Of a stretch of 64,000 bases of DNA, positions 1 to 64,000 are shown in pieces (the stretch's first letter is position 1; the number at the start of each line of letters is the position of its first letter). Source of the DNA: Phaeocystidibacter marisrubri (GTDB taxonomy: Bacteria > Bacteroidota > Bacteroidia > Flavobacteriales > Schleiferiaceae); NCBI RefSeq assembly GCF_008933165.1, contig NZ_WBVQ01000003.1, forward strand, positions 248,001 through 312,000, in the 5' to 3' direction. The notes beneath the pieces were generated by a model. That model made no database searches. It was not told the DNA's origin and worked only from the letters and a program-made list of their open reading frames with translations. The position numbers were made by a program, and so were the translations under genes.

Positions 1-2
1 CG

Positions 3-890
3 CTATTGGTTCGAGGCATCATCTTGAACACACGTCCAAAGAAATCGGCGGAAGCGTATAAGTCCATTTGGTGGGATGAAGGTTCGCCTTTAATTGTATT
101 GACGAAGCGCCTTCAAAAGAAGGTGCAGAATGGGACTTCATTACCCGTGGAAATTGCCATGCGTTACGGGAATCCATCCATTGCTTCTTCCTTAAAGAAG
201 TTGATGGAGAGAAATAGTGACTTGAAGAAGGTGTATGTTTTGCCGCTGTACCCGCACTACGCCATGTCGAGTTTTGAAACGGTGGTTGAAAAGGTTAAGG
301 AGGAAGCAGCTGTGATTTGTCCAGGTGTTGAGCTGGATTTTCAAGATCCTTTTTACAACGATGAAGACTATATCAATATCCTAGCGGAGTCTATTCGTCC
401 ATCATTGCAGGAGCCTTTCAACAAGGTGCTATTCAGTTACCACGGGGTTCCTGAGCGTCACATTTTAAAGGGGGATGTGACGGGCTGTCATTGCTTGAAG
501 ACAGAGAATTGTTGCAGTACACCTTCGCCTGCTCATGCGCAGTGTTATCGTCACCAGTGTTTTGAAACTACACGTTTGGTGGCTGAGAAACTCGGACTCA
601 CAACGGATCAGTACAGTGTGAGTTTTCAGAGTAGACTGGGCAGAGACCCATGGCTCACACCGTTTACGGATGCAACGCTGGAAGAGTATGGCAAATCTGG
701 AATGGAGAAACTCATTGTGGTTTGCCCAGCGTTTGTGTCTGATTGCCTTGAGACGCTAGAAGAAATTCAGGTAGAAGGGGCCGAAGAGTTCATTGCTGCA
801 GGAGGGAAATCAATCGATGTTGTCGACTGTTTGAACGATCGCGATGATTGGTCGGCCTTGCTGAGCAAGTGGATTGAGGAACGCGCCTAA
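3..890 (+). CDS. hemH: Ferrochelatase, 5'-truncated by window edge
   Basis: Ferrochelatase inserts ferrous iron into protoporphyrin IX, the last step of protoheme synthesis. The frame is open from the first codons of the window (Leu-Leu-Val-Arg-Gly), so the true start lies upstream and roughly 40-50 N-terminal residues are missing; the TTG at position 6 is not the start. Family landmarks are RPKKSAEAYKSIW near the new N-terminus, the LPLYPHYAMSSFETV segment, the catalytic-His region FSYHGVPERH, and the late block CPAFVSDCLETLEEI with its conserved Cys and Glu residues. A Cys-rich stretch (GCHCLKTENCCST) lies in the middle. Heme made here would serve the cbb3 oxidase encoded at 21-27 kb. A bidirectional terminator follows directly. 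Confidence 0.95.
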   Translation, partial: LLVRGIILNTRPKKSAEAYKSIWWDEGSPLIVLTKRLQKKVQNGTSLPVEIAMRYGNPSIASSLKKLMERNSDLKKVYVLPLYPHYAMSSFETVVEKVKEEAAVICPGVELDFQDPFYNDEDYINILAESIRPSLQEPFNKVLFSYHGVPERHILKGDVTGCHCLKTENCCSTPSPAHAQCYRHQCFETTRLVAEKLGLTTDQYSVSFQSRLGRDPWLTPFTDATLEEYGKSGMEKLIVVCPAFVSDCLETLEEIQVEGAEEFIAAGGKSIDVVDCLNDRDDWSALLSKWIEERA

Positions 891-906
891 GTCTTCGCTG
901 TAATCC

Positions 907-944
907 AAAAAAAGCCCTCCATCGGAAGATGGAGGGCTTTTTTT
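907..944. terminator. Bidirectional rho-independent terminator
   Basis: The stem GCCCTCCATC (914-923) pairs with GATGGAGGGC (928-937) around a GGAA loop. A runs lie on the left and T runs on the right, so it can stop hemH on the plus strand and the convergent lipoprotein gene on the minus strand. Confidence 0.9.
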
Positions 945-960
945 GGATTGGGCAATCGAA

Positions 961-1647
961 TTACATTTCCTCTTGGTAAACGTATTCGCCTTTCGAAGGG
1001 GTAAGGATATCTTTAATGGCTTCCTCGCCTTCCACAAATTCGGTTGCTTCCATGATCATTTTGAACTCTTGTCCACCTTGATTCATGATTACTTCAACGT
1101 AGAGTGGAGTGCCTTCAACGTTTCCGGTAGCTTGAGCTCCGTTCATCATGTTCGGCATTCCCGATGGTGAGTTTAGCGTGAAATCACTGTTTACGTAAAG
1201 TGTAGAAACGGTTTCACCCGCAGTTACACGGTAACCTTTACAAGTCATTCCCAACACCTCTTTGGTGTCTCCCAATTCTTCTACAACGGTTTCAATTTCA
1301 CCTTGCTCAGAATCTGCTTGATTGTTCAAGTTAGAGATGGAAGTCTTGATGAATTCACCGCCAGCGGCAACGTACACCATGCTGTCGGCAGACTTAGCAA
1401 CGATGTGCATGGCTTGCATACCGTCCATTCTCATGGCGTAATCTACACCGTTAGAAGCTTGTTCCACTCTTGATGGAAGGAACTGTTGCATGGCTTCAAT
1501 CATTGGGTTGTCTTGGCCGTCAACTGACTCCACTTTCATTGAGTAAGTGATTTTCCCAACTACTGGTTTTGGTTCAGAAGATTTAAAAGCTCCACAGCTA
1601 ACAAGTGCTAGTGCAGCAAAGACAGGTAGAATGTGTTTAAATTTCAT
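961..1647 (-). CDS. Putative lipoprotein, DUF4412-like
   Basis: A 228-residue protein with a lipoprotein signal: Lys-rich start, hydrophobic stretch, then lipobox LVSC with the modified Cys at residue 18. It is probably anchored in the outer membrane facing the periplasm. The mature part starts its folded region with a strand-like GKITYSMKVES motif and contains a TCKGYRVTAG block near the middle. This layout recalls the DUF4412 family of Bacteroidota, whose function is not established. The family name is from memory of its pattern and is only moderately sure. It ends against the shared terminator with hemH; the gene upstream of it (1706-2251) reads the same way with a 58-base gap. Confidence 0.75.
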   Translation of the reverse strand: MKFKHILPVFAALALVSCGAFKSSEPKPVVGKITYSMKVESVDGQDNPMIEAMQQFLPSRVEQASNGVDYAMRMDGMQAMHIVAKSADSMVYVAAGGEFIKTSISNLNNQADSEQGEIETVVEELGDTKEVLGMTCKGYRVTAGETVSTLYVNSDFTLNSPSGMPNMMNGAQATGNVEGTPLYVEVIMNQGGQEFKMIMEATEFVEGEEAIKDILTPSKGEYVYQEEM

Positions 1648-1705
1648 GTTGATTCATTTATGATTCGTTAAAGGTCGATATTTTGTATCAATTCACCGAA
1701 TCGAT

Positions 1706-2251
1706 TCACTCTTCCGCTCGAGGCTCCCAATCAGAGGGGATTTTTCGCGCAAGCCAAGTCTCAATTTCTCCGTTCTTTCTCAGCTCAACAAGTTCGTCCA
1801 TGTTTTCCATGGTAGGGAAGCTGCCACGTTCATAGAGGTCAATCATCCATATCAACCCATTTAGTTCAGAAGCATAGGAGTCAGGAGGGGTGTTGGGGTG
1901 GGCTCTGAGGTAGGCGAGTTTTCCAGCGACGTGCTGGGTCATCAACTCGTGATTCTTCTCAGAGTGTTTCAACAAGTAATCCAACTGGTTAATGATGATG
2001 TAGGGAACCCCTGATATCCACTTGTCTAAAAAGTCAACCGCCTTCATTCTACCTATTACATCATCTTGCGGTAGAGTGTTTCTCAGGTAAGAAATAGCGC
2101 TATCCACCATGGGTTCCATGGCAACAAATTCAGCGCTGTCGGTGATGCGCATCACCACAGGCCAATCCTGTGCAACGCTCTTCCTTCCAAAAGTGAAGAA
2201 GAGGAGAAGGCTAAGGAGCAGTTTAAGCTTTGAGCAATTCTTTAAGATCAT
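1706..2251 (-). CDS. Exported protein of unknown function
   Basis: A 181-residue protein that I do not recognise. Residues 1-28 form a clear signal peptide (MILKNCSK, then a Leu/Phe-rich core, then KSVAQ with cleavage likely after Ala-Gln). The mature part looks mostly helical and acidic. No catalytic motif was seen. The ATG lies 29 bases inside the 3' end of the decarboxylase gene upstream on the same strand, so the two are probably co-transcribed; the only other in-frame Met codons fall beyond the signal peptide, which supports this start. Confidence 0.65.
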   Translation of the reverse strand: MILKNCSKLKLLLSLLLFFTFGRKSVAQDWPVVMRITDSAEFVAMEPMVDSAISYLRNTLPQDDVIGRMKAVDFLDKWISGVPYIIINQLDYLLKHSEKNHELMTQHVAGKLAYLRAHPNTPPDSYASELNGLIWMIDLYERGSFPTMENMDELVELRKNGEIETWLARKIPSDWEPRAEE

Positions 2252-3476
2252 TTACGAAAGGTACCATATCATCCACATTTACGTGGTCCATAATGACAAC
2301 TTTGTACCATTTAGCGGACCCCTCGTGAGAATCGGGAACAAGTCCATATTTGTCCACCAATTCCTCTGGAAATTGTCCAGCTCGCATGGTTACAATATTG
2401 CTACCCGGGTAACGGTAATAATCTATATTCAGTGCGTCGAGTTCTTTGCTTAACCAGTCGGCTCTGAATGAAAGCAGGTGGATTTTTTCAAACCAGCCGT
2501 TGGGGCCATAGGTTTGAAGAATCATCCAAACACTGATGGCGTTGGCCCCAGAACGAGATCCGCTTAGGGTAGCATCCAAACCCGCTACGTATTGCGCTTC
2601 TCCGGTGGTTGCATAAGGGATAAGGCCTTTTCTAGCCAAATAAATTCCCGTTCCATAGGGTGCTTGCACCATTTTATGAGCGTCCAAAGTAATGCTGCTT
2701 ACCTCCGGGTTGGCAAAAGACCATTTTTGATCTTTTGAAACAAAGGGGAATACAAATCCACCATAGGCTCCGTCGAGGTGAAGCTTGTAAGGCATGTTCG
2801 CCTTTTTCAAGGCATCCGTATAAATATCGGGATGGTCGGCAGAGCCAAACATGGTTGTCATCATGTTCGCAACCACTGCAACGGCTTCAATTCCGTCTTC
2901 TTTCATTCGATGAATGGTAGCCTCCAAAGCCTCTCGGTCAATGGTTCGATCTGAATCTACCACAGAAGCTACATAGTGCGGCATTTGAAGTAAGTTGGCC
3001 GCTTTGAACATGGAATAATGCGAATCTTCACTAAAGAGCAGAGCAACTTTTTCAACGGGAAGATTGAGCTCGCTCATGAAGTAATTGCGGAAAATCCAAA
3101 TGGCTTGAATGTTCGCTTCCGTTCCTCCTGCCGCAATGTATCCATCTTGTGCATCTTTTTCTCCTAGAAGGATGTCTTCAGCACAGAGTTCAACCAGTTC
3201 TTTTTCGATGGCTTGTGTTCCTGCAAAGAAAGGCTCGGAATCGCCTAGGGTATGACAACCAATGTGATTTGGATTCTGTAGAAGGGTAGATAAGTAAGGT
3301 GCGTCCTTCAACATCATAGGGTTGTTGTAAAACACCTTTTCGTCTAGGTGTGATGCCGGAACGCCAAGTGCTTTGCGACTTCTGTAGTCTATGTTCTTTT
3401 CCAAAGCCCCAAACACGCGATCTGAGATTTCTTCGTGAGTGAGTTTCTTCCAGTGGCGATTCAAACGGGTCGTCAT
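2223..3476 (-). CDS. PLP-dependent group II amino acid decarboxylase family protein
   Basis: A 417-residue enzyme of the aspartate-aminotransferase fold, group II decarboxylase branch (glutamate, tyrosine, histidine and aspartate decarboxylases). Visible landmarks are the SEDSHYS motif with the ring-stacking His near residue 153, LHLDGAYGG with the cofactor-binding Asp near 235, and SSITLDAHKM with the Schiff-base Lys near 268. The small-domain region APYGTGIYLARKG follows. The substrate cannot be read from sequence; amino acid decarboxylation giving an amine is the family reaction. The promoter candidate upstream is a GATATTTG element near 3510. Its 3' end overlaps the start of the exported protein gene by 29 bases. 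Confidence 0.85.
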   Translation of the reverse strand: MTTRLNRHWKKLTHEEISDRVFGALEKNIDYRSRKALGVPASHLDEKVFYNNPMMLKDAPYLSTLLQNPNHIGCHTLGDSEPFFAGTQAIEKELVELCAEDILLGEKDAQDGYIAAGGTEANIQAIWIFRNYFMSELNLPVEKVALLFSEDSHYSMFKAANLLQMPHYVASVVDSDRTIDREALEATIHRMKEDGIEAVAVVANMMTTMFGSADHPDIYTDALKKANMPYKLHLDGAYGGFVFPFVSKDQKWSFANPEVSSITLDAHKMVQAPYGTGIYLARKGLIPYATTGEAQYVAGLDATLSGSRSGANAISVWMILQTYGPNGWFEKIHLLSFRADWLSKELDALNIDYYRYPGSNIVTMRAGQFPEELVDKYGLVPDSHEGSAKWYKVVIMDHVNVDDMVPFVNDLKELLKA

Positions 3477-3567
3477 GTTTTCTGAGTCTATAAGGGTTGC
3501 AAATATCGGGAATACTCCGCGTTTTAACGAACACTCTGACCTCTCATTCCCATCAACAACCGTACGA

Positions 3568-4290
3568 CTAATGAACTAAACTCCATCCCAATAGGCCAAC
3601 AGCAAAACCTAGAATACTGCCGAAAGAAGGGTAGAAGTTGTTTCTCAGGTTAGCAGCAGGCGCAATATCTCGGAAAATTAAGTAGGTGATCCCGCCGGCA
3701 GAGGTGGTCATCAGGGCGCCTAAAAGCGATTCGTGCTCTGCTAAGGCAAGCGCACCTACCATGGCGCAAATCGGTCCAAGGATGCTAATGGCTATGAAGA
3801 CTTTTAGGGTGTGTTTATTTCGTCGTTTTTTGGAGCCTTCGCTCGGGAATTCGTCAAATGCGTTATATCCTTCTGGAATGTTCTGAATCATCATAATGCC
3901 TGCTAGCAGATACGCCTGTTCAACCGATTGCAAAAAGACAGCGCCAAGTGCTATCGCTTCGGGGATGAAGTCACTTACCATGGCTACCACTTGGGGGCCG
4001 CCGCCTTTGGAACGTGCCATTCGGCGATCGAGCAGAAGGAAGAGGAATCCACCGAGTACGAAGGTTGAAACTCCGACGTAATCGTTCTGTTTTTCCATCC
4101 CGTCGGGCACTAAGACCAAAGCCACAGCTGAAAGAAGTGCTCCTCCACCTAGGGCGGTCATGAAGTGATTAAAGACGGTTCTGTTTTTCTTCAGTACTGC
4201 AGAAATAGAAGAATTGAGAAACCCACCCATTGGGATTCCCAATCCTCCTACCCAAGCCAGTAGTGCAGCAATTAGCCATGATGAATTCAT
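3568..4290 (-). CDS. ZIP-family metal transporter
   Basis: A 240-residue integral membrane protein with about seven to eight hydrophobic helices. The helix IV/V signature of ZIP transporters is present: DFIPEAIALGAVF and, later, QNIPEGYNAF, where Asn, Pro, Glu and Gly sit in the metal pathway. The polar loop between the first and second halves is short and lacks a His-rich tract. ZIP proteins move divalent cations such as zinc or iron into the cytoplasm; which ion is carried here cannot be decided. It reads in the same direction as the DUF2892 gene upstream with a 29-base gap, so they may share a transcript. Confidence 0.85.
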   Translation of the reverse strand: MNSSWLIAALLAWVGGLGIPMGGFLNSSISAVLKKNRTVFNHFMTALGGGALLSAVALVLVPDGMEKQNDYVGVSTFVLGGFLFLLLDRRMARSKGGGPQVVAMVSDFIPEAIALGAVFLQSVEQAYLLAGIMMIQNIPEGYNAFDEFPSEGSKKRRNKHTLKVFIAISILGPICAMVGALALAEHESLLGALMTTSAGGITYLIFRDIAPAANLRNNFYPSFGSILGFAVGLLGWSLVH

Positions 4291-4319
4291 GGCAATAAGT
4301 TAATGATTCAAGAACCAGA

Positions 4320-4532
4320 TTAAGCGGCTTTCTTTCTCTTGTTGGTGTGAATTCCGAACGGCAAATAAAGCGGACAGAATTTAACCAGTGCTGTGAGTGC
4401 AAACACCGCGGCAAGTATCAAGAACACAATAGACAATGTGCCAGTTACGGCGTTAGTGAATACGGCGTATGCCATTGCGACTGCCGCAATCAAGCGGATC
4501 AATCGATCGATATTGGACATGTTAGATTTCAT
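4320..4532 (-). CDS. Small membrane protein, DUF2892 (YgaP-type) family
   Basis: A 70-residue protein with two hydrophobic helices (residues about 10-28 and 32-50), followed by the family ending CPLYLPFGI and a basic tail HTNKRKKAA. DUF2892 proteins start with a short NxDRxIR motif, seen here as MSNIDRLIRL, so translation may begin at the second Met (MSN) rather than the first. The family often lies beside rhodanese or sulfide-related genes; none is seen here. Function unknown. Confidence 0.8.
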   Translation of the reverse strand: MKSNMSNIDRLIRLIAAVAMAYAVFTNAVTGTLSIVFLILAAVFALTALVKFCPLYLPFGIHTNKRKKAA

Positions 4533-4626
4533 AGCAGAGCAGTTTTACGAGTTTTTCTCTACTTCAAAGTTCTAACATGCAATTGGGAGCTTCAATGATC
4601 TAAGTCACACAAAAACATGATGTTGA

Positions 4627-5271
4627 TCAGGGTTTTCGAATTCTCAAATTTGCTATAGTGAGAAAGATGCTACCTACAATGGTTGGCAGCATCCAAAAAA
4701 CAATGCTGATCTGAGAGACATCTAAGCTCATGGCATCAAACATCCTTTGAGCGCCAATGGTGAAGAAGGCGGTGTAAGCCGCGATGAGTGAACCTCCCAT
4801 ATGGTTGATGTGAACAACGAGTGGATTGTGTGCTATTTTCCCCCTTCCAGTGGCCCATTCACGCAGACTCATGGAGAAGAGAATTCCGCCAAAGACAAGG
4901 GAGGCAATGCCCATCATGTTGGAATTTCGCAGGGCTAGCGCGCCAATCGCTATAAGTGAAAGTGCGGCAATGAATCCGATAATAGACAGAATTATGCGAT
5001 TGTCTTTTTTGATTCCTACAAAGGCCCTGCTGCCTGTGTAAACCATGAATAGAGTAAATACCGACAGGCCGAGGAGAAAGTACGAGTGCATGAAGAAAGC
5101 CATGGGCAATCCTGTGAATCCTACAGCGTACATGGTCTTGGTGAATAGGGTTCCCAAAGTGGAATGAAGTCCTCTTCTCTTTCTGGCAAATGCAGCCATC
5201 GTTCCGGCAATTAATGCCAGGGTTCCAGATATGATATGAATGGTTAAAAGACTGGTTTTTAGAGTTTCCAT
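4627..5271 (-). CDS. DUF2306-like multi-helix membrane protein
   Basis: An integral membrane protein of about 214 residues with six to seven helices. The first contains HIISGTLALIAGTMAAFARK and is followed by a GxxH turn, the pattern of DUF2306 proteins, whose function is unknown. The open frame extends to 5355, but a good Bacteroidota promoter (-7 element TAAGTTTG at 5295-5302) lies inside that extension and points at the ATG at 5271 (Met-Glu-Thr-Leu-Lys). I therefore place the start at 5271. Starting at 5355 would leave only 19 bases to the divergent gene and would put a polar 28-residue tail before helix 1. Confidence 0.7.
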   Translation of the reverse strand: METLKTSLLTIHIISGTLALIAGTMAAFARKRRGLHSTLGTLFTKTMYAVGFTGLPMAFFMHSYFLLGLSVFTLFMVYTGSRAFVGIKKDNRIILSIIGFIAALSLIAIGALALRNSNMMGIASLVFGGILFSMSLREWATGRGKIAHNPLVVHINHMGGSLIAAYTAFFTIGAQRMFDAMSLDVSQISIVFWMLPTIVGSIFLTIANLRIRKP

Positions 5272-5294
5272 GGTTCCTCGAATTGATGTTGAAT

Positions 5295-5325
5295 CAAACT
5301 TATGAATCACCAAATCCCTGATAAA
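5295..5325 (-). promoter_or_regulatory. Bacteroidota-type promoter of the DUF2306-like gene
   Basis: On the minus strand TTTA (5322-5325) and TAAGTTTG (5295-5302) are 19 bases apart, close to the consensus TTTG-N19-21-TAnnTTTG. The ATG at 5271 follows about 23 bases later. Confidence 0.65.
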
Positions 5326-5374
5326 CTGATTCAGATTAGTATTTTCGGTATTCACTCTTCAAAATTGACCATTG

Positions 5375-8300
5375 ATGAAAATCTACCTACTTGCCGTGGC
5401 GAGTTTGCTCTTTTCCGCGACTCTTTCTGCTCAATCCGTGGATCCGAAAGATCTTGAAAACATGAAGTTTCGAAATGTAGGTCCGGCTGGAATGTCGGGG
5501 CGCATTACGACGATTGATATGGATTTGCTGACCAATACCCTTTACGTGGGGTCCGCTTCAGGTGGCTTGTGGGAGAGTGAAAACTTCGGACAATCTTGGA
5601 AACCGATTTTTGAGCATGAGTCCACGTCATCCATCGGAGCGGTGGCGGTTGATCCTACCAATCCAGACGTGATTTGGGTAGGAACAGGCGAGGGAAATCC
5701 TCGCAATTCTCAAAGTTCGGGCGACGGTGTTTTTAAGAGTATTGACGGAGGTGAGACCTGGATGCATTTGGGTTTAGAAGCAACCAAGAATATCCATCGT
5801 GTGATTATTGACCCCACCCATCCGAATACCGTTTATGTTGCCGCTATTGGTGTTGCTTGGGGAGATAGTGAAGAGCGAGGTTTGTACAAAACTACCGATG
5901 GAGGTGCTACTTGGGAGAAGATTCTCTATGTGAACAACCGAACAGGTGTGGCTGATATGGTGATGGATCCTCAGAATCCCAACAAACTCATTGTGGCTAT
6001 GTGGGAGTATCGCCGCTGGCCATGGGAATTGAAAAGTGGAGGAGAAGGCAGTGGTATTTATGTGACGTACGACGGTGGGGAAAATTGGACGCAACGGACA
6101 GATGAAGACGGCCTGCCTAAAGGGAATTTGGGACGATGTGGATTGGCGATTTCGGCAAGCGACCCCAACATTGTGTACTCACTGGTAGAATCGACCGAAA
6201 AGAATGCGCTGTATCGCTCGGAAGATGGAGGGAGAAATTGGCATAAAGTGAGTGATGGCGATGAGATAGGCAATCGTCCCTTTTACTACGCTGATATTTA
6301 TGTGGATCCTCAACGACCAGATCGTATCTACTCACTTTGGTCGGTGCTTACGCGTTCAGACGATGGAGGGAAGTCGTGGAAAACCATAGGCCCATACAGT
6401 TTCATTCATCCAGATCACCACGCTTTTTGGATCAATCCAAAGAACCCAGACCACGTGATTGACGGAAATGATGGCGGCCTGAATATTTCCTACGACGGTG
6501 GAATTACTTGGAGGTTTGTAGATAATCTGCCACTTGCGCAGTTCTATCATATTAATGTGGATAACGAAATGCCTTACCATATCTATGGAGGTATGCAGGA
6601 CAATGGCTCATGGATGGGGCCAGCTTATACATACAGAGCGGGAGGCATTCGAAACGATCTATGGGAGGAGCTTTTCTTTGGAGATGGTTTTGATGTGGTT
6701 CCCCATCCCACCGATCCCACTATTGCCTACGCCATGGCGCAAGAGGGATATGTGACTAGAATCGATTTAGAGACAGGCTACAACGTGTTTATTCGTCCGG
6801 TTCATCCCGAACAAGAAGAATTGCGCTTCAATTGGAATGCCGCTATCGCACAGAATCCGTTCAATCCAAGCTCCATCTATTTCGGTTCGCAATACGTCCA
6901 TAAGTCAGACGACATGGGAGATTCTTGGACCATTATTTCTCCCGACCTAACCACAAATGACACTGCCTTTCAAAAGGCAAAGACCAGTGGTGGCTTAACC
7001 ATGGATGTTACCGGAGCTGAAAATTACACCACCATTTTGGCCATCGAGCCCAGTTCTGTGAATGAAAAGGTCATTTGGGTAAGTACAGACGATGGCCGAC
7101 TTTCTATTACAACTGATGGAGGTGCAAATTGTAAGTCACTGGAGAAGAAGCTAAAGGAAATGCCAAAAGGGGCTTGGATCCCTCAAGTTGTTTCAAGCCC
7201 TACCAATGCGGGTGAGGCTTATGTTGTAGTGAACGATTATCGTCGCAATAACTGGACACCGTACCTCTATCACACGACTGATTATGGTTCATCCTTTACG
7301 CGTGTGATTGATGAGGAAGATGTAGATGGCTACGTCTTGTCTGTGATGCCAGATCCGGTTCAACCGCGTTTGGTGTTTGCGGGAACGGAGAATGGGTTAT
7401 ACGTATCGTTTGATGCGGGTGAGAATTGGCAGAAGTGGGGAGAAGACCTTCCAACCGTGCCTGTAGCAGACATGGCTATACAAGAGAGAGATGGAGATTT
7501 GGTGCTGGGAACATTTGGTCGTTCAGCTTGGGTTTTGGATGACATTCGACCTTTGCGAGTTCTAGCTACCGAAGGGAATACGGTTGGCGATGATCCTCTC
7601 ACCGCTTTTCAAGCTCCCGATGCCTTTCGCGTGGTTAATCGTCAGGCGCTGGGAATCCGCTTTGCCGGATCAACCGTGTATTCAGGAGAAAACCGAACCG
7701 ATAATGCACGCTTTTCATACTGGGTGAATGTGGATAGTACAGACGAGGCCTTTTCTAAGAATGAGCGCATCAAGTGGGATATCGTGGACGCAAACGGAGA
7801 TACCATTCGTCACATTGAGCGCGAGTATACGGATGGGTTAAATCGCGTTTCATGGGATATGATGGAGAAGGGGGTGCGCGCGCCGAGTATGAGTGAACCC
7901 AATCCTAAACAAGAGCATTCTGATCCGGGGTCTATTCCAGTTCTGCCTGGCATGTATACCGTTCATTTACGAATAGCAGATTACATATCTAACGTTCAGA
8001 TAAAGGTAGATCAAGATCCTCGCTTGAATTTAAGCCGAGCAGATTTGGAGGAGAACTATGCCTTTATGAAAGAGTCTATGCCGTATGTGGAAGCCGTATC
8101 GAATCTGTCCTCTAATTTGAGAGATGCGAAGAAATCCATCGCCCTGGTTCAAAAAATCATGGAAATGCAAGAAGATGAACTTGGCGATAGTGTGGTAGCG
8201 GAAATGAAAGAGAAGATAAAGGCAGTAAGTGATTCGTTAGAAGTTGTTCGCGCTGCCATATTCGGTCCCGAAAATGCGGAAGGCTACATCGATGAATCCA

Positions 8301-8530
8301 ACACTTGGACGTTCAAAATGGGGATGCTAGGGTATTACAAATGGATGAATAGAGGTCGCGTTGCTGGCAATATGCGAAACGTGGCCGCACTGTTTGAATC
8401 TTCATCGGAAAGTGTTCTAGCCAAAGGCCAATCCTTTTTTGAAGAAGATTGGAAGGCGTTTGAAACCTACATAAGAGAAAGGGAGTTGCCGCTCTTTAAA
8501 CCCTTGGAAGGAATGAATATTCAAGAGTGA
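5375..8530 (+). CDS. Secreted BNR/sortilin-type beta-propeller protein
   Basis: A 1051-residue exported protein with a signal peptide (residues 1-20, ending TLSAQ). The N-terminal 700 or so residues form BNR/VPS10-like propeller repeats with many Asp-box variants, for example SIDGGETW, TTDGGATW, SEDGGRNW, SYDGGITW. A 250-residue C-terminal part has a beta-rich segment and then a long helical stretch. Such proteins are annotated as glycosyl hydrolase or sortilin-like in Bacteroidota, but no catalytic residues can be assigned. Unlike other exoproteins in this window it has no type IX sorting domain. TTG at 5372 immediately precedes ATG at 5375; the ATG is preferred. A terminator follows 10 bases after the stop. 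Confidence 0.85.
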   Translation: MKIYLLAVASLLFSATLSAQSVDPKDLENMKFRNVGPAGMSGRITTIDMDLLTNTLYVGSASGGLWESENFGQSWKPIFEHESTSSIGAVAVDPTNPDVIWVGTGEGNPRNSQSSGDGVFKSIDGGETWMHLGLEATKNIHRVIIDPTHPNTVYVAAIGVAWGDSEERGLYKTTDGGATWEKILYVNNRTGVADMVMDPQNPNKLIVAMWEYRRWPWELKSGGEGSGIYVTYDGGENWTQRTDEDGLPKGNLGRCGLAISASDPNIVYSLVESTEKNALYRSEDGGRNWHKVSDGDEIGNRPFYYADIYVDPQRPDRIYSLWSVLTRSDDGGKSWKTIGPYSFIHPDHHAFWINPKNPDHVIDGNDGGLNISYDGGITWRFVDNLPLAQFYHINVDNEMPYHIYGGMQDNGSWMGPAYTYRAGGIRNDLWEELFFGDGFDVVPHPTDPTIAYAMAQEGYVTRIDLETGYNVFIRPVHPEQEELRFNWNAAIAQNPFNPSSIYFGSQYVHKSDDMGDSWTIISPDLTTNDTAFQKAKTSGGLTMDVTGAENYTTILAIEPSSVNEKVIWVSTDDGRLSITTDGGANCKSLEKKLKEMPKGAWIPQVVSSPTNAGEAYVVVNDYRRNNWTPYLYHTTDYGSSFTRVIDEEDVDGYVLSVMPDPVQPRLVFAGTENGLYVSFDAGENWQKWGEDLPTVPVADMAIQERDGDLVLGTFGRSAWVLDDIRPLRVLATEGNTVGDDPLTAFQAPDAFRVVNRQALGIRFAGSTVYSGENRTDNARFSYWVNVDSTDEAFSKNERIKWDIVDANGDTIRHIEREYTDGLNRVSWDMMEKGVRAPSMSEPNPKQEHSDPGSIPVLPGMYTVHLRIADYISNVQIKVDQDPRLNLSRADLEENYAFMKESMPYVEAVSNLSSNLRDAKKSIALVQKIMEMQEDELGDSVVAEMKEKIKAVSDSLEVVRAAIFGPENAEGYIDESNTWTFKMGMLGYYKWMNRGRVAGNMRNVAALFESSSESVLAKGQSFFEEDWKAFETYIRERELPLFKPLEGMNIQE

Positions 8531-8540
8531 TTAAAATAAG

Positions 8541-8570
8541 AAAGGGCGTCCACTATGGACGCCCTTTCTA
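8541..8570. terminator. Bidirectional rho-independent terminator
   Basis: AAAGGGCGTCC (8541-8551) pairs with GGACGCCCTTT (8557-8567) around ACTAT. It lies between the converging propeller and metalloprotease genes and has A- and T-rich flanks on both sides. Confidence 0.9.
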
Positions 8571-8589
8571 TTTATAAGAGATATCGAAC

Positions 8590-10635
8590 TTATTCAACAA
8601 CGACTCTTTCTGTAGTTGTCTTTCCGTTAGATACGAGATGTAGCATGTACATGCCGCTTGGCAGTTCAGTGATATCAATAGTACCTGTTCCGTTTTCAAG
8701 TTTGCCCACTTTTACGGTTTGGCCATTCATATTGATCAGTGTCCAATCTGCTTCGTTGGCAGAAGTCATGTCTACCGTTACCAAGTCATTCGCTGGGTTC
8801 GGGTAAACGCGAAGAATTCCGTTCTCATTCTCTGCCACACCAACAGTAACTGCCGTTCTGATTTCGTCCAAGTACAAGTTGTTACCTCCGTCAGAGATAT
8901 AGTTGAAACGAATCATGATGGGATCAGCGCCGATGAAGTTGTTCAAGTTGACTGTACCCTCTGCCCATTGGGAGCTGTTCGGAACAAAGTTAGAAGTAGC
9001 CACTCCGCTTCCGATGGTGTTCAAACTGAATGAGGAGAAGATTCGAGCCACAGACCAAGTTGCGCCACAGTCGGTGGAGACCGTTACGGTGAGTCGGTCT
9101 TGGTTGGAATTATCTCTTTTCGCCCAAGCGTAACGGAATGAAAGTGTTGCTGAAGCGGTTTGATCCATCATCATTGGAGTGCTTTGAAGGATATCCGTTC
9201 CACCAGCAAGAGAAAGGAAAGTTGGCATTTGGGCTGATTTGCTTCCTCCATAAGAAGCGAGAGTAGTCGTTTGCCAATGTCTACCGTCACCGTCGTCAAT
9301 CACCATCCAGGTAAAGTTCGGGATGTTGTTCTCAAACGTCGCTGTGAAGTTATTGTCGTACGGAGTAGCATTTGGATCAACCACTCGGAAGTACGCGGTT
9401 TTCGTCTTGGTGTCTGTGCCAGAGCTATTCGTCACAGTAAGAGTAACCGAATACGTTCCTGGGGTAGTGAACGTCATGCTTGGGTTCTCTTGAGTTGAAG
9501 TTACCGTTGTGCCACCTGAAGAGAAAGACCAGTTGTAAGTGGCGTTGATGTAGCTAACCGACAAGTTGGTAAAGTCAACTGCATCATTCACACAAACCAT
9601 GTGTTGATCCAATGTGAAGTTAGCCGTAGGTGCGGCAGTAACCGTTGCTCCGTTCACGCCGGTAGCTATCAAGTTAGCGGGTGCAGCGATATTGTCGCGG
9701 TTAAAAGCAGTATTGTTCATACATGCTTTTGCTCGTGCTTTTTGGCCTGCGGTAAACGTGTTGGCACAAACATCATCTGCGTAATCCATGAAATTCTCGA
9801 TCATGGTAGTTTGACCACAACTCACTTTGTTCAAGTCACATCCATACGATGCACTAGCTACAGGTGGCGTGTCGCCAACGAGGTCACCACCATTAGAACA
9901 ACCATAGTTAAACGGGTGGAGGAGGTTAATCCAGTGACCAATTTCGTGGGTGAGTGTTCTACCGTTAGAACGTGCCGTTCCGATTCTACCCATTTGGTCA
10001 TGACGAATCACAATGCCATCATCGTTAACAGGTTGACCTTGGTATGGGAATGCGGCATACCCTAGGATGGTTCCTTGAGAAGGGGGGAGTCCAAGGTCGA
10101 TGGCGTTAACCACCCAAATGTTGAGGTACTTCGTATTGTTCCAGCTGTACTCCGTTTTGATCGCGTCGTTGGCGCCTAAAGAGCGGTCGCTTTGGTGGTA
10201 GGTAATACCATTTGTTGCCTTTCCATTTGGGTCAACTTTAGCGAGTTCAAAGCGGAACTCCATGTTCGCTTGTACGCTTTGGAATTGAGCGCGGAGATTA
10301 CCCGCGTCTGAGTTTGTCAAACTGTAATCTTCGTTGACCACATCAATAGCGTCTTCAATCTGAGCTACGCTGATGCTGTCTTCAAAGTTGTAGTACATCA
10401 CGTGTACAACAACGGGAATAGTGTGAATAGCACTTTCCGAATTGTATTCGTACATGTTTGGGTTCTCCACGAAGTCATTAACTTCGCGTTCTCGTTGAAG
10501 GAGAAGTTCAGGGTGAGCCTGAGCTTGTTGTTCAAAGTAGATGTCCGATCCACAGAAGTGGGACTCGTGTTGATGTTGTGATTGAGCGTTATTGCTCAGA
10601 AGTGTAGCGATTGCTAAAATAGCCAAGTACCTCAT
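8590..10635 (-). CDS. Secreted M43 (pappalysin-type) metalloprotease with PKD and T9SS sorting domain
   Basis: A 681-residue exoprotease. Order of parts: signal peptide (about 1-19, ending AQSQ); propeptide; catalytic domain with the zinc motif HEIGHWINLLH near residues 230-240 and a Met-turn MDYADD some 50 residues later, the metzincin M43 pattern; a PKD domain around 335-415 (YNWSFSSGG to GTYSVTLTVTN); a MAM/jelly-roll-like region; and a type A sorting domain from about 605 (VYPNPANDLVTVDM to the end ERVVVE). It should be exported by Sec, crossed through the outer membrane by the type IX system and left on the surface or released. Upstream lies a perfect 16-base direct repeat (see 10665-10704). 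Confidence 0.93.
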   Translation of the reverse strand: MRYLAILAIATLLSNNAQSQHQHESHFCGSDIYFEQQAQAHPELLLQREREVNDFVENPNMYEYNSESAIHTIPVVVHVMYYNFEDSISVAQIEDAIDVVNEDYSLTNSDAGNLRAQFQSVQANMEFRFELAKVDPNGKATNGITYHQSDRSLGANDAIKTEYSWNNTKYLNIWVVNAIDLGLPPSQGTILGYAAFPYQGQPVNDDGIVIRHDQMGRIGTARSNGRTLTHEIGHWINLLHPFNYGCSNGGDLVGDTPPVASASYGCDLNKVSCGQTTMIENFMDYADDVCANTFTAGQKARAKACMNNTAFNRDNIAAPANLIATGVNGATVTAAPTANFTLDQHMVCVNDAVDFTNLSVSYINATYNWSFSSGGTTVTSTQENPSMTFTTPGTYSVTLTVTNSSGTDTKTKTAYFRVVDPNATPYDNNFTATFENNIPNFTWMVIDDGDGRHWQTTTLASYGGSKSAQMPTFLSLAGGTDILQSTPMMMDQTASATLSFRYAWAKRDNSNQDRLTVTVSTDCGATWSVARIFSSFSLNTIGSGVATSNFVPNSSQWAEGTVNLNNFIGADPIMIRFNYISDGGNNLYLDEIRTAVTVGVAENENGILRVYPNPANDLVTVDMTSANEADWTLINMNGQTVKVGKLENGTGTIDITELPSGMYMLHLVSNGKTTTERVVVE

Positions 10636-10664
10636 TTAATCATCCTTTAGATTATAGTATATAG

Positions 10665-10704
10665 ACGAGGTTAGTCGTTCGAAATAATACGAGGTTAGTC
10701 GTTC
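10665..10704. repeat. 16-bp direct repeat, 24-bp period, upstream of the M43 protease
   Basis: ACGAGGTTAGTCGTTC occurs at 10665-10680 and again at 10689-10704 without a mismatch. The copies start 30 bases before the protease ATG. They could be paired binding sites of a regulator; no family can be assigned. Confidence 0.75.
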
Positions 10705-10769
10705 AAATAGTTGGCAGGGGGTCAAAGATAATGAAACCAATAGCTTTTAATTCAAATTGTTACCCTTGT

Positions 10770-10802
10770 TTTGCTAAAACTCCAAAAAACATTGTAACTT
10801 CG
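10770..10802 (+). promoter_or_regulatory. Promoter of the rplM-rpsI operon
   Basis: TTTG (10770-10773) and TAACTTCG (10795-10802) are 21 bases apart. The -7 element matches TAnnTTTG at all but one position, and the spacing fits. It lies just before the rplM leader hairpin. Confidence 0.65.
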
Positions 10803-10805
10803 CAG

Positions 10806-10821
10806 CCCCTTTTGGGAGGGG
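10806..10821 (+). promoter_or_regulatory. Leader hairpin before rplM (possible L13 autoregulatory site)
   Basis: CCCCT (10806-10810) pairs with AGGGG (10817-10821) around TTTGGG, at or just after the expected transcription start and about 35 bases before the GTG start of rplM. L13 leaders that bind the protein are known in other phyla; a function here is inference. Confidence 0.45.
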
Positions 10822-10855
10822 TATGTTTTATTCAATAATTAAAGTTGACAAAGTT

Positions 10856-11311
10856 GTGGATACTTTGAGTTACAAAACCGTTTCAGCAAACGCAGCTACT
10901 GTAGACAAGCAGTGGGTTGTTGTTGATGCTGAAGGCCAGGCACTGGGTCGCCTCGCCTCCAAGGTTGCTAAACTGATCCGCGGCAAACACAAGCCAAACT
11001 TTACTCCTCACGTTGATTGTGGTGATAACGTTATCATCATCAACGCTGAGAAAGTAGTAATGTCTGGTAACAAGGGTGCCGACCGTGACCATATTTGGTA
11101 CACTGGTTACCCTGGTGGACAGCGCCGTATCAGCTATAACGACCTTAAAGAAAAGAATGTCCGCCGTTTGGTGGAGAATGCCGTTCGTGGTATGCTTCCT
11201 AAGAACCGCTTGGGACGTGCAATGTTCAAAAACCTTTATGTATACGAAGGTTCAGAGCACGTGCACGAAGCTCAGCAGCCTACGGTGATCAACCTCAATG
11301 AATTTAAGTGA
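10856..11311 (+). CDS. rplM: 50S ribosomal protein L13
   Basis: L13 is an early-assembling protein of the large ribosomal subunit. Family blocks are [43 protein letters not shown] and [21 protein letters not shown]. The open frame runs back to an ATG at 10823, but flavobacterial L13 begins Met-Asp-Thr-Leu-Ser-Tyr-Lys, which here corresponds to a GTG at 10856 and gives 151 residues, the usual length. The ATG at 10823 would lie only about 14 bases after the predicted transcript start, next to the leader hairpin. The stop is separated by 2 bases from the ATG of rpsI. Confidence 0.95.
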
Positions 11312-11313
11312 TC

Positions 11314-11700
11314 ATGGCAGTAACGCACACAATCGGAAGAAGAAAGACGTCTGTTGCCCGCGTATACCTTAAAGAAGGTACTGGCGCCATTACTATTAAT
11401 GGTAAAGACTACAAAGAGTACTTCACCGTATCAACCTTGGTTTACAAGATTGAGCAAGCATTTGCTCTTACGGAAACTACAGGTCAGTACGACGTGAAAG
11501 TGAACGTTGACGGCGGTGGTATCACCGGTCAAGCTGAAGCAATTCGTCTTGGTTTGTCTCGTGCACTTTGTGAAATCAATCCGGAGCACAGAACGGCTTT
11601 GAAGCCGGAAGGACTTTTGACTCGCGACCCACGTATGGTGGAACGCAAGAAGTTTGGTCAAAAGAAAGCCCGCAAGAAGTTCCAGTTCTCCAAGCGCTAA
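11314..11700 (+). CDS. rpsI: 30S ribosomal protein S9
   Basis: S9 binds 16S rRNA in the head of the small subunit, and its C-terminal tail reaches the P-site tRNA. Seen here: [19 protein letters not shown] at the N-terminus, the [19 protein letters not shown] core, and the basic ending [12 protein letters not shown] with the conserved final Lys-Arg. The longest open frame starts at 11308, but the ATG at 11314 (Met-Ala-Val-Thr) gives the standard 128 residues. It follows rplM by 2 bases, the usual L13-S9 pair. Confidence 0.96.
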
Positions 11701-11718
11701 TTTTTCGTTTAGGATCCA

Positions 11719-11752
11719 AACTTTTAAGATCGCTAGCCGCTACTTAAAAGTT
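11719..11752 (+). promoter_or_regulatory. Leader hairpin before rpsB
   Basis: AACTTTTAAG (11719-11728) and CTTAAAAGTT (11743-11752) form a perfect 10-bp stem with a 14-base loop, 29 bases before the rpsB ATG. No U tract follows, so it is not a typical terminator. It may be an S2-type regulatory leader or an RNA processing site. Confidence 0.5.
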
Positions 11753-11781
11753 GCATTCAGCGAATGTAAACGAACCATAAT

Positions 11782-12537
11782 ATGGCACAAGATAAAGTTA
11801 AAGCACTGCTCGATGCCGGCGTGCATTTTGGTCACCTGACCAGAAAATGGCATCCAAACATGGCTCCTTATATTTTTATGGAGCGCAATGGTATCCACAT
11901 CATTGACCTGCAAAAGACCCAGGCAAAATTGGACGAAGCAAATGCTGCTCTTGCCAAGATTGCTGCTTCAGGTCGTAAAATTCTCTTCGTAGCTACGAAG
12001 AAGCAAGGTAAAGACATTGTGGCTGAATTCGCGAAAGAAGCGAACATGCCATACATTACCGAGCGTTGGGCTGGTGGTATGCTTACGAACTTCGTAACCA
12101 TCCGCAAAGCCATCAAGAAGATGTCTAACATCGACAAGATGAAGGCTGACGGTACGTTCAACACCCTTTCTAAGCGTGAGCGCTTACAAGTGGATCGTCA
12201 ACGTGCTAAACTTGAGAAGACTTTGGGTTCTATCGCAGATATGAGCCGTCTTCCAGCAGCAATCTTTGTTGTTGACGTTCTTCGTGAGCACATCGCAGTT
12301 GAGGAAGCTCGCAAATTGAATATCCCTGTTTTCGCAATGGTGGATACAAATAGCGACCCACTTCTTGTGGACTTCCCTATCCCTGCAAACGATGACGCTT
12401 CTAAGTCTATCTCTATCATCATGTCTGAAGTGACTACTGCTATCAAAGGCGGTTTGGCACAACGCAAGAATGATAAAGAAAAGGCAGGTAACGAGAAAGT
12501 TGCGAAGAAAGCTGCTAAAGTAGCTAGCAACGACTAA
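11782..12537 (+). CDS. rpsB: 30S ribosomal protein S2
   Basis: S2 joins the small subunit late, between head and body, and bridges to S1. The 251-residue sequence has the family blocks LLDAGVHFGHLTRKWHPNM, IHIIDLQKT, the switch region RWAGGMLTNF and the SDPLLVDFPIPANDDA block. A Lys/Ala-rich tail of about 20 residues ends the protein. It lies 81 bases after rpsI and 103 bases before tsf, the standard S2-EF-Ts neighbourhood. A hairpin in the upstream gap may regulate it. Confidence 0.97.
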   Translation: MAQDKVKALLDAGVHFGHLTRKWHPNMAPYIFMERNGIHIIDLQKTQAKLDEANAALAKIAASGRKILFVATKKQGKDIVAEFAKEANMPYITERWAGGMLTNFVTIRKAIKKMSNIDKMKADGTFNTLSKRERLQVDRQRAKLEKTLGSIADMSRLPAAIFVVDVLREHIAVEEARKLNIPVFAMVDTNSDPLLVDFPIPANDDASKSISIIMSEVTTAIKGGLAQRKNDKEKAGNEKVAKKAAKVASND

Positions 12538-12571
12538 GCTTTACCGAAGCTTTACAATCAGATGAATGAAA

Positions 12572-12605
12572 AGAGAAGAGATGAACCGAGATTCGTCTCT
12601 TCTCT
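12572..12605 (+). terminator. Long hairpin between rpsB and tsf, probable terminator or attenuator
   Basis: AGAGAAGAGATGAA (12572-12585) pairs with TTCGTCTCTTCTCT (12592-12605) with one G-U pair and a 6-base loop, followed by ACTTTTGTTT. It separates rpsB from tsf, perhaps lowering tsf read-through. Confidence 0.7.
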
Positions 12606-12612
12606 ACTTTTG
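12605..12612 (+). promoter_or_regulatory. -7 element before tsf
   Basis: TACTTTTG fits TAnnTTTG exactly and starts on the last base of the preceding hairpin, 29 bases before the tsf ATG. No good -33 TTTG was found, so this may be a weak internal promoter. Confidence 0.45.
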
Positions 12613-12640
12613 TTTCAAGACCGATTTAAATTTCTGAGAA

Positions 12641-13468
12641 ATGTCTAAAATCACTGCCGCAGACGTAAATAAATTGCGCAAGCAGACTGGCGCAGGTATG
12701 ATGGATTGTAAGAACGCACTCGTTGAAGCAAACGGTGACTTCGAAGCAGCTATCGACATCCTTCGCAAAAAAGGTCAAAAAATCGCTGCTAAGCGTGCTG
12801 ACCGCGAAGCTACTGAAGGTGCAGTTATCGCTAAGGCTTCTGCCGATAACAAGCGTGGTGTTATCATCAGCTTGAATTGCGAAACTGACTTCGTTGCTAA
12901 AAACGATTCTTTCGTTGAATTGGCTAACAGAATGGCCGATATCGCACTTGAGAACTTCCCTGCTACCTTGGAAGATCTTTTGTCTTCAACTTTCGACGGT
13001 TCTATGACTGTTGCTGATAAGTTGACAGAACAAACTGGTGTGATTGGTGAGAAACTTGAATTGGGTGCTTTCGAGAAGATCGAAGGTGAATTCATCGGTT
13101 CTTACATCCACGCAGGTAACAAACTTGCTTCTGTTGTTTCATTGTCTGGCGAAGCTGCTGAAGCTGCTAAAGACGTAGCCATGCAAGCTGCTGCAATGAA
13201 CCCAGTTGCTCTTGACCGCTCAAGCGTTACTCAAGAGGCGATTGACCGTGAAATGGATATCATCCGCGATCAAATTCGTCAAGAAGGTAAGCCTGAGGAT
13301 ATGGTTGAGAAGATTGCTCAAGGTAAATTGAACAAGTTCTTTAAAGAGAACACGTTGGTTGACCAAGACTTCATCAAAGACAGCAAGCTTTCAGTATCTA
13401 AGTACTTGGACGGCGTTGAAAAAGGTCTTACTGTGACTGGATTCAAGCGCGTAGGTTTGGGTATGTAA
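12641..13468 (+). CDS. tsf: Elongation factor Ts
   Basis: EF-Ts exchanges GDP for GTP on EF-Tu in the cytoplasm. The 275-residue protein begins with the UBA-like domain (AADVNKLRKQTGAGMMDCKN, then the LRKKGQKIAAKRADR block), has the core TDFVAKNDSF motif that contacts EF-Tu, and continues with the dimerisation-type repeat AAMNPVALDRSSVTQEAI. The C-terminal part has KLNKFFKENTLVDQ. Length and order are normal. A strong terminator follows, so pyrH has its own promoter. Confidence 0.97.
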   Translation: MSKITAADVNKLRKQTGAGMMDCKNALVEANGDFEAAIDILRKKGQKIAAKRADREATEGAVIAKASADNKRGVIISLNCETDFVAKNDSFVELANRMADIALENFPATLEDLLSSTFDGSMTVADKLTEQTGVIGEKLELGAFEKIEGEFIGSYIHAGNKLASVVSLSGEAAEAAKDVAMQAAAMNPVALDRSSVTQEAIDREMDIIRDQIRQEGKPEDMVEKIAQGKLNKFFKENTLVDQDFIKDSKLSVSKYLDGVEKGLTVTGFKRVGLGM

Positions 13469-13489
13469 TTCTGAATGCCTCGATATAGA

Positions 13490-13521
13490 AACCCCTCCGA
13501 CGAAAGTTGGAGGGGTTTTTT
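13490..13521 (+). terminator. Rho-independent terminator of tsf
   Basis: CCCCTCCGAC (13492-13501) pairs with GTTGGAGGGG (13506-13515) around a GAAA tetraloop and is followed by six T. Confidence 0.93.
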
Positions 13522-13614
13522 GCTTTTGTCTAATGTCAACACTCATTGGACTGAAGTCTGCAAAAATCATTGCAAAGAAGGGTTTTTTATCTGCTTTCGT
13601 TCGGGCATCCTTGC

Positions 13615-13622
13615 TATATTTG
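13615..13622 (+). promoter_or_regulatory. -7 element of the pyrH promoter
   Basis: TATATTTG matches TAnnTTTG exactly and lies 22 bases before the ATG at 13645. It lies inside the longer open frame, which supports the inner start. The -33 box is not clear. Confidence 0.6.
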
Positions 13623-13644
13623 CCCAACTCTACAAATAGACTCC

Positions 13645-14352
13645 ATGAAGTACCAACGAATTCTACTCAAGTTAAGCGGTGAAGCCCTCATGGGTGATCA
13701 ACAGTATGGCATTTCTGGCGATCGTATACGCGAATATGCGATGGAAGTGAAGGAAGTGGTAGAAGCTGGTGCTCAAGTTGGGATTGTAATTGGTGGAGGA
13801 AATATCTTCCGTGGTGTTCAAGGAGCAAGTGAGGGTATGGATCGCGTTCAAGGCGACCACATGGGGATGCTAGCAACCATGATCAACGGTTTGGCACTTC
13901 AGTCGGCCTTGGAGGAAGTAGGCGTTTATACGCGACTGCAATCTGCAATCAAGATGGATCAAATTGCCGAACCGTTCATTCGCAGAAGAGCGGTGCGTCA
14001 TCTGGAGAAAGGACGAGTAGTCATCTTTGGTGGTGGAACGGGTAACCCCTATTTTACAACTGATACTGCAGCGACTCTCCGCGCTATCGAGATTGAAGCC
14101 GATGTGATCCTAAAAGGTACCCGTGTTGATGGTATTTATACGGCCGATCCTGAAAAGGATAGCACAGCTACCAAGTTCGATACGCTTTCGTTTGAAGAGG
14201 TGTATAAACGAGGTCTGAATGTGATGGACCTTACGGCTTTCACACTCTCTAAAGAGAACAATCTACCTATCGTTGTATTCGATATGAATACACGTGGTAA
14301 CTTGGTGAGAGTGGTGAAAGGAGAGAACATCGGTACACTTGTAGAGAAGTAA
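13645..14352 (+). CDS. pyrH: UMP kinase
   Basis: UMP kinase phosphorylates UMP to UDP with ATP, feeding pyrimidine nucleotide synthesis; bacterial PyrH belongs to the amino acid kinase fold, not the adenylate kinase fold. Motifs seen: [13 protein letters not shown] (phosphate loop Lys), [42 protein letters not shown] and [11 protein letters not shown]. The frame opens at 13570, but the ATG at 13645 gives 235 residues, the family length, and a -7 element lies between the two. In most bacteria frr follows pyrH directly; here a secreted beta-helix gene lies between. Confidence 0.97.
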
Positions 14353-14394
14353 GCTTTTCATTTTTACTAACTTGAGAGGGTAATTCACTCTCTC

Positions 14395-16539
14395 ATGCGG
14401 TATATCCTCCTCATCCTTTTTCTTTTCTTATCGCTTGGCTCTTTTGCCAATACCTACGTGGTGACCAATACCCATGATTCCGGACCAGGGAGTCTGCGGT
14501 ATATGATTGCCCAAAGCAGTGATGGTGATACCGTTGCTTTATCTCCTCAATTGCTATGGAATGGTAGTGATACAATTCACTTATATTCTCCCATTGAGGC
14601 TGGATACAGCCTGACTATTATCGGTGCAATGAACGCAACAGATACCATCCATATCGATGGTGGTGGAAACAGTTCCTTCTTGTACAATACATGGTCGTAT
14701 TCCTATCCTAGATCGTATTATTTAAAGAACCTGAGTGTTCTGAACTGCAACAACGGTGGGAGATTTGGTGGAGCTATCTATTTGATTTCCGAAGGTGAGG
14801 TCGTAGTGGAGTCGTGCACATTTGTGAGCTGCAAGGTGGATTCTTTCGTAGAACAGAATCAACGGTTTTTTATTAATGGAGGGGCATTGTTCATTCGAGA
14901 GAGTGTTACTTCGAGAATAGAAGATTGTCGTTTTGTGGGATGCCGAGCGGCAAATGGTGGTGCGCTCCATGTAGGTGCTTCGGACAGTATCGTTATTAAA
15001 GGATGTGATTTCATCGAGAATGAAGCCCTTTTTGCTGGAGGTGCTGTAAACGTTTCTCAATCTCAAAGTGGAGATGCTGATGTTTCTATTGAGAATTGTT
15101 CTTTCCTTAGAAACATATCCAATACGATTGACCATAAGCACTTTGCGTATGGGGGGGCTTTACTCATTGTCTCAGACTCTGCTTATATCAGTAATACGAG
15201 ATTTATAGATAATGTTGTTGCAGAATTTCACCCTCAAGATCCTTCCGACTTTTCTGAAGGTGGGGCAATAGTTAGTCACACTCGCCGACTCACATGTGAG
15301 TCACTGTACTTCGCGAATAATAACGCAGAATTAGGTGGGGCTATGTGGATCTTCGGCGGTATTGATATCACAAACTCGACGTTTGAGAATAATACTGCTG
15401 GATGGATGGGAGGCGGAGCATATTTCCGAATTACCGGATATGATTCTCAAGTAAGAAACTGCACTTTCACTCGCAATTCTGCAGTTGTGGGTGGAGCTTT
15501 AGGAGGATATGATAATTATGGTGCTAATGAAAGTCTTAACATAACTAACTGTACGTTTTACGAGAATCATTCAGATTCTACGGCCGCTGCTCTATATCTC
15601 CATCAAACCTTAATGTCAAATTTGTCAGGGTGTTTGTTTGTGGAGAATACGTCCCAGTTCGGGCCGGGAGTGGTTTCCAATGGATATATGAGCTCCGTAG
15701 GGTTTAATGCTTTTGAGGGAGTTCCTTCCTTCGGTGTTGCATCAGATAGGACAGGTGTGACCAAGCAGGATGCCGCTTTGAATCCCCTCGTATTAAGCTC
15801 AGGCAATACTCCTACAATGAGACCGAGCAAATCGAGCGTATTAATTGACGTTGGGAATCCCAATGATACATCGCATTGTCAGGATGGTCCCATTCTTGGC
15901 GTCCGTGATATAGGTGCTACGGAAGGGGCTATCATAGTAATTGATTCTGTACTGCTTTGTGATTCGGTTCAATGGTGGGGCGATACCTATTTCGAGCAAG
16001 GGGTGTATAGGGAGGAAGCGATTAGTAGCTCTGGACTTGATTCTATCGGAATTCTATATGCATATAACTTGGAGTCCTCCTTGTTGAATATCAATGGAAC
16101 ATTAACCGTTCCTAGCATGCCATCTGCCACTTATCAATGGATTAGATGTAATTCTAGCGGAATACCCATTGTCGTGGGGCAAACAAGTTCAACTTTTAGA
16201 CCTACATCAAATGGCGTTTATGCCGTTATCATCACTATGGGTAATTGCACGGATACTTCAGATTGCTACCCGTACCGAGAGGTATCTCTTGAAGAACAGA
16301 TTCCTCATTTTAAGATTTTCCCCAATCCAGCCACATACGAAGTTGTCATAGAGTCTGAATATCAACGGATTTCACATGTTCGACTGTATAGTGTTTTGGG
16401 AAGAACCGTCATGGTGAAGGCTGATCGTGGAAATAGGGTAATACTCGATGTTTCAAGACTAGAGCCAGGCGTTTGGATTTGTGAGATTACGAGCATTGAC
16501 GGTGATCGACGAAGTGAAAAGATTATCATATCGAGATAA
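14395..16539 (+). CDS. Secreted right-handed beta-helix protein with T9SS sorting domain
   Basis: A 714-residue exoprotein. A signal peptide (residues 1-19, ending SFAN) is followed by a TNTHDSGPGSLRYMI segment, the N-terminal cap common in polymorphic beta-helix proteins. Roughly residues 60-480 are beta-helix coils rich in GGA and NCTF/NSTF repeats (GGALFIRES, GGAVNVSQ, GGAMWIFGG, GGGAYFRI). A linker with an Ig-like stretch leads to a type A sorting domain from about 640 (FPNPATYEVVI to the end EKIIISR). Role is probably adhesion or glycan binding or cleavage; no lyase residues can be assigned. By eye it is more A/T-rich than its ribosomal neighbours. It sits unusually between pyrH (42 bases upstream) and frr. 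Confidence 0.88.
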   Translation: MRYILLILFLFLSLGSFANTYVVTNTHDSGPGSLRYMIAQSSDGDTVALSPQLLWNGSDTIHLYSPIEAGYSLTIIGAMNATDTIHIDGGGNSSFLYNTWSYSYPRSYYLKNLSVLNCNNGGRFGGAIYLISEGEVVVESCTFVSCKVDSFVEQNQRFFINGGALFIRESVTSRIEDCRFVGCRAANGGALHVGASDSIVIKGCDFIENEALFAGGAVNVSQSQSGDADVSIENCSFLRNISNTIDHKHFAYGGALLIVSDSAYISNTRFIDNVVAEFHPQDPSDFSEGGAIVSHTRRLTCESLYFANNNAELGGAMWIFGGIDITNSTFENNTAGWMGGGAYFRITGYDSQVRNCTFTRNSAVVGGALGGYDNYGANESLNITNCTFYENHSDSTAAALYLHQTLMSNLSGCLFVENTSQFGPGVVSNGYMSSVGFNAFEGVPSFGVASDRTGVTKQDAALNPLVLSSGNTPTMRPSKSSVLIDVGNPNDTSHCQDGPILGVRDIGATEGAIIVIDSVLLCDSVQWWGDTYFEQGVYREEAISSSGLDSIGILYAYNLESSLLNINGTLTVPSMPSATYQWIRCNSSGIPIVVGQTSSTFRPTSNGVYAVIITMGNCTDTSDCYPYREVSLEEQIPHFKIFPNPATYEVVIESEYQRISHVRLYSVLGRTVMVKADRGNRVILDVSRLEPGVWICEITSIDGDRRSEKIIISR

Positions 16540-16590
16540 CTCTCTCTCATATTGAAAGCAACAAATGTGAAAAAGAAGTATTTTCACGCC

Positions 16591-17154
16591 ATGGAAGACG
16601 AGATACAATTCATTCTGGATACAGCCAAAGAGAGTATGCAACGCAGCATTACTCACTTGGAGAAAGAACTATTGAAAATCCGTGCGGGTAGAGCCAATCC
16701 TGCGATGTTGGAAAGTGTAAAAGTTGAGTACTACGGTGCAATGACTCCACTTTCGCAGGTGAGTAATATCTCTACTCCAGATGCGCGTACACTTTCTGTT
16801 CAACCTTGGGAGAAGTCTATTATTCAAGACATCGAGCGCGCCATTATGGTGGCTAACCTTGGTTTGAACCCTCAGAATAACGGCGAAGCGGTTATTATCA
16901 ATATTCCACCTCTTACCGAAGAACGTCGACGTGATTTGGTGAAAATGGCCAAAGCCGAAGCGGAAGACTGTAGAGTGGGTATCCGCAGCGCTCGCAAGGA
17001 CGCCAACGACGAGATTAAGAAGCTCGAAAAAGACGGCTTGCCGGAAGATACAGCGAAGGATCTCGAAAATGAAATTCAAGAGCTTACCAACGCTTACAAT
17101 AAGAAAGTAGATGATCACCTCATCAAGAAGGAAGAGGATATCATGAAGATCTAA
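16591..17154 (+). CDS. frr: Ribosome recycling factor
   Basis: RRF splits post-termination ribosomes together with EF-G. The 187-residue protein has the family blocks THLEKELLKIRAGRANPAML, TPLSQVSNISTPDARTLSVQPWE, ANLGLNPQNNGEAVIINIPP and PPLTEERRRDLVKMAKAEAE, ending in a helical tail. The open frame begins at a TTG at 16552, but the ATG at 16591 (Met-Glu-Asp-Glu-Ile) gives the normal length. It follows the beta-helix gene by 51 bases; its own promoter is not clear. A terminator follows the stop. Confidence 0.96.
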   Translation: MEDEIQFILDTAKESMQRSITHLEKELLKIRAGRANPAMLESVKVEYYGAMTPLSQVSNISTPDARTLSVQPWEKSIIQDIERAIMVANLGLNPQNNGEAVIINIPPLTEERRRDLVKMAKAEAEDCRVGIRSARKDANDEIKKLEKDGLPEDTAKDLENEIQELTNAYNKKVDDHLIKKEEDIMKI

Positions 17155-17170
17155 TAGGATACAGCATTAA

Positions 17171-17207
17171 AAAAGCCCCTTACCAAAATTGGTGAAGGGG
17201 CTTTTTT
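17171..17207. terminator. Bidirectional rho-independent terminator after frr
   Basis: AGCCCCTTACCAA (17174-17186) pairs with TTGGTGAAGGGGCT (17189-17202) with one bulged G, flanked by A and T runs. It serves frr on the plus strand and the response regulator on the minus strand. Confidence 0.9.
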
Positions 17208-17210
17208 AAT

Positions 17211-17609
17211 TTATGCAACTTGAAACATACTGATCAATTCTTCTTTGTCAATGGGTTTGACGTGATAACTCTTGATCAGATTGATGGATTCCGCTTTCAT
17301 GCGATCTTCCTCTTGTACAGACGAACTAATCATATAAACCGTAACGCCGTCTGTAAATTCCGCTGGAATTTTAGCGAATTCATCTATAAATCCCCATCCG
17401 TCCATTACGGGCATGTTGATGTCTATTAAGATGACCTTGGGAAGAGAAGACTTTGAAGCTATTCTTTCGTTGATAAAATCAATTGCGTCAGCTCCATTGG
17501 TGAAGGTCAAGAGTTCATCGCAGAGTTGATTTGCTTTAATCATACGTTTCATCCCGAATACGTAGATATCGTCGTCATCAATTAAATATGCTAAATCAAC
17601 TACACTCAT
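17211..17609 (-). CDS. Single-domain response regulator (CheY-like)
   Basis: A 132-residue receiver domain with no output domain. The acidic cluster IDDDD at residues 10-14, the phosphoacceptor Asp63 in LIDINMPVMDGWG, the Ser-Ser-Ser switch near 96 and the conserved Lys in VKPI near 117 are all present, so it should be phosphorylated. It overlaps the kinase gene by four bases (ATGA), which points to a dedicated pair. Signal output must go through protein contact, as in other stand-alone receivers of Bacteroidota. Confidence 0.93.
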   Translation of the reverse strand: MSVVDLAYLIDDDDIYVFGMKRMIKANQLCDELLTFTNGADAIDFINERIASKSSLPKVILIDINMPVMDGWGFIDEFAKIPAEFTDGVTVYMISSSVQEEDRMKAESINLIKSYHVKPIDKEELISMFQVA

Positions 17610-19096
17610 GTGCGTGGAATATGAATGGTAAAAGTGGTTCCTTCATCAGGAGTGCTTTCCACTGAGATTGCTCCTCCAGAAGATTCCAATTGGTTCTTAA
17701 TAAGGAACAATCCCACACCTCTCGAATCCGGATGAGTGTGTATGGTTCCATACATTCTAAAAATACGATTTTTATGCAATTCTAGATCAATACCTAATCC
17801 ATTGTCTTTCACATGAATATTGATGTATTTTTCATCGATATCATGGTAAATATGAATGACTAATCGCCTAGATGGACTTCTGTAGCGAATAGCATTGCTC
17901 ACCAAATTGAGCATGACACTATCGGCGTAGATTTGGGAAAACCTACCCAACAATTGAGGGGGTAGATCGATTTGGACATCAACGTCTAATCGATCAATAT
18001 CTCCTGCTAAAATTTGGACAATTTTGTGAGCGATAGAGGTGAAATCTACTTCGTCAACGTCGGTCACTTGTTGATTCTGAACTGTGATGATGTCGTGTAG
18101 ATCGGTGAGTGTATTGGATAAGTTCTCAACCACATTTTGAAGTTTTTCAATGAGGTCTTCGCGATCTTGTTCATCCTTGGAATCTTTTAGGAAAGAGAGC
18201 AACATTTCCAGGTTGCCGGTATGATTCCTTAGGTTGTGACTCACAATGTGCGCAAAGTTGACCAACCGTTGGTTCTGTTCAGTTGAAGTGGCAAGAGCGT
18301 CTTCGGTGAGCAACTGTGATCGAACTCTATCGTCAATGTCTTGAAATACGCCTCTCACTGAAACCACCTCTCCGGCTTCATTCATAACCGGGATTCCAAC
18401 GGCATGCACATAAACTTCTTTATTGCTTCTCGTGATGATTCTAAAGGTGTCACTGTAGGGAAGCTTTTCACTAACGGCCTTGCCAAAAGCGGTCGAAATG
18501 CGCTCTTTGTCGTCATCGTGAAAGAAATTAATGGCATCCTCTACTGGAACTACTTCGTCATAGGGAACTTCGTGAATATCATAAACCGCCTTCGACCATT
18601 GTGTGGTCATGTTTTGGAGGTCGACTTCCCATCCACCCACTTTTGCAAGACTTCCGGTTTCCTCTAGGAAGAGCTGGTTTTTCTCTAGTTCTTGTTGGAT
18701 TTGAACTTCTCTTTCAATGTCGACATTGCTTCCCGCCATGAATACAGGCTTCCCCGACTTATCTCGAATGGCTTCTCCAGAGGCAAGTACCCAGAGGTAA
18801 TCTCCCGACTTCTTCTTCATTTGAAATGAGAGTCGGTATTCAACTCCATGTTCCAGATGTGCGGCGATGGCCTTTTCGATACGTTCTACGTGATCCGGGT
18901 GAGCCAGTTCATTGATGAAAGTTTGGTAGCTGGGTTCTAGGTCGCCAACTTCATAACCTAACATGGTGAAGAATGTGTCTGTCCACCACTCGTTGCCGGT
19001 TGTGATATCCCATTGCCAAATCCCCACACTTACACTGTTCAAAGCGTGTTTAATTCGGCTTAATTCGTCGTTGGTAGAAAAAGACACAGTCGGCAA
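17606..19096 (-). CDS. PAS-domain sensor histidine kinase
   Basis: A 496-residue soluble kinase without signal peptide or membrane helix. Two PAS domains lie at about 8-125 (IWQWDITTGNEWW, MLGYEVGD) and 135-258 (VGGWEVDLQNMTTQW), each followed by a PAC-like strand segment. The dimerisation helix has the phosphoacceptor His in HIVSHNLRNHTGN near 285. The ATP-binding domain has the N box LNLVSNAIRYRSP, the G1 box DNGLGIDL and the G2 box SRGVGLFLIKNQ. The start is unusual: the frame begins at TTG, with a GTG three codons later and no suitable ATG. Translationally coupled to the receiver gene downstream. The stimulus is cytoplasmic and unknown. Confidence 0.9.
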   Translation of the reverse strand: MPTVSFSTNDELSRIKHALNSVSVGIWQWDITTGNEWWTDTFFTMLGYEVGDLEPSYQTFINELAHPDHVERIEKAIAAHLEHGVEYRLSFQMKKKSGDYLWVLASGEAIRDKSGKPVFMAGSNVDIEREVQIQQELEKNQLFLEETGSLAKVGGWEVDLQNMTTQWSKAVYDIHEVPYDEVVPVEDAINFFHDDDKERISTAFGKAVSEKLPYSDTFRIITRSNKEVYVHAVGIPVMNEAGEVVSVRGVFQDIDDRVRSQLLTEDALATSTEQNQRLVNFAHIVSHNLRNHTGNLEMLLSFLKDSKDEQDREDLIEKLQNVVENLSNTLTDLHDIITVQNQQVTDVDEVDFTSIAHKIVQILAGDIDRLDVDVQIDLPPQLLGRFSQIYADSVMLNLVSNAIRYRSPSRRLVIHIYHDIDEKYINIHVKDNGLGIDLELHKNRIFRMYGTIHTHPDSRGVGLFLIKNQLESSGGAISVESTPDEGTTFTIHIPRT

Positions 19097-19166
19097 GGAT
19101 TAATAGTTACTTCCAAAATAAATAATTTGGGCATAAGGCCACCTTACTCTTGGTAACGATTTCCAC

Positions 19167-19958
19167 TTAACTATTAACAATTTGATCAGCCGCATTCAGA
19201 ATGGAATCCACAATCTGTTGGAAAGGTGCATTGAGGTATTCTTCAAATGGAATGATGTATCCCGATGGAGAGCCCTGTAGCCAATGTCCAAAGCTTGCTT
19301 CTATTTTTGGAAGGGCTTTAGGTTGATTGGCGATGTATCCATTTAAATAGAGGTAGGGGGATCGGTTTAGATCATCAGCGAGCGCTATTCCTCCTTTGAG
19401 AGAGAGGAATTCATCCACTTGTCCCGTTATTTCAGAATGGAAATTGTTCGGCCAAATACGAACTCTTACTGTTTCGGTGAAGAGGTTGTTCAATTGAAGT
19501 AAGGCACGTTCTCCTCTGCTTCGCAACTGAATCCAGTCGAGTATTGCCTGGCGGTGAAGGATGGGGAATACGTCAAATCCAAAGTGGATATCACGGGTGT
19601 GATTACTGAAGTTAAATTCGTGTAGTTCCACCCCACAAATGGCATGTGTGCTTGTAAGCCACCAGTGGTCAACGTCGGCAATGCTGGTATTCTTCAAGCC
19701 AATGCGGTCTACTAACTGCCGACTTCTATTTTCCCACTTCAGTTCATAGTCGATAGGGTCGAAGGTCAAGCGGAATTCTCCCACCTGCCCTTCAACCCAT
19801 CTACCTTCAATACGTTTTCGCTCAATGTTCCATCCCACATTGTTCTGGGATTGATCACCTCGTTGTTCCAAGAGCGCGAAACCAATTTTGGAGATATATA
19901 ATGATACTCTGTGGAACACAACATCGGTTGCGTTCAGAGCTGAGACCCTTTCATTCAT
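19167..19958 (-). CDS. Protein of unknown function
   Basis: A 263-residue protein I cannot place in a family. There is no signal peptide or membrane helix, so it is probably cytoplasmic. It is rich in Trp and in strand-like segments (GWNIERKRIEGRWVEGQ, YELKWENRSRQL) and has a His-rich middle (WWLTSTHAICGVELHEFNFSNHTRDIHFG) that could bind metal. The C-terminal part has ASFGHWLQGSPSGYIIPFEEYL, which looks like a conserved block. It is flanked by the histidine kinase and a universal stress protein gene but separated from both by gaps of 70 bases or more. Confidence 0.65.
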   Translation of the reverse strand: MNERVSALNATDVVFHRVSLYISKIGFALLEQRGDQSQNNVGWNIERKRIEGRWVEGQVGEFRLTFDPIDYELKWENRSRQLVDRIGLKNTSIADVDHWWLTSTHAICGVELHEFNFSNHTRDIHFGFDVFPILHRQAILDWIQLRSRGERALLQLNNLFTETVRVRIWPNNFHSEITGQVDEFLSLKGGIALADDLNRSPYLYLNGYIANQPKALPKIEASFGHWLQGSPSGYIIPFEEYLNAPFQQIVDSILNAADQIVNS

Positions 19959-20034
19959 AGTACGTGTGTAAAGCCCTCTAGAGAGGAACTAGAAGTTCGA
20001 ACCTTTCGAATGAAAAAGCAAATAAATCCTCGAA

Positions 20035-20844
20035 TTACTCGGATTCGTGTAGTGCAAGAATTGGAAGTTGACTGTGGAAGGCCACTTTGTTCGTTAAACT
20101 AGAGTGGAACAATCCGCGGATTACACCGTACTTCCTTGTGAGAAGAGCCAGCATATCTGCGTCTTTTTCCTTGGTGAAATCCAAGATGGCCTGCTCTACA
20201 TTATTAGACTTGAGGATGTGGAAGCTGTATGGAATATCCTTCAAGTGATGGTCGAATTTGTGACGTTGCTCAGTGGCAAGGTCGGCCTGTCCTTCTAACT
20301 GAACATGTAGAATCATGATTTCAGCACCAAAGAATCCTGCAAGAGTAGCAAGGCGACGAAGTGCTCTATCGTTTTTGTTAGATCGGAAGTCGGTGCAATA
20401 AACAATACGCTTGATATTGCGGAATTCAGCCTTATATGGAATGGCCAATACTGGCACATCAATGCTCTGAAGAACGCTTGCGGCATTGGAACCAATGAGA
20501 ACTTCTTCAATTCCACTCGCGCCTTTTGTACCCATCACTACACCAGATTCTGGATCTTTTTTAGTGATTTCCTTGATGACGCGAATAGGGTTCCCCATTA
20601 AGCTTCTGGTGCTGCATGGAATTCCTGCTGCTTTCACTTTATCCGCAATTTCTTTTAAGCTGTTTTCGCTGTTTTCACGCATGATGTCAATGAGAGAAGT
20701 GCTCATTACATTTTGTGCGTAAGGCAAGTCGTAAGCATTTACAATGAGCATTTCCAGATTGGCTCTTTTGCAAATTTCAATAGCAAACTCAAGCGCTTTA
20801 TCAGCTGCTTCAGAAAAGTCGGTAGGGAATATGATGCGTTTCAT
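20035..20844 (-). CDS. Universal stress protein, two tandem Usp domains
   Basis: A 269-residue cytoplasmic protein with two Usp domains (about 1-140 and 150-269). The first opens with RIIFPTDFSEAADKALEFA and holds the ATP-binding pattern GTKGASGIEEVLIGSNA. The second starts IVYCTDFRSNKNDRALRRLA and has only a degenerate form of the nucleotide motif near its end. Tandem Usp proteins of this type are common near cbb3 oxidase genes and in low-oxygen regulons. A TATCTTTA -7 element at 20865-20872 suggests it has its own promoter, separate from the oxidase operon that ends 57 bases upstream. Confidence 0.93.
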   Translation of the reverse strand: MKRIIFPTDFSEAADKALEFAIEICKRANLEMLIVNAYDLPYAQNVMSTSLIDIMRENSENSLKEIADKVKAAGIPCSTRSLMGNPIRVIKEITKKDPESGVVMGTKGASGIEEVLIGSNAASVLQSIDVPVLAIPYKAEFRNIKRIVYCTDFRSNKNDRALRRLATLAGFFGAEIMILHVQLEGQADLATEQRHKFDHHLKDIPYSFHILKSNNVEQAILDFTKEKDADMLALLTRKYGVIRGLFHSSLTNKVAFHSQLPILALHESE

Positions 20845-20900
20845 GATGTGGTCATTGATTACACTAAAGATACGAAATGCCGTGGGTGTTTCCGCGGGTT

Positions 20901-21602
20901 TTAGTGACAGCTTGGAGGATTTTCTGAAACCATTTCGGTTTGAAGAGCATCGTCACCAGGACTGATATATGGAATACTCAAACCCATTCCTCTCAAAATG
21001 AAGAAGGTCGCCATTACGCCCACTACTACTGGAATAGCAAAACGAACATGGCCGCGCAATTTATCAACAATGAAAGAACCGCTCCATCCAATTACGAGCA
21101 AAAGTGGTCCTGTTCCCAAACCAAAGCCGATCATCATCATGACTCCATCTGTGGTGCTACCTGTTCCCAGAGAACTAATCAATGCGGCGTAAACGAGTCC
21201 ACAAGGAAGAAGTCCATTGATCATACCGGTAAGCAAGAAGCGATGAGCTTTGGCTCCTTTCAATTTGGTGGTAAAGTTTTTCTGGAGGGAGCCGTAGAAC
21301 CTGCGATAAGGTTTCCAGTTGAGGAGCGTAGGCCACTTGCTGAGTAGTCCGGCAATGAGCATGACGCCTACGGCTATACTCAAAGGTTGCTGCCATCCCG
21401 CAAAGGAGATTCCCGCCCCCAAGGTTCCCACAATGGCCCCTAAAATCGCATAAGTCATAACTCTTCCACCTTGGTGCAAAAGATGACTCGTATATTTACC
21501 CGAACGGCCAATGGGCAGCGCCAGTGCTATCGGACCACACATGACGGCACAGTGTAAGCTGCCCATTAGGCCTATAATAATTCCGGGTAGTAAAAAGTCC
21601 AT
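20901..21602 (-). CDS. Sulfite exporter TauE/SafE-family membrane protein of the cbb3 cluster
   Basis: A 233-residue protein with six to seven membrane helices. Cys-containing motifs GSLHCAVMCGP in the first helix and NGLLPCGLVYAAL in the middle resemble the DsbD/CcdA-like UreH-2 branch, which is regularly found behind ccoG-ccoH. A role in copper handling or thiol reduction during oxidase assembly is likely but not shown. It is the last gene of the oxidase operon; its ATG shares one base with the stop codon of ccoH. The C-terminus ends in a short polar tail. Confidence 0.85.
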   Translation of the reverse strand: MDFLLPGIIIGLMGSLHCAVMCGPIALALPIGRSGKYTSHLLHQGGRVMTYAILGAIVGTLGAGISFAGWQQPLSIAVGVMLIAGLLSKWPTLLNWKPYRRFYGSLQKNFTTKLKGAKAHRFLLTGMINGLLPCGLVYAALISSLGTGSTTDGVMMMIGFGLGTGPLLLVIGWSGSFIVDKLRGHVRFAIPVVVGVMATFFILRGMGLSIPYISPGDDALQTEMVSENPPSCH

Positions 21603-22021
21603 CAGATAAATTGTGAGAATTTCCAGCGATACACTTCGCTATCGCGGTTCGCAATAATCTCAATACTCCACATTCCTGAATCGGGTTTATCCAAGTGGAT
21701 ACTTCCATTTTCAGGAGTGGATACAATTTCAAAGTCCATTTCGGCATTGTCATTTCTGTAGAAGTTCACTTTTACATCATTCCAATTTTCGCCAGGTATG
21801 TTGAGTTGAATGGACTCACCATTGTCTTCTAGAGTTACTTCACCGAGCTTGTCGGCAGCCATGAGTTCATGACGTTCATCTTCAAAATCTACCTCACGCT
21901 GGTAATAGTCTTCGGATGTTAAGTCCACACGCTCCATGAAGGTTCCTCGCACCAAGAATGCGATGAAACCGATGAAGGCAATCAGCGTTAGCGTGATTCC
22001 GTGTCCCCAATTGAATTTCAT
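21602..22021 (-). CDS. ccoH: FixH/CcoH-type cbb3 oxidase assembly protein
   Basis: A 139-residue protein with one N-terminal membrane helix (WGHGITLTLIAFIGFIAFLV) and a periplasmic beta-rich domain, the layout of FixH. The DYYQREVDFEDERH segment just after the helix matches the family pattern YYQ..xxF. CcoH is required for stable assembly of the cbb3 oxidase in proteobacteria and is thought to stay with the complex. It follows ccoG by six bases and overlaps the TauE/SafE gene by one base. The extracytoplasmic domain ends at the stop with no tail. Confidence 0.88.
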   Translation of the reverse strand: MKFNWGHGITLTLIAFIGFIAFLVRGTFMERVDLTSEDYYQREVDFEDERHELMAADKLGEVTLEDNGESIQLNIPGENWNDVKVNFYRNDNAEMDFEIVSTPENGSIHLDKPDSGMWSIEIIANRDSEVYRWKFSQFI

Positions 22022-22027
22022 AATCTT

Positions 22028-23443
22028 TTATTTACGTGGTCCTAGGAAGGTAAAGTCTTGATCGTCCAATACTTCACCGTTGATCTTAAACTGGAAGTGA
22101 ACCTTATCGCGATCAGTGACCAACTCGCTCGCTGGAATTTTGACGAGGAGGATGCCCTCCACAAAACTTCCAACGGCAATGGAGTCTGGTTCTGCTCCGA
22201 TGTAGACAACGGTTCCTTCGGGTTCAACGAGCTCGATGTCTAAGTCGAGCGTTTCATTTGCTTTGTTGATAATCGTGTACTTCAACACGTTTTGAACTTC
22301 ACCAGTAGCTTTGTCGTGGGTGAAGAGTTGTCCCTTCGCACGGAAGAGTTTTACTTCGGCAATTGGGCGTTCTGACACCAAGAAGCCCATGACAATAAGT
22401 AGGATACCGAGTACGGCGGTATACGCTTTGGCTCTGGTGGTGAATTTCCACTTTTCACCAGAAGTGATTTCTTCTTCCGAAGCAAAGCGGATGAGTCCGC
22501 GTGGCTTTTCGATTTTGTCCATGATCACATCACAGGCATCGATACAAGCCGTACAATTGATACACTCGAGTTGCGTCCCATTGCGAATATCAATACCCGT
22601 AGGACACACGTCCACACACTGGTTACAATCGATGCAGTCGCCTTTGCCCGCTTCTTCGCGGTCTTCGTTTTTCTTGAACTTTCCTCGTGGTTCCCCGCGC
22701 ACTTTGTCGTAGGCAATCACAATACTCTTGCGATCAATCATGGCCCCTTGAAGTCGGCCGTAAGGACAAACCATTAAGCATACTTGTTCTCGGAACCATG
22801 CAAAGACAAGGTAGAATACAGTGGTGAATATCACCAAACTGATGAAGTTCCCCCAGTGTTGGGTTGGACCTTGTTCTACCATGATCCACCAACGGTCAGT
22901 TCCGATGAGAATCATTAGGAAAGTATTCCCAATGAGGAAAGAAATTCCCCAGAAGAGGGTATTCTTTAGAAGTCTTTTCCAGATTTTCTCCCAAGAAGTC
23001 CAAGGGAGTTTGCGCAATCGTATTTGCTGACCTCTATCTCCATCTATCCAGTATTCAATTCGCCGGAAGACGTGTTCCATAAAGATGGTCTGAGGGCAGA
23101 TCCAACCACAAAAAATTCGTCCGTATACCACGGTGAAGAGCACTACAAAGAGTACCCCGCTAATCATGGCTAGAACGAGGAGGTAGGAGTCTTGCGGCCA
23201 GAAAGTAGATCCGAAAATCACAAATTTTCTACCTAAGACATCTAGAAGAAGGAAGGGTTTTCCGCCAATTTCAATCCAAGGAATGGCGAAGAAAAACACC
23301 AAAAGCCCCATGGCAACCCATGTACGCCTCTTCATCCAATAACCGGTGATGCGTTTTGGGTTTAAGAATTTCCGCTTTCCATCGGCATCTACTGTGCCGA
23401 TGGAATCGCGGAATTTATCATCCATGGGGGAATAGGTTTTCAT
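22028..23443 (-). CDS. ccoG: cbb3 oxidase accessory protein CcoG (FixG/RdxA), 4Fe-4S
   Basis: A 471-residue membrane Fe-S protein. After a short cytoplasmic start come about five helices; one loop has FCGWICPQTIFMEHVFRRIE, and another CLMVCPYGRLQGAM. Two ferredoxin-type clusters lie around residues 264-300: CIDCNQCVDVCPTGIDI and CINCTACIDACDVIMDKI. The C-terminal 110 residues form the immunoglobulin-like IG-FixG domain. CcoG reduces copper for delivery to the oxidase in studied species. It overlaps ccoP by four bases. No ccoI copper ATPase gene is present beside it. Confidence 0.95.
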   Translation of the reverse strand: MKTYSPMDDKFRDSIGTVDADGKRKFLNPKRITGYWMKRRTWVAMGLLVFFFAIPWIEIGGKPFLLLDVLGRKFVIFGSTFWPQDSYLLVLAMISGVLFVVLFTVVYGRIFCGWICPQTIFMEHVFRRIEYWIDGDRGQQIRLRKLPWTSWEKIWKRLLKNTLFWGISFLIGNTFLMILIGTDRWWIMVEQGPTQHWGNFISLVIFTTVFYLVFAWFREQVCLMVCPYGRLQGAMIDRKSIVIAYDKVRGEPRGKFKKNEDREEAGKGDCIDCNQCVDVCPTGIDIRNGTQLECINCTACIDACDVIMDKIEKPRGLIRFASEEEITSGEKWKFTTRAKAYTAVLGILLIVMGFLVSERPIAEVKLFRAKGQLFTHDKATGEVQNVLKYTIINKANETLDLDIELVEPEGTVVYIGAEPDSIAVGSFVEGILLVKIPASELVTDRDKVHFQFKINGEVLDDQDFTFLGPRK

Positions 23444-24333
23444 TCTTCGGAACTTACCTCTTCAGATTCTTCAGTGATTTCATCTGTTACGGGTTCTTCA
23501 GCCGCAGCTTCTTCTACCCATAGATCGCCCTCTGCTTCTTTTGCATTCGGTGGATTGGTGCCCTGTAGGGAGATGATGTAACTCGCTACTTGCTGCATTT
23601 TCTCTGCGGAGAGTTGTGTTTTCCAAGGAATCATTGCCGTTCCTTTTCGCCCCCCATTTTTAATGGTGTTGAACACATTTTTAATGCCGCCGCCATTAAT
23701 CCAATACTCGTCGGTAAGGTTTGGACCGGTCATACCCGCAGCGCCTTCAGCGTGACAAGCGATACAACGAGAAGCGTAAACTTCAGCACCTGCCGCCAAG
23801 CTGGTTGCGTCGCTGAGGTAGGTTACATTGCTTTCGTCAATGGTAGGGCCTCCCGATGCTTTTTGGCGTGCTGCGATGGCCTCTTCTGCCATTTGAACTT
23901 CTATCGCGTATTCTTCATCGCTCAACGGAGCAGATTCAGAAATGTGGAAGCGGAAGATGTAAACCACAGCAAATACGATAGAAGCATAGAATCCCCATAG
24001 CCACCATGGCGGTAAACGGTTGTCCAACTCGCGAATACCATCGTAATCGTGATCGGTCATGATCTCATCTTCCTGACTTACAGGTACGGCTGCAGTAAGC
24101 GCTTGTAATAGGGCACTCGGACTTTCTTCGGCTTCTTCAGCTTCCTTCCATCTGCCTTGTGCTTTTAGGCTTACTTCCTTCATCACATTCAGTGCGTTGT
24201 TTACCACAGAAAGGGTGATGAGGAGGAAGACACCTACGAATAGAGCCATCCAAAAAACTGGATCGGTGAACAGGCCTTGGAATAGATCTTCCTCTTGACC
24301 TGTGGTTGTTGATAGGAATAGGTTCACGTTCAT
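23440..24333 (-). CDS. ccoP: cbb3 cytochrome c oxidase subunit III, mono-heme
   Basis: A 297-residue subunit that carries electrons to the catalytic subunit. An N-terminal helix near residues 25-50 and a second at about 110-130 (WWLWGFYASIVFAVVYIF) anchor it. A single heme c site CIACH lies near residue 189, with a Met ligand likely in AMIPWKTQL. Proteobacterial CcoP has two hemes; this one has one, which is usual for Bacteroidota. The C-terminal 35 residues are very acidic (many Glu), odd but seen in relatives. It overlaps ccoQ and ccoG by four bases each. Confidence 0.94.
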   Translation of the reverse strand: MNVNLFLSTTTGQEEDLFQGLFTDPVFWMALFVGVFLLITLSVVNNALNVMKEVSLKAQGRWKEAEEAEESPSALLQALTAAVPVSQEDEIMTDHDYDGIRELDNRLPPWWLWGFYASIVFAVVYIFRFHISESAPLSDEEYAIEVQMAEEAIAARQKASGGPTIDESNVTYLSDATSLAAGAEVYASRCIACHAEGAAGMTGPNLTDEYWINGGGIKNVFNTIKNGGRKGTAMIPWKTQLSAEKMQQVASYIISLQGTNPPNAKEAEGDLWVEEAAAEEPVTDEITEESEEVSSEE

Positions 24334-24527
24334 GATGCTGAGTTTACAGATGGTTCATCATCGTTTTCTAGGGGGATGGAGCTTATTTCATCCATGGTTT
24401 TCTTCGGTTGGCGAATGACGTAAATCAACAAGCCGATAAAGAAGGTGAAGAAGATCAAGAAGCTGATGATCGGAAAGATCTCTACGTTCTCGATGGCTTC
24501 CATTGGGCCTTTTAGAAACTTAATCAT
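24330..24527 (-). CDS. ccoQ: CcoQ-type small cbb3 oxidase subunit
   Basis: A 65-residue protein with one membrane helix (FPIISFLIFFTFFIGLLIYVI) followed by a short polar tail starting RQPKK. Position between the catalytic subunit and ccoP, size and helix placement identify it as CcoQ/FixQ; sequence conservation in this family is low. CcoQ stabilises the oxidase. Two bases separate it from the upstream stop and it overlaps ccoP by four bases. Confidence 0.85.
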   Translation of the reverse strand: MIKFLKGPMEAIENVEIFPIISFLIFFTFFIGLLIYVIRQPKKTMDEISSIPLENDDEPSVNSAS

Positions 24528-24529
24528 GA

Positions 24530-26701
24530 TTACTCGTTTGTAGCCGTTTCATCTCTTGAGATATCGGTACCTAACTTTTGCAAGTATGCAATCAAGGCAA
24601 CGATTTCTTCTTCTGCACCTACGCCGTCAATGTTCGCATCACTGTTCAACATTTCGGCAATCTCATTCGCTTGGGCATCCATTTCGGCTTCCCAGTTTTC
24701 GATGTATTCGTCGGTGTATGGAACACCTAAACCTTGCATTGCTTCAAGCTTAGCTTTGGTTTGTGAACGATCAAGGGTTGCGTCGTTTCCACTCAAGCTA
24801 AATAGCCAAGGGTAACGCGGCATGATAGAACCTGGAGAAGTTGCTGCTGGATCCCACATGTGGTTGTAGTGCCATGCTGCACCAGAGGCGCCAGGCATAC
24901 GTTCGCCAATGCGGTGTAGATCCGGTCCTGTTCGTTTAGATCCCCAAAGGAACGGGTGATCGTACACAAATTCGCTGGCCTTAGAGTATTCCTGACTTAC
25001 CGTTGAGTAACGTACCACTTCAGAACGGAATGGTCTTACCATTTGAGAGTGACAAGCATTACAACCTTCGCGTATGTAGAGGTCGCGACCTTCCAATTCC
25101 AAAGCAGTGTATGGTTTTACGTAATCGTGGTTCTCAACACCGCCTTTAGACAAGATGGTAGGAACCAATTCCACCAAACCGCCGATGAGAATGACAACGG
25201 TACTGAAGATGAGCAATTGAACTGGACGACGCTCGATCCAACGGTGCCAGTATTCGCCTTTGTGCTTCTTGTATTCTTTAGGTAGCGGAGCGGCTTCAGC
25301 TTCTTCATTCGCTTCCAGCTTACCTGTAGCAACCGTTTTCCAAACGTTCACTACCATTAGAAGTGCACCAATTAGGTAAAGTGTACCACCAATAGCACGC
25401 ATGATGTAGAACGGCATGATCTCAGTCACTGTATCGAGGAAGTTGTAAACCAAACCTCCATCGGCATCAAACTGTTTCCACATCAAACTTTGAGTGAAAC
25501 CGGCAATGTACATTGGGATAGCCCAGAACAAGATACCTAGGGTGCCAATCCAGAAGTGAGTATTCGCTAATGACTCACTGTATAGTTTGGTTTTGTAAAG
25601 CTTCGGAATGAGGTAGTAAATCATACCGAAGATGATGAAGCCGTTCCATCCGAGTGTTCCAACGTGTACGTGTGCTGGAATCCAATCGGTAAAGTGCGCA
25701 ATGGCGTTTACGTTTTTCAAAGAGAGTAGTGGACCTTCCAAGGTAGCCATACCGTAAGCAGTAATGGCAACTACAAAGAACTTCAAGATGGCAGAGTCGC
25801 GAACTCTATCCCACGCACCACGCATGGTGAGTAGACCGTTCAACATACCACCCCAGCTTGGAGCGATCAACATAATAGAGAAGACAGTACCTAAGCTCTG
25901 AGCCCAGTCTGGCAATGAGGTGTACAATAAGTGGTGTGGACCTGCCCAGATGTAGATGAAGATAAGAGCCCAGAAGTGGATGATGGACAGGCGGTAAGAA
26001 TAAACCGGACGATTTACTGCCTTCGGTACGAAGTAGTACATCAAACCGAGCACAGGCGTTGTAAGGAAGAAGGCTACCGCATTGTGGCCATACCACCATT
26101 GAACAAGAGCATCTTGAACACCAGCGAATACCGAGTAGCTCTTCCACATACCAACTGGAACTTCCAAGTTGTTTACGATGTGAAGAACCGCTACCGTTAC
26201 CCAGGTTGCGATGTAGAACCAAATGGCTACATACAAGTGGCGCTCTCTTCTCTTGAGAATGGTCCAGAACATATTCACACCGAAGACTACCCAAATTAGC
26301 GTAATCAAGATGTCAATAGGCCATTCCAATTCGGCGTACTCTTTGGATGAAGTGAGACCCATCGCTAGCGTAACTGCCGCTAATAAGATGATTAACTGCC
26401 AACCCCAAAAGTGAATTTTGCTAAGTGTTTTGCTGGCCATTGGCGTTTTAAGCAAACGCGGAAGCGAGTAGTAAACACCGGCAAAAATGGCGTTACCTAC
26501 AAAGGCAAAAATCGCAGCATTCGTGTGAATGGCGCGAAGTCGACCAAATGTCAAGAACTCCAAATTGGCATTTAAGCTCGGAGCAAAGAGCTGCGAGGCA
26601 ATAGTAATTCCCACAAGGAAGGCCACGATGGCCCATACAATTGTGGCGAAGGTGAAGTCCCGCACGATGCGGTTGTCGTAGTGGAATTTCTCTAGTTCCA
26701 T
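24530..26701 (-). CDS. ccoNO: cbb3 cytochrome c oxidase, fused CcoN-CcoO subunits
   Basis: A 723-residue fusion. Residues 1 to about 480 are CcoN, with twelve or so helices, heme and CuB His ligands in AIHTNAAIFAFVGNA, QWWYGHNAVAF, WAGPHHLLYTSLPDW and IPAHVHVGTLGWNGF. Residues about 495-723 are CcoO: one helix (LLIFSTVVILIGGLVELVP), then heme c motif GCNACHSQMVRPF near 545 and a Met-rich C-terminal half (GSIMPRYPWLF). The high-affinity enzyme reduces oxygen to water and pumps protons at low oxygen. Fusion of the two subunits is known in Bacteroidota. The ATG overlaps the ccoS stop codon (TAATG). Confidence 0.97.
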   Translation of the reverse strand: MELEKFHYDNRIVRDFTFATIVWAIVAFLVGITIASQLFAPSLNANLEFLTFGRLRAIHTNAAIFAFVGNAIFAGVYYSLPRLLKTPMASKTLSKIHFWGWQLIILLAAVTLAMGLTSSKEYAELEWPIDILITLIWVVFGVNMFWTILKRRERHLYVAIWFYIATWVTVAVLHIVNNLEVPVGMWKSYSVFAGVQDALVQWWYGHNAVAFFLTTPVLGLMYYFVPKAVNRPVYSYRLSIIHFWALIFIYIWAGPHHLLYTSLPDWAQSLGTVFSIMLIAPSWGGMLNGLLTMRGAWDRVRDSAILKFFVVAITAYGMATLEGPLLSLKNVNAIAHFTDWIPAHVHVGTLGWNGFIIFGMIYYLIPKLYKTKLYSESLANTHFWIGTLGILFWAIPMYIAGFTQSLMWKQFDADGGLVYNFLDTVTEIMPFYIMRAIGGTLYLIGALLMVVNVWKTVATGKLEANEEAEAAPLPKEYKKHKGEYWHRWIERRPVQLLIFSTVVILIGGLVELVPTILSKGGVENHDYVKPYTALELEGRDLYIREGCNACHSQMVRPFRSEVVRYSTVSQEYSKASEFVYDHPFLWGSKRTGPDLHRIGERMPGASGAAWHYNHMWDPAATSPGSIMPRYPWLFSLSGNDATLDRSQTKAKLEAMQGLGVPYTDEYIENWEAEMDAQANEIAEMLNSDANIDGVGAEEEIVALIAYLQKLGTDISRDETATNE

Positions 26702-26862
26702 TAGGATTGGGATTTGGGATCTTCATCATCGTCGTGTAGCAAACGCACAGATGATCCATAGGAGTCGTCAAACTGACCGGATTTTACCGACCAGATGAAG
26801 GCACCTAAGAATACCAGAGCAACAAGCAAACTGACTGTGATGAGTAGGTAGATGATTTCCAT
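26701..26862 (-). CDS. ccoS: CcoS-type cbb3 oxidase assembly protein
   Basis: A 53-residue protein read directly from the minus strand. It starts MEIIYLLITVSLLVALVF, one membrane helix, then GAFIWSVKSGQFDD, the CcoS signature, and an acidic tail with HDDDEDPKS. The stop TAA overlaps the ATG of ccoNO. CcoS is needed to insert heme and copper into CcoN in proteobacteria. It is the first gene of the operon; the promoter -7 element TAGATTTG lies 29 bases upstream of its ATG. Confidence 0.9.
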   Translation of the reverse strand: MEIIYLLITVSLLVALVFLGAFIWSVKSGQFDDSYGSSVRLLHDDDEDPKSQS

Positions 26863-26890
26863 AAGGTATATGTGGTCCTTAATACCGAAA

Positions 26891-26898
26891 CAAATCTA
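26891..26898 (-). promoter_or_regulatory. -7 element of the cbb3 oxidase operon promoter
   Basis: On the minus strand TAGATTTG matches TAnnTTTG exactly. No TTG or TTTG is found at the -33 position, which fits a promoter that depends on an activator. Confidence 0.6.
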
Positions 26899-26939
26899 CC
26901 ATGAGCTATTTGCTGTATGTATGACTACCATCACTTCGC

Positions 26940-26959
26940 AACATGACTTTTATCATGTT
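26940..26959. promoter_or_regulatory. CRP/FNR-like palindrome between ccoS and marR
   Basis: AACATGA-CTTTTA-TCATGTT is a perfect 7-base inverted repeat with a 6-base spacer. The core TGA-N6-TCA is the geometry of CRP/FNR-family sites (TTGA-N6-TCAA), here with ATGA half-sites. Its centre is about 62 bases upstream of the predicted ccoS transcript start, the usual place for a class I activator. Direct MarR binding is the alternative. Confidence 0.6.
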
Positions 26960-27033
26960 TTGAAACGTAATGAACCTTAAATGTCGCACCTATGTTAGAA
27001 CAATGATATATTTACACCCTAATTTAGAGAGAC

Positions 27034-27486
27034 ATGAAAATCGGTGACGAGATAAAACAGGAGAAATTTGAGACCAACCAGCAGAAGGCGGTGATCAATT
27101 TAATCTTCACTCACAACTGGTTTAAAGAGGAGTTCGCCTCCTTTATTAAGGAGTTTGGTATTACGGCGCAACAGTTCAACGTGCTCCGCATCTTGAATGG
27201 TCAGTATCCCAATGGTATTACGACCGGAGAAATTCGCGAACGAATGCTCGATAAGATGAGTGATGCATCTCGATTAGTTGATCGTTTGGAGAAATGCGGC
27301 AAGGTGGCAAAAGAGCGAAACAAAGATGATCGCAGACTGGTCAAAGTGGTGATTACCGAGAAGGGGCGAGATCTCGTTGAGCGCATCCGAGCAAAGGAAG
27401 TTGCTTTGTACAATCCTATGAACGATAGACTCACCGACGAAGAGGCAGCTCAACTCAGTGAATTACTCGATAAAATGAGAGGTTAA
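27034..27486 (+). CDS. MarR-family transcriptional regulator
   Basis: A 150-residue winged-helix regulator. The recognition region reads [21 protein letters not shown] then [20 protein letters not shown], and the wing [19 protein letters not shown], the MarR signature DRR. N- and C-terminal helices for dimerisation flank it. It is divergent from the cbb3 oxidase operon with a 171-base gap holding a palindrome, and could regulate itself, the oxidase or both. A TATATTTA element (27007-27014) is the likely -7 box. Its stop overlaps the convergent pgi gene by four bases. The ligand is unknown; many flavobacterial relatives lie beside unrelated genes. Confidence 0.92.
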
Positions 27487-29132
27487 GCTCTGTTTTCTAA
27501 GTAGTAGTTGATCAGTCCTACGGTAGATTCGTCGTGCTGACCTACGTTTCCACTTTCCAATTCAGGTAGAATGACGTTAGCCAATTGCTTGCCTAATTCT
27601 ACTCCCCATTGATCAAAACTGAAGATGTTCCAAACTACGCCTTGAGCGAAGATTTTTTGTTCGTACATGGCGATGAGAGCACCCATTGTTTCTGGATCGA
27701 GGGTTTTGAGTAGGAAGGATGTAGTGGGTTTGTTGCCTTCAAAAATCTTGAAAGGTGTCAAACGATTGATTTCATCCTCCGATTTCCCCGCTTTTTCCAA
27801 TTCTGCCCGAACAACGGCTTCCGATTTTCCAGCCATCAAAGCTTCGGTTTGAGCAAAGAAGTTAGAAAGTAGTTTTCTGTGATGATCGCTCAATGCGTGC
27901 TGAGGTTCTACACTGGCTATAAAATCACAAGGGATAAGTGAAGTCCCCTGGTGGATGAGCTGATAAAAGGCATGCTGACCATTGGTTCCGGGCTCTCCCC
28001 AAACAATGGGCCCCGTCATATAGTCAACGTTCTTGCCATTTCTGTCTATGCTCTTTCCGTTGCTCTCCATGTCTGCCTGCTGCAAGTAAGCGGCAAAGCG
28101 ACTCAATTTTTGATTGTACGGCAATACGGCCATGCTATCTGCACCTAAGAAGTTGCGGTACCATATTCCTGCAGCAGCCATCAATTGAGGGATGTTTTCT
28201 TCAAATGGAGCCGTTCGGAAGTGCTCATCCATGTCGTGAGCCCCTTTCAAAAATGCAGCGAAGTGCTCTTCACCAATGGCGAGACAAACAGGAAGCCCAA
28301 TAGCACTCCACACAGAATATCTACCACCTACCCAATCCCAGAAGCCAAACATATTTTGGGCGTCAATTCCGAATTCGGTGACTTTCTCATGATTGGTGCT
28401 TACGGCTACGAAATGCTTTGCGATATGAGCCTCATCTTTCGCATACGTCAAGAACCATGTTCTCGCCGTATGGGCGTTGGTCATGGTCTCTTGGGTAGTG
28501 AACGTTTTCGATTCAATGATAAACAACGTTCGAGAAGGATCTATTTCACGAAGCACGTGAGAGATGTCGGCTCCATCTACATTCGATACAAAGTGGAAAG
28601 TGAGATCAGGACGAGAGAAGGGTTCCAATGCTTCATAAACCATTCTCGGCCCCAAGTCTGATCCGCCAATTCCGATATTTACCACATGCTGGATGCTTTT
28701 TCCAGTGTAGCCCTTCCATTGACCACCTCTTACTTTATTGGCAAAGGCGTACATACTAGCGAGTACCTTGTGAATCTCAGGAATCACATTCATACCGTCT
28801 ACTTTCACTTCATCGGTAGAAGGGCGACGTAGGGCGGTATGCAAAACCGCTCTTTTCTCCGTTTCATTAATGATGTCACCAGAGAATTGAGCATCGATAG
28901 CTTTTGAGAGATTGACCTCTTCAAAAAGTTGCTTAAAGAGGGAAATCGTTTCTTCCGTCCACTTGTTTTTAGAGAAGTCAGCCAACATTTTTGGATGTTG
29001 AATCGACATGTTTTCAAAGCGGTTTGATTGAGCTTTAAAACTCTCAAGAATAGAGAAACTGCGCATTTCACGAGCGTGTTGCTCGAGTTTTTTCCACGCT
29101 TGTGTTTCGGTAGGTACAGTTCTTTCTAGCAT
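27483..29132 (-). CDS. pgi: Glucose-6-phosphate isomerase
   Basis: Interconverts glucose-6-phosphate and fructose-6-phosphate in glycolysis and gluconeogenesis. The 549-residue protein has the family signatures [38 protein letters not shown] and [16 protein letters not shown], with catalytic Glu in the block [14 protein letters not shown](IHQGT). Sugar-phosphate binding residues [15 protein letters not shown] are seen. It is monocistronic, tail to tail with marR; 64 bases separate its start from the divergent desaturase. Length is that of the E. coli-type enzyme. Confidence 0.97.
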
Positions 29133-29183
29133 CTAATTGGAAGATTGAACCTCAAAGTTAACGACTTCCTTTGGTCGAATCAC

Positions 29184-29191
29184 TAACTTTG
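29184..29191 (+). promoter_or_regulatory. -7 element of the desaturase promoter, very close to the start codon
   Basis: TAACTTTG matches TAnnTTTG exactly and ends 5 bases before the ATG at 29197. Transcription would begin at or just before the start codon, so the mRNA may be nearly leaderless. Confidence 0.6.
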
Positions 29192-29196
29192 GCGCG

Positions 29197-30294
29197 ATGA
29201 GTATGACAAAAGACACAATGGCTTCTATTGCCGAAAGGAATAAAGCCTTCGCTTCGGACCTAAACAGAAGGGTTCACGACTATCTTAATAAAGATGGTAA
29301 ATCAAAGTATGCCGACTTCAGATATTATTTCAAAGCTGTAGTTATGGCCGGACTCTATTGGGTTCCGTTCGCATTAATGCTTGCGGGAATTGGTGGAGCA
29401 CCTATGTTCTGGATTGCTTGGATTCTTATGGGATTTGGCATGGCCGGAATTGGAATGAATGTAATGCATGACGCAAACCATGGTTCGGTAAGTCCGAAAT
29501 CAGGAGTGAATAAATTGTTTGGTGCAAGTATGTATTTGTTGAGTGGATATGTTCTCACTTGGCAGATTCAACACAATCACCTTCACCACAATCACACAAA
29601 TCACCTCGGACAAGATGAAGATCTTGAAACACGTGGTTTGTTGCGTTTGCACCCAGGTGATAAGTGGAAGAAGATGCACAAGTATCAGGCGTTCTACGGT
29701 CCGTTTATTTACGGCCTACTCACCTTGAATTGGGTCTTGGTTAAAGACTTTAGTCAGGTTGCCCGCTATAACAAGATGGGGTTACTCACTAAGTTCCAAA
29801 CGAAAGTGAAGAAAGAGCTTACCAAACTCGCATTCATCAAAGCGATTTACATTGCGGTGTTTATCATCACCCCAATTGCCGTGGGATTGCCTTGGTATCA
29901 AGTTCTCTTGGGCTTTGTGATTATGCATTTCTTAGCTGGTTTCGTTTTGAGCTTCGTCTTCCAATTGGCACACGTAGTTCCAGAAGTAGAGCACCCAGTA
30001 GGAGAAGAGATTACAGGACCTGGCGCATGGCAGGTTAACAACTTGTTGACCACTTCTAACTTCGCAATGAAGAATCCAATCATCACTTGGAGTTTAGGTG
30101 GATTGAATCACCAAGTTGAACACCACTTGTTCCCACACGTAAGCCACGTTCACTATCCCGCACTTTCTAAGATTGTTGAAGCTACGGCGAAAGAACATGG
30201 ACTTCCTTACCACAAGCACTCCTATATGTTGGAAGCAATTATTGCTCACATTAAGTTCTTGAACCAAATGGGCAAGGCTCCAGCGGTAGCTTAG
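29197..30294 (+). CDS. Membrane fatty acid (acyl-CoA/lipid) desaturase
   Basis: A 365-residue integral membrane di-iron enzyme that places a double bond in acyl chains. The three His boxes are HDANHG near residue 91, HNHLHHNH near 126 and NHQVEHHLFPHV near 305, the arrangement of front-end and linoleoyl-CoA-type desaturases (QxxHH in the last box). Four or so helices lie between them. No fused cytochrome b5 domain. It probably tunes membrane fluidity. Translation may start at 29197 or, given the promoter position, at the ATG six bases later. A terminator follows 58 bases after the stop. Confidence 0.92.
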   Translation: MSMTKDTMASIAERNKAFASDLNRRVHDYLNKDGKSKYADFRYYFKAVVMAGLYWVPFALMLAGIGGAPMFWIAWILMGFGMAGIGMNVMHDANHGSVSPKSGVNKLFGASMYLLSGYVLTWQIQHNHLHHNHTNHLGQDEDLETRGLLRLHPGDKWKKMHKYQAFYGPFIYGLLTLNWVLVKDFSQVARYNKMGLLTKFQTKVKKELTKLAFIKAIYIAVFIITPIAVGLPWYQVLLGFVIMHFLAGFVLSFVFQLAHVVPEVEHPVGEEITGPGAWQVNNLLTTSNFAMKNPIITWSLGGLNHQVEHHLFPHVSHVHYPALSKIVEATAKEHGLPYHKHSYMLEAIIAHIKFLNQMGKAPAVA

Positions 30295-30352
30295 GCTACT
30301 GACATCAGTCACTAGACATCAGGCACCGGCATTAAGCCAGCCTCACCTATAT

Positions 30353-30391
30353 AAACCCCAAAACGGATCTTAGGATTGGTTTTGGGGTTTT
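30353..30391 (+). terminator. Rho-independent terminator of the desaturase gene
   Basis: AAACCCCAAAAC (30353-30364) and GTTTTGGGGTTT (30379-30390) form a perfect 12-bp stem with a 14-base loop, ending in T residues. Confidence 0.85.
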
Positions 30392-30407
30392 GAGGTTGTT
30401 GGGGGGA

Positions 30408-30515
30408 GTTTTAGGGGTTTTAGATGTTTTAGGCGTTTTAGGGGTTTTAGGAGTTTTAGGAGTTTTAGGAGTTTGAGGAGTTTGAGGAGTTTGAGGAGTT
30501 TGAGGAGTTTTAGGG
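30408..30515. repeat. 9-bp tandem repeat, 12 copies
   Basis: Unit GTTTTAGGN or GTTTGAGGA. In order: one GTTTTAGGG, GTTTTAGAT, GTTTTAGGC, GTTTTAGGG, three GTTTTAGGA, four GTTTGAGGA, and GTTTTAGGG. The block of identical adjacent units points to recent slippage or unequal crossing-over. The copy number could vary between strains. Confidence 0.95.
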
Positions 30516-30618
30516 GGTTGGTGTTTGGTGTTTGGAGTCTGAGGTCAACAATCTGAAGTCTGATTATGATGCCTAACACCTGATAACAAAGACCGTATAT
30601 TTACCAAAATCGGTTACT

Positions 30619-31893
30619 ATGACACGTATTCTTACTCTCCTGTTATTGATCTCGTCGATGGCGTCTTTTGGCCAAGACACTGCGCGTGCTCTTTTCATTG
30701 GAAACAGTTATACGTATTACAACAACATGCCGAATATGGTGTCTTCCATCGCGAGGTCGATGGGCGACAGTTTGTATACAGAGAGCAGTACGCCTGGGGG
30801 GTATACACTGCAATCGCACACCACGAATGCTAATACCCAAACAAAGCTGAGAGCCGGAGGATGGGACTATGTGGTCCTACAAGAACAGAGTCAGCGACCT
30901 TCTTTTTCACCTGCACAAGTAGCGAGCGCAGTATTGCCTTATGCAGAGATGTTGGTGGATACAGCACGGGAATATAGCTCTTGTGTAACCCCTTTGTTCT
31001 ACATGACTTGGGGGCGTAAGAATGGCGATGCTAACAATTGTCCTAACTATCCACCGCTTTGTACGTATGCAGGAATGCAAGCGCGCTTGCGCAGTTCCTA
31101 TTTGATCATGGCGCAGCAAAACAACGCCGCTGTGAGTCCAGTTGGAGCCGTTTGGAGAGAAACGCGCGGAGCAAGTGCTATAGAATTGTATACCTCAGAT
31201 GAGAGTCACCCAAGCTTGGCAGGTTCTTATCTTTCAGCTTGTACTTTCTATGCCAGTATGTTTCATAAGAGTCCCGTCGGTGCGTGGTCGCCCAGTGGTT
31301 TGAGTGCTGCGGACGTTGCCTTTATCCAAGCGCAGGTTGAAACGACGGTATTTGATAGTGTTTCTACTTGGCGAATTGACACGACCTCTATCGTGCCTCA
31401 AATGAATTGGTACGTCAGTCATTCTACTCCTACCACATGCTACGTGGTGGTAGATTGCCGCGGAACACAGAATGCGGATAGTATATACATTGATTTTGGG
31501 AATGGGACTCATTCCTCTTCGTTTATAGACACCGTTGGCTATACGTTGAAGAGTAATTACATAGTAACCATTGAGTATTTCAAAGGATGTGAATCTGCAA
31601 TCACTCGAGATACCCTTGATGGAAATTCGCTCTGTCCTACTGCCGGTGTAGAAGAGAGAAAGAAGTATTTGGTTCTGTATCCCAACCCAGCAAAGGACTT
31701 CATTCAACTGTCATCCGAGGATGTCGACTTAAGTGATGCTCGCGTAGAGATCATTGATATCGCAGGAGTGATGCGAAAATCTATGACCTATAAAGATGAA
31801 GTCATCACAATTCACGAACTCCCAACCGGAACCTACACTCTACGAGTGGTGAAAGGAGATGAAGAGTATGTGATGAGGTTTAGCAGGGAGTGA
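30619..31893 (+). CDS. Secreted SGNH/GDSL-type hydrolase with T9SS sorting domain
   Basis: A 424-residue exoprotein with a signal peptide (1-18, ending ASFGQ). The SGNH core starts with LFIGNSYTYYNNMP, a block I version of GDS with Asn-Ser, and has the block V Asp-His pair in YTSDESHPSLAG; DYVVLQEQSQRP is in between. An Ig-like region follows, and a type A sorting domain starts about 355 (LYPNPAKDFIQLSS, ending EYVMRFSRE). Such enzymes deacetylate or de-esterify sugars or lipids; the substrate is unknown. The first block resembles DUF4886 proteins. It should be secreted through the type IX system. Shares a terminator with the convergent Nfu gene. Confidence 0.88.
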   Translation: MTRILTLLLLISSMASFGQDTARALFIGNSYTYYNNMPNMVSSIARSMGDSLYTESSTPGGYTLQSHTTNANTQTKLRAGGWDYVVLQEQSQRPSFSPAQVASAVLPYAEMLVDTAREYSSCVTPLFYMTWGRKNGDANNCPNYPPLCTYAGMQARLRSSYLIMAQQNNAAVSPVGAVWRETRGASAIELYTSDESHPSLAGSYLSACTFYASMFHKSPVGAWSPSGLSAADVAFIQAQVETTVFDSVSTWRIDTTSIVPQMNWYVSHSTPTTCYVVVDCRGTQNADSIYIDFGNGTHSSSFIDTVGYTLKSNYIVTIEYFKGCESAITRDTLDGNSLCPTAGVEERKKYLVLYPNPAKDFIQLSSEDVDLSDARVEIIDIAGVMRKSMTYKDEVITIHELPTGTYTLRVVKGDEEYVMRFSRE

Positions 31894-31982
31894 GCTAGAC
31901 GATAGTAGTCGGAGGTTAGCCGCGAGAACCGAAAACTAGGCTTGAAGCTAGACTGAAGGCTTCAGCCAGAAGCGAAAAAAAA

Positions 31983-32011
31983 AAGCCGAATCTCAAGATT
32001 CGGCTTTTTTT
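31983..32011. terminator. Bidirectional rho-independent terminator
   Basis: AGCCGAATC (31984-31992) pairs with GATTCGGCT (31997-32005) around TCAA with A and T tracts on either side, between the SGNH hydrolase and Nfu genes. Confidence 0.9.
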
Positions 32012-32012
32012 G

Positions 32013-32627
32013 TTATCCATTAATTGCTTCTACATCATCTACCAGAGTCGGTAGCATTTTTTGTAAAAGGCTCAGAATACCGTTTTTCAAGGTCATGGTA
32101 GAAGATGGACAACCGGAGCATGCACCTTGGAGTTGCACACGTACAATTTTATTGTCGTATCCCGCGTAGCGAATATTTCCACCGTCTTGTGCCACGGCTG
32201 GTTTAACGTACTCTTCTAAGATTTCAACGATGCGCGTTTCTACTTCGTTCAAGTCTTCTGGATTCACATCTGGAGTAATGTTCGAAGCTGTTTCTTGCGC
32301 AGTCTCTTTAATAGCCACTGTTTCGGTTAGGATGGGCTTACCATCGCGAACGTACTCAGTAATGAAGCCTCTAATCTCTTGGGTAACCTCTTCCCATTCG
32401 ATGATGTCGAACTTCGAAATCGCCACGAAATTAGTGGAGATAAAAACCTCTTTTACAAAGGGGAAGTGGAACAACTGCGAAGCAAGGGGTGAAGGCTTCG
32501 CCTCTTCTATATTGTGAAATTCTACGCTATCACCATCAATCAATCTCATGTTGGCAACAAACTTCATAACAGCCGGATTGGGCGTCATTTCAGCATAGAT
32601 CTCTACAGGAACCTTTTCTGTGCTCAT
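32013..32627 (-). CDS. nfuA: Nfu-type iron-sulfur cluster scaffold/carrier
   Basis: A 204-residue protein. Residues about 7-95 are the Nfu N-terminal domain (MTPNPAVMKFVANMRLI, with FPFVKEVFI), and residues about 120-200 the NifU C-terminal domain with the cluster-binding CxxC in GACSGCPSSTMTLKNGI. Such proteins carry 4Fe-4S clusters from the assembly machinery to targets in the cytoplasm; targets are not known here. The symbol follows function; the N-terminal domain is the Nfu_N type rather than the degenerate A-type domain of E. coli NfuA. Promoter -7 TATCTTTG lies 20 bases upstream of the ATG. Confidence 0.9.
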   Translation of the reverse strand: MSTEKVPVEIYAEMTPNPAVMKFVANMRLIDGDSVEFHNIEEAKPSPLASQLFHFPFVKEVFISTNFVAISKFDIIEWEEVTQEIRGFITEYVRDGKPILTETVAIKETAQETASNITPDVNPEDLNEVETRIVEILEEYVKPAVAQDGGNIRYAGYDNKIVRVQLQGACSGCPSSTMTLKNGILSLLQKMLPTLVDDVEAING

Positions 32628-32647
32628 TTTTGAAGCTTAGTTTGCCG

Positions 32648-32655
32648 CAAAGATA
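32648..32655 (-). promoter_or_regulatory. -7 element of the Nfu gene promoter
   Basis: Minus strand TATCTTTG, exact match to TAnnTTTG, 20 bases before the ATG at 32627. No convincing -33 box. Confidence 0.55.
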
Positions 32656-32727
32656 GTCGATATTCACGACCTTTGTTACACCATTGACTGTCCACATAAA
32701 GTTGACCACTTTCAATAGATTCTAACT

Positions 32728-33255
32728 ATGGCCTTGATCAAAGACGTACTCGGAAAGCACCCAAAAATGGGAACGGATTGCTACCTCGCAGAAACATCAA
32801 CCTTGATTGGAGATGTGGAAATGGGGGATCAATGTAGCATTTGGTTTAATGCAGTTGTCCGAGGTGATGTGAATGCCATACGCATGGGAGATAAGGTGAA
32901 TGTTCAAGATAATGCGGTGATTCACTGCACCTATCAGAAAGCACCTACTACCATTGGAAACAACGTGAGTATTGGTCATAATGCCATTGTGCACGGTTGT
33001 ACTATTCACGACAATGTGCTAATCGGTATGGGATCAATTGTAATGGATAACTGTGTGGTAGAGAGCAATTCTATCATCGCTGCGGGAGCGGTGCTCACGG
33101 AGGGCACGCATGTAACTTCGGGCAGTATCTACGCTGGTATTCCTGCGCGCAAGATCAAGGAAATCACTCCTGAACTGACCAAAGGTGAAGTGGAGCGAAT
33201 TGCGAATAATTACGTAATGTATTCAGGTTGGTTTAAGGAGAATAGCCACCTGTAG
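32728..33255 (+). CDS. Gamma-class carbonic anhydrase-like protein
   Basis: A 175-residue left-handed beta-helix protein of hexapeptide repeats (for example GDVEMGDQCSIWFNAVVRGD, VSIGHNAIVHGC, VLIGMGSIVMDN). His residues in NAVIHCTYQ and IGHNAIVHG stand where the zinc ligands of gamma carbonic anhydrases are, and Arg and Asp of VVRGDV are kept. A C-terminal helix with PARKIKEITPEL closes the repeat. Family members of this YrdA/PaaY type often have little or no anhydrase activity, so function is uncertain. It ends one base before the convergent murI stop. Confidence 0.9.
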   Translation: MALIKDVLGKHPKMGTDCYLAETSTLIGDVEMGDQCSIWFNAVVRGDVNAIRMGDKVNVQDNAVIHCTYQKAPTTIGNNVSIGHNAIVHGCTIHDNVLIGMGSIVMDNCVVESNSIIAAGAVLTEGTHVTSGSIYAGIPARKIKEITPELTKGEVERIANNYVMYSGWFKENSHL

Positions 33256-33256
33256 A

Positions 33257-34054
33257 TCACTTCCAGATATCCAATTCCGATAAGGAGATGTCGGCTCCAA
33301 AGAAGTGTTTGGCAATGCGTTCAAATGTGGGAGTGTAATCACTCACGTAGAACTTCGCTATACCAGGTTTGGTGCCCTTTTCTAGAAGATTTAAATCGCC
33401 CAAACGCTGCTGCGTATTCAATGCTACAATTTGTGGTGTGTTGAGTATGGCGACATCTTCCCCCAAAATCTGAGAGAACAGCTTCGTGAGCAAAGGGTAG
33501 TGAGTACAGCCTGGAATTAACGTGTCAATCTCTTTCATTTCGGGAAGAGATAAATAATGAACAGCTGCATTTTCAGAAATGACCGTCTCTTCCAATCCTT
33601 CTTCAATGATGGGCACCAAAAGCGGTGTTGCCAGAGCACTGATGGACTTCTGCGGGAATTGATCAGCGATCTTTTCTTGATATACTCCGGATGAAATAGT
33701 GGCTCTTGTACCGATGATCCCTACGTGTTTCGATTCGAGTGGTATGGATTGAACAATGGGATCAATCACGTTGATGATAGGAATTCTATCCCCTACCATT
33801 TCTATGAGCATATCTGTGGCTACCGAGCTGGCCGAATTACATGCAATCACGATGGCCTTGGCTTTGTGCTCTAGCAGAAACTGAACAATCCCTCTGGAAT
33901 AACTACGGATGGCTTCAGGTGATTTCTCTCCGTAAGGGAGGTGTGCCGTGTCACCAAAATAGAGCAAGTCTTCATTGGGCAGCAATTGCCGAATGGCACG
34001 AGTAACGGTAAGTCCGCCTACTCCAGAGTCGAATATTCCTATGGGTTGTTTCAC
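33257..34054 (-). CDS. murI: Glutamate racemase
   Basis: Makes D-glutamate for peptidoglycan. Both catalytic Cys residues are present, in ACNSASSVAT and IPGCTHYPLL; the N-terminal GIFDSGVGGLTV and YFGDTAHLPYGEK blocks are typical. The frame opens at an ATG at 34099, but that ATG abuts the U tract of the terminator upstream. A TATCTTTC -7-like element (34059-34066) then points at the GTG at 34054, giving Met-Lys-Gln-Pro-Ile-Gly and 265 residues, a normal length. The 280-residue version from 34099 is the alternative. Located after the bam-ompH operon but separately transcribed. Confidence 0.9.
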   Translation of the reverse strand: MKQPIGIFDSGVGGLTVTRAIRQLLPNEDLLYFGDTAHLPYGEKSPEAIRSYSRGIVQFLLEHKAKAIVIACNSASSVATDMLIEMVGDRIPIINVIDPIVQSIPLESKHVGIIGTRATISSGVYQEKIADQFPQKSISALATPLLVPIIEEGLEETVISENAAVHYLSLPEMKEIDTLIPGCTHYPLLTKLFSQILGEDVAILNTPQIVALNTQQRLGDLNLLEKGTKPGIAKFYVSDYTPTFERIAKHFFGADISLSELDIWK

Positions 34055-34102
34055 TTGGGAAAGATAGCGAATAGCTAATTGCACGAGGAAATGGTGCATA
34101 AA

Positions 34103-34126
34103 AAAACCCCGGTAGAACCGAGGTTT
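34103..34126 (-). terminator. Terminator of the uppS-bamA-ompH operon
   Basis: Read on the minus strand, AAAACCTCGG pairs with CCGGGGTTTT across a short loop with one A-C mismatch, followed by further T. It ends the operon after the second ompH gene and lies just before murI. Confidence 0.8.
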
Positions 34127-34147
34127 TCTAGAAGTAGTGGTGTCGAA

Positions 34148-34663
34148 TTAGATTAGACCCAACTTTGTCTTTACAGCAGTAGAGATATCTTTAGAATCGT
34201 TCTTAAAGATGACAACACCATTGCGGCGTGAGCTATCTAGAACGTAGTCTAATCCTTTGTCTTTTGCTACTTGATTGATAGCTTCTTGCAATTTCTCAAT
34301 AACAGGAAGAAGGAGCTGTTGCTCTTGTTCAGACAATCTCTTCTGAGCGTCTTGTGCAAACTCTTGCATTCTTTGGTAGCGGTTCTGTAGGTCTTGTGAA
34401 TCGCGCTCCAATCGAAGCTGGCTGTAGGTAGCCTTTTGAGCTTCGAAGGTTTGGCTAAGTTGTGTTAGCTCTGTTTGCATTTGCTTCAACTCCGACTCAT
34501 ATTGAGCTTGTTGAGTTTCTAAAGTCTCCATAGCTGTTTTGTACTCGGGCATAAGTACAATTAGCGAGTCTGTGTTACAATGTCCAATTTTGGCTTGTCC
34601 GAAAACTGCAGTGGTAGATAGGAACATTGCCGCAACAGCGAACATTTTGAAAATGCGTTTCAT
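34148..34663 (-). CDS. OmpH/Skp-family periplasmic chaperone (second copy)
   Basis: A 171-residue exported protein: signal peptide (residues 1-22, ending AVFGQ), short strand KIGHCNTDSLIVLMPEY, then a long coiled coil (about 40-135, rich in Gln, Glu and Leu) and C-terminal strands DYVLDSSRRNGVVIF. This is the Skp jellyfish fold, in which a trimer holds unfolded outer membrane proteins on the way to BamA. It follows the first ompH copy by 12 bases and precedes the operon terminator. Tandem copies are common in Bacteroidota. Confidence 0.92.
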   Translation of the reverse strand: MKRIFKMFAVAAMFLSTTAVFGQAKIGHCNTDSLIVLMPEYKTAMETLETQQAQYESELKQMQTELTQLSQTFEAQKATYSQLRLERDSQDLQNRYQRMQEFAQDAQKRLSEQEQQLLLPVIEKLQEAINQVAKDKGLDYVLDSSRRNGVVIFKNDSKDISTAVKTKLGLI

Positions 34664-34675
34664 TTTTCTCTTTTT

Positions 34676-35185
34676 TTAGTAGCCTAGTTCTCTCAGCACA
34701 TCATCGCTGAAATCATTATCATCATTTGCGTAGAGCATGGTAACCGATCCGTTCTTGTCGAACATGAAGTCTAATTTTCTCCTTCTGGAAACCTCTCTTA
34801 CTGCATTATACACTTGGTCTTGGATGGGTTTAACGAGTTCAGCTCTCTTCTTAAACAGTTCACCCTGTGGACCGAAATACTTGATTTGCAATTCGCGTGC
34901 CTCTTTTCGTTTGGCATCGATGTTCGCCTGTCTTTCGGTTTGCATTTCTTCAGTTAAAAGAATGCGTTCCGCTTCAAAAGCCTGCTGAAGACCGTCAGCT
35001 TCAGATTGAAGCGCTTCGATTTCACCAGCCCATTGCGTAGAAAGGCGATCAATTTCACGCTGTGCTTGACCGTATTCTGGGATCTGTTCCAGTATGTACT
35101 GGGTGTCCACATAGCCAAAGCGTTGTCCGTATGCCGAAACGGCAGTAAACAAAGCGAAAAACAGTATCAATAATTTGGTGCGCAT
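34676..35185 (-). CDS. OmpH/Skp-family periplasmic chaperone (first copy)
   Basis: Exported chaperone-like protein of 169 residues. The open frame extends to 35245, but the ATG at 35185 opens a proper signal peptide (MRTKLLILFFALFTAVSAYG) and clears the 3' end of bamA by 23 bases. Mature start RFGYVDTQYILEQIPEY is the family pattern, followed by a long coiled coil and terminal strands KLDFMFDKNGSVTMLYA. It lies directly behind bamA, matching a role in delivering barrels to the Bam complex. It is diverged from the second copy, so the two probably serve different clients. Confidence 0.92.
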   Translation of the reverse strand: MRTKLLILFFALFTAVSAYGQRFGYVDTQYILEQIPEYGQAQREIDRLSTQWAGEIEALQSEADGLQQAFEAERILLTEEMQTERQANIDAKRKEARELQIKYFGPQGELFKKRAELVKPIQDQVYNAVREVSRRRKLDFMFDKNGSVTMLYANDDNDFSDDVLRELGY

Positions 35186-35208
35186 AAGCCCGGCGAATTT
35201 AGGGAATT

Positions 35209-37662
35209 TTAGAACTGTTGACCAATCACAAAGTGAGTTTGCCATCCACTAGGTGAACCTACGTTGCCAACGGGGTCAAATCCATAACCGAGGTCTACAC
35301 CCAAGAGGCCAAACATAGGCATGAAGATGCGAACACCCACACCTGCAGATCGCTTGAGATTGAACGGTCGGAATTCCTCAAAATTGCTAAAGCTGTTACC
35401 TGCTTCCAAGAAAGACAATGCAAAAATCTGTGCACTTGGGTTTGGAGAGATGAGATAACGAAGTTCGAAGGTGAACTTATTGAAGAGAGGATCACCACCA
35501 GAGCTGCTCAACGACAAGTTTGGATAACCTCTCAAGCCCACAATTTCTCTACCGTCAATGGAGAAGTTTTGGAGTCCATCACCCCCTACAAAGAAGCGTT
35601 CAAATGGAGAGAGGCCATAGTCGTCGGTGTACGATCCCAAGAATCCGAATTCTGCATACCCGCGGAATACTGTGTTCTTGGCAATTTCTGTGTACCAATC
35701 GGCATTGAATTTCCACTTGTGGTACTCAATCCAGTCGTACTTCTCGCTTGCCGGTTGATCTGCAATTCCTGCTTCGGTAGATTTAAACCAAGGAGTTGCT
35801 TCTAAGGTAAAGCTGAAGCTGGAACCACGAGTAGGGAAGATAGGAATGTCGCGGTTGTCACGCTTCAACGTAAAGCTCATGTTGAAGTTTCTAGAAATAC
35901 CGTCGGGCAGCAAGTTGTATTGTCTGGAATTGAAGATTCGCATTTCTGCTCCCACGTAGGCTGTGAAGTAATCATCTGGCCATTTTAGGCGGGTACCCAT
36001 TCCTACGTTTACACCGGTAATACTGATTTTGTATCCACCAACCGCAATGCTCTGGTTGATGTTGTGATAAATAGAGGTCGTAAGTGATCTCGGCTTCTGT
36101 CCGCCTAGCCACGGTTCAGTAAAGCTGGCACTGTAGCTCTGGAAGTATCTACCCGAAGCTTGTGCTCTTAGGTTGATGGTTTGTCCGTCACCAGATGGAA
36201 GGGGAGCCCATTCATCCGCTTTGAACATGTTTCTAGCGGAGAAGTTGTTGAAGCTCAAACCTAGGGTACCTACAATTTGACCAGCACCCCAACCTCCTTG
36301 AAGTTCGAGTTGAGAGGTGCTCTGTTCAACAACGGTATATTCCAAGTCTACCGTTCCTGTCTGTGGGTCGGGAACAGGGTTTACCCCGATAGATCGTGCA
36401 TCAAAGTATCCTAGCTGCGCCAATTCTCGAATGGTACGCTGAATGTCAGAACGCGAGAAGAGGTCACCTGGACGAGTGCGGAGCTCGCGGTAAATTACAT
36501 GGTCATTCGTGCGATCGTTCCCCGAAACTTTTACGGAATTGATGGTGGCTTGTCTTCCTTCACGAATTCGAATTTCGATATCGATAGAGTCGTTTTCGAT
36601 GCGAACTTCAACTGGAGTTACATTCGAGAAGAGATACCCATTGTCGAGGTAAATACTCGCTAAGTCGTTTCCATCAGGGTCAAATGAAACGCGTTCGTTC
36701 AATCGCTCGGAATCGTAAACGTCACCTTTTTCAATCTGAAGAACGCGTCGTAAGAGTTCCGTTGGATACTTGGAGTTTCCAAGGAAAGTGATGTTGCGGA
36801 AGTAGTATTTCGGACCTTCCTCGATGGTCACGTCAATCATGACGCGATCTGGAGAAATCTGGTAGACGGAATCAGTAACCACACGGGCATCGCGGTACCC
36901 TTGTGCGTTGTAAAAGTCAACAACCGCTCTTAGGTCGGCTTGGTAATCATGACGAATAAACTTCGAAGAACGGAACACGTTGAACCATGCATAGCGCTTG
37001 GTCTCTTCCATTTCTCCACGAAGATCACCATCGTCAAAGTGCTCATTTCCGAAGAAGTTGATGTTCGCAATTTTGATGCGCTCCCCAGGATTGACTTCGA
37101 TGCGAAGTGTAGCGGTTCCAACGGTGCTGGAATCCAATTCAACTTCGATGTTTGAAGTGACATTGAGGTACCCTTTGTCCCGGAACAACTTGTTAATGCG
37201 GTTTTCCGAGGTAATGATAAGGTTGTCGGTGATGATGGTTCCCCTGGAGAGTTTCAATTCTTCCCGAAGGTCATCTTGCTTGCTCTTTTTCACCCCCACA
37301 AAGTAGAAGCGCGAGAGTCGAGGGAGTTCCATCAAACGAATTTCCAAGAAGATAACGGAACCCGTTTTCTGAACCACCACAATGCGGACATCTGCAAAGA
37401 GTTTTTGATCCCAGAGTTTTTTTACCGCATCACTGAGTTCGTTCCCCGGAATCGTGATTTTATCTCCAACGGTAAGTCCCGATAGAAGTTGAATAACGGT
37501 TGGGTCTAAGTTGTCTGCACCTGTTACGGTGATTCCTCCAATCTCATACCTAGTTCCTGGAAACAACTGAATGTCACCAGAATTTCCAATTTGGGCGGAT
37601 AGGTTCACCGTGAAGGCGATGAGGGCAATAAAGAGGGAGAGGCTTTTCTTAATCATGTACAT
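35209..37662 (-). CDS. bamA: BamA/Omp85 outer membrane protein assembly factor
   Basis: A protein of about 817 residues: signal peptide to ASLSA/NLSAQ near residue 24, five POTRA domains (about 35-440, for example YEIGGITVTGADNLDP and INSVKVSGNDRTNDH), then the 16-strand barrel with the FxGGxxS-type loop VGGDGLQNFSID and the (V/I)RGF-like motif VGLRGYPNL. It ends in a strand with terminal Phe (HFVIGQQF), the barrel signal. Inserts barrels into the outer membrane. A TTG at 37665 precedes ATG codons at 37662 and 37656; the first ATG overlaps the uppS stop (TGATG) and is chosen. Confidence 0.96.
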   Translation of the reverse strand: MYMIKKSLSLFIALIAFTVNLSAQIGNSGDIQLFPGTRYEIGGITVTGADNLDPTVIQLLSGLTVGDKITIPGNELSDAVKKLWDQKLFADVRIVVVQKTGSVIFLEIRLMELPRLSRFYFVGVKKSKQDDLREELKLSRGTIITDNLIITSENRINKLFRDKGYLNVTSNIEVELDSSTVGTATLRIEVNPGERIKIANINFFGNEHFDDGDLRGEMEETKRYAWFNVFRSSKFIRHDYQADLRAVVDFYNAQGYRDARVVTDSVYQISPDRVMIDVTIEEGPKYYFRNITFLGNSKYPTELLRRVLQIEKGDVYDSERLNERVSFDPDGNDLASIYLDNGYLFSNVTPVEVRIENDSIDIEIRIREGRQATINSVKVSGNDRTNDHVIYRELRTRPGDLFSRSDIQRTIRELAQLGYFDARSIGVNPVPDPQTGTVDLEYTVVEQSTSQLELQGGWGAGQIVGTLGLSFNNFSARNMFKADEWAPLPSGDGQTINLRAQASGRYFQSYSASFTEPWLGGQKPRSLTTSIYHNINQSIAVGGYKISITGVNVGMGTRLKWPDDYFTAYVGAEMRIFNSRQYNLLPDGISRNFNMSFTLKRDNRDIPIFPTRGSSFSFTLEATPWFKSTEAGIADQPASEKYDWIEYHKWKFNADWYTEIAKNTVFRGYAEFGFLGSYTDDYGLSPFERFFVGGDGLQNFSIDGREIVGLRGYPNLSLSSSGGDPLFNKFTFELRYLISPNPSAQIFALSFLEAGNSFSNFEEFRPFNLKRSAGVGVRIFMPMFGLLGVDLGYGFDPVGNVGSPSGWQTHFVIGQQF

Positions 37663-38414
37663 CAAGTGCTCTGGATCTGCTCGCTAGTTTTACCAAATCT
37701 ACGTTCTCGGGTTTGGTAATTCCGAATAGCGTCGTAAAGGTCTTCTTTTTTGAATTCGGGCCAAAGGACCGGCGTAAAGTAGAGTTCGGAGTAGGCAATT
37801 TGCCAGAGGAGATAATTACTAATGCGGAATTCACCACTGGTTCTGATGAGTAGGTCAGGGTCGGGAATTCCGGCTGTAAACATATGCTGGTCAATGACAT
37901 GGTCATTGATTTCTTCACTTTTCAATTCTCCGGCAGCTACTTTGTCGGATATGGTTTGAACGGCTGACACAATCTCGGATTTAGCACTGTAATTGAGGGC
38001 TAACGTGAGTGTCATTTGCTTATTGCCCTTAGTGGCTTCCATTACTTCTAAAAGTTCGGAATGGCACTTGCCTGGAAGGTCTTCAATTCTTCCAATGGCG
38101 TTCAGGCGAATTTCATTTTTCTGAAGGGTGTCGAGTTCCTTCCCTAAGGTAGAAACGAGGAGTTGCATCAACGCGCCTACTTCAGCTTTTGGACGGTTCC
38201 AGTTCTCCGTCGAAAAGGCGTATACGGTGAGGTACTTAATCCCCAATTCAGCACTAGCAGTTGCGATATTGCGCAGTGCTTCTACACCAATTTCGTGTCC
38301 GCGCATACGGGTTAAAAATCCTTGCTTTTTAGCCCAGCGACCATTGCCATCCATGATGATAGCCACATGGGTAGGAATGTTCTTTTGGTCGATATCCGCG
38401 GGGATCAAACTCAT
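37662..38414 (-). CDS. uppS: Isoprenyl transferase (undecaprenyl diphosphate synthase)
   Basis: Cis-prenyl transferase that extends farnesyl diphosphate to the C55 carrier for peptidoglycan and O-antigen. Motifs: HVAIIMDGNGRWAKKQG with catalytic Asp, the LTVYAFSTENWNRPK block, and RTSGEFRISNYLLWQIAYSE near the end. 250 residues, usual length. It overlaps the DUF6089 gene by four bases upstream and bamA by one base downstream, so the envelope functions are co-transcribed. Located in the cytoplasm or at the inner membrane face. Confidence 0.96.
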   Translation of the reverse strand: MSLIPADIDQKNIPTHVAIIMDGNGRWAKKQGFLTRMRGHEIGVEALRNIATASAELGIKYLTVYAFSTENWNRPKAEVGALMQLLVSTLGKELDTLQKNEIRLNAIGRIEDLPGKCHSELLEVMEATKGNKQMTLTLALNYSAKSEIVSAVQTISDKVAAGELKSEEINDHVIDQHMFTAGIPDPDLLIRTSGEFRISNYLLWQIAYSELYFTPVLWPEFKKEDLYDAIRNYQTRERRFGKTSEQIQST

Positions 38415-39238
38415 CTAGTTAAAAAATTTGCACATTTTTCCACAAACGGTGTGAGCTCGAAATAGAGGTGAACGCCTGTGAAAACGTACCAGTCGTCGGT
38501 TTGATCATTGCCACGTGCGTAGTCGATCAGTTCGTAAGGACGGTCGGTTCGGTTACTGAGAGCTGCGGCTATATCGCCGTGTTCAGCTCGAATGATGTCC
38601 GGATTTACATAGGTTCCACTAACGTCGTCCATGTAGTCCGTGAAAGTTCTGCGGAAGCCACATTCAATGGCCATCGACCAACTGTCGCCAACATTCCAGC
38701 GGTAGCCCATTCCAAAAGGAATTGACCAGGTGGCAAGCGGGTAGTAGTTGGATGGGTTGGCACTTGTACGTTGACCTTCGGTTCCCAAGGGTTGAAGATC
38801 GTACCATTCACCTTCGTATTCTGCGCGAGGGTTAAACCAAGTGAGTGCGAATCCGGCGAAGATGTAAGGAGTGTGACTGTATTTACGGCTACCCGGACGG
38901 TATTCCAAGAAGTTCACTTCTCCAATTATTCCTCCTTCGTAGAGGTTCGACTTAAAGCTGAGATTCCTGAATTGACGTGCTTCCATTGTACTCGATGCAT
39001 CTTCGTTGGCAATGGAGCCAAAATTGAACATGCCTCGAATGGAATAGTGCATATCAAACTGGTGTCGATAGTTTACGCCAATTACTCCTCCTTTCGGAAT
39101 GTGAATGCCATAATTACCCACATCACCGATAAAGTTTGTCCCACCAATAAAGAGTCCCAATTCATTGGAACCATTGTGGCGTTGAGCTTGAGCAGTAAGC
39201 CCAAGTGTAATCAATACGTATAGCGCTAGTTTACGCAT
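38411..39238 (-). CDS. DUF6089-family outer membrane beta-barrel protein
   Basis: A 275-residue exported protein with signal peptide (1-18, ending TAQAQ) and a run of amphipathic strands, for example NELGLFIGGTNFIGDVGNYG and GVIGVNYRHQFDMHYSIRG. The gene next to uppS and bamA in Flavobacteriales is regularly a DUF6089 barrel like this. Function not known; it may be a small porin-like or structural barrel. It is the first gene of the operon and has a TATATTTG -7 element 26 bases upstream of its ATG. Confidence 0.85.
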   Translation of the reverse strand: MRKLALYVLITLGLTAQAQRHNGSNELGLFIGGTNFIGDVGNYGIHIPKGGVIGVNYRHQFDMHYSIRGMFNFGSIANEDASSTMEARQFRNLSFKSNLYEGGIIGEVNFLEYRPGSRKYSHTPYIFAGFALTWFNPRAEYEGEWYDLQPLGTEGQRTSANPSNYYPLATWSIPFGMGYRWNVGDSWSMAIECGFRRTFTDYMDDVSGTYVNPDIIRAEHGDIAAALSNRTDRPYELIDYARGNDQTDDWYVFTGVHLYFELTPFVEKCANFLTR

Positions 39239-39264
39239 TTTGATGCATCTCTTTTGGACGGCCG

Positions 39265-39272
39265 CAAATATA
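39265..39272 (-). promoter_or_regulatory. -7 element of the DUF6089-uppS-bamA-ompH operon
   Basis: Minus strand TATATTTG matches TAnnTTTG exactly, 26 bases before the ATG at 39238. Confidence 0.6.
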
Positions 39273-39298
39273 GTGTTTCTAAGTGGAAAGAGAGGGAT

Positions 39299-40183
39299 TC
39301 AATTCCTTCTGTCTAAGCCCCATAACAGCTTGTTGCGTAATGTGCTAGGGAAGTTTTGAACTTCGGTTTGAATCGTTCCGATTTTAAAGTCCGCTCTTTC
39401 CAAGAAAATTTCAACCTCACTGTCGCAAGCGTAGATTCTAGAATCTACCGAAGTAAGGAAGCGATCTTCTCTAGTTTCAACCTTCAGCCGTATTTTATAA
39501 TGGTTTGGAATTACAAACGGTCGAACAGTCAAATTATGCGGAGCTATAGGGGTGATTACAAAGTTTTCACTTCCGGGCATGATGATGGGGCCACCACAAC
39601 TCAGTGAGTATCCCGTGGAACCCGTTGGAGTGGCGATGATCAAACCGTCTGCCCAATATGAATTAAGGTATTCGTCGTTGATCCAGGTGTGAACTGTGAT
39701 CATAGACGTGGTGTCCTTTCGGCTCACGGCAATCTCATTCAATGCAAAATTCGGATCGGGAATGATATCGGGTGAACTGGTGCTCACGGAAATCAAATTC
39801 CTGTTCTGTACGGTGTACTTGCCCTTGAGAAGTGCCTTGGCGGCTTTGTTGACTTCTTCTCTAGCCACATCAGCCAAGAATCCAAGTCGGCCCGTGTTGA
39901 CTCCTAAGATGGGAATGCCGCTGTTGCGCACCAAGGTGGCCGCATCGAGAATTGTACCGTCGCCACCAATGGAAAGCATGACGTCAGACTGACTTGCAAT
40001 CAATTCGATGCTACTGCTATAGGTGGGGTAGTCAATTTCAATATCACAATGATCTACTAAGTGCTGATGGAAAGGAGCGTAGAAGATGAGTTCTACTCCT
40101 TCGGCCTTGAGCATGTGGTAGAGTTTCTCGATGTAAGGTCGAGCCTCGGGGCTAATTAATTTGCCGTATACAGCGATTTTCAT
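39299..40183 (-). CDS. nadK: NAD kinase
   Basis: Phosphorylates NAD to NADP with ATP or polyphosphate. The GGDGTILDAATLV motif near residue 70 has the conserved Asp, and NEIAVSR and ATPTGSTGYSLSCGGP are the later signatures. About 294 residues. The open frame includes a GTG at 40189 that overlaps the CBS gene stop (GTGA); the ATG at 40183 (Met-Lys-Ile-Ala-Val-Tyr-Gly-Lys) matches family N-termini and is preferred. Read from the CBS gene promoter, divergent from pdxJ. Confidence 0.95.
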   Translation of the reverse strand: MKIAVYGKLISPEARPYIEKLYHMLKAEGVELIFYAPFHQHLVDHCDIEIDYPTYSSSIELIASQSDVMLSIGGDGTILDAATLVRNSGIPILGVNTGRLGFLADVAREEVNKAAKALLKGKYTVQNRNLISVSTSSPDIIPDPNFALNEIAVSRKDTTSMITVHTWINDEYLNSYWADGLIIATPTGSTGYSLSCGGPIIMPGSENFVITPIAPHNLTVRPFVIPNHYKIRLKVETREDRFLTSVDSRIYACDSEVEIFLERADFKIGTIQTEVQNFPSTLRNKLLWGLDRRN

Positions 40184-40185
40184 AC

Positions 40186-40845
40186 TCACATGTTCAGATA
40201 GTTCATGAACTGATCAAACTTTTGTTTGAGGTCGCGTTCATAACGGTTTTCATGCCATGCGTCAACGATGGTGTAATCGTATCTGCGAAAGGAGGCAATG
40301 ATAGCACTTAAATCGGTATAGTTAACCCGGATGGTAACGATGTATTTCTGTCGGTCGCTGTCCGCTTCAATATACGAGGTCAGAATCTTCGCATCATTGC
40401 TCTCTACAATTTGAGCAATCTGTGACATGGCATAGTCGTATGGGTTGACTTCTAACACGAGAACACTACCGGGTGCCTGAAGCCCAAAAGTCTGTCCGAA
40501 TGATCGAAGTATGTCCTGAGGAAGCAAGTAACCCAAAAAGTGATTATCGGAATTTACCACCGGAAGGATACTCACTCTTTCTTCGCCGTATTTGCGCATG
40601 GCATCGGTGAGATGGCGATCGGATTTTACCGATGAGTGGATCAACTGGTGACGCAAATTCTCGATAATGGTGTTCTCGTCGTTGTCCAAGGCGAGGTCTT
40701 CCGACAACAACCCTTCATAGAGACCTTCCTCTACGATAGGCCAATGCACAAAGCCGAGCTCTTCCATTTTCTGAAGTGCACTTGCAACGGTGTCGCTTGT
40801 GTTGAGTGGAATGATGTCTAATTGTATGAGATCTTGCGCGATCAT
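40186..40845 (-). CDS. CBS-domain protein
   Basis: A 219-residue cytoplasmic protein with a CBS pair (about residues 1-125: IPLNTSDTVASALQKMEELG and SVKSDRHLTDAMRKYGEERV) and a C-terminal ACT-like or coupling region (YIVTIRVNYTDLSAIIASF). CBS pairs sense adenine nucleotides, which would fit a role near NAD kinase. No fused enzyme or channel is seen. It is next to nadK in many Flavobacteriales. The start is the ATG at 40845, 66 bases from divergent pdxJ. Confidence 0.88.
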   Translation of the reverse strand: MIAQDLIQLDIIPLNTSDTVASALQKMEELGFVHWPIVEEGLYEGLLSEDLALDNDENTIIENLRHQLIHSSVKSDRHLTDAMRKYGEERVSILPVVNSDNHFLGYLLPQDILRSFGQTFGLQAPGSVLVLEVNPYDYAMSQIAQIVESNDAKILTSYIEADSDRQKYIVTIRVNYTDLSAIIASFRRYDYTIVDAWHENRYERDLKQKFDQFMNYLNM

Positions 40846-40879
40846 GCTCGGTTTGTATCGTGTAAACTTATTGATTTTC

Positions 40880-40887
40880 TACCTTTG
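40880..40887 (+). promoter_or_regulatory. -7 element of the pdxJ promoter
   Basis: TACCTTTG matches TAnnTTTG exactly, 24 bases before the pdxJ ATG, within the 66-base gap to the divergent CBS gene. The -33 element is not clear. Confidence 0.55.
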
Positions 40888-40911
40888 GCACCCTTCTAAC
40901 ACAACGCCGAA

Positions 40912-41649
40912 ATGACGAATCTCAGTGTAAATATCAATAAGGTGGCCACTTTGCGAAACGCTCGCGGGGGCAATGTACCTAATGTTCTTCAAACCGCATT
41001 GGATTCTGAGCGATTCGGTGCTCAAGGGATTACTGTTCATCCTCGTCCTGATGAACGCCACATTCGCTATAGCGATGCACGTGAGTTGGCGCCAGCCGTT
41101 ACCACGGAGTTTAATATTGAAGGATATCCTGATGAAAAGTTCATCTCCCTTGTATTAGAAACGAAACCAGCACAGGTTACGTTGGTTCCCGATGGTCCCG
41201 ATGTGCTGACGAGTAATGCGGGTTGGGATACACGAGCTCACGCCGATTTCCTTCAGCCCATCATTCAGCGATTTAAAGAGGCTGGAATTCGCGTGAGTCT
41301 TTTCATTGAAACCGACGAAGATTTGATTCGCGGTGCGGCGGAGCTAGGAGCAGACCGAATTGAATTGTACACGGAGGCTTTTGCTGTAAATCACGCATCG
41401 ATGGGGGCGAATGCTGCCACACCGTATGCGAAGTCGGCGGAATTGGCCCACTCTCTGGGTTTGGGAGTAAATGCAGGTCACGATTTGAGTCTGGATAACT
41501 TGGCAGATTTTGTGGCGATGGTTCCTCATCTCGATGAAGTTTCCATTGGACATGCGTTGATTAGTGACGCACTCTATTTGGGGTTGGAGAACACGATTCA
41601 AGCGTACAGAAGACAAATTGAGTTGGGGTGGAATCGCCGCGAACATTGA
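40912..41649 (+). CDS. pdxJ: Pyridoxine 5'-phosphate synthase
   Basis: Condenses 3-amino-2-oxopropyl phosphate with deoxyxylulose phosphate to pyridoxine phosphate, making vitamin B6. The 245-residue TIM-barrel enzyme has [15 protein letters not shown]-like N-terminus ([15 protein letters not shown]), [13 protein letters not shown] with catalytic His, [17 protein letters not shown] and [16 protein letters not shown]. All blocks are intact. PLP made here serves the decarboxylase at 2-3.5 kb among others. The next gene (esterase) starts 37 bases after the stop. Confidence 0.97.
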
Positions 41650-41686
41650 TTCACTTCCATTTGTTGAATGTTCAGAAGTCACAAGC

Positions 41687-42454
41687 ATGAAGTTATTCTC
41701 AAGAATTATTGGTGAAGGTCCAGATGTACTCATCTTACACGGCCTTTTTGGAATGAATGATAACTGGAACTCATTGGGTAAACAGTGGGCCGAAGATTGC
41801 GGAATGCGTATGCACTTGTTGGATTTGCGCAACCATGGTCAGTCGCCTCATTCACCCGAACACACCTATAAGGCAATGTCTGCAGACGTGGTTGAGTATC
41901 TGGACGATCATTCGATAGATTCCGCCATCGTGATTGGTCATTCTATGGGAGGCAAGGTCGCTATGCGAATGGCAGTTGACCACCCGCAAAGAGTAGCTCG
42001 CTTGTGCGTTGTAGATATTGCCCCGAAGGGATATCCGGTGCATCATCAAGAAATTGTGGATGCTATGCGGACCCTGAATTTTGATGAGATTTCGAGTAGG
42101 AAGGATGCGGATGATACCCTGGCACTCTCCATGCCAAATCTGATGATGCGTCAGTTCTTGTTGAAGAGTTTGCATTGGGAGAGTGAAGATCGATTGGCAT
42201 GGCGCTTTAATTTGGATGCCATTGAAGCCAACTTAGAAATGGTGGGCGAAGCGATGGAGGAAAGTGCGATGTACGAGGGAACTACGCTCTTTATTCGAGG
42301 GGCTAAAAGTGGATACATCAAAGACGAGGACGAAGCACTTTTGAAAGCGCATTTTCCAAAAAGTACACTGTATACGGTTGAGGGAGCTGGGCACTGGGTT
42401 CATGCGGAGAAGCCCAAAGAAATGTACCGCGTGATTTGCGAGTTCCTGTCGTAA
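41687..42454 (+). CDS. Alpha/beta hydrolase, YbfF-type esterase
   Basis: A 255-residue cytoplasmic hydrolase. Oxyanion segment ILHGLFGMNDNWNSLG, nucleophile elbow GHSMGG (Ser near residue 87), Asp in the late helical cap region and His in EGAGHWVHAEKP form the triad. Closest pattern is the YbfF esterase/thioesterase group. The open frame reaches back to 41564 within pdxJ; the ATG at 41687 lies after the pdxJ stop and fits family N-termini (KLFSRIIGEGPDVLILHG). Substrate unknown. Confidence 0.9.
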   Translation: MKLFSRIIGEGPDVLILHGLFGMNDNWNSLGKQWAEDCGMRMHLLDLRNHGQSPHSPEHTYKAMSADVVEYLDDHSIDSAIVIGHSMGGKVAMRMAVDHPQRVARLCVVDIAPKGYPVHHQEIVDAMRTLNFDEISSRKDADDTLALSMPNLMMRQFLLKSLHWESEDRLAWRFNLDAIEANLEMVGEAMEESAMYEGTTLFIRGAKSGYIKDEDEALLKAHFPKSTLYTVEGAGHWVHAEKPKEMYRVICEFLS

Positions 42455-42459
42455 TCTGC

Positions 42460-42861
42460 TTATTCCAATCGGATGTCCATAGTGACATCTCCCGCGATTG
42501 TAAACCGCTGATCTTCTAGATCTGGTGGACCCATTGTTCCTCTGGCATTGTTGGAGAAACCGTAAATTTCAGTGGGGATACCAAACATGCCTTTGTCCAA
42601 TTCCTTGTTTTGATTTTCGTCGTGAAAACAAGCTGCGGTGTATGTCCCGCTAGGAAGATTGGAAACGGTGTATTTTACAACGCCTGAATTCGGAATAGGA
42701 ACTATGATTTCCTTCACGGGTTCGCCATTTTCATCTCTCAGCGAAAAGAGCACATCACCTTTGCGAGATTCAAGCCCACTAAAAGTGACAGTCAGACTGT
42801 GCTGAGCGGCAGCGCTCAACGATAGAAGACAAGTTAGAAGAAGGAGTGGAAGAGCTTTCAT
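42460..42861 (-). CDS. DUF2141-family exported protein
   Basis: A 133-residue protein with signal peptide (residues 1-19, ending SLSAAAQ) and a single beta-sandwich domain: LTVTFSGLESRKGDVLFSL, GTYTAACFHDENQNKELDKG and PTEIYGFSNNARG, the DUF2141 pattern. Function unknown; such proteins are periplasmic or secreted. A TTG at 42864 precedes the ATG at 42861, which overlaps the upstream gene's stop (TGATG), so it is co-transcribed with the mini sorting-domain gene. Ends 5 bases from the convergent esterase. Confidence 0.88.
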   Translation of the reverse strand: MKALPLLLLTCLLSLSAAAQHSLTVTFSGLESRKGDVLFSLRDENGEPVKEIIVPIPNSGVVKYTVSNLPSGTYTAACFHDENQNKELDKGMFGIPTEIYGFSNNARGTMGPPDLEDQRFTIAGDVTMDIRLE

Positions 42862-43262
42862 CAACGAATCAATACTACACTTCCGCGTTCGTCAATGCTC
42901 ACAATACGAGTTTGTGATGGCACTTCGTAGCGAGCCGTCAATCTCCAGAGGTAAACACCCTCTTTGAGTTTCTGACCATCGTAGTATCCGTCAAATGCTT
43001 CAGATGCATCAATCGATTCATACACTAAACGTCCCCATCTGTCGTACACACGGAGGTGGTAAGAAACAGGAGCGCAGTTTTCGGAAACGACTACAGAGAA
43101 CAAATCGTTCACTCCATCTCCGTTTGGAGTGAAGGCATTTGCAGCAAAAATAGCACAGCCGTCGTAATTGGTTCCAGGTTGTGTTTGACCCTGAACATCA
43201 GCCGACCAGAGCATGGCTACGAGTGCAAATAATCCGAATATGTACGTTCTAATAGATTTCAT
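42861..43262 (-). CDS. Mini type-B T9SS sorting-domain protein (gliding motility CTD)
   Basis: A 133-residue protein made of a signal peptide (MKSIRTYIFGLFALVAMLW) and a type-B (gliding motility-associated) C-terminal domain: FTPNGDGVNDLF, YHLRVYDRWGRLVYES and AFDGYYDGQKLKEGVYLW. No passenger domain lies between them beyond about 20 residues with a Cys. The open frame reaches back to 43304, but a TATATTTG -7 element at 43270-43277 points at the ATG at 43262. Type-B domains guide long adhesins such as SprB through the type IX system; here the domain stands alone, so it might be a fold module or decoy. Confidence 0.85.
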   Translation of the reverse strand: MKSIRTYIFGLFALVAMLWSADVQGQTQPGTNYDGCAIFAANAFTPNGDGVNDLFSVVVSENCAPVSYHLRVYDRWGRLVYESIDASEAFDGYYDGQKLKEGVYLWRLTARYEVPSQTRIVSIDERGSVVLIR

Positions 43263-43269
43263 CTCGAAA

Positions 43270-43277
43270 CAAATATA
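43270..43277 (-). promoter_or_regulatory. -7 element before the mini type-B sorting-domain gene
   Basis: Minus strand TATATTTG, exact TAnnTTTG, 7 bases before the ATG at 43262; the mRNA leader would be very short. It lies inside the longer open frame and so supports the inner start. Confidence 0.6.
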
Positions 43278-43362
43278 GGCTTTTACTTGAATAGACCTAA
43301 TCAATAATGTGTACGACCTTTCTTAAATTATTTAAATATCGTTCACAGTGAACGAACGGCAA

Positions 43363-44565
43363 CTATTCAAAGTCCAATGTAAGTTTAAATCGGAGAACTC
43401 TGCCATTACCCGCATCGCAGACATAGAGGATGTCATTGAAGTAGGCCAAACCTCTAGGTTCGTTGAACTGGTTCAAAGCAACACCACTACCTCCAAAACT
43501 CGCAATGGCGTAATTGGTTTCGCCGGATGCGGCAGGTGGAGGAACGCCTTCTAGACCGTTCGCCGTAAACTGATAAATTGAATCAGATCCAGCGTCGCTC
43601 ACAAAGATGTATCGCGATTCATCTCCAGCAACAGTAACCCCCATAGGCTCTGTAAATTTACCAGGCTCGTTTAAATAACCCGATGAAAGAGGATCAGATC
43701 CGTAAATCACAGGACTGTACTCTGCGCCAAATTCAGATTCAACAAAGGCAATTCGCTGAACTTTGAGCAGATTGTTCGGGTCGCGAGAAGTGAAGAAAAA
43801 ATCAGGACTCGTGTTTGCGCTGATCTGGGGAGCCTTTGCCAAAGTGGAAATGTCAAACGGATCCTCAAAGTAGTCGTTGTATAATCCCGAAGAGGTTTGA
43901 ACGGAAATAGGGGAGGCATACACATCGTCATTCGTGAAAAGAATCACAGCATCATCCGGACCTTGATTGGCGTTGTTTGCGCTTGGACCTTGACGAGTTA
44001 CATAGTACTGGTTGTTTCTCGTCGGGTTGTTATTATCCGCCAATACAGCAATACCGTTAAAGGTTACTTGCGCATCCGTACTAGAGAAACTGTTCTTAAA
44101 GTAGAAGGGATGAACAATAGTGTTTTGGATTCTGGCGTGATCCAAACCGTAACCGTTTGGACTCAGTTGGTCAATTCGGTAAATGGCAGAAAGGCTGTAG
44201 GGAACGCCGTTTACAATCGTGTCTTTTGTTCCGATGGCCAAGAGGTCAAATTCGCGATCCATGGTTACGAATTTCAAGCCAGGAATATAGAATCGCCCTT
44301 GCTCTACACCAGATTCATTAAGGCATACAATTTCGCTCGACATCTCATCTGCCACGTATAGAAGTTCATCAAAGCCCACGACCATACTAACGGGCTTACC
44401 AAAGTTGGTGAAGGCCGGTTGGATAGGAACGTAGGCAATGTCGCGCGTGCTGTATTCTGGAATCTCAATAAAATCGAGATCCGTTTTTTCGCCGAAATAT
44501 CCTTCACAAGAGCTAAGGCCCATGAAGAGGGCAAGTGTGCCGATATAGGATAAAGCCTTCATCAT
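43363..44565 (-). CDS. NHL-repeat lipoprotein
   Basis: A 400-residue lipoprotein. The lipobox LSSC (Cys at about residue 20) follows a short signal peptide. The mature part has NHL/six-blade propeller repeats, for example VGFDELLYVADEMSSEIVCLN, SRYIFVSDAGSDSIYQFTANG and GLAYFNDILYVCDAGNGRVLRF. Such propellers bind peptides, glycans or other proteins. It sits one base after the PorV-like gene and ends the tight part of the operon. The start is either of two adjacent ATGs (44565 or 44562). Likely on the outer membrane surface or periplasmic face; not known. Confidence 0.87.
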   Translation of the reverse strand: MMKALSYIGTLALFMGLSSCEGYFGEKTDLDFIEIPEYSTRDIAYVPIQPAFTNFGKPVSMVVGFDELLYVADEMSSEIVCLNESGVEQGRFYIPGLKFVTMDREFDLLAIGTKDTIVNGVPYSLSAIYRIDQLSPNGYGLDHARIQNTIVHPFYFKNSFSSTDAQVTFNGIAVLADNNNPTRNNQYYVTRQGPSANNANQGPDDAVILFTNDDVYASPISVQTSSGLYNDYFEDPFDISTLAKAPQISANTSPDFFFTSRDPNNLLKVQRIAFVESEFGAEYSPVIYGSDPLSSGYLNEPGKFTEPMGVTVAGDESRYIFVSDAGSDSIYQFTANGLEGVPPPAASGETNYAIASFGGSGVALNQFNEPRGLAYFNDILYVCDAGNGRVLRFKLTLDFE

Positions 44566-44566
44566 A

Positions 44567-45568
44567 TCAGAGGTCTTTGTTCAATTCGATGCGAATTCCG
44601 ACGTTTTGCTGGAATCCAAAATTGTTGGTAGGGTTTACGCTGTAATCTACATATACAGGGTGTCCACCCATTGCGTAGCGAACGCCGAAACCGAAAGTAG
44701 GCCAGCTTTGTCCTGCTACATTGATTTTATATCCCGCTCGAACGGCTAAGAGTTTTCTCCACTGATACTCTGCACCCAAGCGGTAGTTTTCCGCATTGTC
44801 ATTCGGGTGGTTGAGTTGAACGGATGTCAACAAACGGTGTTCTTTGGTTTCGTACGGCACCATGGAAACCCCAAGGCTAAACACGTTGGGAAGGGTGTTG
44901 TCTTCAAGTTGACCACTTTGAACGCGATTGTAACCCGAAGAAATGTAGGTACCTGACAAGCTGGAGTTGCCGCCAAAGTTCTGAACCAACACGGCAAATT
45001 GGAGTTCTTTCCAATCGGTGTGGTATAGGAAGCCCAAGTCAACAGCCCCTGTGTGGTTGTAGTATGGCCCTAGTTGCTCAAAGATGTACTTCAATGTAAC
45101 TCCCAACTCAAACTGCGTGCTCAACATTCGAGCATAGCTCAATCCGATGGCCATGTTATTGGCGTAAATCATGTTGCCAGTACCTCCCGGTTGGAATTCG
45201 GTACGCTCTTCAATGGCACCGCTATTCAGCATATTGAAACTCAATCCAAAGGCACTTTCGCCTCCTTCAAGCGTTTTGATGCCCGAAAGCCAGCTTTGAT
45301 GAATACCCCCTCCAATGAAATAGTGGCTCATGCTGATTCCGGTGGTTCCCAAATCTGTCATTGCTGCGGGGTTTTGATAAGCAGCATAGGCATCGCCATC
45401 AAGAGCAACAGATGCACCACCCATGGCTTGAGAACGCGGACTCATGTCGTTTTTCAAGAAGCTCAAGGCCGACAAACCAGCGCGTTCGCCACCAAAAGTG
45501 GGAAGAAGTTGTCCTTTCATTCCTGTGGAAATCAAGGCGAGTGCGGATAGGTAGATTAACTTCTTCAT
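44567..45568 (-). CDS. PorV/PorQ-family outer membrane barrel
   Basis: A 333-residue exported barrel: signal peptide to about residue 20 (ending GMKGQ), then SPRSQAMGGASVALDGDAYAAYQNPA, the N-terminal block of PorV/PorQ and FadL-like proteins, and many amphipathic strands ending GIRIELNKDL. PorV binds sorting-domain cargo at the SprA translocon in the studied type IX systems, and PorQ belongs to the attachment machinery. This copy lies three bases from a TonB receptor and one base from a lipoprotein rather than with the por genes, so it may be a specialised paralogue. Annotation as PorV itself is not justified. Confidence 0.85.
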   Translation of the reverse strand: MKKLIYLSALALISTGMKGQLLPTFGGERAGLSALSFLKNDMSPRSQAMGGASVALDGDAYAAYQNPAAMTDLGTTGISMSHYFIGGGIHQSWLSGIKTLEGGESAFGLSFNMLNSGAIEERTEFQPGGTGNMIYANNMAIGLSYARMLSTQFELGVTLKYIFEQLGPYYNHTGAVDLGFLYHTDWKELQFAVLVQNFGGNSSLSGTYISSGYNRVQSGQLEDNTLPNVFSLGVSMVPYETKEHRLLTSVQLNHPNDNAENYRLGAEYQWRKLLAVRAGYKINVAGQSWPTFGFGVRYAMGGHPVYVDYSVNPTNNFGFQQNVGIRIELNKDL

Positions 45569-45571
45569 GCC

Positions 45572-48412
45572 TTAAAATCTAAAACCAATTCCATAGAGAA
45601 CTTGACGTGGCGCCAGGTATCTGGCTGGGTTTCTTGGGTCAACTCCGGTTTCAAGCGGACCGTTGTATTGAGGTCTAGGATCTCTCCAAGTATTCGGTAC
45701 ATCGTCGCCGTACTGATAGGCTGTACCTGTAATTGGGTTAATGATCTGTGCGTTTTTCCAATCGAGGAGGTTTCGAACTTCCAAACTAAATGTGAGGCCG
45801 CTTCCCTTAGCTCTGTTGGTGAAGACGGTGTAGCTGAGTTTCATGTCGCTCGTAATCCACGGAGTTGCACTTTTTTGTAAGTATTGATCGGTGAGGATTT
45901 CGTATTCTGGTCGACCCAAATCATTAACACCCACCTGTTTTTGAGGAGTGTAACGATAGCCGCTGGAATACCCAAACTGGAAGAAGGCTTCAAATCCAGA
46001 AAGGTTGACGTTCCAAGGCTTCCAAGTACTGTCTGGGGCAAACACGATTCCGAGATTGACATTCCATGGTCGATCCCATGCCAAATACTGCTCTCTGGTC
46101 AGGGCTACTTCGCCGTTTTGTGCAATTTGAAGAGATGATTCCCGTGCGCTGTTCGATTTTCCTCGAGCCACTTGATAACTCACATTACCAAAGGTTCTAA
46201 AGTGTTTTCCAATTCGGTATTGAGCGCCTACTTCAACCCCAACTACTTTCGCGTAATCCTGGTTGATGTACATCGTTTTAGTTACCGGTCTACCTGTTTG
46301 GTCTTCTACAATTACACTTCTAGACACGATGTAGTCGAAGCGGTTATTGTTGTACGCAGCCACAGTGATGGCTAGGTTTTTATTGATGGAGGATTTGTAC
46401 CCCACTTCATAACTCACGTTGACTTCTGGGTCGAGATCAGGGTTCCCCAAGAAGCTCAAGAAAGAGCGGTCTTGATAAACGGGATCGAGGCCGGCATACA
46501 TAAAGCGTGGATGCGGTAGTCGCATGCTGTGACCATAGTTGAAGTACAATACATTGTTTGCCGTTACGGGGAAGCTCACATTGATACGCGGAAGGAGTCG
46601 AGCTTTCCAACGCATGCCGAACAATCCAAAGGTCTTGTTCTGATAGTCCTCACGAACCTGATCAATAACTGGAGCATTCGGATTATTTACCGCATCGTCT
46701 GCAAATTTTCCAGGTGCCCAGAAGTTCATCCTCAACCCGATGGAAGCGATGATTCCTTTGTATGTAATTTTATCTTCTACGAAGAGTCCGCCTCGCACTG
46801 GGTTCACTTTCCAGATGTCGTTGCTAGAACCGATGGAGATAGAAGGGCTGGTGAGCGTGTCATTAATGACGATGGGAGCACCGACCCATGGACGTGTAAC
46901 ATCCACCCATTGGTATTCGTTAAACACAGTTTCAAGACCCATGCTCACACGGTGGACTTCACTTTCGGGAATCCAATTGGCCTTGGCTCTCAAAGTGTAT
47001 TCTTCGGCGTAGTGGTCGTGCCAAGTGGAAGAGATACCGCCGTTGTTCACTAAGCCATTGCCCGGACGAACGTAATAGATTCCAGATGGATCACCGGGGT
47101 TGAATACGTCAACAGGATAAGTGATGATGTTGTCTTCATCCAAAATTTGATCAACCGTCGCTGTTCGGAAAGGTCTTCCATTGGCATCCGCTCTCAGGTT
47201 GGTAAACAATCTACCCAAGCTTACATTCAAACCCCATTGCTTAGAGAGCAATTGGTTGAGGTTGATGGCGGTCAAGTTGCTGTGATGGGTGTAGGTCGTT
47301 GCGTTGTCGAGGTTGTTGCTTCGGTTGTATTGATAACCTGGGGTTAGAATCGCGTCGAATCCCACTACTTGAAGCGTTCTCGTATTCTGGTTGATGTTTA
47401 GCGAGTGCTGGTTGGTGAAGGTGATTTTCGTACCCGGACGAACCTTCCACGCCAATTTGATCGTATTGGTCCAAGAATTGGTTTGGCGAGGTGCCCAAGT
47501 GTCGGTATTATTGGTGAACAGTGAGGAGTGCAACTGATTCGCCTGGTTCGGGAAGTACTCGTCGGTGAGATTTACTGTACCACTTGTGAATAGGGTCAAT
47601 TTTTTATTGGTGCCCGGAATGGGGAAGCCCACGTTGATTTCAGCAATGTCTGTATTGAAAGACGTAGCTGCATTCGGATCGAAAAGATGGTCGGTTTGAA
47701 CGCGACCGCTGATTTCAAACTTCTCTCCTGCTTCGCGAATCTTGGTGTTGATCACACCGGAGGATCCTCCGCCAAATTCAGCGCCTGCACCACCAGTAAT
47801 AACATCGATGGATTGGATAGAGCTGGAGCTTACATTTACCCCAAACCCGGTTCCAGCCAAGGGGTCTTGTGCGGAAATTCCATCTACAATGTATTCGGTT
47901 TCATACACACGAGCACCGCGGATTTGAAGTCCGTCTTGCGTTTTGGTCACCCCCGCTTGCATCGCTACTACTTCCTGTACATCGCGCACGTTCATCTGGT
48001 CGATGTCTTCTTTGCGGATGGTGATTTCGGAACCAGCTGTTTCTAAATCAACCTGAGCCTTTTGGCCTACAACAGTGACTGTTTGAAGGGCTTCGGTAGA
48101 AGGACTTAGTTCAATATTGAGAACCTTCTTTTCTCCGGCGGCCAATGTAACCCCGTTTATTTGCTTGGTGCCATAGCCCAAAAGTTGAACCTTTATGCTG
48201 TAGTCACCCGGAGGTACATTTTGAAAAGTATAGGCTCCACTGAATGGAGTGATTTCTCCAAAGTAAGTTCCGATGATCGTCACCCCCGCGTTGAAGAGGG
48301 GTTCACCGGTTTCCGCATCGGTAACGATACCAGAAATTTGACCTGTTTGATCTTGAGCCCAGAGGGAGGATACAAACATGGAAAAGATGAGGAGTAGCGT
48401 AGTTTTTCTCAT
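45572..48412 (-). CDS. TonB-dependent outer membrane receptor with carboxypeptidase-like domain
   Basis: About 946 residues. Signal peptide (ending SSLWAQ) is followed by a CarboxypepD-reg-like domain (GQISGIVTDAETGEPLFNAG, about 25-110), the plug with GLQIRGARVYETEYIVDG and GGSSGVINTKIREAGEKF, and a 22-strand barrel ending in VLYGIGFRF. It imports a ligand with energy from TonB. No SusD lipoprotein partner is present. TTG at 48421 precedes the ATG at 48412, which is chosen; it overlaps the lipoprotein gene end by a few bases upstream. Ligand unknown. Confidence 0.93.
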   Translation of the reverse strand: MRKTTLLLIFSMFVSSLWAQDQTGQISGIVTDAETGEPLFNAGVTIIGTYFGEITPFSGAYTFQNVPPGDYSIKVQLLGYGTKQINGVTLAAGEKKVLNIELSPSTEALQTVTVVGQKAQVDLETAGSEITIRKEDIDQMNVRDVQEVVAMQAGVTKTQDGLQIRGARVYETEYIVDGISAQDPLAGTGFGVNVSSSSIQSIDVITGGAGAEFGGGSSGVINTKIREAGEKFEISGRVQTDHLFDPNAATSFNTDIAEINVGFPIPGTNKKLTLFTSGTVNLTDEYFPNQANQLHSSLFTNNTDTWAPRQTNSWTNTIKLAWKVRPGTKITFTNQHSLNINQNTRTLQVVGFDAILTPGYQYNRSNNLDNATTYTHHSNLTAINLNQLLSKQWGLNVSLGRLFTNLRADANGRPFRTATVDQILDEDNIITYPVDVFNPGDPSGIYYVRPGNGLVNNGGISSTWHDHYAEEYTLRAKANWIPESEVHRVSMGLETVFNEYQWVDVTRPWVGAPIVINDTLTSPSISIGSSNDIWKVNPVRGGLFVEDKITYKGIIASIGLRMNFWAPGKFADDAVNNPNAPVIDQVREDYQNKTFGLFGMRWKARLLPRINVSFPVTANNVLYFNYGHSMRLPHPRFMYAGLDPVYQDRSFLSFLGNPDLDPEVNVSYEVGYKSSINKNLAITVAAYNNNRFDYIVSRSVIVEDQTGRPVTKTMYINQDYAKVVGVEVGAQYRIGKHFRTFGNVSYQVARGKSNSARESSLQIAQNGEVALTREQYLAWDRPWNVNLGIVFAPDSTWKPWNVNLSGFEAFFQFGYSSGYRYTPQKQVGVNDLGRPEYEILTDQYLQKSATPWITSDMKLSYTVFTNRAKGSGLTFSLEVRNLLDWKNAQIINPITGTAYQYGDDVPNTWRDPRPQYNGPLETGVDPRNPARYLAPRQVLYGIGFRF

Positions 48413-48414
48413 GC

Positions 48415-49860
48415 TTACCAATCAAAGTCGTTAGTCAGAATCTGGTTGAGGATGTCTTCCAGCATCTGTGGATTTTTGTTGAATCTCCACAACTCCATAG
48501 AGAAGAGGACTTCAGATATGTTTCCTTGGTATCGTCTTCGAGCACCCACAAGGTTGTCGCCCGACCAACCGCTAAGTGGCGTCAACTCGGTGCGATAAAA
48601 GTTTTCAGCATCCGCTGATTTGACTATAGGAGTAATTCCCACTAACACATTGCTCGATTGGAGTAGCGGGTAGCTGGCGGAATCTATCACTGGATAAGTG
48701 ACGCTGTCGGGATAAATTCGAACGAGACCAGGGCTGGTTACCACGTCAGTCATGGGGTACGTTCCAGTAATTCCAGACAAATCAGATAGGGTTCCGAAAG
48801 AAGTTGTGACCAACACTTTTTTACCTGAATTGGTAAACTCTTGAACTGCAGATCCCATCAGTGCTAGAAGTGCACCTGTTTGACCTGTTGCTTGGTTTTG
48901 GAAAACCTGTGCATCAGAGTGGATGAAAAGTCGGTCGTATTGTTGAAGAAGGAGGTTGACAGTAGGTGACCAGAATGCGGGTTGATTCACTCCACCGTTC
49001 GTTCCATAATCTAGATAGTCGTAAGTAATGCCGCTGTTGTTTAAGGCGGTTTGATAGGTAGTAGCAACTGAAGCGCTTTGTCCGTTTACTACCAATAGGT
49101 CGGAAGTAGGCAACACGAGCGTTACGGCAAGTGCGGTATCTACTTCGGAATAACTATTTGCAATGTCTTTTGTGCGTAGGTAAAGCACGTTTGATCCTCC
49201 CGCTTCTAAACCGTCTATGGTTGTAGTTTGAGGAGTAGAGTTGTTGGCGTAGTATACGCTAGCGGTGGTCGGACCGCTGGGAATGTTGGGATCAATTACA
49301 AAGGAGATGAGGTTCTGATTTACCGGAACTTCATACCACGAGCCATTGTTGAATTTAATCTCCGCCATGGTGATCGACTCGTTTCCGTCTTGATCGGTTG
49401 AAGTCCATCGGTAAGTAGCCACACCAATCGACGTTCCCGTAGTCTGAGTGGTGGTTTCGATTTTAGCTACTGGTGGCGTGTTTTTTAGGGGGATTTTCAA
49501 ATAGGCAGGCGTAGGATCAACAGCGTCGTTGTTGTCAATGGCACGAACATATAGATCAACGTCTACTGAATCCTGTCCTGCAGGAATATCAAATTGAAAG
49601 GTACTGTCTTGGGAGGTTGTAAACACCCAAGTAGTGTTGTCCGAACTGATTTCATAGCCCTTGATGTAGCCATCTTTATCGGTCCCGTACCAACTAAGCG
49701 TAACCTCACTGTTCAGGCGGTCTTCGCCTGTCAGGTTGATTTCATCAATGCTTATTCGGGTTTGCGGTAATGCGTTACCAACGGGTGTTCCTTTGTCGCA
49801 TCCGCTTGTCAAAGCGACGCCTAAAGAAAGGGTCAGGAGAAGTTGTAGGTATGATCTCAT
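48415..49860 (-). CDS. Lipoprotein with Ig-like domains, unknown function
   Basis: A 481-residue lipoprotein; the lipobox is LTSGC with Cys near residue 21. Two Ig/fibronectin-like beta domains follow at about 35-125 (VTLSWYGTDKDGYIKGYEIS) and 130-215 (YRWTSTDQDGNESITMAEI). The C-terminal half (about 255-481) has a mixed alpha/beta fold with SDLLVVNG and TNSGKKVLVTTSFG that recalls a glutamine amidotransferase-like or ThuA-like fold, not shown by motifs. Followed by the TonB receptor, it may be its surface-exposed partner in place of SusD. Confidence 0.75.
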   Translation of the reverse strand: MRSYLQLLLTLSLGVALTSGCDKGTPVGNALPQTRISIDEINLTGEDRLNSEVTLSWYGTDKDGYIKGYEISSDNTTWVFTTSQDSTFQFDIPAGQDSVDVDLYVRAIDNNDAVDPTPAYLKIPLKNTPPVAKIETTTQTTGTSIGVATYRWTSTDQDGNESITMAEIKFNNGSWYEVPVNQNLISFVIDPNIPSGPTTASVYYANNSTPQTTTIDGLEAGGSNVLYLRTKDIANSYSEVDTALAVTLVLPTSDLLVVNGQSASVATTYQTALNNSGITYDYLDYGTNGGVNQPAFWSPTVNLLLQQYDRLFIHSDAQVFQNQATGQTGALLALMGSAVQEFTNSGKKVLVTTSFGTLSDLSGITGTYPMTDVVTSPGLVRIYPDSVTYPVIDSASYPLLQSSNVLVGITPIVKSADAENFYRTELTPLSGWSGDNLVGARRRYQGNISEVLFSMELWRFNKNPQMLEDILNQILTNDFDW

Positions 49861-49878
49861 CGAACTGAAATCGTAAAA

Positions 49879-49912
49879 ATGCTAGACGGCATCAGGAGAC
49901 ACCGTCTAGCAT
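49879..49912 (-). terminator. Hairpin between the secreted and membrane genes, terminator or attenuator
   Basis: ATGCTAGACGG (49879-49889) pairs with CCGTCTAGCAT (49902-49912), a perfect 11-bp stem. Read on the minus strand it is followed by TTTTTA, so it can stop part of the transcripts from the T9SS genes before the lipoprotein-receptor genes. Confidence 0.8.
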
Positions 49913-49919
49913 TGATGAT

Positions 49920-52145
49920 TTATTGGCTAATGATAACTCTCGCAGTGTGTACGTTTCCTTTAGAATCGTTCACGCGAAGGATGTACGCACCGGCACGGAG
50001 TCCGCTCAAGTTGAGTTCAACACGAGCTTCCGTTGCAGTGTGGTTCAATACAGCTCTTCCCGAAAGATCGTATAGTGAAACACCAGTAATGTTGCCACCT
50101 TCCAATTCAATGGTCATGCGGTCTGTTGCTGGGTTCGGGTAAGCAACTACCTGAGCAGTGCTGTTCCATTCTTCAACAGAAATTGTAGACTGAGGAAGAT
50201 TGGTTGTGTCAAGGGTTACGTTCAATCCAATGAAGTCGTCGTTGTTACGTGGCAACAAGCGGTAGTTGGAGAATCCGTAGAACAAGATACCGCGAACCGC
50301 ATCCATGCTCATGGTGTCCGAAACTTCAATTGGACCTACTTCCATCTCACCGTCAACGGTAGCGTAAGATGAATCGGTTACCAATTGAACGTATAATGAA
50401 GATTGTGAAGAGCTACTTTGGCGACCAGCCAAGATTCTACCTGAGCGTGCGTCGGAGTTTCCAACTACGTCCGATACGTTGTAGTCACCAAATCCTTGGT
50501 TCTCGTTGTTGATGTACAACTTGGCGTTGTTTGGCATACGGTATTCTACCAAAACACTTTCGTATTTCTCCCAACCGAAGTTTGCTTTTGCAGTACTGTC
50601 AGTAGGATCGATCACAACCGGTTGAATAACCGCTCGGTTTCCAGTGTGTTGGATGTTAGAAACGACAACTTGAGTCATTCCGAAGCTCTCTTGAACTTGA
50701 CCCGTTACCAAAACTTCTTCTTCGCGGAAGTAGTTGGTGATTCCGGCGCCAACACACCAAACACCACTCCATTCTGTACCACCTTCGTCTTGTACGTAGA
50801 GGTAACCGAGGTCGTGCTGCTTGGTAGATGCGGTTACAATTCCTATGAAAGTAACTGTTTGGCCTACCAATGGAGAGTTTCCGCTACCGTCCAAAGAGAA
50901 CTGGATATCGAAAATTTTAAGTCCACCGTCGCGTACAAAGTAGTATTCGAAGTTTGGTTCGCTGGCTCCAACTGGAGTAGTAGGGTAGTATGAATCGTTT
51001 CCTTGGTCGTCTGTAGCCTTGATGTAGTAGCGTACAAGTGTGCCGTCGGCATACTTAGGAAGGGTGAATTCAAATTCATCTGTAGTGCCGCTCACCAAGT
51101 TCAATGCATAACCAGGGAACTGTGATGCATCCAACGTGCTGTCTGAAGTATAGTATACGATGGCTGTATCCACTGTACCGTCAAAGTCAGAGATGTTCAT
51201 GGTCAAGTCCACCGTCTGGTTGCTAGTTGGGATTGCTGGATCGCGATCGAAGTTGCTGATATACGGTGGAGCGTAGCCTACCACGTAGTGACTAGCATCA
51301 AATGGATTCAATTCGTAACCACGGGTTCCACTGTTTACGAAACAGCCGTTGGCATCGTGACGAACCATTCCCTTCAAGCTAGTGTAGAAAGTTCCAGGAA
51401 CCGGTGGGTTGAAAGAACCAGTAGCTTGTGGAGAATAAGGGTTAACCGTTTGGTGGCTAGGTAACTTTTGCGCTAGGAAGCGATCAGATACGTTGATGGT
51501 ATTGCCGTTTCCGTCCACTACGTTAAAGCTCACGCGACTGTTTCCGCTGAAATAGATGACGCTAGTTACGGTTACGTTTTGAAGCTCGACGAATGAATTC
51601 TCCCATTGCTCACCTGAAGTAGGTATGTTCACTTGGTTCGCATCGTTCAAGTCGCCCAAAGGCACTGTGGCGTAGGTAGGAGCTGTAGTAGAACCCATAA
51701 TGCTAAATGAGTTACCGTCAATCGGCTCTAGCTGAGTTCCGTTGTTGTAAGCGTTAACCACACCAATAAACTCGATGATATCACCTGGAAGTGCCGTCTC
51801 GATGTTCGGAAGTGGAAGCAAGTTACCCTGAGCGTTTTGATACGCACCCATAACTTCAATTCCTTTCCAAGGTCCAGAGTTTCCGCCGTTGGCTGTATCT
51901 GCAATGAACAAGAATGGACGGTGACCGCCTTGAACCGAACCCGAAGGAACTTCGGAAACGTTTCCCGGAGTAACTACAACGCCCCATGTGCGAACCGTGT
52001 CGCCAAAGTACGCGCTAGTGTCGTTACAGTTTGCTAAGTCAGTTGGACTGACGTAGTTGATTTGATTAATATCTACATAAGGGTGCTGGGCTTGCGCCGC
52101 GAAACCTCCTAGTAGAGTCATGCAAAGAAGTAATACTCTTTTCAT
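49920..52145 (-). CDS. Secreted OB-fold protein with T9SS type A sorting domain
   Basis: A 741-residue exoprotein with signal peptide (ending AAQAQ near 19). Two OB-fold-like regions are seen: about 35-190 (TVRTWGVVVTPGNV, FIADTANGGNSGPWKGIEV, GDIIEFIGVVNAYNNG) and about 405-510 (GQTVTFIGIVTASTK, YLYVQDEGGTEWSGVW). These resemble the nucleic-acid-binding OB domains of extracellular nucleases such as YhcR/NucH. A region with NQTVDLTMNISDFDGTVD looks Ig-like. The type A sorting domain starts about 665 (YPNPATDRMTIELE, ending ARVIISQ). No nuclease motif was seen in this gene. Confidence 0.82.
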   Translation of the reverse strand: MKRVLLLCMTLLGGFAAQAQHPYVDINQINYVSPTDLANCNDTSAYFGDTVRTWGVVVTPGNVSEVPSGSVQGGHRPFLFIADTANGGNSGPWKGIEVMGAYQNAQGNLLPLPNIETALPGDIIEFIGVVNAYNNGTQLEPIDGNSFSIMGSTTAPTYATVPLGDLNDANQVNIPTSGEQWENSFVELQNVTVTSVIYFSGNSRVSFNVVDGNGNTINVSDRFLAQKLPSHQTVNPYSPQATGSFNPPVPGTFYTSLKGMVRHDANGCFVNSGTRGYELNPFDASHYVVGYAPPYISNFDRDPAIPTSNQTVDLTMNISDFDGTVDTAIVYYTSDSTLDASQFPGYALNLVSGTTDEFEFTLPKYADGTLVRYYIKATDDQGNDSYYPTTPVGASEPNFEYYFVRDGGLKIFDIQFSLDGSGNSPLVGQTVTFIGIVTASTKQHDLGYLYVQDEGGTEWSGVWCVGAGITNYFREEEVLVTGQVQESFGMTQVVVSNIQHTGNRAVIQPVVIDPTDSTAKANFGWEKYESVLVEYRMPNNAKLYINNENQGFGDYNVSDVVGNSDARSGRILAGRQSSSSQSSLYVQLVTDSSYATVDGEMEVGPIEVSDTMSMDAVRGILFYGFSNYRLLPRNNDDFIGLNVTLDTTNLPQSTISVEEWNSTAQVVAYPNPATDRMTIELEGGNITGVSLYDLSGRAVLNHTATEARVELNLSGLRAGAYILRVNDSKGNVHTARVIISQ

Positions 52146-52178
52146 GTGTAAAAAGGAATTGATGATGAAGTGTTTGCC

Positions 52179-54350
52179 TTATTTAATGATCACGAATTGG
52201 CCGTTAAAAGCTTCTCCGGTTTCTAAATCCTCAACTGAAAACATGTACAAACCGCGACTAATGATTTGTGAATCGCGGGAGAGAAGATCCCATGCGTGTT
52301 CCCCGCCGGAGAATACGTTTTCATCGGAGTTCTCAGAGCCAAAAGTTTCAAACCAACGGATGTCGTTTCCGCTGTAATTTTCATCGTGACGAATTTCGTC
52401 AATGAAGTCGCCAGCCGAAGTGTAAATGCGAATCACGCATCTACGAGGAAGGTTGGCGAATATTAGTTTTCTACTTTCTTCTTGGAAGCTGGATCGGCCT
52501 TCCCAAGAGGAACCTGCGTAGTAAGGGTTTGGATAAACGAAGGGCTCGTTTTTGTCCATGTCTTCGTTTGGTGTAGTTCCCGCAAATGCGCGGAAATCGT
52601 TGGCCAAGAAGCTGGATTCGAGTGATTCCAAATTGCTCTCTGGATTGCCCTCGTCAAATGCCGTAACGGCTACCGCATTCTGCCATCCGTTCTGTACGTT
52701 TTCTATGGTATATAGATAGTAGTAGGTGGTGGTATCTCCTTCAAACGTTACAGGTTCATCGAGTCGAACGGCATCAAATCCCGTTTCGTAGAAAAGGTCA
52801 TTCCCAGCTTTGTCGTATTGAGAGATTAACACAAAATCACGAGCCAAATCGGGAGTTCCTGTAACGTCAAAGCCCAATCTTGATAAGTAGATTTTGTATC
52901 CTTCAAAGTCAATCTTCTGAGTGATGGGGTCCACCGAGGTTTCGGAGTTATCGGACCAGTAGATGTCGATTTTATTTTCGCTAGGAACCACCTTCGTGCG
53001 TGGAGTTTCAGGTGGGGAAGGAAGGATGAAACGCGTGATTTCACCATTGCCATCACGGTCTTCACCATCGTCCAGAATTCCGTTGAAGTTTACATCCTCA
53101 CCGTTGTAAGCGGTTTGTGCCCAATCGGCATTGTTCACCAAAATCTCCTTTTGCTCAGGCGTGTTGCTGGCATTCGGGTTTCCGTCATTCTTCTTCGGAG
53201 CCAATACAAAGGCAAAGGAAACACGGATTTCATCACCCGGTTCAAAACGGCGGAAAGGTCCTACTGAAAGGAGGTCGGAGCGATTGCCTGAACTGCTCAA
53301 CATATCTTGGATGTCAATTCCAGCGCCTTGCTGACAAGCAGCTCCCGATGGATCGTCCCAACATGGATTCTCATTGAGGCCGTCACCCATTTTTTGATAG
53401 CGCTGATTGTCGTCTTGCGGGAAGTAAAAAAGAGCTTGAGAAGAGTTGTTAAACACCCATGCATTGTAGTGCACTTTGTTGTCGGTGTCCAATTCCATCT
53501 GGCCTGTTACACTGTTGTACGAGGAATCGATGTTAGGATGGTGGAAGCCGTATTTGTCTTCTGCACCTAAGAATTTTTGGGCGATATAACTATCGGTAAA
53601 ACCTTCGTCTCCCGTTGCGTCATAACAGTAAGCCATATTCAAACTGTCTATGTACCCATTGCCCCCTTGCGAATAGAACGTAGATCCTCCAGATCCTGCC
53701 GGGGTGATGTTGATGTTTCGGACAACGGTGTTGGCCCAAAGTGCCAAGTAGGTATCGTCGTAGTAATTCTGGCTGTTGTTGGTGAAAACCAAGTTGACAA
53801 TCACAAAGAAATCGCTGAAGCGGTAATTCCAGTTGTAGGTTTCCATTCGAACCGAAACACCCATGGGGTTGATGTGATTTTGAATGGGAATGTTCGTTCC
53901 AGGAACAGTGATCTCATTGTCGGAGAACTCCGAAATGTAGTCTTGGTGAGAGACGGCTTGTGGTGTGTAGTTCGGGTTGTCCAAGAGGGTGGAACGCACT
54001 TCTAAGGCACTTCCGGGTTGAGCTGTAAATTCGAAACCAGCTCTACCAGCAGCATACCCTTGCGGAGCATCGTAAGCGGAGGTTGAAACGCGAACGTTGC
54101 CGCCGTTTTCCAATCCGCCAATCCAGATGCCTGACTCAAATAGGTGCTCAATCCCCGATCCCGCCGGATATTCACAAGAAGGATCTCCACTTCCGTCGCG
54201 GTATCCTCTAAATGCATTGCCGAAGGTTCCCAAATTGGTCACGGTAAGGCGAACATTACTTGCCGTAGTTTGCTTCTCATCAAAACTGGTTTGCGCTACC
54301 GCCGATGTGGTGAGTAGTGCAGAGAATATGAGGAGTAATCGGTTTGTCAT
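52179..54350 (-). CDS. Large secreted protein of unknown function with PNPY-type C-terminal domain
   Basis: A 723-residue exported protein (signal peptide 1-19, ending TSAVAQ). I do not recognise the 430-residue N-terminal part (GTFGNAFRGYRDGSGDPSCEY onward; aromatic-rich strands, IEHLFESGIWIGGLENGGNV). A fibronectin-III-like domain follows (KIDIYWSDNSETS to VTAFDEGN). The C-terminus starts FVYPNPYYAGSSWEG and has LIFANLPRRCVIRIYTSAGD then W..DLLSRDSQIISRGLYMFSVE, a FlgD/Ig-like C-terminal domain seen in Ignavibacteria-type exoproteins rather than the usual type A. One base downstream of the nuclease-like gene. Confidence 0.8.
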   Translation of the reverse strand: MTNRLLLIFSALLTTSAVAQTSFDEKQTTASNVRLTVTNLGTFGNAFRGYRDGSGDPSCEYPAGSGIEHLFESGIWIGGLENGGNVRVSTSAYDAPQGYAAGRAGFEFTAQPGSALEVRSTLLDNPNYTPQAVSHQDYISEFSDNEITVPGTNIPIQNHINPMGVSVRMETYNWNYRFSDFFVIVNLVFTNNSQNYYDDTYLALWANTVVRNINITPAGSGGSTFYSQGGNGYIDSLNMAYCYDATGDEGFTDSYIAQKFLGAEDKYGFHHPNIDSSYNSVTGQMELDTDNKVHYNAWVFNNSSQALFYFPQDDNQRYQKMGDGLNENPCWDDPSGAACQQGAGIDIQDMLSSSGNRSDLLSVGPFRRFEPGDEIRVSFAFVLAPKKNDGNPNASNTPEQKEILVNNADWAQTAYNGEDVNFNGILDDGEDRDGNGEITRFILPSPPETPRTKVVPSENKIDIYWSDNSETSVDPITQKIDFEGYKIYLSRLGFDVTGTPDLARDFVLISQYDKAGNDLFYETGFDAVRLDEPVTFEGDTTTYYYLYTIENVQNGWQNAVAVTAFDEGNPESNLESLESSFLANDFRAFAGTTPNEDMDKNEPFVYPNPYYAGSSWEGRSSFQEESRKLIFANLPRRCVIRIYTSAGDFIDEIRHDENYSGNDIRWFETFGSENSDENVFSGGEHAWDLLSRDSQIISRGLYMFSVEDLETGEAFNGQFVIIK

Positions 54351-54351
54351 C

Positions 54352-55659
54352 TTAGCGAATCATGAATTTGGCGTGAACGAGCTCGCCGTTGTTTCTCGTT
54401 AAGCGGGCTACATAAACTCCAGCTCTTGCACGAGAAAGGGTAATAACTTCAGCGTTTCCATCTGGAATAGACGTATGAATGCATCTACCGTGGAGGTCTG
54501 TAATTTCTATGGATCGGATGTCGCTTACGTTCAATGGCCATTCGATGCGAACAGTATTGGGAGTAAGCTGACTAATGCGAACAGCGGTTTCGTGAAGTGG
54601 TGCTTCACGCAAGCCAATGTTTTTCTTTTCTACGTCAAACTCTAGGGTGACAGGAAGGTGATCCGACATCCCGTGAAGGGCGGTGAGAACATTGCTCGGG
54701 ACACTTAAGTTGGAGTTGTCAGTGATATCTTGGTTGAGGTGAAGACCGTCGTTGCCAATTACGGTGAAGGTACCATTGGTCATTTCAATACCCTCTGCGC
54801 CATTTAAGATTTCGTCACTCACCAAGATGTGATCGTATCGATCGTCCAAACCACCACCAGAGAAGCAACCGCTATTGGTATTAGAAAGACGAGTGCTTTG
54901 GGTGTGAATGTATCGAACGCCATAGTTGTTATACCATGTTCCGGTTTCATTCATGGGATCGTAAAGACGAACACCTGCTACAGAGTAATTGATGAAATGT
55001 TGGAAAGCTGCATCGCTTCCCGCATTCATGTTGAGGTCGCCACAAAGGATGACGTTGTCGTCAACCACTGAGCTTTGAATGTACTGCATGGTCGCTAGAG
55101 CCGCAGCGGTTCGTTGGTTTTGGTCGGAAGTGGTTGATCCAGCTTTGAGGTGAACGCCAACAACCGTGAAGAATACGGTGTCCGGATCATTACTCAATAA
55201 TGAGTCCTTGTAATAGAATCGGTAGAAGTCGATCACACGGGCTAAACTGTTGTTGCTCGCATCTTGTGTAATGTGTGATTGCGACTTTAGTCCGACGTAT
55301 CGAGTATCGTAAAACGCGGCATTTACTATGTTGGAGAAGCCGTTATTCGTGTATGCCGCTTTGGCCCAGTATTGTGTTGAGCCAGTGTTTAGGGCGTTTG
55401 TTAAAATTCGGTCAGCCGGAACTCCAGACTGTGCGCCAACTTCCTGACAAACCAGAATGTGAGGCTCAACGTGATTGACGATGGTGTGGAGATAGGTATC
55501 TTTCTGACTGCTAGAGTTATTCGACCCATCACAGTAGGAAGTTGTATTCCTGTAATTGAGAAGATTATAGGTCATAATCTTCAAACGCTCCGAATTCTGA
55601 GCGGTGGCGGCGAGATTGAAACCACAAACCAAAAGAAAGAGTCCGTAGACTTTCTTCAT
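54352..55659 (-). CDS. Secreted endonuclease/exonuclease/phosphatase with T9SS sorting domain
   Basis: A 435-residue exoenzyme. After a signal peptide (ending ATAQ near 20) the EEP core has ERLKIMTYNLLNYRN, HILVCQEVG with the metal-binding Glu, GDLNMNAGSD with catalytic Asp-x-Asn, DRYDHILVSD and MSDHLPVTLEFD with the catalytic His. A type A-like sorting domain ends the protein (about 360-435, ending LVHAKFMIR). Substrate is DNA/RNA, phospholipids or phosphoesters; with an OB-fold partner nearby, nuclease is likely. First gene of the operon, promoter at 55727-55757. Confidence 0.93.
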   Translation of the reverse strand: MKKVYGLFLLVCGFNLAATAQNSERLKIMTYNLLNYRNTTSYCDGSNNSSSQKDTYLHTIVNHVEPHILVCQEVGAQSGVPADRILTNALNTGSTQYWAKAAYTNNGFSNIVNAAFYDTRYVGLKSQSHITQDASNNSLARVIDFYRFYYKDSLLSNDPDTVFFTVVGVHLKAGSTTSDQNQRTAAALATMQYIQSSVVDDNVILCGDLNMNAGSDAAFQHFINYSVAGVRLYDPMNETGTWYNNYGVRYIHTQSTRLSNTNSGCFSGGGLDDRYDHILVSDEILNGAEGIEMTNGTFTVIGNDGLHLNQDITDNSNLSVPSNVLTALHGMSDHLPVTLEFDVEKKNIGLREAPLHETAVRISQLTPNTVRIEWPLNVSDIRSIEITDLHGRCIHTSIPDGNAEVITLSRARAGVYVARLTRNNGELVHAKFMIR

Positions 55660-55726
55660 GCCATGCTTGCATTTGCCACTTCGAACTTGAAAATCAGTAC
55701 GATTCTAGGCCCTCGTCAAAGGAGGA

Positions 55727-55757
55727 CAAAGGTAGTGCGAGTTGAGGTAAGCAACAA
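55727..55757 (-). promoter_or_regulatory. Promoter of the secreted-nuclease/TonB operon
   Basis: Minus strand: TTG (55755-55757), 20 bases, TACCTTTG (55727-55734), close to TTTG-N19-21-TAnnTTTG. The leader to the ATG at 55659 is about 60 bases. Confidence 0.75.
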
Positions 55758-55763
55758 GTTTAT

Positions 55764-55791
55764 GTGTTATGGCAAGTTTAAATCATAACAC
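55764..55791. promoter_or_regulatory. Palindrome just upstream of the nuclease-operon promoter
   Basis: GTGTTATG (55764-55771) and CATAACAC (55784-55791) form an 8-base inverted repeat with a 12-base spacer, starting 7 bases before the -33 box. No T tract follows, so an operator for a dimeric regulator is more likely than a terminator of the AsmA gene. Confidence 0.55.
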
Positions 55792-55899
55792 GTGCCCGCA
55801 ATGCCCCATGAACAGTGGAAATGCTATGAATGCCGAACATTTCTGTAGGTTGTTTCTGACCTTTAGCTATACATTGTGTGGAGAAAAAGTCGGCGAGAA

Positions 55900-58398
55900 T
55901 TAACGTCCTCTTGACGTGTCGCGCTCGTCATTCCACTCAAAAATGTACTCGGGTTCAGTGGCTGTTGGATCTTCTTTTCCCTCGATTAAATCGCGTAATT
56001 CCTGACCTTGGCCTTTCCATTCATCACGAATTCCTTCACCTAACAAGGTGCGGTCAATGGTAATAGTAAGATTATCTAGCGGACCCACAATCTTAATAGG
56101 GATTTGAGGCTGTTCGCGACTGGATTCTTGAATGAAGTCGGCTAGCTCACGACTTGTTTGTCGACGAGTACCAAGGGCATCCAGCAATTTGAGTTTCAAA
56201 CTGTAGTCTATGTAATCGTCAAATCGGTGATCTCCTTGTACCCACAATTCAAGGACATTACTCTTTACGGTCATTCCGGGAATGTGAATGTTTTGGTCTG
56301 CAATACTCAAGTGGTTTTCGAGCGTAGCAAAGCGCACATCCTTGAGTTCGGATGCATCGGCAAAGCGCGAAAGTTGCTCAAGAGGTGCGTAGTTGACCAA
56401 TCGGCCTTCTTTGATGGTGAGGTCGGTCTCTGAAATCAAGCTGCTGATTTGTGGCTCCATTTCATCGTTAAAGTAGATGCTGATGGCAAAGTCGGCCTTT
56501 ACCTTTCCGTAGATATTGTCGGCAGTAAGGCTCTGCTGACCAAAGTTGTTAAACTCGGTAAAGAGCTGATGAATGTCCATATCTTTCAGCGAGCCGCGTG
56601 TGGTCAGCTGACTCACCGGGCCGTCAGGATGCCATCGGAATCTCGTGTCCATGGATCCTCCACAAGCTTCGAATTTAAGGTCGGTGGCTACGATATCGCG
56701 GCCTTCCGAATAGAACTTGCCCGAAACGTTTCTAGCGGTGAACTCGCGGTGTTCAAATTCTCCCACTTTCAAGTTTACGTTGAAATCGAATCGAAACGGT
56801 TCTGCTGTGCTTTCCACTTCTTTGCGATGGTCTAATTGCCAAGCAAAGATGTCGTCTAAGTTGAGGTGATTGGCGGATAAGTTCAAGTTGAACTTCGGCA
56901 TAGGTGTTTGTCCAAAAATAATGGCGTTTTGGATCACTCCATTTGCTGTAAAATCACTGGAACCTGAGGTGAATTTGAGTTGAACGACTTGAATATTGGC
57001 GCCTTCCATTTCGAGTTGAGCACTCAGGTTATTCATGTCAAGACCGGATTCCACCACCTTCAATCGACTATCAGAAAGCACCAAGCTTCCCTTCATGTAT
57101 GCTGAGGTGAGTCCAGATTTTTGAATGTCGCCAAAGTTGGTGTAGCGTTTTCTAATGTTGAAAGTACCCGAGAGTTTACCCTCGGCAATTTCCCAGAAAT
57201 CGGTTTCTGCCAAGGTGAGTGCTTCGCGAAAATCCATCTCTATTTCACCTGTAGTCGCAACTGTTGGGGATATGAAGTTTTTGATGTTCAAGTCAGCGGT
57301 GAGTAGTCCAGTGGAGGTATTAGCGTGAATGTGTTCGATGCGCAGGTTGGCATCTTCCAATCTGCCGCGAACGCCATTGTCAAAGTGGCCATCAAACTGC
57401 AAGTTGCTCAAGTGCAATCCCGATTTTTTCAAATCAAGCTGACCGTTGTTCATGCGGGTGTCTGCGGTGAGGAGAAGCTTTTCGTCTTCGAGGTCCAGTC
57501 GAATCGCTAGGTCGAATTGTCCATCGGCATCAACCAGAGATTTATCTGGGATAAACTGACTAGGAATGAGCGTGATAAATTGTCCTAAGTCCAATTCAGA
57601 CCCATTGAGTTTCCAATGCTGATCGTCCCCTGTCATGGCTCCATTTGCATTGAAGCGGAGGGTTTGAATTTCTACCACTCCATTTTCAATAAAGGTGGAA
57701 TCAGCAGAAGTTCTAAAATCAATCTCAGCAAAAACGTCTCGCTTGGGAAGCCAGTCTACTTCTTCCATGATGAAAGCGTTCATCCGACCTTTCCATTTAA
57801 GGGAAGAGGAGAAGTTTCCGCTTTGAACCATCCCGTGTAAATCCAATTGATCCGCCTCCAAGGAGGTGAATAAATCGGGGGTTTCTATGGAGATGGAGGT
57901 GTTGGAGAATTTCACATCGTCCAAGGCGAGTTTGAGTCCGCTTTCCGTGGTATCGGCCGATTCTTTCCAAAAGTGATAGTTGTCGGTGCCATTGGCGTAC
58001 ATGCGGAGTTCAAGGTTTCCATCGTCAAAGGTGATGCCTTTGAGCTCATACTCTGATTGGATCAACTGCCAAAGGTTGAATTCAAAGTAAACGGCCTTGA
58101 AATAGAAGAGGGTGTCGTTGGAGGTTGCGGGAATCACTTCCTTGCAAAACACCTCGCCAAAACGGAAGGAAACGTCGGGGAATTGCGAGAAGAAATCCAT
58201 GCGGATGTCTCCCACTTTCACATCGGCGTCGAGGTATTCATTCACCTGACCCACCAATGCGCCACGAAGTTGCTCTTGGTTGGTGTATAAGTACGCGAAC
58301 GCACCTCCCAAGAGGATCAATACCGTGATGGTGATGCTGAGTAAAGCACGGAGAAGTCGTTTGAATGGACTTCTCCGTTTTTTCTTCTCGTTTTCCAA
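55900..58398 (-). CDS. AsmA-family protein
   Basis: An 832-residue protein anchored by one N-terminal helix (about 16-36, LLSITITVLILLGGAFAYLY) with a long periplasmic part of repeated beta strands. The N-terminal domain GQVNEYLDADVKVGDIRMDF and the C-terminal AsmA region (ISSLISETDLTIKEGRLVN, LWVQGDHRFDDYIDYSLKLK) are typical of AsmA/TamB/YicH-like proteins, which are thought to bridge the periplasm and move lipids to the outer membrane. A charged C-terminal tail (KEDPTATEPEYIFEWNDERD) follows. Monocistronic; a 240-base gap to the next gene contains only the promoter and palindrome of the nuclease operon. Confidence 0.88.
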   Translation of the reverse strand: MENEKKKRRSPFKRLLRALLSITITVLILLGGAFAYLYTNQEQLRGALVGQVNEYLDADVKVGDIRMDFFSQFPDVSFRFGEVFCKEVIPATSNDTLFYFKAVYFEFNLWQLIQSEYELKGITFDDGNLELRMYANGTDNYHFWKESADTTESGLKLALDDVKFSNTSISIETPDLFTSLEADQLDLHGMVQSGNFSSSLKWKGRMNAFIMEEVDWLPKRDVFAEIDFRTSADSTFIENGVVEIQTLRFNANGAMTGDDQHWKLNGSELDLGQFITLIPSQFIPDKSLVDADGQFDLAIRLDLEDEKLLLTADTRMNNGQLDLKKSGLHLSNLQFDGHFDNGVRGRLEDANLRIEHIHANTSTGLLTADLNIKNFISPTVATTGEIEMDFREALTLAETDFWEIAEGKLSGTFNIRKRYTNFGDIQKSGLTSAYMKGSLVLSDSRLKVVESGLDMNNLSAQLEMEGANIQVVQLKFTSGSSDFTANGVIQNAIIFGQTPMPKFNLNLSANHLNLDDIFAWQLDHRKEVESTAEPFRFDFNVNLKVGEFEHREFTARNVSGKFYSEGRDIVATDLKFEACGGSMDTRFRWHPDGPVSQLTTRGSLKDMDIHQLFTEFNNFGQQSLTADNIYGKVKADFAISIYFNDEMEPQISSLISETDLTIKEGRLVNYAPLEQLSRFADASELKDVRFATLENHLSIADQNIHIPGMTVKSNVLELWVQGDHRFDDYIDYSLKLKLLDALGTRRQTSRELADFIQESSREQPQIPIKIVGPLDNLTITIDRTLLGEGIRDEWKGQGQELRDLIEGKEDPTATEPEYIFEWNDERDTSRGR

Positions 58399-58489
58399 TG
58401 GTCTCTGCTATTGTGAAATTCAATGTGAAATTACAACGTGCAAATAGTGGACCTTATGCGGAGTTGAGATATTTTTCAACGACCTCCCG

Positions 58490-59395
58490 TTAACGGGTCT
58501 TGAGGAAGTTGATTTCGTCAGGACGAAGGAAGCGGTAGTGACCGCGGTTGAGTCCTTTCTTGGTCAATCCAGCAAAAGAAGTGCGGTCGAGCTTTACCAC
58601 TTCATACCCGAAGCTTTCAAAGATTCGACGAACGATGCGGTTTTTGCCCGAGTGAATTTCTATTCCAATATGTGACTTCGATCTTTCGTCCAGGTAGGAA
58701 AGTGCATCTGGTGAAATCACCCCATCTTCCAATTCAACCCCTTTAATAATCGCGTCAAAATCTGCGCGCTTCAGGTTTTTGTCCAATTGTACTTGGTAGA
58801 TCTTGCGAGCTCCATGTGATGGATGGGTGAGCTTCTTTGCCACGTCACCGTCGTTGGTGAAAAGGATTACACCGGTTGTCGCTCTGTCAAGTCGACCTAC
58901 CGGATAGATGCGTTCTTTACAAGCAGCACCTACCAATTCCATAACGGTTTTGCGGGCTTTCGGGTCGTCCATGGTCGTGAGGAAACCTTTCGGCTTATTG
59001 AGGAGGAGGTAAACCTTCTTCTCGGCCTTGATGGTTTCGCCATTGTAACGCACATCGTCGGTGGTTTTCACCTTCACGCCGAGTTCGGTAATGACTTTTC
59101 CATTCACAGTAACTAAGCCCGCCTCGATAAACTTGTCGGCTTCTCTTCTGCTACAAATTCCAGAAATGGAGAGGAAGCGGTTGAGACGCATTTCGTCCTT
59201 ATTCGGTGCCAAGTTCTCAGCTTGCTTGCGCTTTGGAGCATAGAACTTTTTAGGAGCGTCAGTTGAGTAGGTTCTCCCTTTGCCACCGGACTTCTTTGAG
59301 TCTCGGGCCTGCGGTCCTCTCGGATGGCGAGGGGCGTCGTCGTTTCGCTTGTTGCGATCGTTAGCACCACCTCTAGTTGGCCTTTTTCGATTCAT
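58490..59395 (-). CDS. Pseudouridine synthase of the RsuA/RluB type
   Basis: A 301-residue RNA-modifying enzyme. A basic, disordered N-terminal tail of about 70 residues (Lys/Arg/Gly-rich) is followed by an S4 domain (MRLNRFLSISGICSRREADK) and the synthase domain with the catalytic Asp in PVGRLDRATTGVILFTNDG and NRIVRRIFESFGYEV. The target is likely a 23S or 16S rRNA uridine. The open frame extends to 59449, but the promoter (-7 at 59420-59427) lies inside, so the ATG at 59395 (Met-Asn-Arg-Lys) is the start. Confidence 0.93.
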   Translation of the reverse strand: MNRKRPTRGGANDRNKRNDDAPRHPRGPQARDSKKSGGKGRTYSTDAPKKFYAPKRKQAENLAPNKDEMRLNRFLSISGICSRREADKFIEAGLVTVNGKVITELGVKVKTTDDVRYNGETIKAEKKVYLLLNKPKGFLTTMDDPKARKTVMELVGAACKERIYPVGRLDRATTGVILFTNDGDVAKKLTHPSHGARKIYQVQLDKNLKRADFDAIIKGVELEDGVISPDALSYLDERSKSHIGIEIHSGKNRIVRRIFESFGYEVVKLDRTSFAGLTKKGLNRGHYRFLRPDEINFLKTR

Positions 59396-59419
59396 TGTAT
59401 TTCGAATTATTTCAGGCGG

Positions 59420-59449
59420 CAAAAGTACATATAAGAAATGACGTGACAA
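59420..59449 (-). promoter_or_regulatory. Promoter of the pseudouridine synthase gene
   Basis: Minus strand TTG (59447-59449), 19 bases, TACTTTTG (59420-59427), a near-perfect Bacteroidota promoter, 24 bases before the ATG at 59395. Confidence 0.75.
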
Positions 59450-59477
59450 TCATTCCCTCTCTTTCATTTTCAATCAG

Positions 59478-59843
59478 TTAAGCACTGGGGTAAAAGGCGT
59501 CTACAATATGTCGCAACACAGTGTTTCTTCCCTGATAATGAACGGCAACGATGTCAAATCGACTTTCACCTCGCCAGTCGTTTTCAAAGATGTAGTTCTC
59601 GGCGAAGCGAATCATGTGTTGCTCTTTCTGATAGTTGACGAAATCTTCGGGAACGCCATAGGTGTCACTTACTCGAGTTTTCACTTCCACAAATACCAGC
59701 ATTTCCCCATCCTTCGCCAGAATGTCTAGTTCGTCGTTTTTGATACGAAGGTTTCGGCCAATGATTTCATAGCCCAAAGACTTTAAGTGAGTAGCTGCAA
59801 GGTTTTCACCTTCGGATCCGATGTTTTGTTTGGTGTTTTTCAT
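59478..59843 (-). CDS. YraN/UPF0102-family endonuclease-like protein
   Basis: A 121-residue protein of the Holliday-junction-resolvase-like fold. GSEGENLAATHLKSLGYEI at the N-terminus, the NDELDILAKDGEMLVFVEVKTR block with the metal-binding Asp and the ExK motif, and FDIVAVHY at the end are the UPF0102 signatures. Role unknown; it is thought to act in DNA handling. It precedes the pseudouridine synthase, with a promoter for the latter in the gap, so they are not one unit. Confidence 0.92.
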   Translation of the reverse strand: MKNTKQNIGSEGENLAATHLKSLGYEIIGRNLRIKNDELDILAKDGEMLVFVEVKTRVSDTYGVPEDFVNYQKEQHMIRFAENYIFENDWRGESRFDIVAVHYQGRNTVLRHIVDAFYPSA

Positions 59844-59908
59844 AGTACGTGCTTTCCTTAAAAGTAGAGGAAGGCACTTGAAGACAACGGAATCTCACTG
59901 TGCTAATT

Positions 59909-60805
59909 TTACTCAGGCCGTAGTATGCTTCCACTTTTACCGACGAGCAAGTTGTATGTAGTTCCTAGGATGAGCGCTTCGTTGTCATCTATGTGGCCTG
60001 CGCTAAAGTTGAATCCGAGTGGAATTTTGAAGGGAGCAATATGTCGGGCTATGGTTTCAACTGCAGAGCTGCCAAATGGAATGGTGTTGTCGTTCATGTC
60101 GGTCATTCCACCCACCACCACAGCGCTGATTTTTTCCCACCAACCGTTTCTGCTAAGGTTGAGCATCATTCGGTCGATGTGGTAGAGGTATTCGTCCAAA
60201 TCTTCTAAAAAGAGAATACAGTTCCCCAAAGGAGGTTGTGAAGGCGAACCCAGCGTGGAGTAGAGGACAGATAGATTGCCACCCACGAGCACGCCTTTGG
60301 CACTGCCGATTTTATTGAGCGCATGAGCCTCTGCTTCAAGCGTACTCGGCGTGCCTGTCCATGCAAGGTACAGGGAGTCCAAAGCTTCCTTGGTATTGGT
60401 GGCTACATTGATGGGCATGGTAGAGTGAATACTTGCGTAGCCTTTCGCCTGAAGGAGTCCGTGCAAAGCTGTGATGTCGCTGTAACCTGTAATCCATTTG
60501 GGTTGAATGGTGAATTGCGTCCAATCGAGATCATCCAAAATTCTAGCAGTCCCATAGCCGCCACGGGCACACCAAATGGCTTTTGCAGTGGGGTGGTCCA
60601 ATGCCCATTGAAGAGATTTCCTGCGGATTTCATCTGATCCTGCAAATTGATTTTCTACCTCAAATAGATAAGGGGAGAGTTCTACCTGAAATCCAGATTC
60701 GTGTAGCCATTGGATAGCCGGTTCAAGTTCGGAGGATGAAATTTTACGAGCGGTAGAAACGATGACTACCGTATCGTTTTTTCGCAGGGGAGTAGGTTGA
60801 ATCAT
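59909..60805 (-). CDS. LD-carboxypeptidase (S66 family)
   Basis: A 298-residue peptidase of the LdcA/MccF family that cleaves the D-Ala from muropeptide tetrapeptides in recycling, or inactivates microcin-type substrates. Seen: [12 protein letters not shown] before the nucleophile, [10 protein letters not shown] with the catalytic Ser, [24 protein letters not shown] with catalytic Glu, and [12 protein letters not shown] with His. No signal peptide, so cytoplasmic. Gap of 122 bases to the divergent metG. Which of the two family roles applies is not decided by sequence. Confidence 0.92.
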
Positions 60806-60902
60806 GGCGAGAAATCTCGGTGAATGAAATCACTTTTGTAGATAGTCGAAGGTACAAATACAGACTCGTTTCACATCATTCGCAGAACTGGTTTGCACAT
60901 CG

Positions 60903-60910
60903 TACTTTTG
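60903..60910 (+). promoter_or_regulatory. -7 element of the metG promoter
   Basis: TACTTTTG matches TAnnTTTG exactly and ends 17 bases before the ATG at 60928; it lies inside the longer open frame, supporting the inner start. Confidence 0.6.
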
Positions 60911-60927
60911 TGCGACAAATCAGATTC

Positions 60928-62976
60928 ATGCAAGATCCGAAAAGATATACCATCACAGCGGCCCTTCCTTATGCGAATGGGCCTATTCACATTGGGCACT
61001 TGGCAGGTTGTTACTTGCCGGCGGACATCTATGTGCGATACCTTCGGTTGAAGGGGAAAGATGTGCAATTCCTGTGCGGTTCAGACGAACACGGGGTGGC
61101 CATTACGATCAAAGCCAAGAAAGAGGGGATAACTCCTCAGGAAGTGGTGGATCGATATCACGTGATGATGCGCGATGCTCTCAATGATTTTGGTATTTCC
61201 TTCGATCACTACAGCAGAACCAGTAGTGAAATTCACAAGGAGACAGCTTCGGAATTCTTTAAAACCCTTTATGACAAAGGTGTTTTTGATACGAAGAAAA
61301 CGGAGCAGTACTACGATCCAGAGGCTGATCAGTTTTTGGCCGATCGCTACATCATGGGAACATGTCCGGTTTGTGGTCATGAAGATGCCTATGGTGATCA
61401 ATGTGAGAGCTGCGGTTCCAGCTTGAACCCCACCGATCTCAAGAACCCTCGTTCAACCCTCAGTGGTGCTCAACCCATTCTGAAGGAGACGACCAATTGG
61501 TTCTTGCCATTGGACAAACTCGCTCCGAAAATTCGGACGTTTATCGAGAGCCATAGCGATTGGAAGCCCAATGTTTTTGGTCAGTGTAAGAGCTGGTTGG
61601 ATGCAGGCGATGGATTGCAGCCTCGATCCATGACCCGCGATTTGGATTGGGGAGTTCCCGTTCCTGTTGAAGGAGGCGAGGGTAAGGTTCTCTACGTTTG
61701 GTTTGATGCTCCTATTGGTTACATCAGTGCAACAAAAGAGCACTTAGGTGCCGATTGGGAGAAGTGGTGGAAAGATGAAGATACTCGTCTGATTCACTTT
61801 ATTGGAAAAGATAATATCGTATTCCACTGCATTATTTTCCCGGCAATTTTGATGGAACACGGCGGATATATTTTGCCAGATCAAGTTCCAGCCAACGAGT
61901 TCTTAAATTTGGAAGGAAAGAAGATTTCGACCTCGCGAAACTGGGCCGTTTGGTTACATGAGTACTTGAACGACTTTGAAGGAAAGCAAGACGTTTTGCG
62001 TTATGCGCTTGCGGCGAGTATGCCGGAAACGAAGGATAATGATTTCACTTGGGCTGATTTCCAAACGCGCAACAACAGTGAGTTGGTAGCAGTGTTTGGA
62101 AACTTCGTCAACCGAGTGATGGTATTGAATAAGAAGTACTACGACGGACAAATTTCTTCCCAAGGTGAATGGAAAGAAATAGATACTCAGACCCTTGCAG
62201 AAGTTCGCGAGCACCTTGGAAAATTAGAGACTTCCATTGAAAATTATAAGTTCCGTGAAGCGCTTCAAGCCTTGATGAACGTTGCTCGTGCAGGTAACAA
62301 ATATCTAGCGGACGAAGAGCCGTGGAAGACGCAAAAGACCGACCCGGTTCGCACGGCTACCGTTATGAATGTGGCTTCACAAATCACGGCAATTCTAGCG
62401 GTGGCATCAGAACCTTTCTTGCCGTTTACTTCTGCAGCTATGCGTGAAATGCTCAATTTGAGTGATTCCGCAAATTGGTCGGCCATGCTTCAAAGTGCGC
62501 CTATGTTGCCAGAGGGGCACCAGTTGGGAGAATCGAAGCTCCTATTCGAAAAGGTGGAAGATAACCAAGTGGAAGCACAGCTTGAAAAATTAGCGCAAAG
62601 TGTTCCTGCTGAAGTGGAGGCGACGGCACCTGCTATTGAACCGGCGAAGGAAGAAGCTACGTATGACGATTTCGTGAAGATGGACCTTCGTGTTGCAACG
62701 ATTCTCGAGGCAGAGAAAGTGAAGAAGGCGGATAAATTGCTGAAGTTAACCGTGGATACCGGTTTGGATGTTCGCACCGTTGTAAGTGGAATTGCGCTCC
62801 ACTATGCTCCAGAGGAGGTGGTTGGAAAGCAGGTCTGCTTATTGGCGAATTTGGCTCCTAGAAAAATTCGTGGGGTAGAAAGTAGAGGGATGATTTTGAT
62901 GGCTGAGGATGAAGATGGTAAATTGGTCTTCGTTCAACCTGGTGAAGCCATTTCTAATGGAATGGTGATTGCTTAA
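60928..62976 (+). CDS. metG: Methionyl-tRNA synthetase
   Basis: Charges tRNA-Met and initiator tRNA. The 682-residue class I enzyme has the HIGH motif in [12 protein letters not shown], a zinc-binding knuckle of four Cys ([17 protein letters not shown]), and a KMSKS-like KISTS in [15 protein letters not shown]. Residues about 577-682 are the C-terminal tRNA-binding OB domain ([35 protein letters not shown]). The frame opens at 60820, but the ATG at 60928 (Met-Gln-Asp-Pro-Lys-Arg-Tyr) fits family N-termini, and a promoter element lies between. Confidence 0.97.
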
Positions 62977-62986
62977 AATTCGTGCT

Positions 62987-63937
62987 ATGAAATATCGTTT
63001 TCTCCCTCTCGCTTTAGGTGTAGTTTTATGGGCGTCTTGTTCAAAAGAAGAAGATCCACAGTCATGTAACAACTGCACAGACAGCGGTCGCTATAGTCAA
63101 GCACTTTTTACAGAGGTCGAAGTAGATAGTCTTCAATATGACGCTACTCACAACCTTTGGATGAATATTTACACTCCCAAAGACGATTCTGCCACCGATA
63201 GACGAGTTGTCTTACTAGCACACGGTGGTGCTTTTGTAAGTGGTAATCGGAACAACCCAGTGATGGTTGATTATGCCACTCGTTTGGCGGAATACGGTTA
63301 CGTTGCCATTAGCTACGATTACCGACTTGCTTCGAGTCCCTTTATGATGATAGATAGTGTTCAGTCCCTTTATGTAGTGGCAAATGCATTGGCTGACGGG
63401 AATACGGTGCTCGAGCAGGTAATTGCCTCACATGCTTCTGGAAATCCGCATGGAATAGATCCTGATAAAATTGCTTTAGCGGGGAATTCCGCGGGAGCGG
63501 TTTTGTCGCTTCACATGGGGCATATGGATCAGAATGATGCGGTTTCAACCAATCTTCAAGCGGCTATTGATTCTGCTGGAGGATGGTCGGCAATGCACGA
63601 TCCAACCAGTTCCAATCGAGTGAAGGCTGTCATTTCTTTGGCCGGGGGTATTGTAAATCCATCTTGGCTGAACGCCAATGGTCCAGAGTTGATCATGGCG
63701 CATGGCACTTGGGATAATATTGTTCCTTACGGTTGCGGGCATGTATTGAATAATTCACCATCTGCCATGGAGCTCTGCGGTAGTGAGCCGATCGCTACTC
63801 AAGCGGATGCCATTGGCTTGGAGAATGCCTCCTTGATTTTTCCAGAATTACAACATTGTCCTTGGAACAATAGCTCAGCGCTTGCCGATCAGGTGTTTGA
63901 TTTTCTAACACCAGAGTTGAAGGCAGCAATGGATTGA
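62987..63937 (+). CDS. Lipoprotein alpha/beta hydrolase (esterase-like)
   Basis: A 316-residue lipoprotein: signal peptide with lipobox WASC (Cys near residue 18). The hydrolase has the oxyanion block LLAHGGAFVSGNRNN, nucleophile elbow ALAGNSAGAVL, and a late His in FPELQHCPWNN; VYPYD-like NYDYRLASSPF follows the first block. It resembles carboxylesterases acting on short or sugar-linked esters (BD-FAE type). A Cys-rich stretch (QSCNNCTDSG) follows the anchor. The ATG at 62987 lies 10 bases after metG; co-transcription is likely. Ends 28 bases before a tRNA gene. Confidence 0.88.
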   Translation: MKYRFLPLALGVVLWASCSKEEDPQSCNNCTDSGRYSQALFTEVEVDSLQYDATHNLWMNIYTPKDDSATDRRVVLLAHGGAFVSGNRNNPVMVDYATRLAEYGYVAISYDYRLASSPFMMIDSVQSLYVVANALADGNTVLEQVIASHASGNPHGIDPDKIALAGNSAGAVLSLHMGHMDQNDAVSTNLQAAIDSAGGWSAMHDPTSSNRVKAVISLAGGIVNPSWLNANGPELIMAHGTWDNIVPYGCGHVLNNSPSAMELCGSEPIATQADAIGLENASLIFPELQHCPWNNSSALADQVFDFLTPELKAAMD

Positions 63938-63965
63938 TTCCACGCTTTGTTTCCATGGTGTTGTT

Positions 63966-64000
63966 GGCCCCGTAGTTCAACGGATAGAATGGAAGTTTCC
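63966..64000 (+). tRNA. tRNA, 3'-truncated by window edge; anticodon begins CC (probably Arg-CCT)
   Basis: Acceptor strand GGCCCCG, TA at positions 8-9, D stem GTTC/GAAT with loop AACGGATA, and the anticodon stem GAAGT are visible; the window ends inside the anticodon at CC. The D-arm sequence resembles Bacteroidota tRNA-Arg(CCT), but the last anticodon base is not in view. Confidence 0.8.

Follow-up and report, generated by a model that had tools for sequence, protein, structure and literature searches.

The window, a stretch of 64,000 nt from Phaeocystidibacter marisrubri, contains a row of nine open reading frames on the minus strand (Table 1). The coordinates and the close spacing that an earlier note on this DNA had claimed for these genes were confirmed; measured from the listed starts, the intergenic distances range from -7 to 59 nt. 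No Pfam or NCBIfam model of SusD matched any of the nine genes. A search of the organism's own genome with PF03349 gave no match. The scan for promoters and terminators yielded counts close to those of shuffles. An Rfam search found no riboswitch in positions 40000-60000 of the window or in 15 other loci, from which it retrieved only tRNAs (16 stretches in all), and the possibility that the locus encodes a vitamin or cofactor receptor was dropped for this reason.

Table 1. The nine genes of the locus: name, position in the window, strand, features and basis of the assignment
EEP	54352..55659	(-)	enzyme of the endonuclease/exonuclease/phosphatase fold, ending in a type A sorting tail; accompanies the module in some loci	Pfam/NCBIfam
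P723	52179..54350	(-)	putative T9SS substrate, 723 aa; marker gene of the module	full-length homologs, fold, CTD homology
OB741	49920..52145	(-)	741-aa exoprotein with an N-part of the ExeM/NucH kind, ending in a type A sorting tail; second gene of the core	
IgLP	48415..49860	(-)	481-aa lipoprotein, Ig/FN3-like, with C-terminal class-I amidotransferase-like domain	alignment, fold
TonB-dependent receptor	45572..48421	(-)	CarboxypepD_reg, plug and barrel; TonB-box-like stretch	Pfam/NCBIfam
PorV-like barrel	44567..45568	(-)	PorV/PorQ family, clade of its own	
NHL lipoprotein	43363..44565	(-)	one NHL repeat; probable beta-propeller	
Type B mini-protein	42861..43304	(-)	147 aa, hardly more than a type B sorting domain; local, outside the conserved module	
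DUF2141 protein	42460..42864	(-)	local, outside the conserved module	

The conserved unit turned out to comprise six of these genes and not all nine, as the earlier note had proposed, namely P723, OB741, IgLP, the TonB-dependent receptor, the PorV-like barrel and the NHL lipoprotein. P723, IgLP, the receptor, the barrel and the NHL lipoprotein were found in this order and on one strand in 53 of 60 sampled loci, and therefore the gene arrangement is far beyond chance. Five of the seven loci without the full order are interrupted by contig ends. An OB741 homolog was present in 54 of the 60 loci. EEP is optional: it adjoins the module in 7 of the 60 sampled loci, directly after the NHL gene. Of 80 named loci, many of which are too short for the far end to be visible, 16 have it beside the module, 14 of them before P723 and 2 after NHL. 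Among the sampled and the named loci, only the closest relative (L096) has the type B mini-protein and the DUF2141 protein after the module; a further type B match (L130) lies on the opposite strand, 3.5 kb before P723. Clustering of 1758 ORFs from 140 loci did not reveal a seventh fixed gene, with no other family present in more than 16 loci; EEP did not appear as a cluster of its own in this clustering and was counted by tblastn.

Co-inheritance of the module genes was analyzed in 247 genomes sampled from the phylum. Strong matches to P723, IgLP, the receptor (E <= 1e-150), the barrel (at least 337 bits) and the NHL lipoprotein were found in the identical 75 genomes, and P723 was additionally present as one broken remnant in another genome (G128). 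The margin between the barrel orthologs and the best-scoring barrel from a non-module genome is no more than about 10 bits, and the orthologs with the lowest scores are mostly from genomes with scattered module genes. The module was not found in the other 172 genomes. It is tied not only to a TonB receptor but also to T9SS, as the T9SS gene sprA was present in 75 of the 75 module genomes versus 115 of the 172 others (Fisher p = 4e-11). In four genomes of one family (G204 and three relatives) the module genes are scattered across the genome and yet retained, and the receptor was present in all 22 genomes whose P723 locus, as examined, had part of the block absent. This shows that the linkage of the module genes is functional and goes beyond mere position. 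The earlier proposal of linked membrane genes, which depended on their co-occurrence in other genomes, therefore held up, because orthologs of the receptor, the barrel and P723 occur together elsewhere and the receptor persists in genomes with a broken operon.

The topology of the P723 tree largely matches that of the organisms, and distantly related organisms have one strong module locus per genome. Near and far relatives of P723 number at least 549. Named carriers of the module include Cryomorphaceae, Schleiferiaceae and Vicingaceae, and the window places among these. Acidiluteibacter ferrifornacis (L106) is a carrier that has been cultured. Horizontal transfer into the lineage of the window had initially been considered, when one sample contained no strong same-order match besides the organism's own genome, and was dropped after carriers from these three groups had been found and the window had been placed among them.

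P723 and IgLP belong to no Pfam or NCBIfam family. P723 consists of a beta-supersandwich N-domain (about residues 20-444), an FN3-like domain and a C-terminal sorting domain (CTD) of about 120 residues. The supersandwich fold was matched with Z scores of 15-19, a fold that does not imply binding. A sequence search of the P723 family against solved structures gave no match, and the Foldseek rows for FN3 proteins covered single domains only. The CTD of the family is homologous to the type A CTD (hhalign 96%, E 4e-9; controls 0.27% and 0.15%). PorZ was matched at E <= 0.1 by 27 of 34 family members, with the listed matches of the family lying under the curated cut-offs; the P723 of the window is not among the 27, gave no match at E 0.1 with either the PorZ or the type A model and reaches no sorting-domain model. 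On the evidence of its family, rather than of the single sequence from the window, P723 thus qualifies as a predicted T9SS substrate with a CTD, and the CTD family appears to resemble most closely that of PorZ, which is reported to stay uncleaved (PMC8545088, PMC11285876). Inside the module P723 does not adjoin the barrel gene, and three genes lie between them.

The two lipoproteins have invariant cysteines, Cys21 in 23 aligned rows for IgLP and Cys20 in 22 aligned rows for the NHL lipoprotein. The C-terminal domain of IgLP is class-I amidotransferase-like (best Z 14.3, rmsd 3.8, 200 aligned), and only the fold class is claimed because many of the structure-match rows tie.

The receptor has the plug and barrel domains of Pfam, and a TonB-box-like stretch was found in 22 of 22 aligned receptors. 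By these sequence features it can be classified as a putative TonB-dependent transporter. It scored 46.5 bits with the SusC/RagA model TIGR04056, which has a cut-off of 368. The receptor has no SusD-family lipoprotein beside it, and no other constant neighbour was seen over the 140 loci. PF07980 SusD was absent from 31 of 46 module genomes tested, versus 0 of 20 module-free Bacteroidia. The module is nevertheless no simple replacement of SusD, because 15 of the 46 module genomes do have SusD, a single SusD model was used, and SusCDE has been reported from Melioribacter (PMC3534657).

The barrel exceeds the cut-off of the PorV/PorQ superfamily model (NF033709, PorV_fam; 166.2 bits versus 90). 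Its scores with the more specific models were 68.5 of 250 bits for PorV (NF033710), 83.9 of 220 for PorQ (NF033711), 36.2 of 325 for PorV2 (NF052325) and 19.5 of 250 for BamG (NF053685). In the tree, PorV and PorQ form separate clades with support of 100/99 and 100/100, respectively, and the module barrel is a third clade. The earlier label "PorV/PorQ-like" is thus right about the family, but the protein is neither PorV nor PorQ. Given this separate clade, a dedicated dock is a likelier role for it than that of the general cargo carrier. True PorV and PorQ are encoded elsewhere in the same genome, separate from the module, and PorQ was found in 69 of the 75 module genomes. The idea that the module substitutes for PorQ was dropped on these grounds.

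Distant relatives of P723 were also analyzed, and 19 of 20 loci examined contained a triad of a TonB receptor, a P723 relative and a PorV-like barrel, while 824 flanking genes included 0 PorV-like and 1 TonB gene. One such triad is located elsewhere in the genome of P. marisrubri. The combination of T9SS cargo, a SusD-less TonB receptor and a PorV/PorQ-like barrel, which had been noted for the window alone, was therefore correctly recognized and proves to be general. Some triads adjoin GH2, glucoamylase-like or rhamnosidase-like enzymes, an M20 peptidase or apparent LacI regulators, and nutrient loci have neighbours of the same kind.

We propose that the module encodes a TonB-dependent uptake complex in which the place of the SusD lipoprotein at the surface is taken by a protein that T9SS secretes and that docks on a PorV-family barrel of its own, and we consider the chances of this proposal to be about even. 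All parts of the module would be exported by Sec, and the cargo proteins P723 and OB741 would then cross the outer membrane via T9SS. We infer that the uncleaved, PorZ-like CTD of P723 docks on the dedicated barrel and thereby holds P723 beside the receptor. The supersandwich domain of P723 might capture the ligand jointly with IgLP and the NHL propeller, both of them lipoproteins at the surface, and TonB would power its import. OB741, in some lineages together with the EEP enzyme, could process the ligand outside the cell. A point against uptake is that the module core contains no glycan enzyme.

Three other explanations have to be weighed. The module might be a further T9SS complex for attachment or processing, similar to PorU-PorV-PorQ-PorZ, that sorts, modifies or anchors particular cargo and whose TonB receptor contributes structure or energy and is no importer. 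The family of the barrel, the PorZ-like CTD in the P723 family, the propeller-type lipoprotein and the strict nesting of the module within SprA-positive genomes would all fit. However, true PorV and PorQ exist alongside it, and both the receptor, with its plug and TonB-box-like stretch, and the triads near catabolic genes are in better agreement with uptake. We regard such a complex as unlikely. We hold it to be similarly improbable that the Ig/FN3, supersandwich and propeller proteins form a structural surface assembly (adhesion, an envelope layer or a stalk) with the TonB-type barrel as its anchor. Adhesive-type folds among the structure matches of IgLP, the single strong locus per genome over distant organisms and a core without a catabolic enzyme family would be expected for such an assembly, but the TonB-box-like stretch is kept in every aligned receptor, and members of the P723 family adjoin hydrolases in several triads.

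The last alternative, a secreted nuclease or phosphatase system that takes up pieces of nucleic acid or phosphate, draws on OB741 and EEP. The ExeM/NucH nuclease model (NF033681) was matched by 15 of 16 members of the OB741 family, and in the window its N-part corresponds to OB741 and its later part to EEP. The two proteins thus resemble the halves of one extracellular nuclease, but the matches fall on two chains, with 42 and 24 bits, far below the cut-off of 300. The EEP of the window has the active-site motifs of its fold, and EEP adjoins the module at two different positions in different lineages. On the other hand, it does so in a minority of loci, and P723, IgLP, the NHL lipoprotein and the receptor showed no nucleic-acid-like features. 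The earlier view, according to which hydrolases are secreted and the product of their action, perhaps nucleic acid or phosphate, is taken up, rests on an optional gene and on the ExeM-like N-part of OB741, and we judge it to be about as improbable as the other two.

Returning to the proposed uptake complex, its extension to the triads is tentative, and we think it possible rather than probable. The triads would represent a third general way to energised surface uptake in the FCB superphylum, in which the lid that captures the ligand is secreted by T9SS and held by a PorV-family barrel of its own, where SusD and BtuG have a lipid anchor. The six-gene module, present in single copy, would be the ancestral, conserved member and would serve a ligand that most hosts need. 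A literature search, with subscription papers and preprints outside its coverage, found no description of the module or the triad, and this way of holding outer parts at the cell surface seems not to have been described for uptake systems. If true, the proposal would join type IX secretion and TonB-dependent uptake, fields that have been separate until now, and would give PorV-family barrels a function outside PorV and PorQ. It would also suggest how nutrient receptors are built in T9SS-bearing lineages, Ignavibacteria and Balneolia for example, some of which lack PF07980 SusD. P723 and IgLP would become components of a single machine that can be tested. Should the mechanism prove wrong, a module inherited so strictly over several phyla with no described function would still be a clear gap.

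The module shares features with several known systems. Like SusC/SusD (RagA/RagB), it has a TonB receptor with CarboxypepD_reg and plug domains and with surface partners, and its triads are sometimes near hydrolases and apparent LacI regulators; unlike them, its receptor is far under the SusC model, SusD is missing, the partner has a putative T9SS CTD, and a PorV-family barrel is added. BtuB-BtuG is a TonB receptor with a propeller surface lipoprotein, which is similar to the module receptor and its probable propeller lipoprotein, but the module has several more partners, and the 16 stretches scanned contained no cobalamin riboswitch. With PorV/PorQ and the PorU-PorV-PorQ-PorZ complex it has in common the barrel family and, in the P723 family, a CTD most like that of PorZ, whereas its barrel is a clade of its own and its unit includes a TonB receptor and lipoproteins. 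The BAM complex with BamG/BamH also joins a FadL/PorV-like barrel with surface lipoproteins across the FCB superphylum, and BamG/BamH are reported to be universal in Bacteroidota (PMC12578637, PMC12611786). The module is likewise spread over this superphylum, but it has a TonB receptor and T9SS cargo, matches BamG weakly and is missing from most of the sampled genomes. Finally, cargo with a type B CTD pairs with a cognate, usually neighbouring PorP/SprF barrel (PMC12618676, PMC9143113). The module differs in that its barrel is of the PorV family, its CTD is of the type A/PorZ kind and a TonB receptor is associated, but the principle of one secreted protein per dedicated outer-membrane barrel is the same and offers a precedent for the pairing proposed here.

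Family scans (Pfam, NCBIfam) of the nine genes of the locus, which lies in a 3.35 Mb assembly, bore out the labels that an earlier note had given them. For the window's P723, a 723-residue candidate T9SS-secreted protein, and its Ig-type lipoprotein (IgLP) no Pfam or NCBIfam family was matched; fn3 was matched by 4 of 23 IgLP family members. By P723, the closest locus among the matches listed was that of the Flavobacteriia MAG L096 (81% identity), followed by Cryomorphaceae and Schleiferiaceae, as also seen in the P723 tree.

The nine genes are separated by gaps of -7 to 59 nt, and the earlier note had also proposed that all of them form one linked locus. This held for six genes, namely P723, the 741-residue exoprotein OB741, IgLP, the TonB receptor, the PorV-like barrel and the NHL lipoprotein (the module). 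The gene for the endonuclease/exonuclease/phosphatase-fold enzyme (EEP) is an optional partner, and among the loci searched L096 alone has the last two genes behind the module. The type B mini-protein is kept there with 71% identity; a second type B match in another locus, L130, lies upstream of P723 on the opposite strand. The neighbourhoods of 60 strong P723 matches from other genomes (up to 20 kb each) were analyzed. The same-strand succession P723, IgLP, TonB receptor, PorV-like barrel and NHL was found in 53 loci, and an OB741 homolog was recognised in 47 of these. Five of the remaining seven loci end at contig edges (L056, L063, L073, L076, L093), and two (L083, L094) are truly broken up. 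The median gaps were -4 nt for IgLP/TonB, 1 nt for TonB/PorV-like and -1 nt for PorV-like/NHL. ORF clustering of 140 loci let the six module families stand out, the next largest family being present in 16 loci. The EEP gene immediately follows NHL in 7 of the 60 loci, at a distance of -4 to 84 nt. In 80 named loci, kept from at least 549 P723 relatives, it lies before P723 in 14 cases and after NHL in 2.

Positions of the nine-gene locus and of single features in the window and in other genomes
Feature	Location	Strand	Content
Nine-gene locus	window 42460-55659	minus	EEP, P723, OB741, IgLP, TonB receptor, PorV-like barrel, NHL, type B mini-protein, DUF2141
Type B mini-protein	window 42861-43304	minus	secreted, 147 aa; little beyond signal peptide (by eye) and type B sorting domain
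P723 remnant	G128:C58:15936-16541		fragment with in-frame stop
Triad exception	L212:6380-9528		690-aa P723-type protein, then propeller protein (Pfam Reg_prop) in the barrel's place

Strong P723 matches were present in 76 of the 247 genomes of the phylum that were searched. IgLP (E below 1e-50), NHL (E <= 1e-20) and the module TonB receptor (E <= 1e-150) were each found in 75 genomes, and these are exactly the genomes with P723, genome G128 apart. G128 has the P723 remnant and no strong match to any other gene of the module, which may reflect a recent loss. A 76th genome with an IgLP match (G074) has a weak paralog. The PorV-like profile scored at least 337 bits in these 75 genomes too, but it separates carriers less sharply because the best other genome reaches 327 bits. 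A few module matches are split at contig breaks (e.g. G200, G219, G242). SprA, the T9SS translocon, was found in 190 of the 247 genomes and in all 75 carriers (Fisher p = 4e-11), showing that the module is nested within T9SS carriers. Seven families (f14, f15, f17, f23, f24, f29, f35) each mix carriers and SprA-positive non-carriers, and therefore the module genes come and go together.

Four f23 genomes (G168, G192, G204, G220) contain all module genes at scattered places, with PorV-like scores near the bottom of the range (337-370 bits). In G204 and G220, whose regions were inspected, squalene/phytoene synthase- and LD-carboxypeptidase-like genes (by eye) lie a few bases after TonB (L181 and L184, respectively). 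A TonB ortholog was present in 22 of 22 genomes in which the available DNA around P723 had an incomplete downstream block, in two of them in pieces at contig ends (G251, G266); in three of the 22 (L100, L104, L107) TonB was in place and only the barrel was missing nearby. In six of the 22 the TonB region was inspected (L188-L193) and was without P723, barrel and NHL, with IgLP adjoining TonB in L192. Ornithine aminotransferase-like genes (by eye) near TonB in the scattered modules L188, L191 and L193 may be mere shared synteny.

The listed P723 carriers belong to Cryomorphaceae, Schleiferiaceae, Vicingaceae, Chitinophagales, Ignavibacteria, Rhodothermia, Balneolaceae, KSB1, Neomarinimicrobiota, Eisenbacteria and Fermentibacteria, and nearly all that are named are MAGs. 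A P723 tree of 31 rows agrees with the carrier groups, except for three Chitinophagales-like rows placed beside Rhodothermia and Balneolia. This pattern is taken to reflect old vertical inheritance with many losses.

In the predicted structure of P723 (mean pLDDT 83), residues from about 20 to 444 form an N-domain whose beta-supersandwich fold is that of GH94, GH15-type and GH116 enzymes (e.g. 9ju0: Z 19.2, rmsd 3.1, 251 aligned), but from which the catalytic barrel of these enzymes is absent. Next come an FN3-like domain and, at the C-terminus, a domain of about 120 residues. By hhalign the latter is homologous to the type A T9SS C-terminal domain (CTD) of the OB741 family (probability 96%, E 4e-9), and two other P723 domains, used as controls, gave probabilities below 1%. 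At E <= 0.1, the PorZ model was matched by 27 and the type A model by 13 of 34 P723 family members, below curated cut-offs where shown, and by the window P723 neither was matched. The PorZ matches of the three module members shown lie within the last 92 or fewer PorZ residues. P723 has a CTD at the level of the family. The CTDs of PorZ and PorU are described as kept after secretion and as having an extra hairpin (PMC11285876, PMC8545088).

The lipobox cysteine of IgLP is invariant in 23 of 23 aligned rows, and its Ig/FN3-like domains are joined to a C-domain of class-I amidotransferase fold. All 22 aligned rows of the NHL protein share an invariant cysteine, and an NHL repeat is present in 22/22; the receptor has plug and barrel, with a TonB-box-like stretch in 22/22 rows. 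A tree built from 81 proteins of the PorV family places PorV (15 rows), PorQ (21) and module barrels (22) in one clade each (supports 100/99, 100/100 and 98/96). The window barrel is on a long branch. The module barrels group with 23 barrels (support 99/91) from triads of TonB receptor, distant P723 relative and PorV-like barrel.

Triads were analyzed at 20 loci of weak P723 matches, which are mostly 950-1330 residues long and have FN3 and C-terminal parts in common with P723. The three genes are consecutive on one strand in 19 loci, in L199 in the order TonB, barrel, P723-type. As the barrel was already known in four of the 20 loci, the unseen count is 15/16. The background was 0 PorV-like and 1 TonB gene in the 824 genes that flank module loci. 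The exception, L212, has no TonB gene near the P723-type protein. The window's own genome has a triad (L216) elsewhere than the module. Neighbours of some triads include GH2 and glucoamylase-like enzymes (L215), a rhamnosidase-like enzyme (L209) and an M20 peptidase (L196); apparent LacI-type regulators (by eye) are near triad L213 and the paralogous clusters L177 and L179. Such clusters (L176, L177, L179) contain, in some genomes, a module-like set in different order: CTD protein, small lipoprotein-like protein, IgLP-like protein, TonB and one or two P723-like proteins. A PorV-like barrel is also present in L176 and L177, and the L179 sequence ends before that position. In L176, the small lipoprotein-like protein is weakly DUF4382, and a DUF2961 protein is also found.

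In the most likely reading, the module receptor is an energised transporter and P723, which the T9SS would deliver and a barrel of its own would hold, fills the role of SusD; P723 docking, ligand capture and import are inferred. Some support for nucleic acid or phosphate as ligand, which the earlier note had considered, comes from EEP and from the part of OB741 that resembles ExeM (matched in 15/16 family members), but the EEP is only optional in the module. With the single model PF07980, applied to 80 genomes, SusD was absent from 31 of 46 carriers and from 6 of 14 other phylum members, and all 20 Bacteroidia lacking the module had it. Melioribacter is reported to have SusCDE (PMC3534657).

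No description of the module was found in the literature searched, most subscription journals and preprints lying outside its reach. Assignment of the barrel to PorV or PorQ failed in family models and by the separate clades, and assignment to BamG failed in the family model. SprF-like barrels are reported to hold type B cargo (PMC12618676, PMC9143113), and P723 would be held likewise. Membership tests with family models also failed for SusCD systems; the module would work like these but with a T9SS-delivered partner, a likeness and not a membership.
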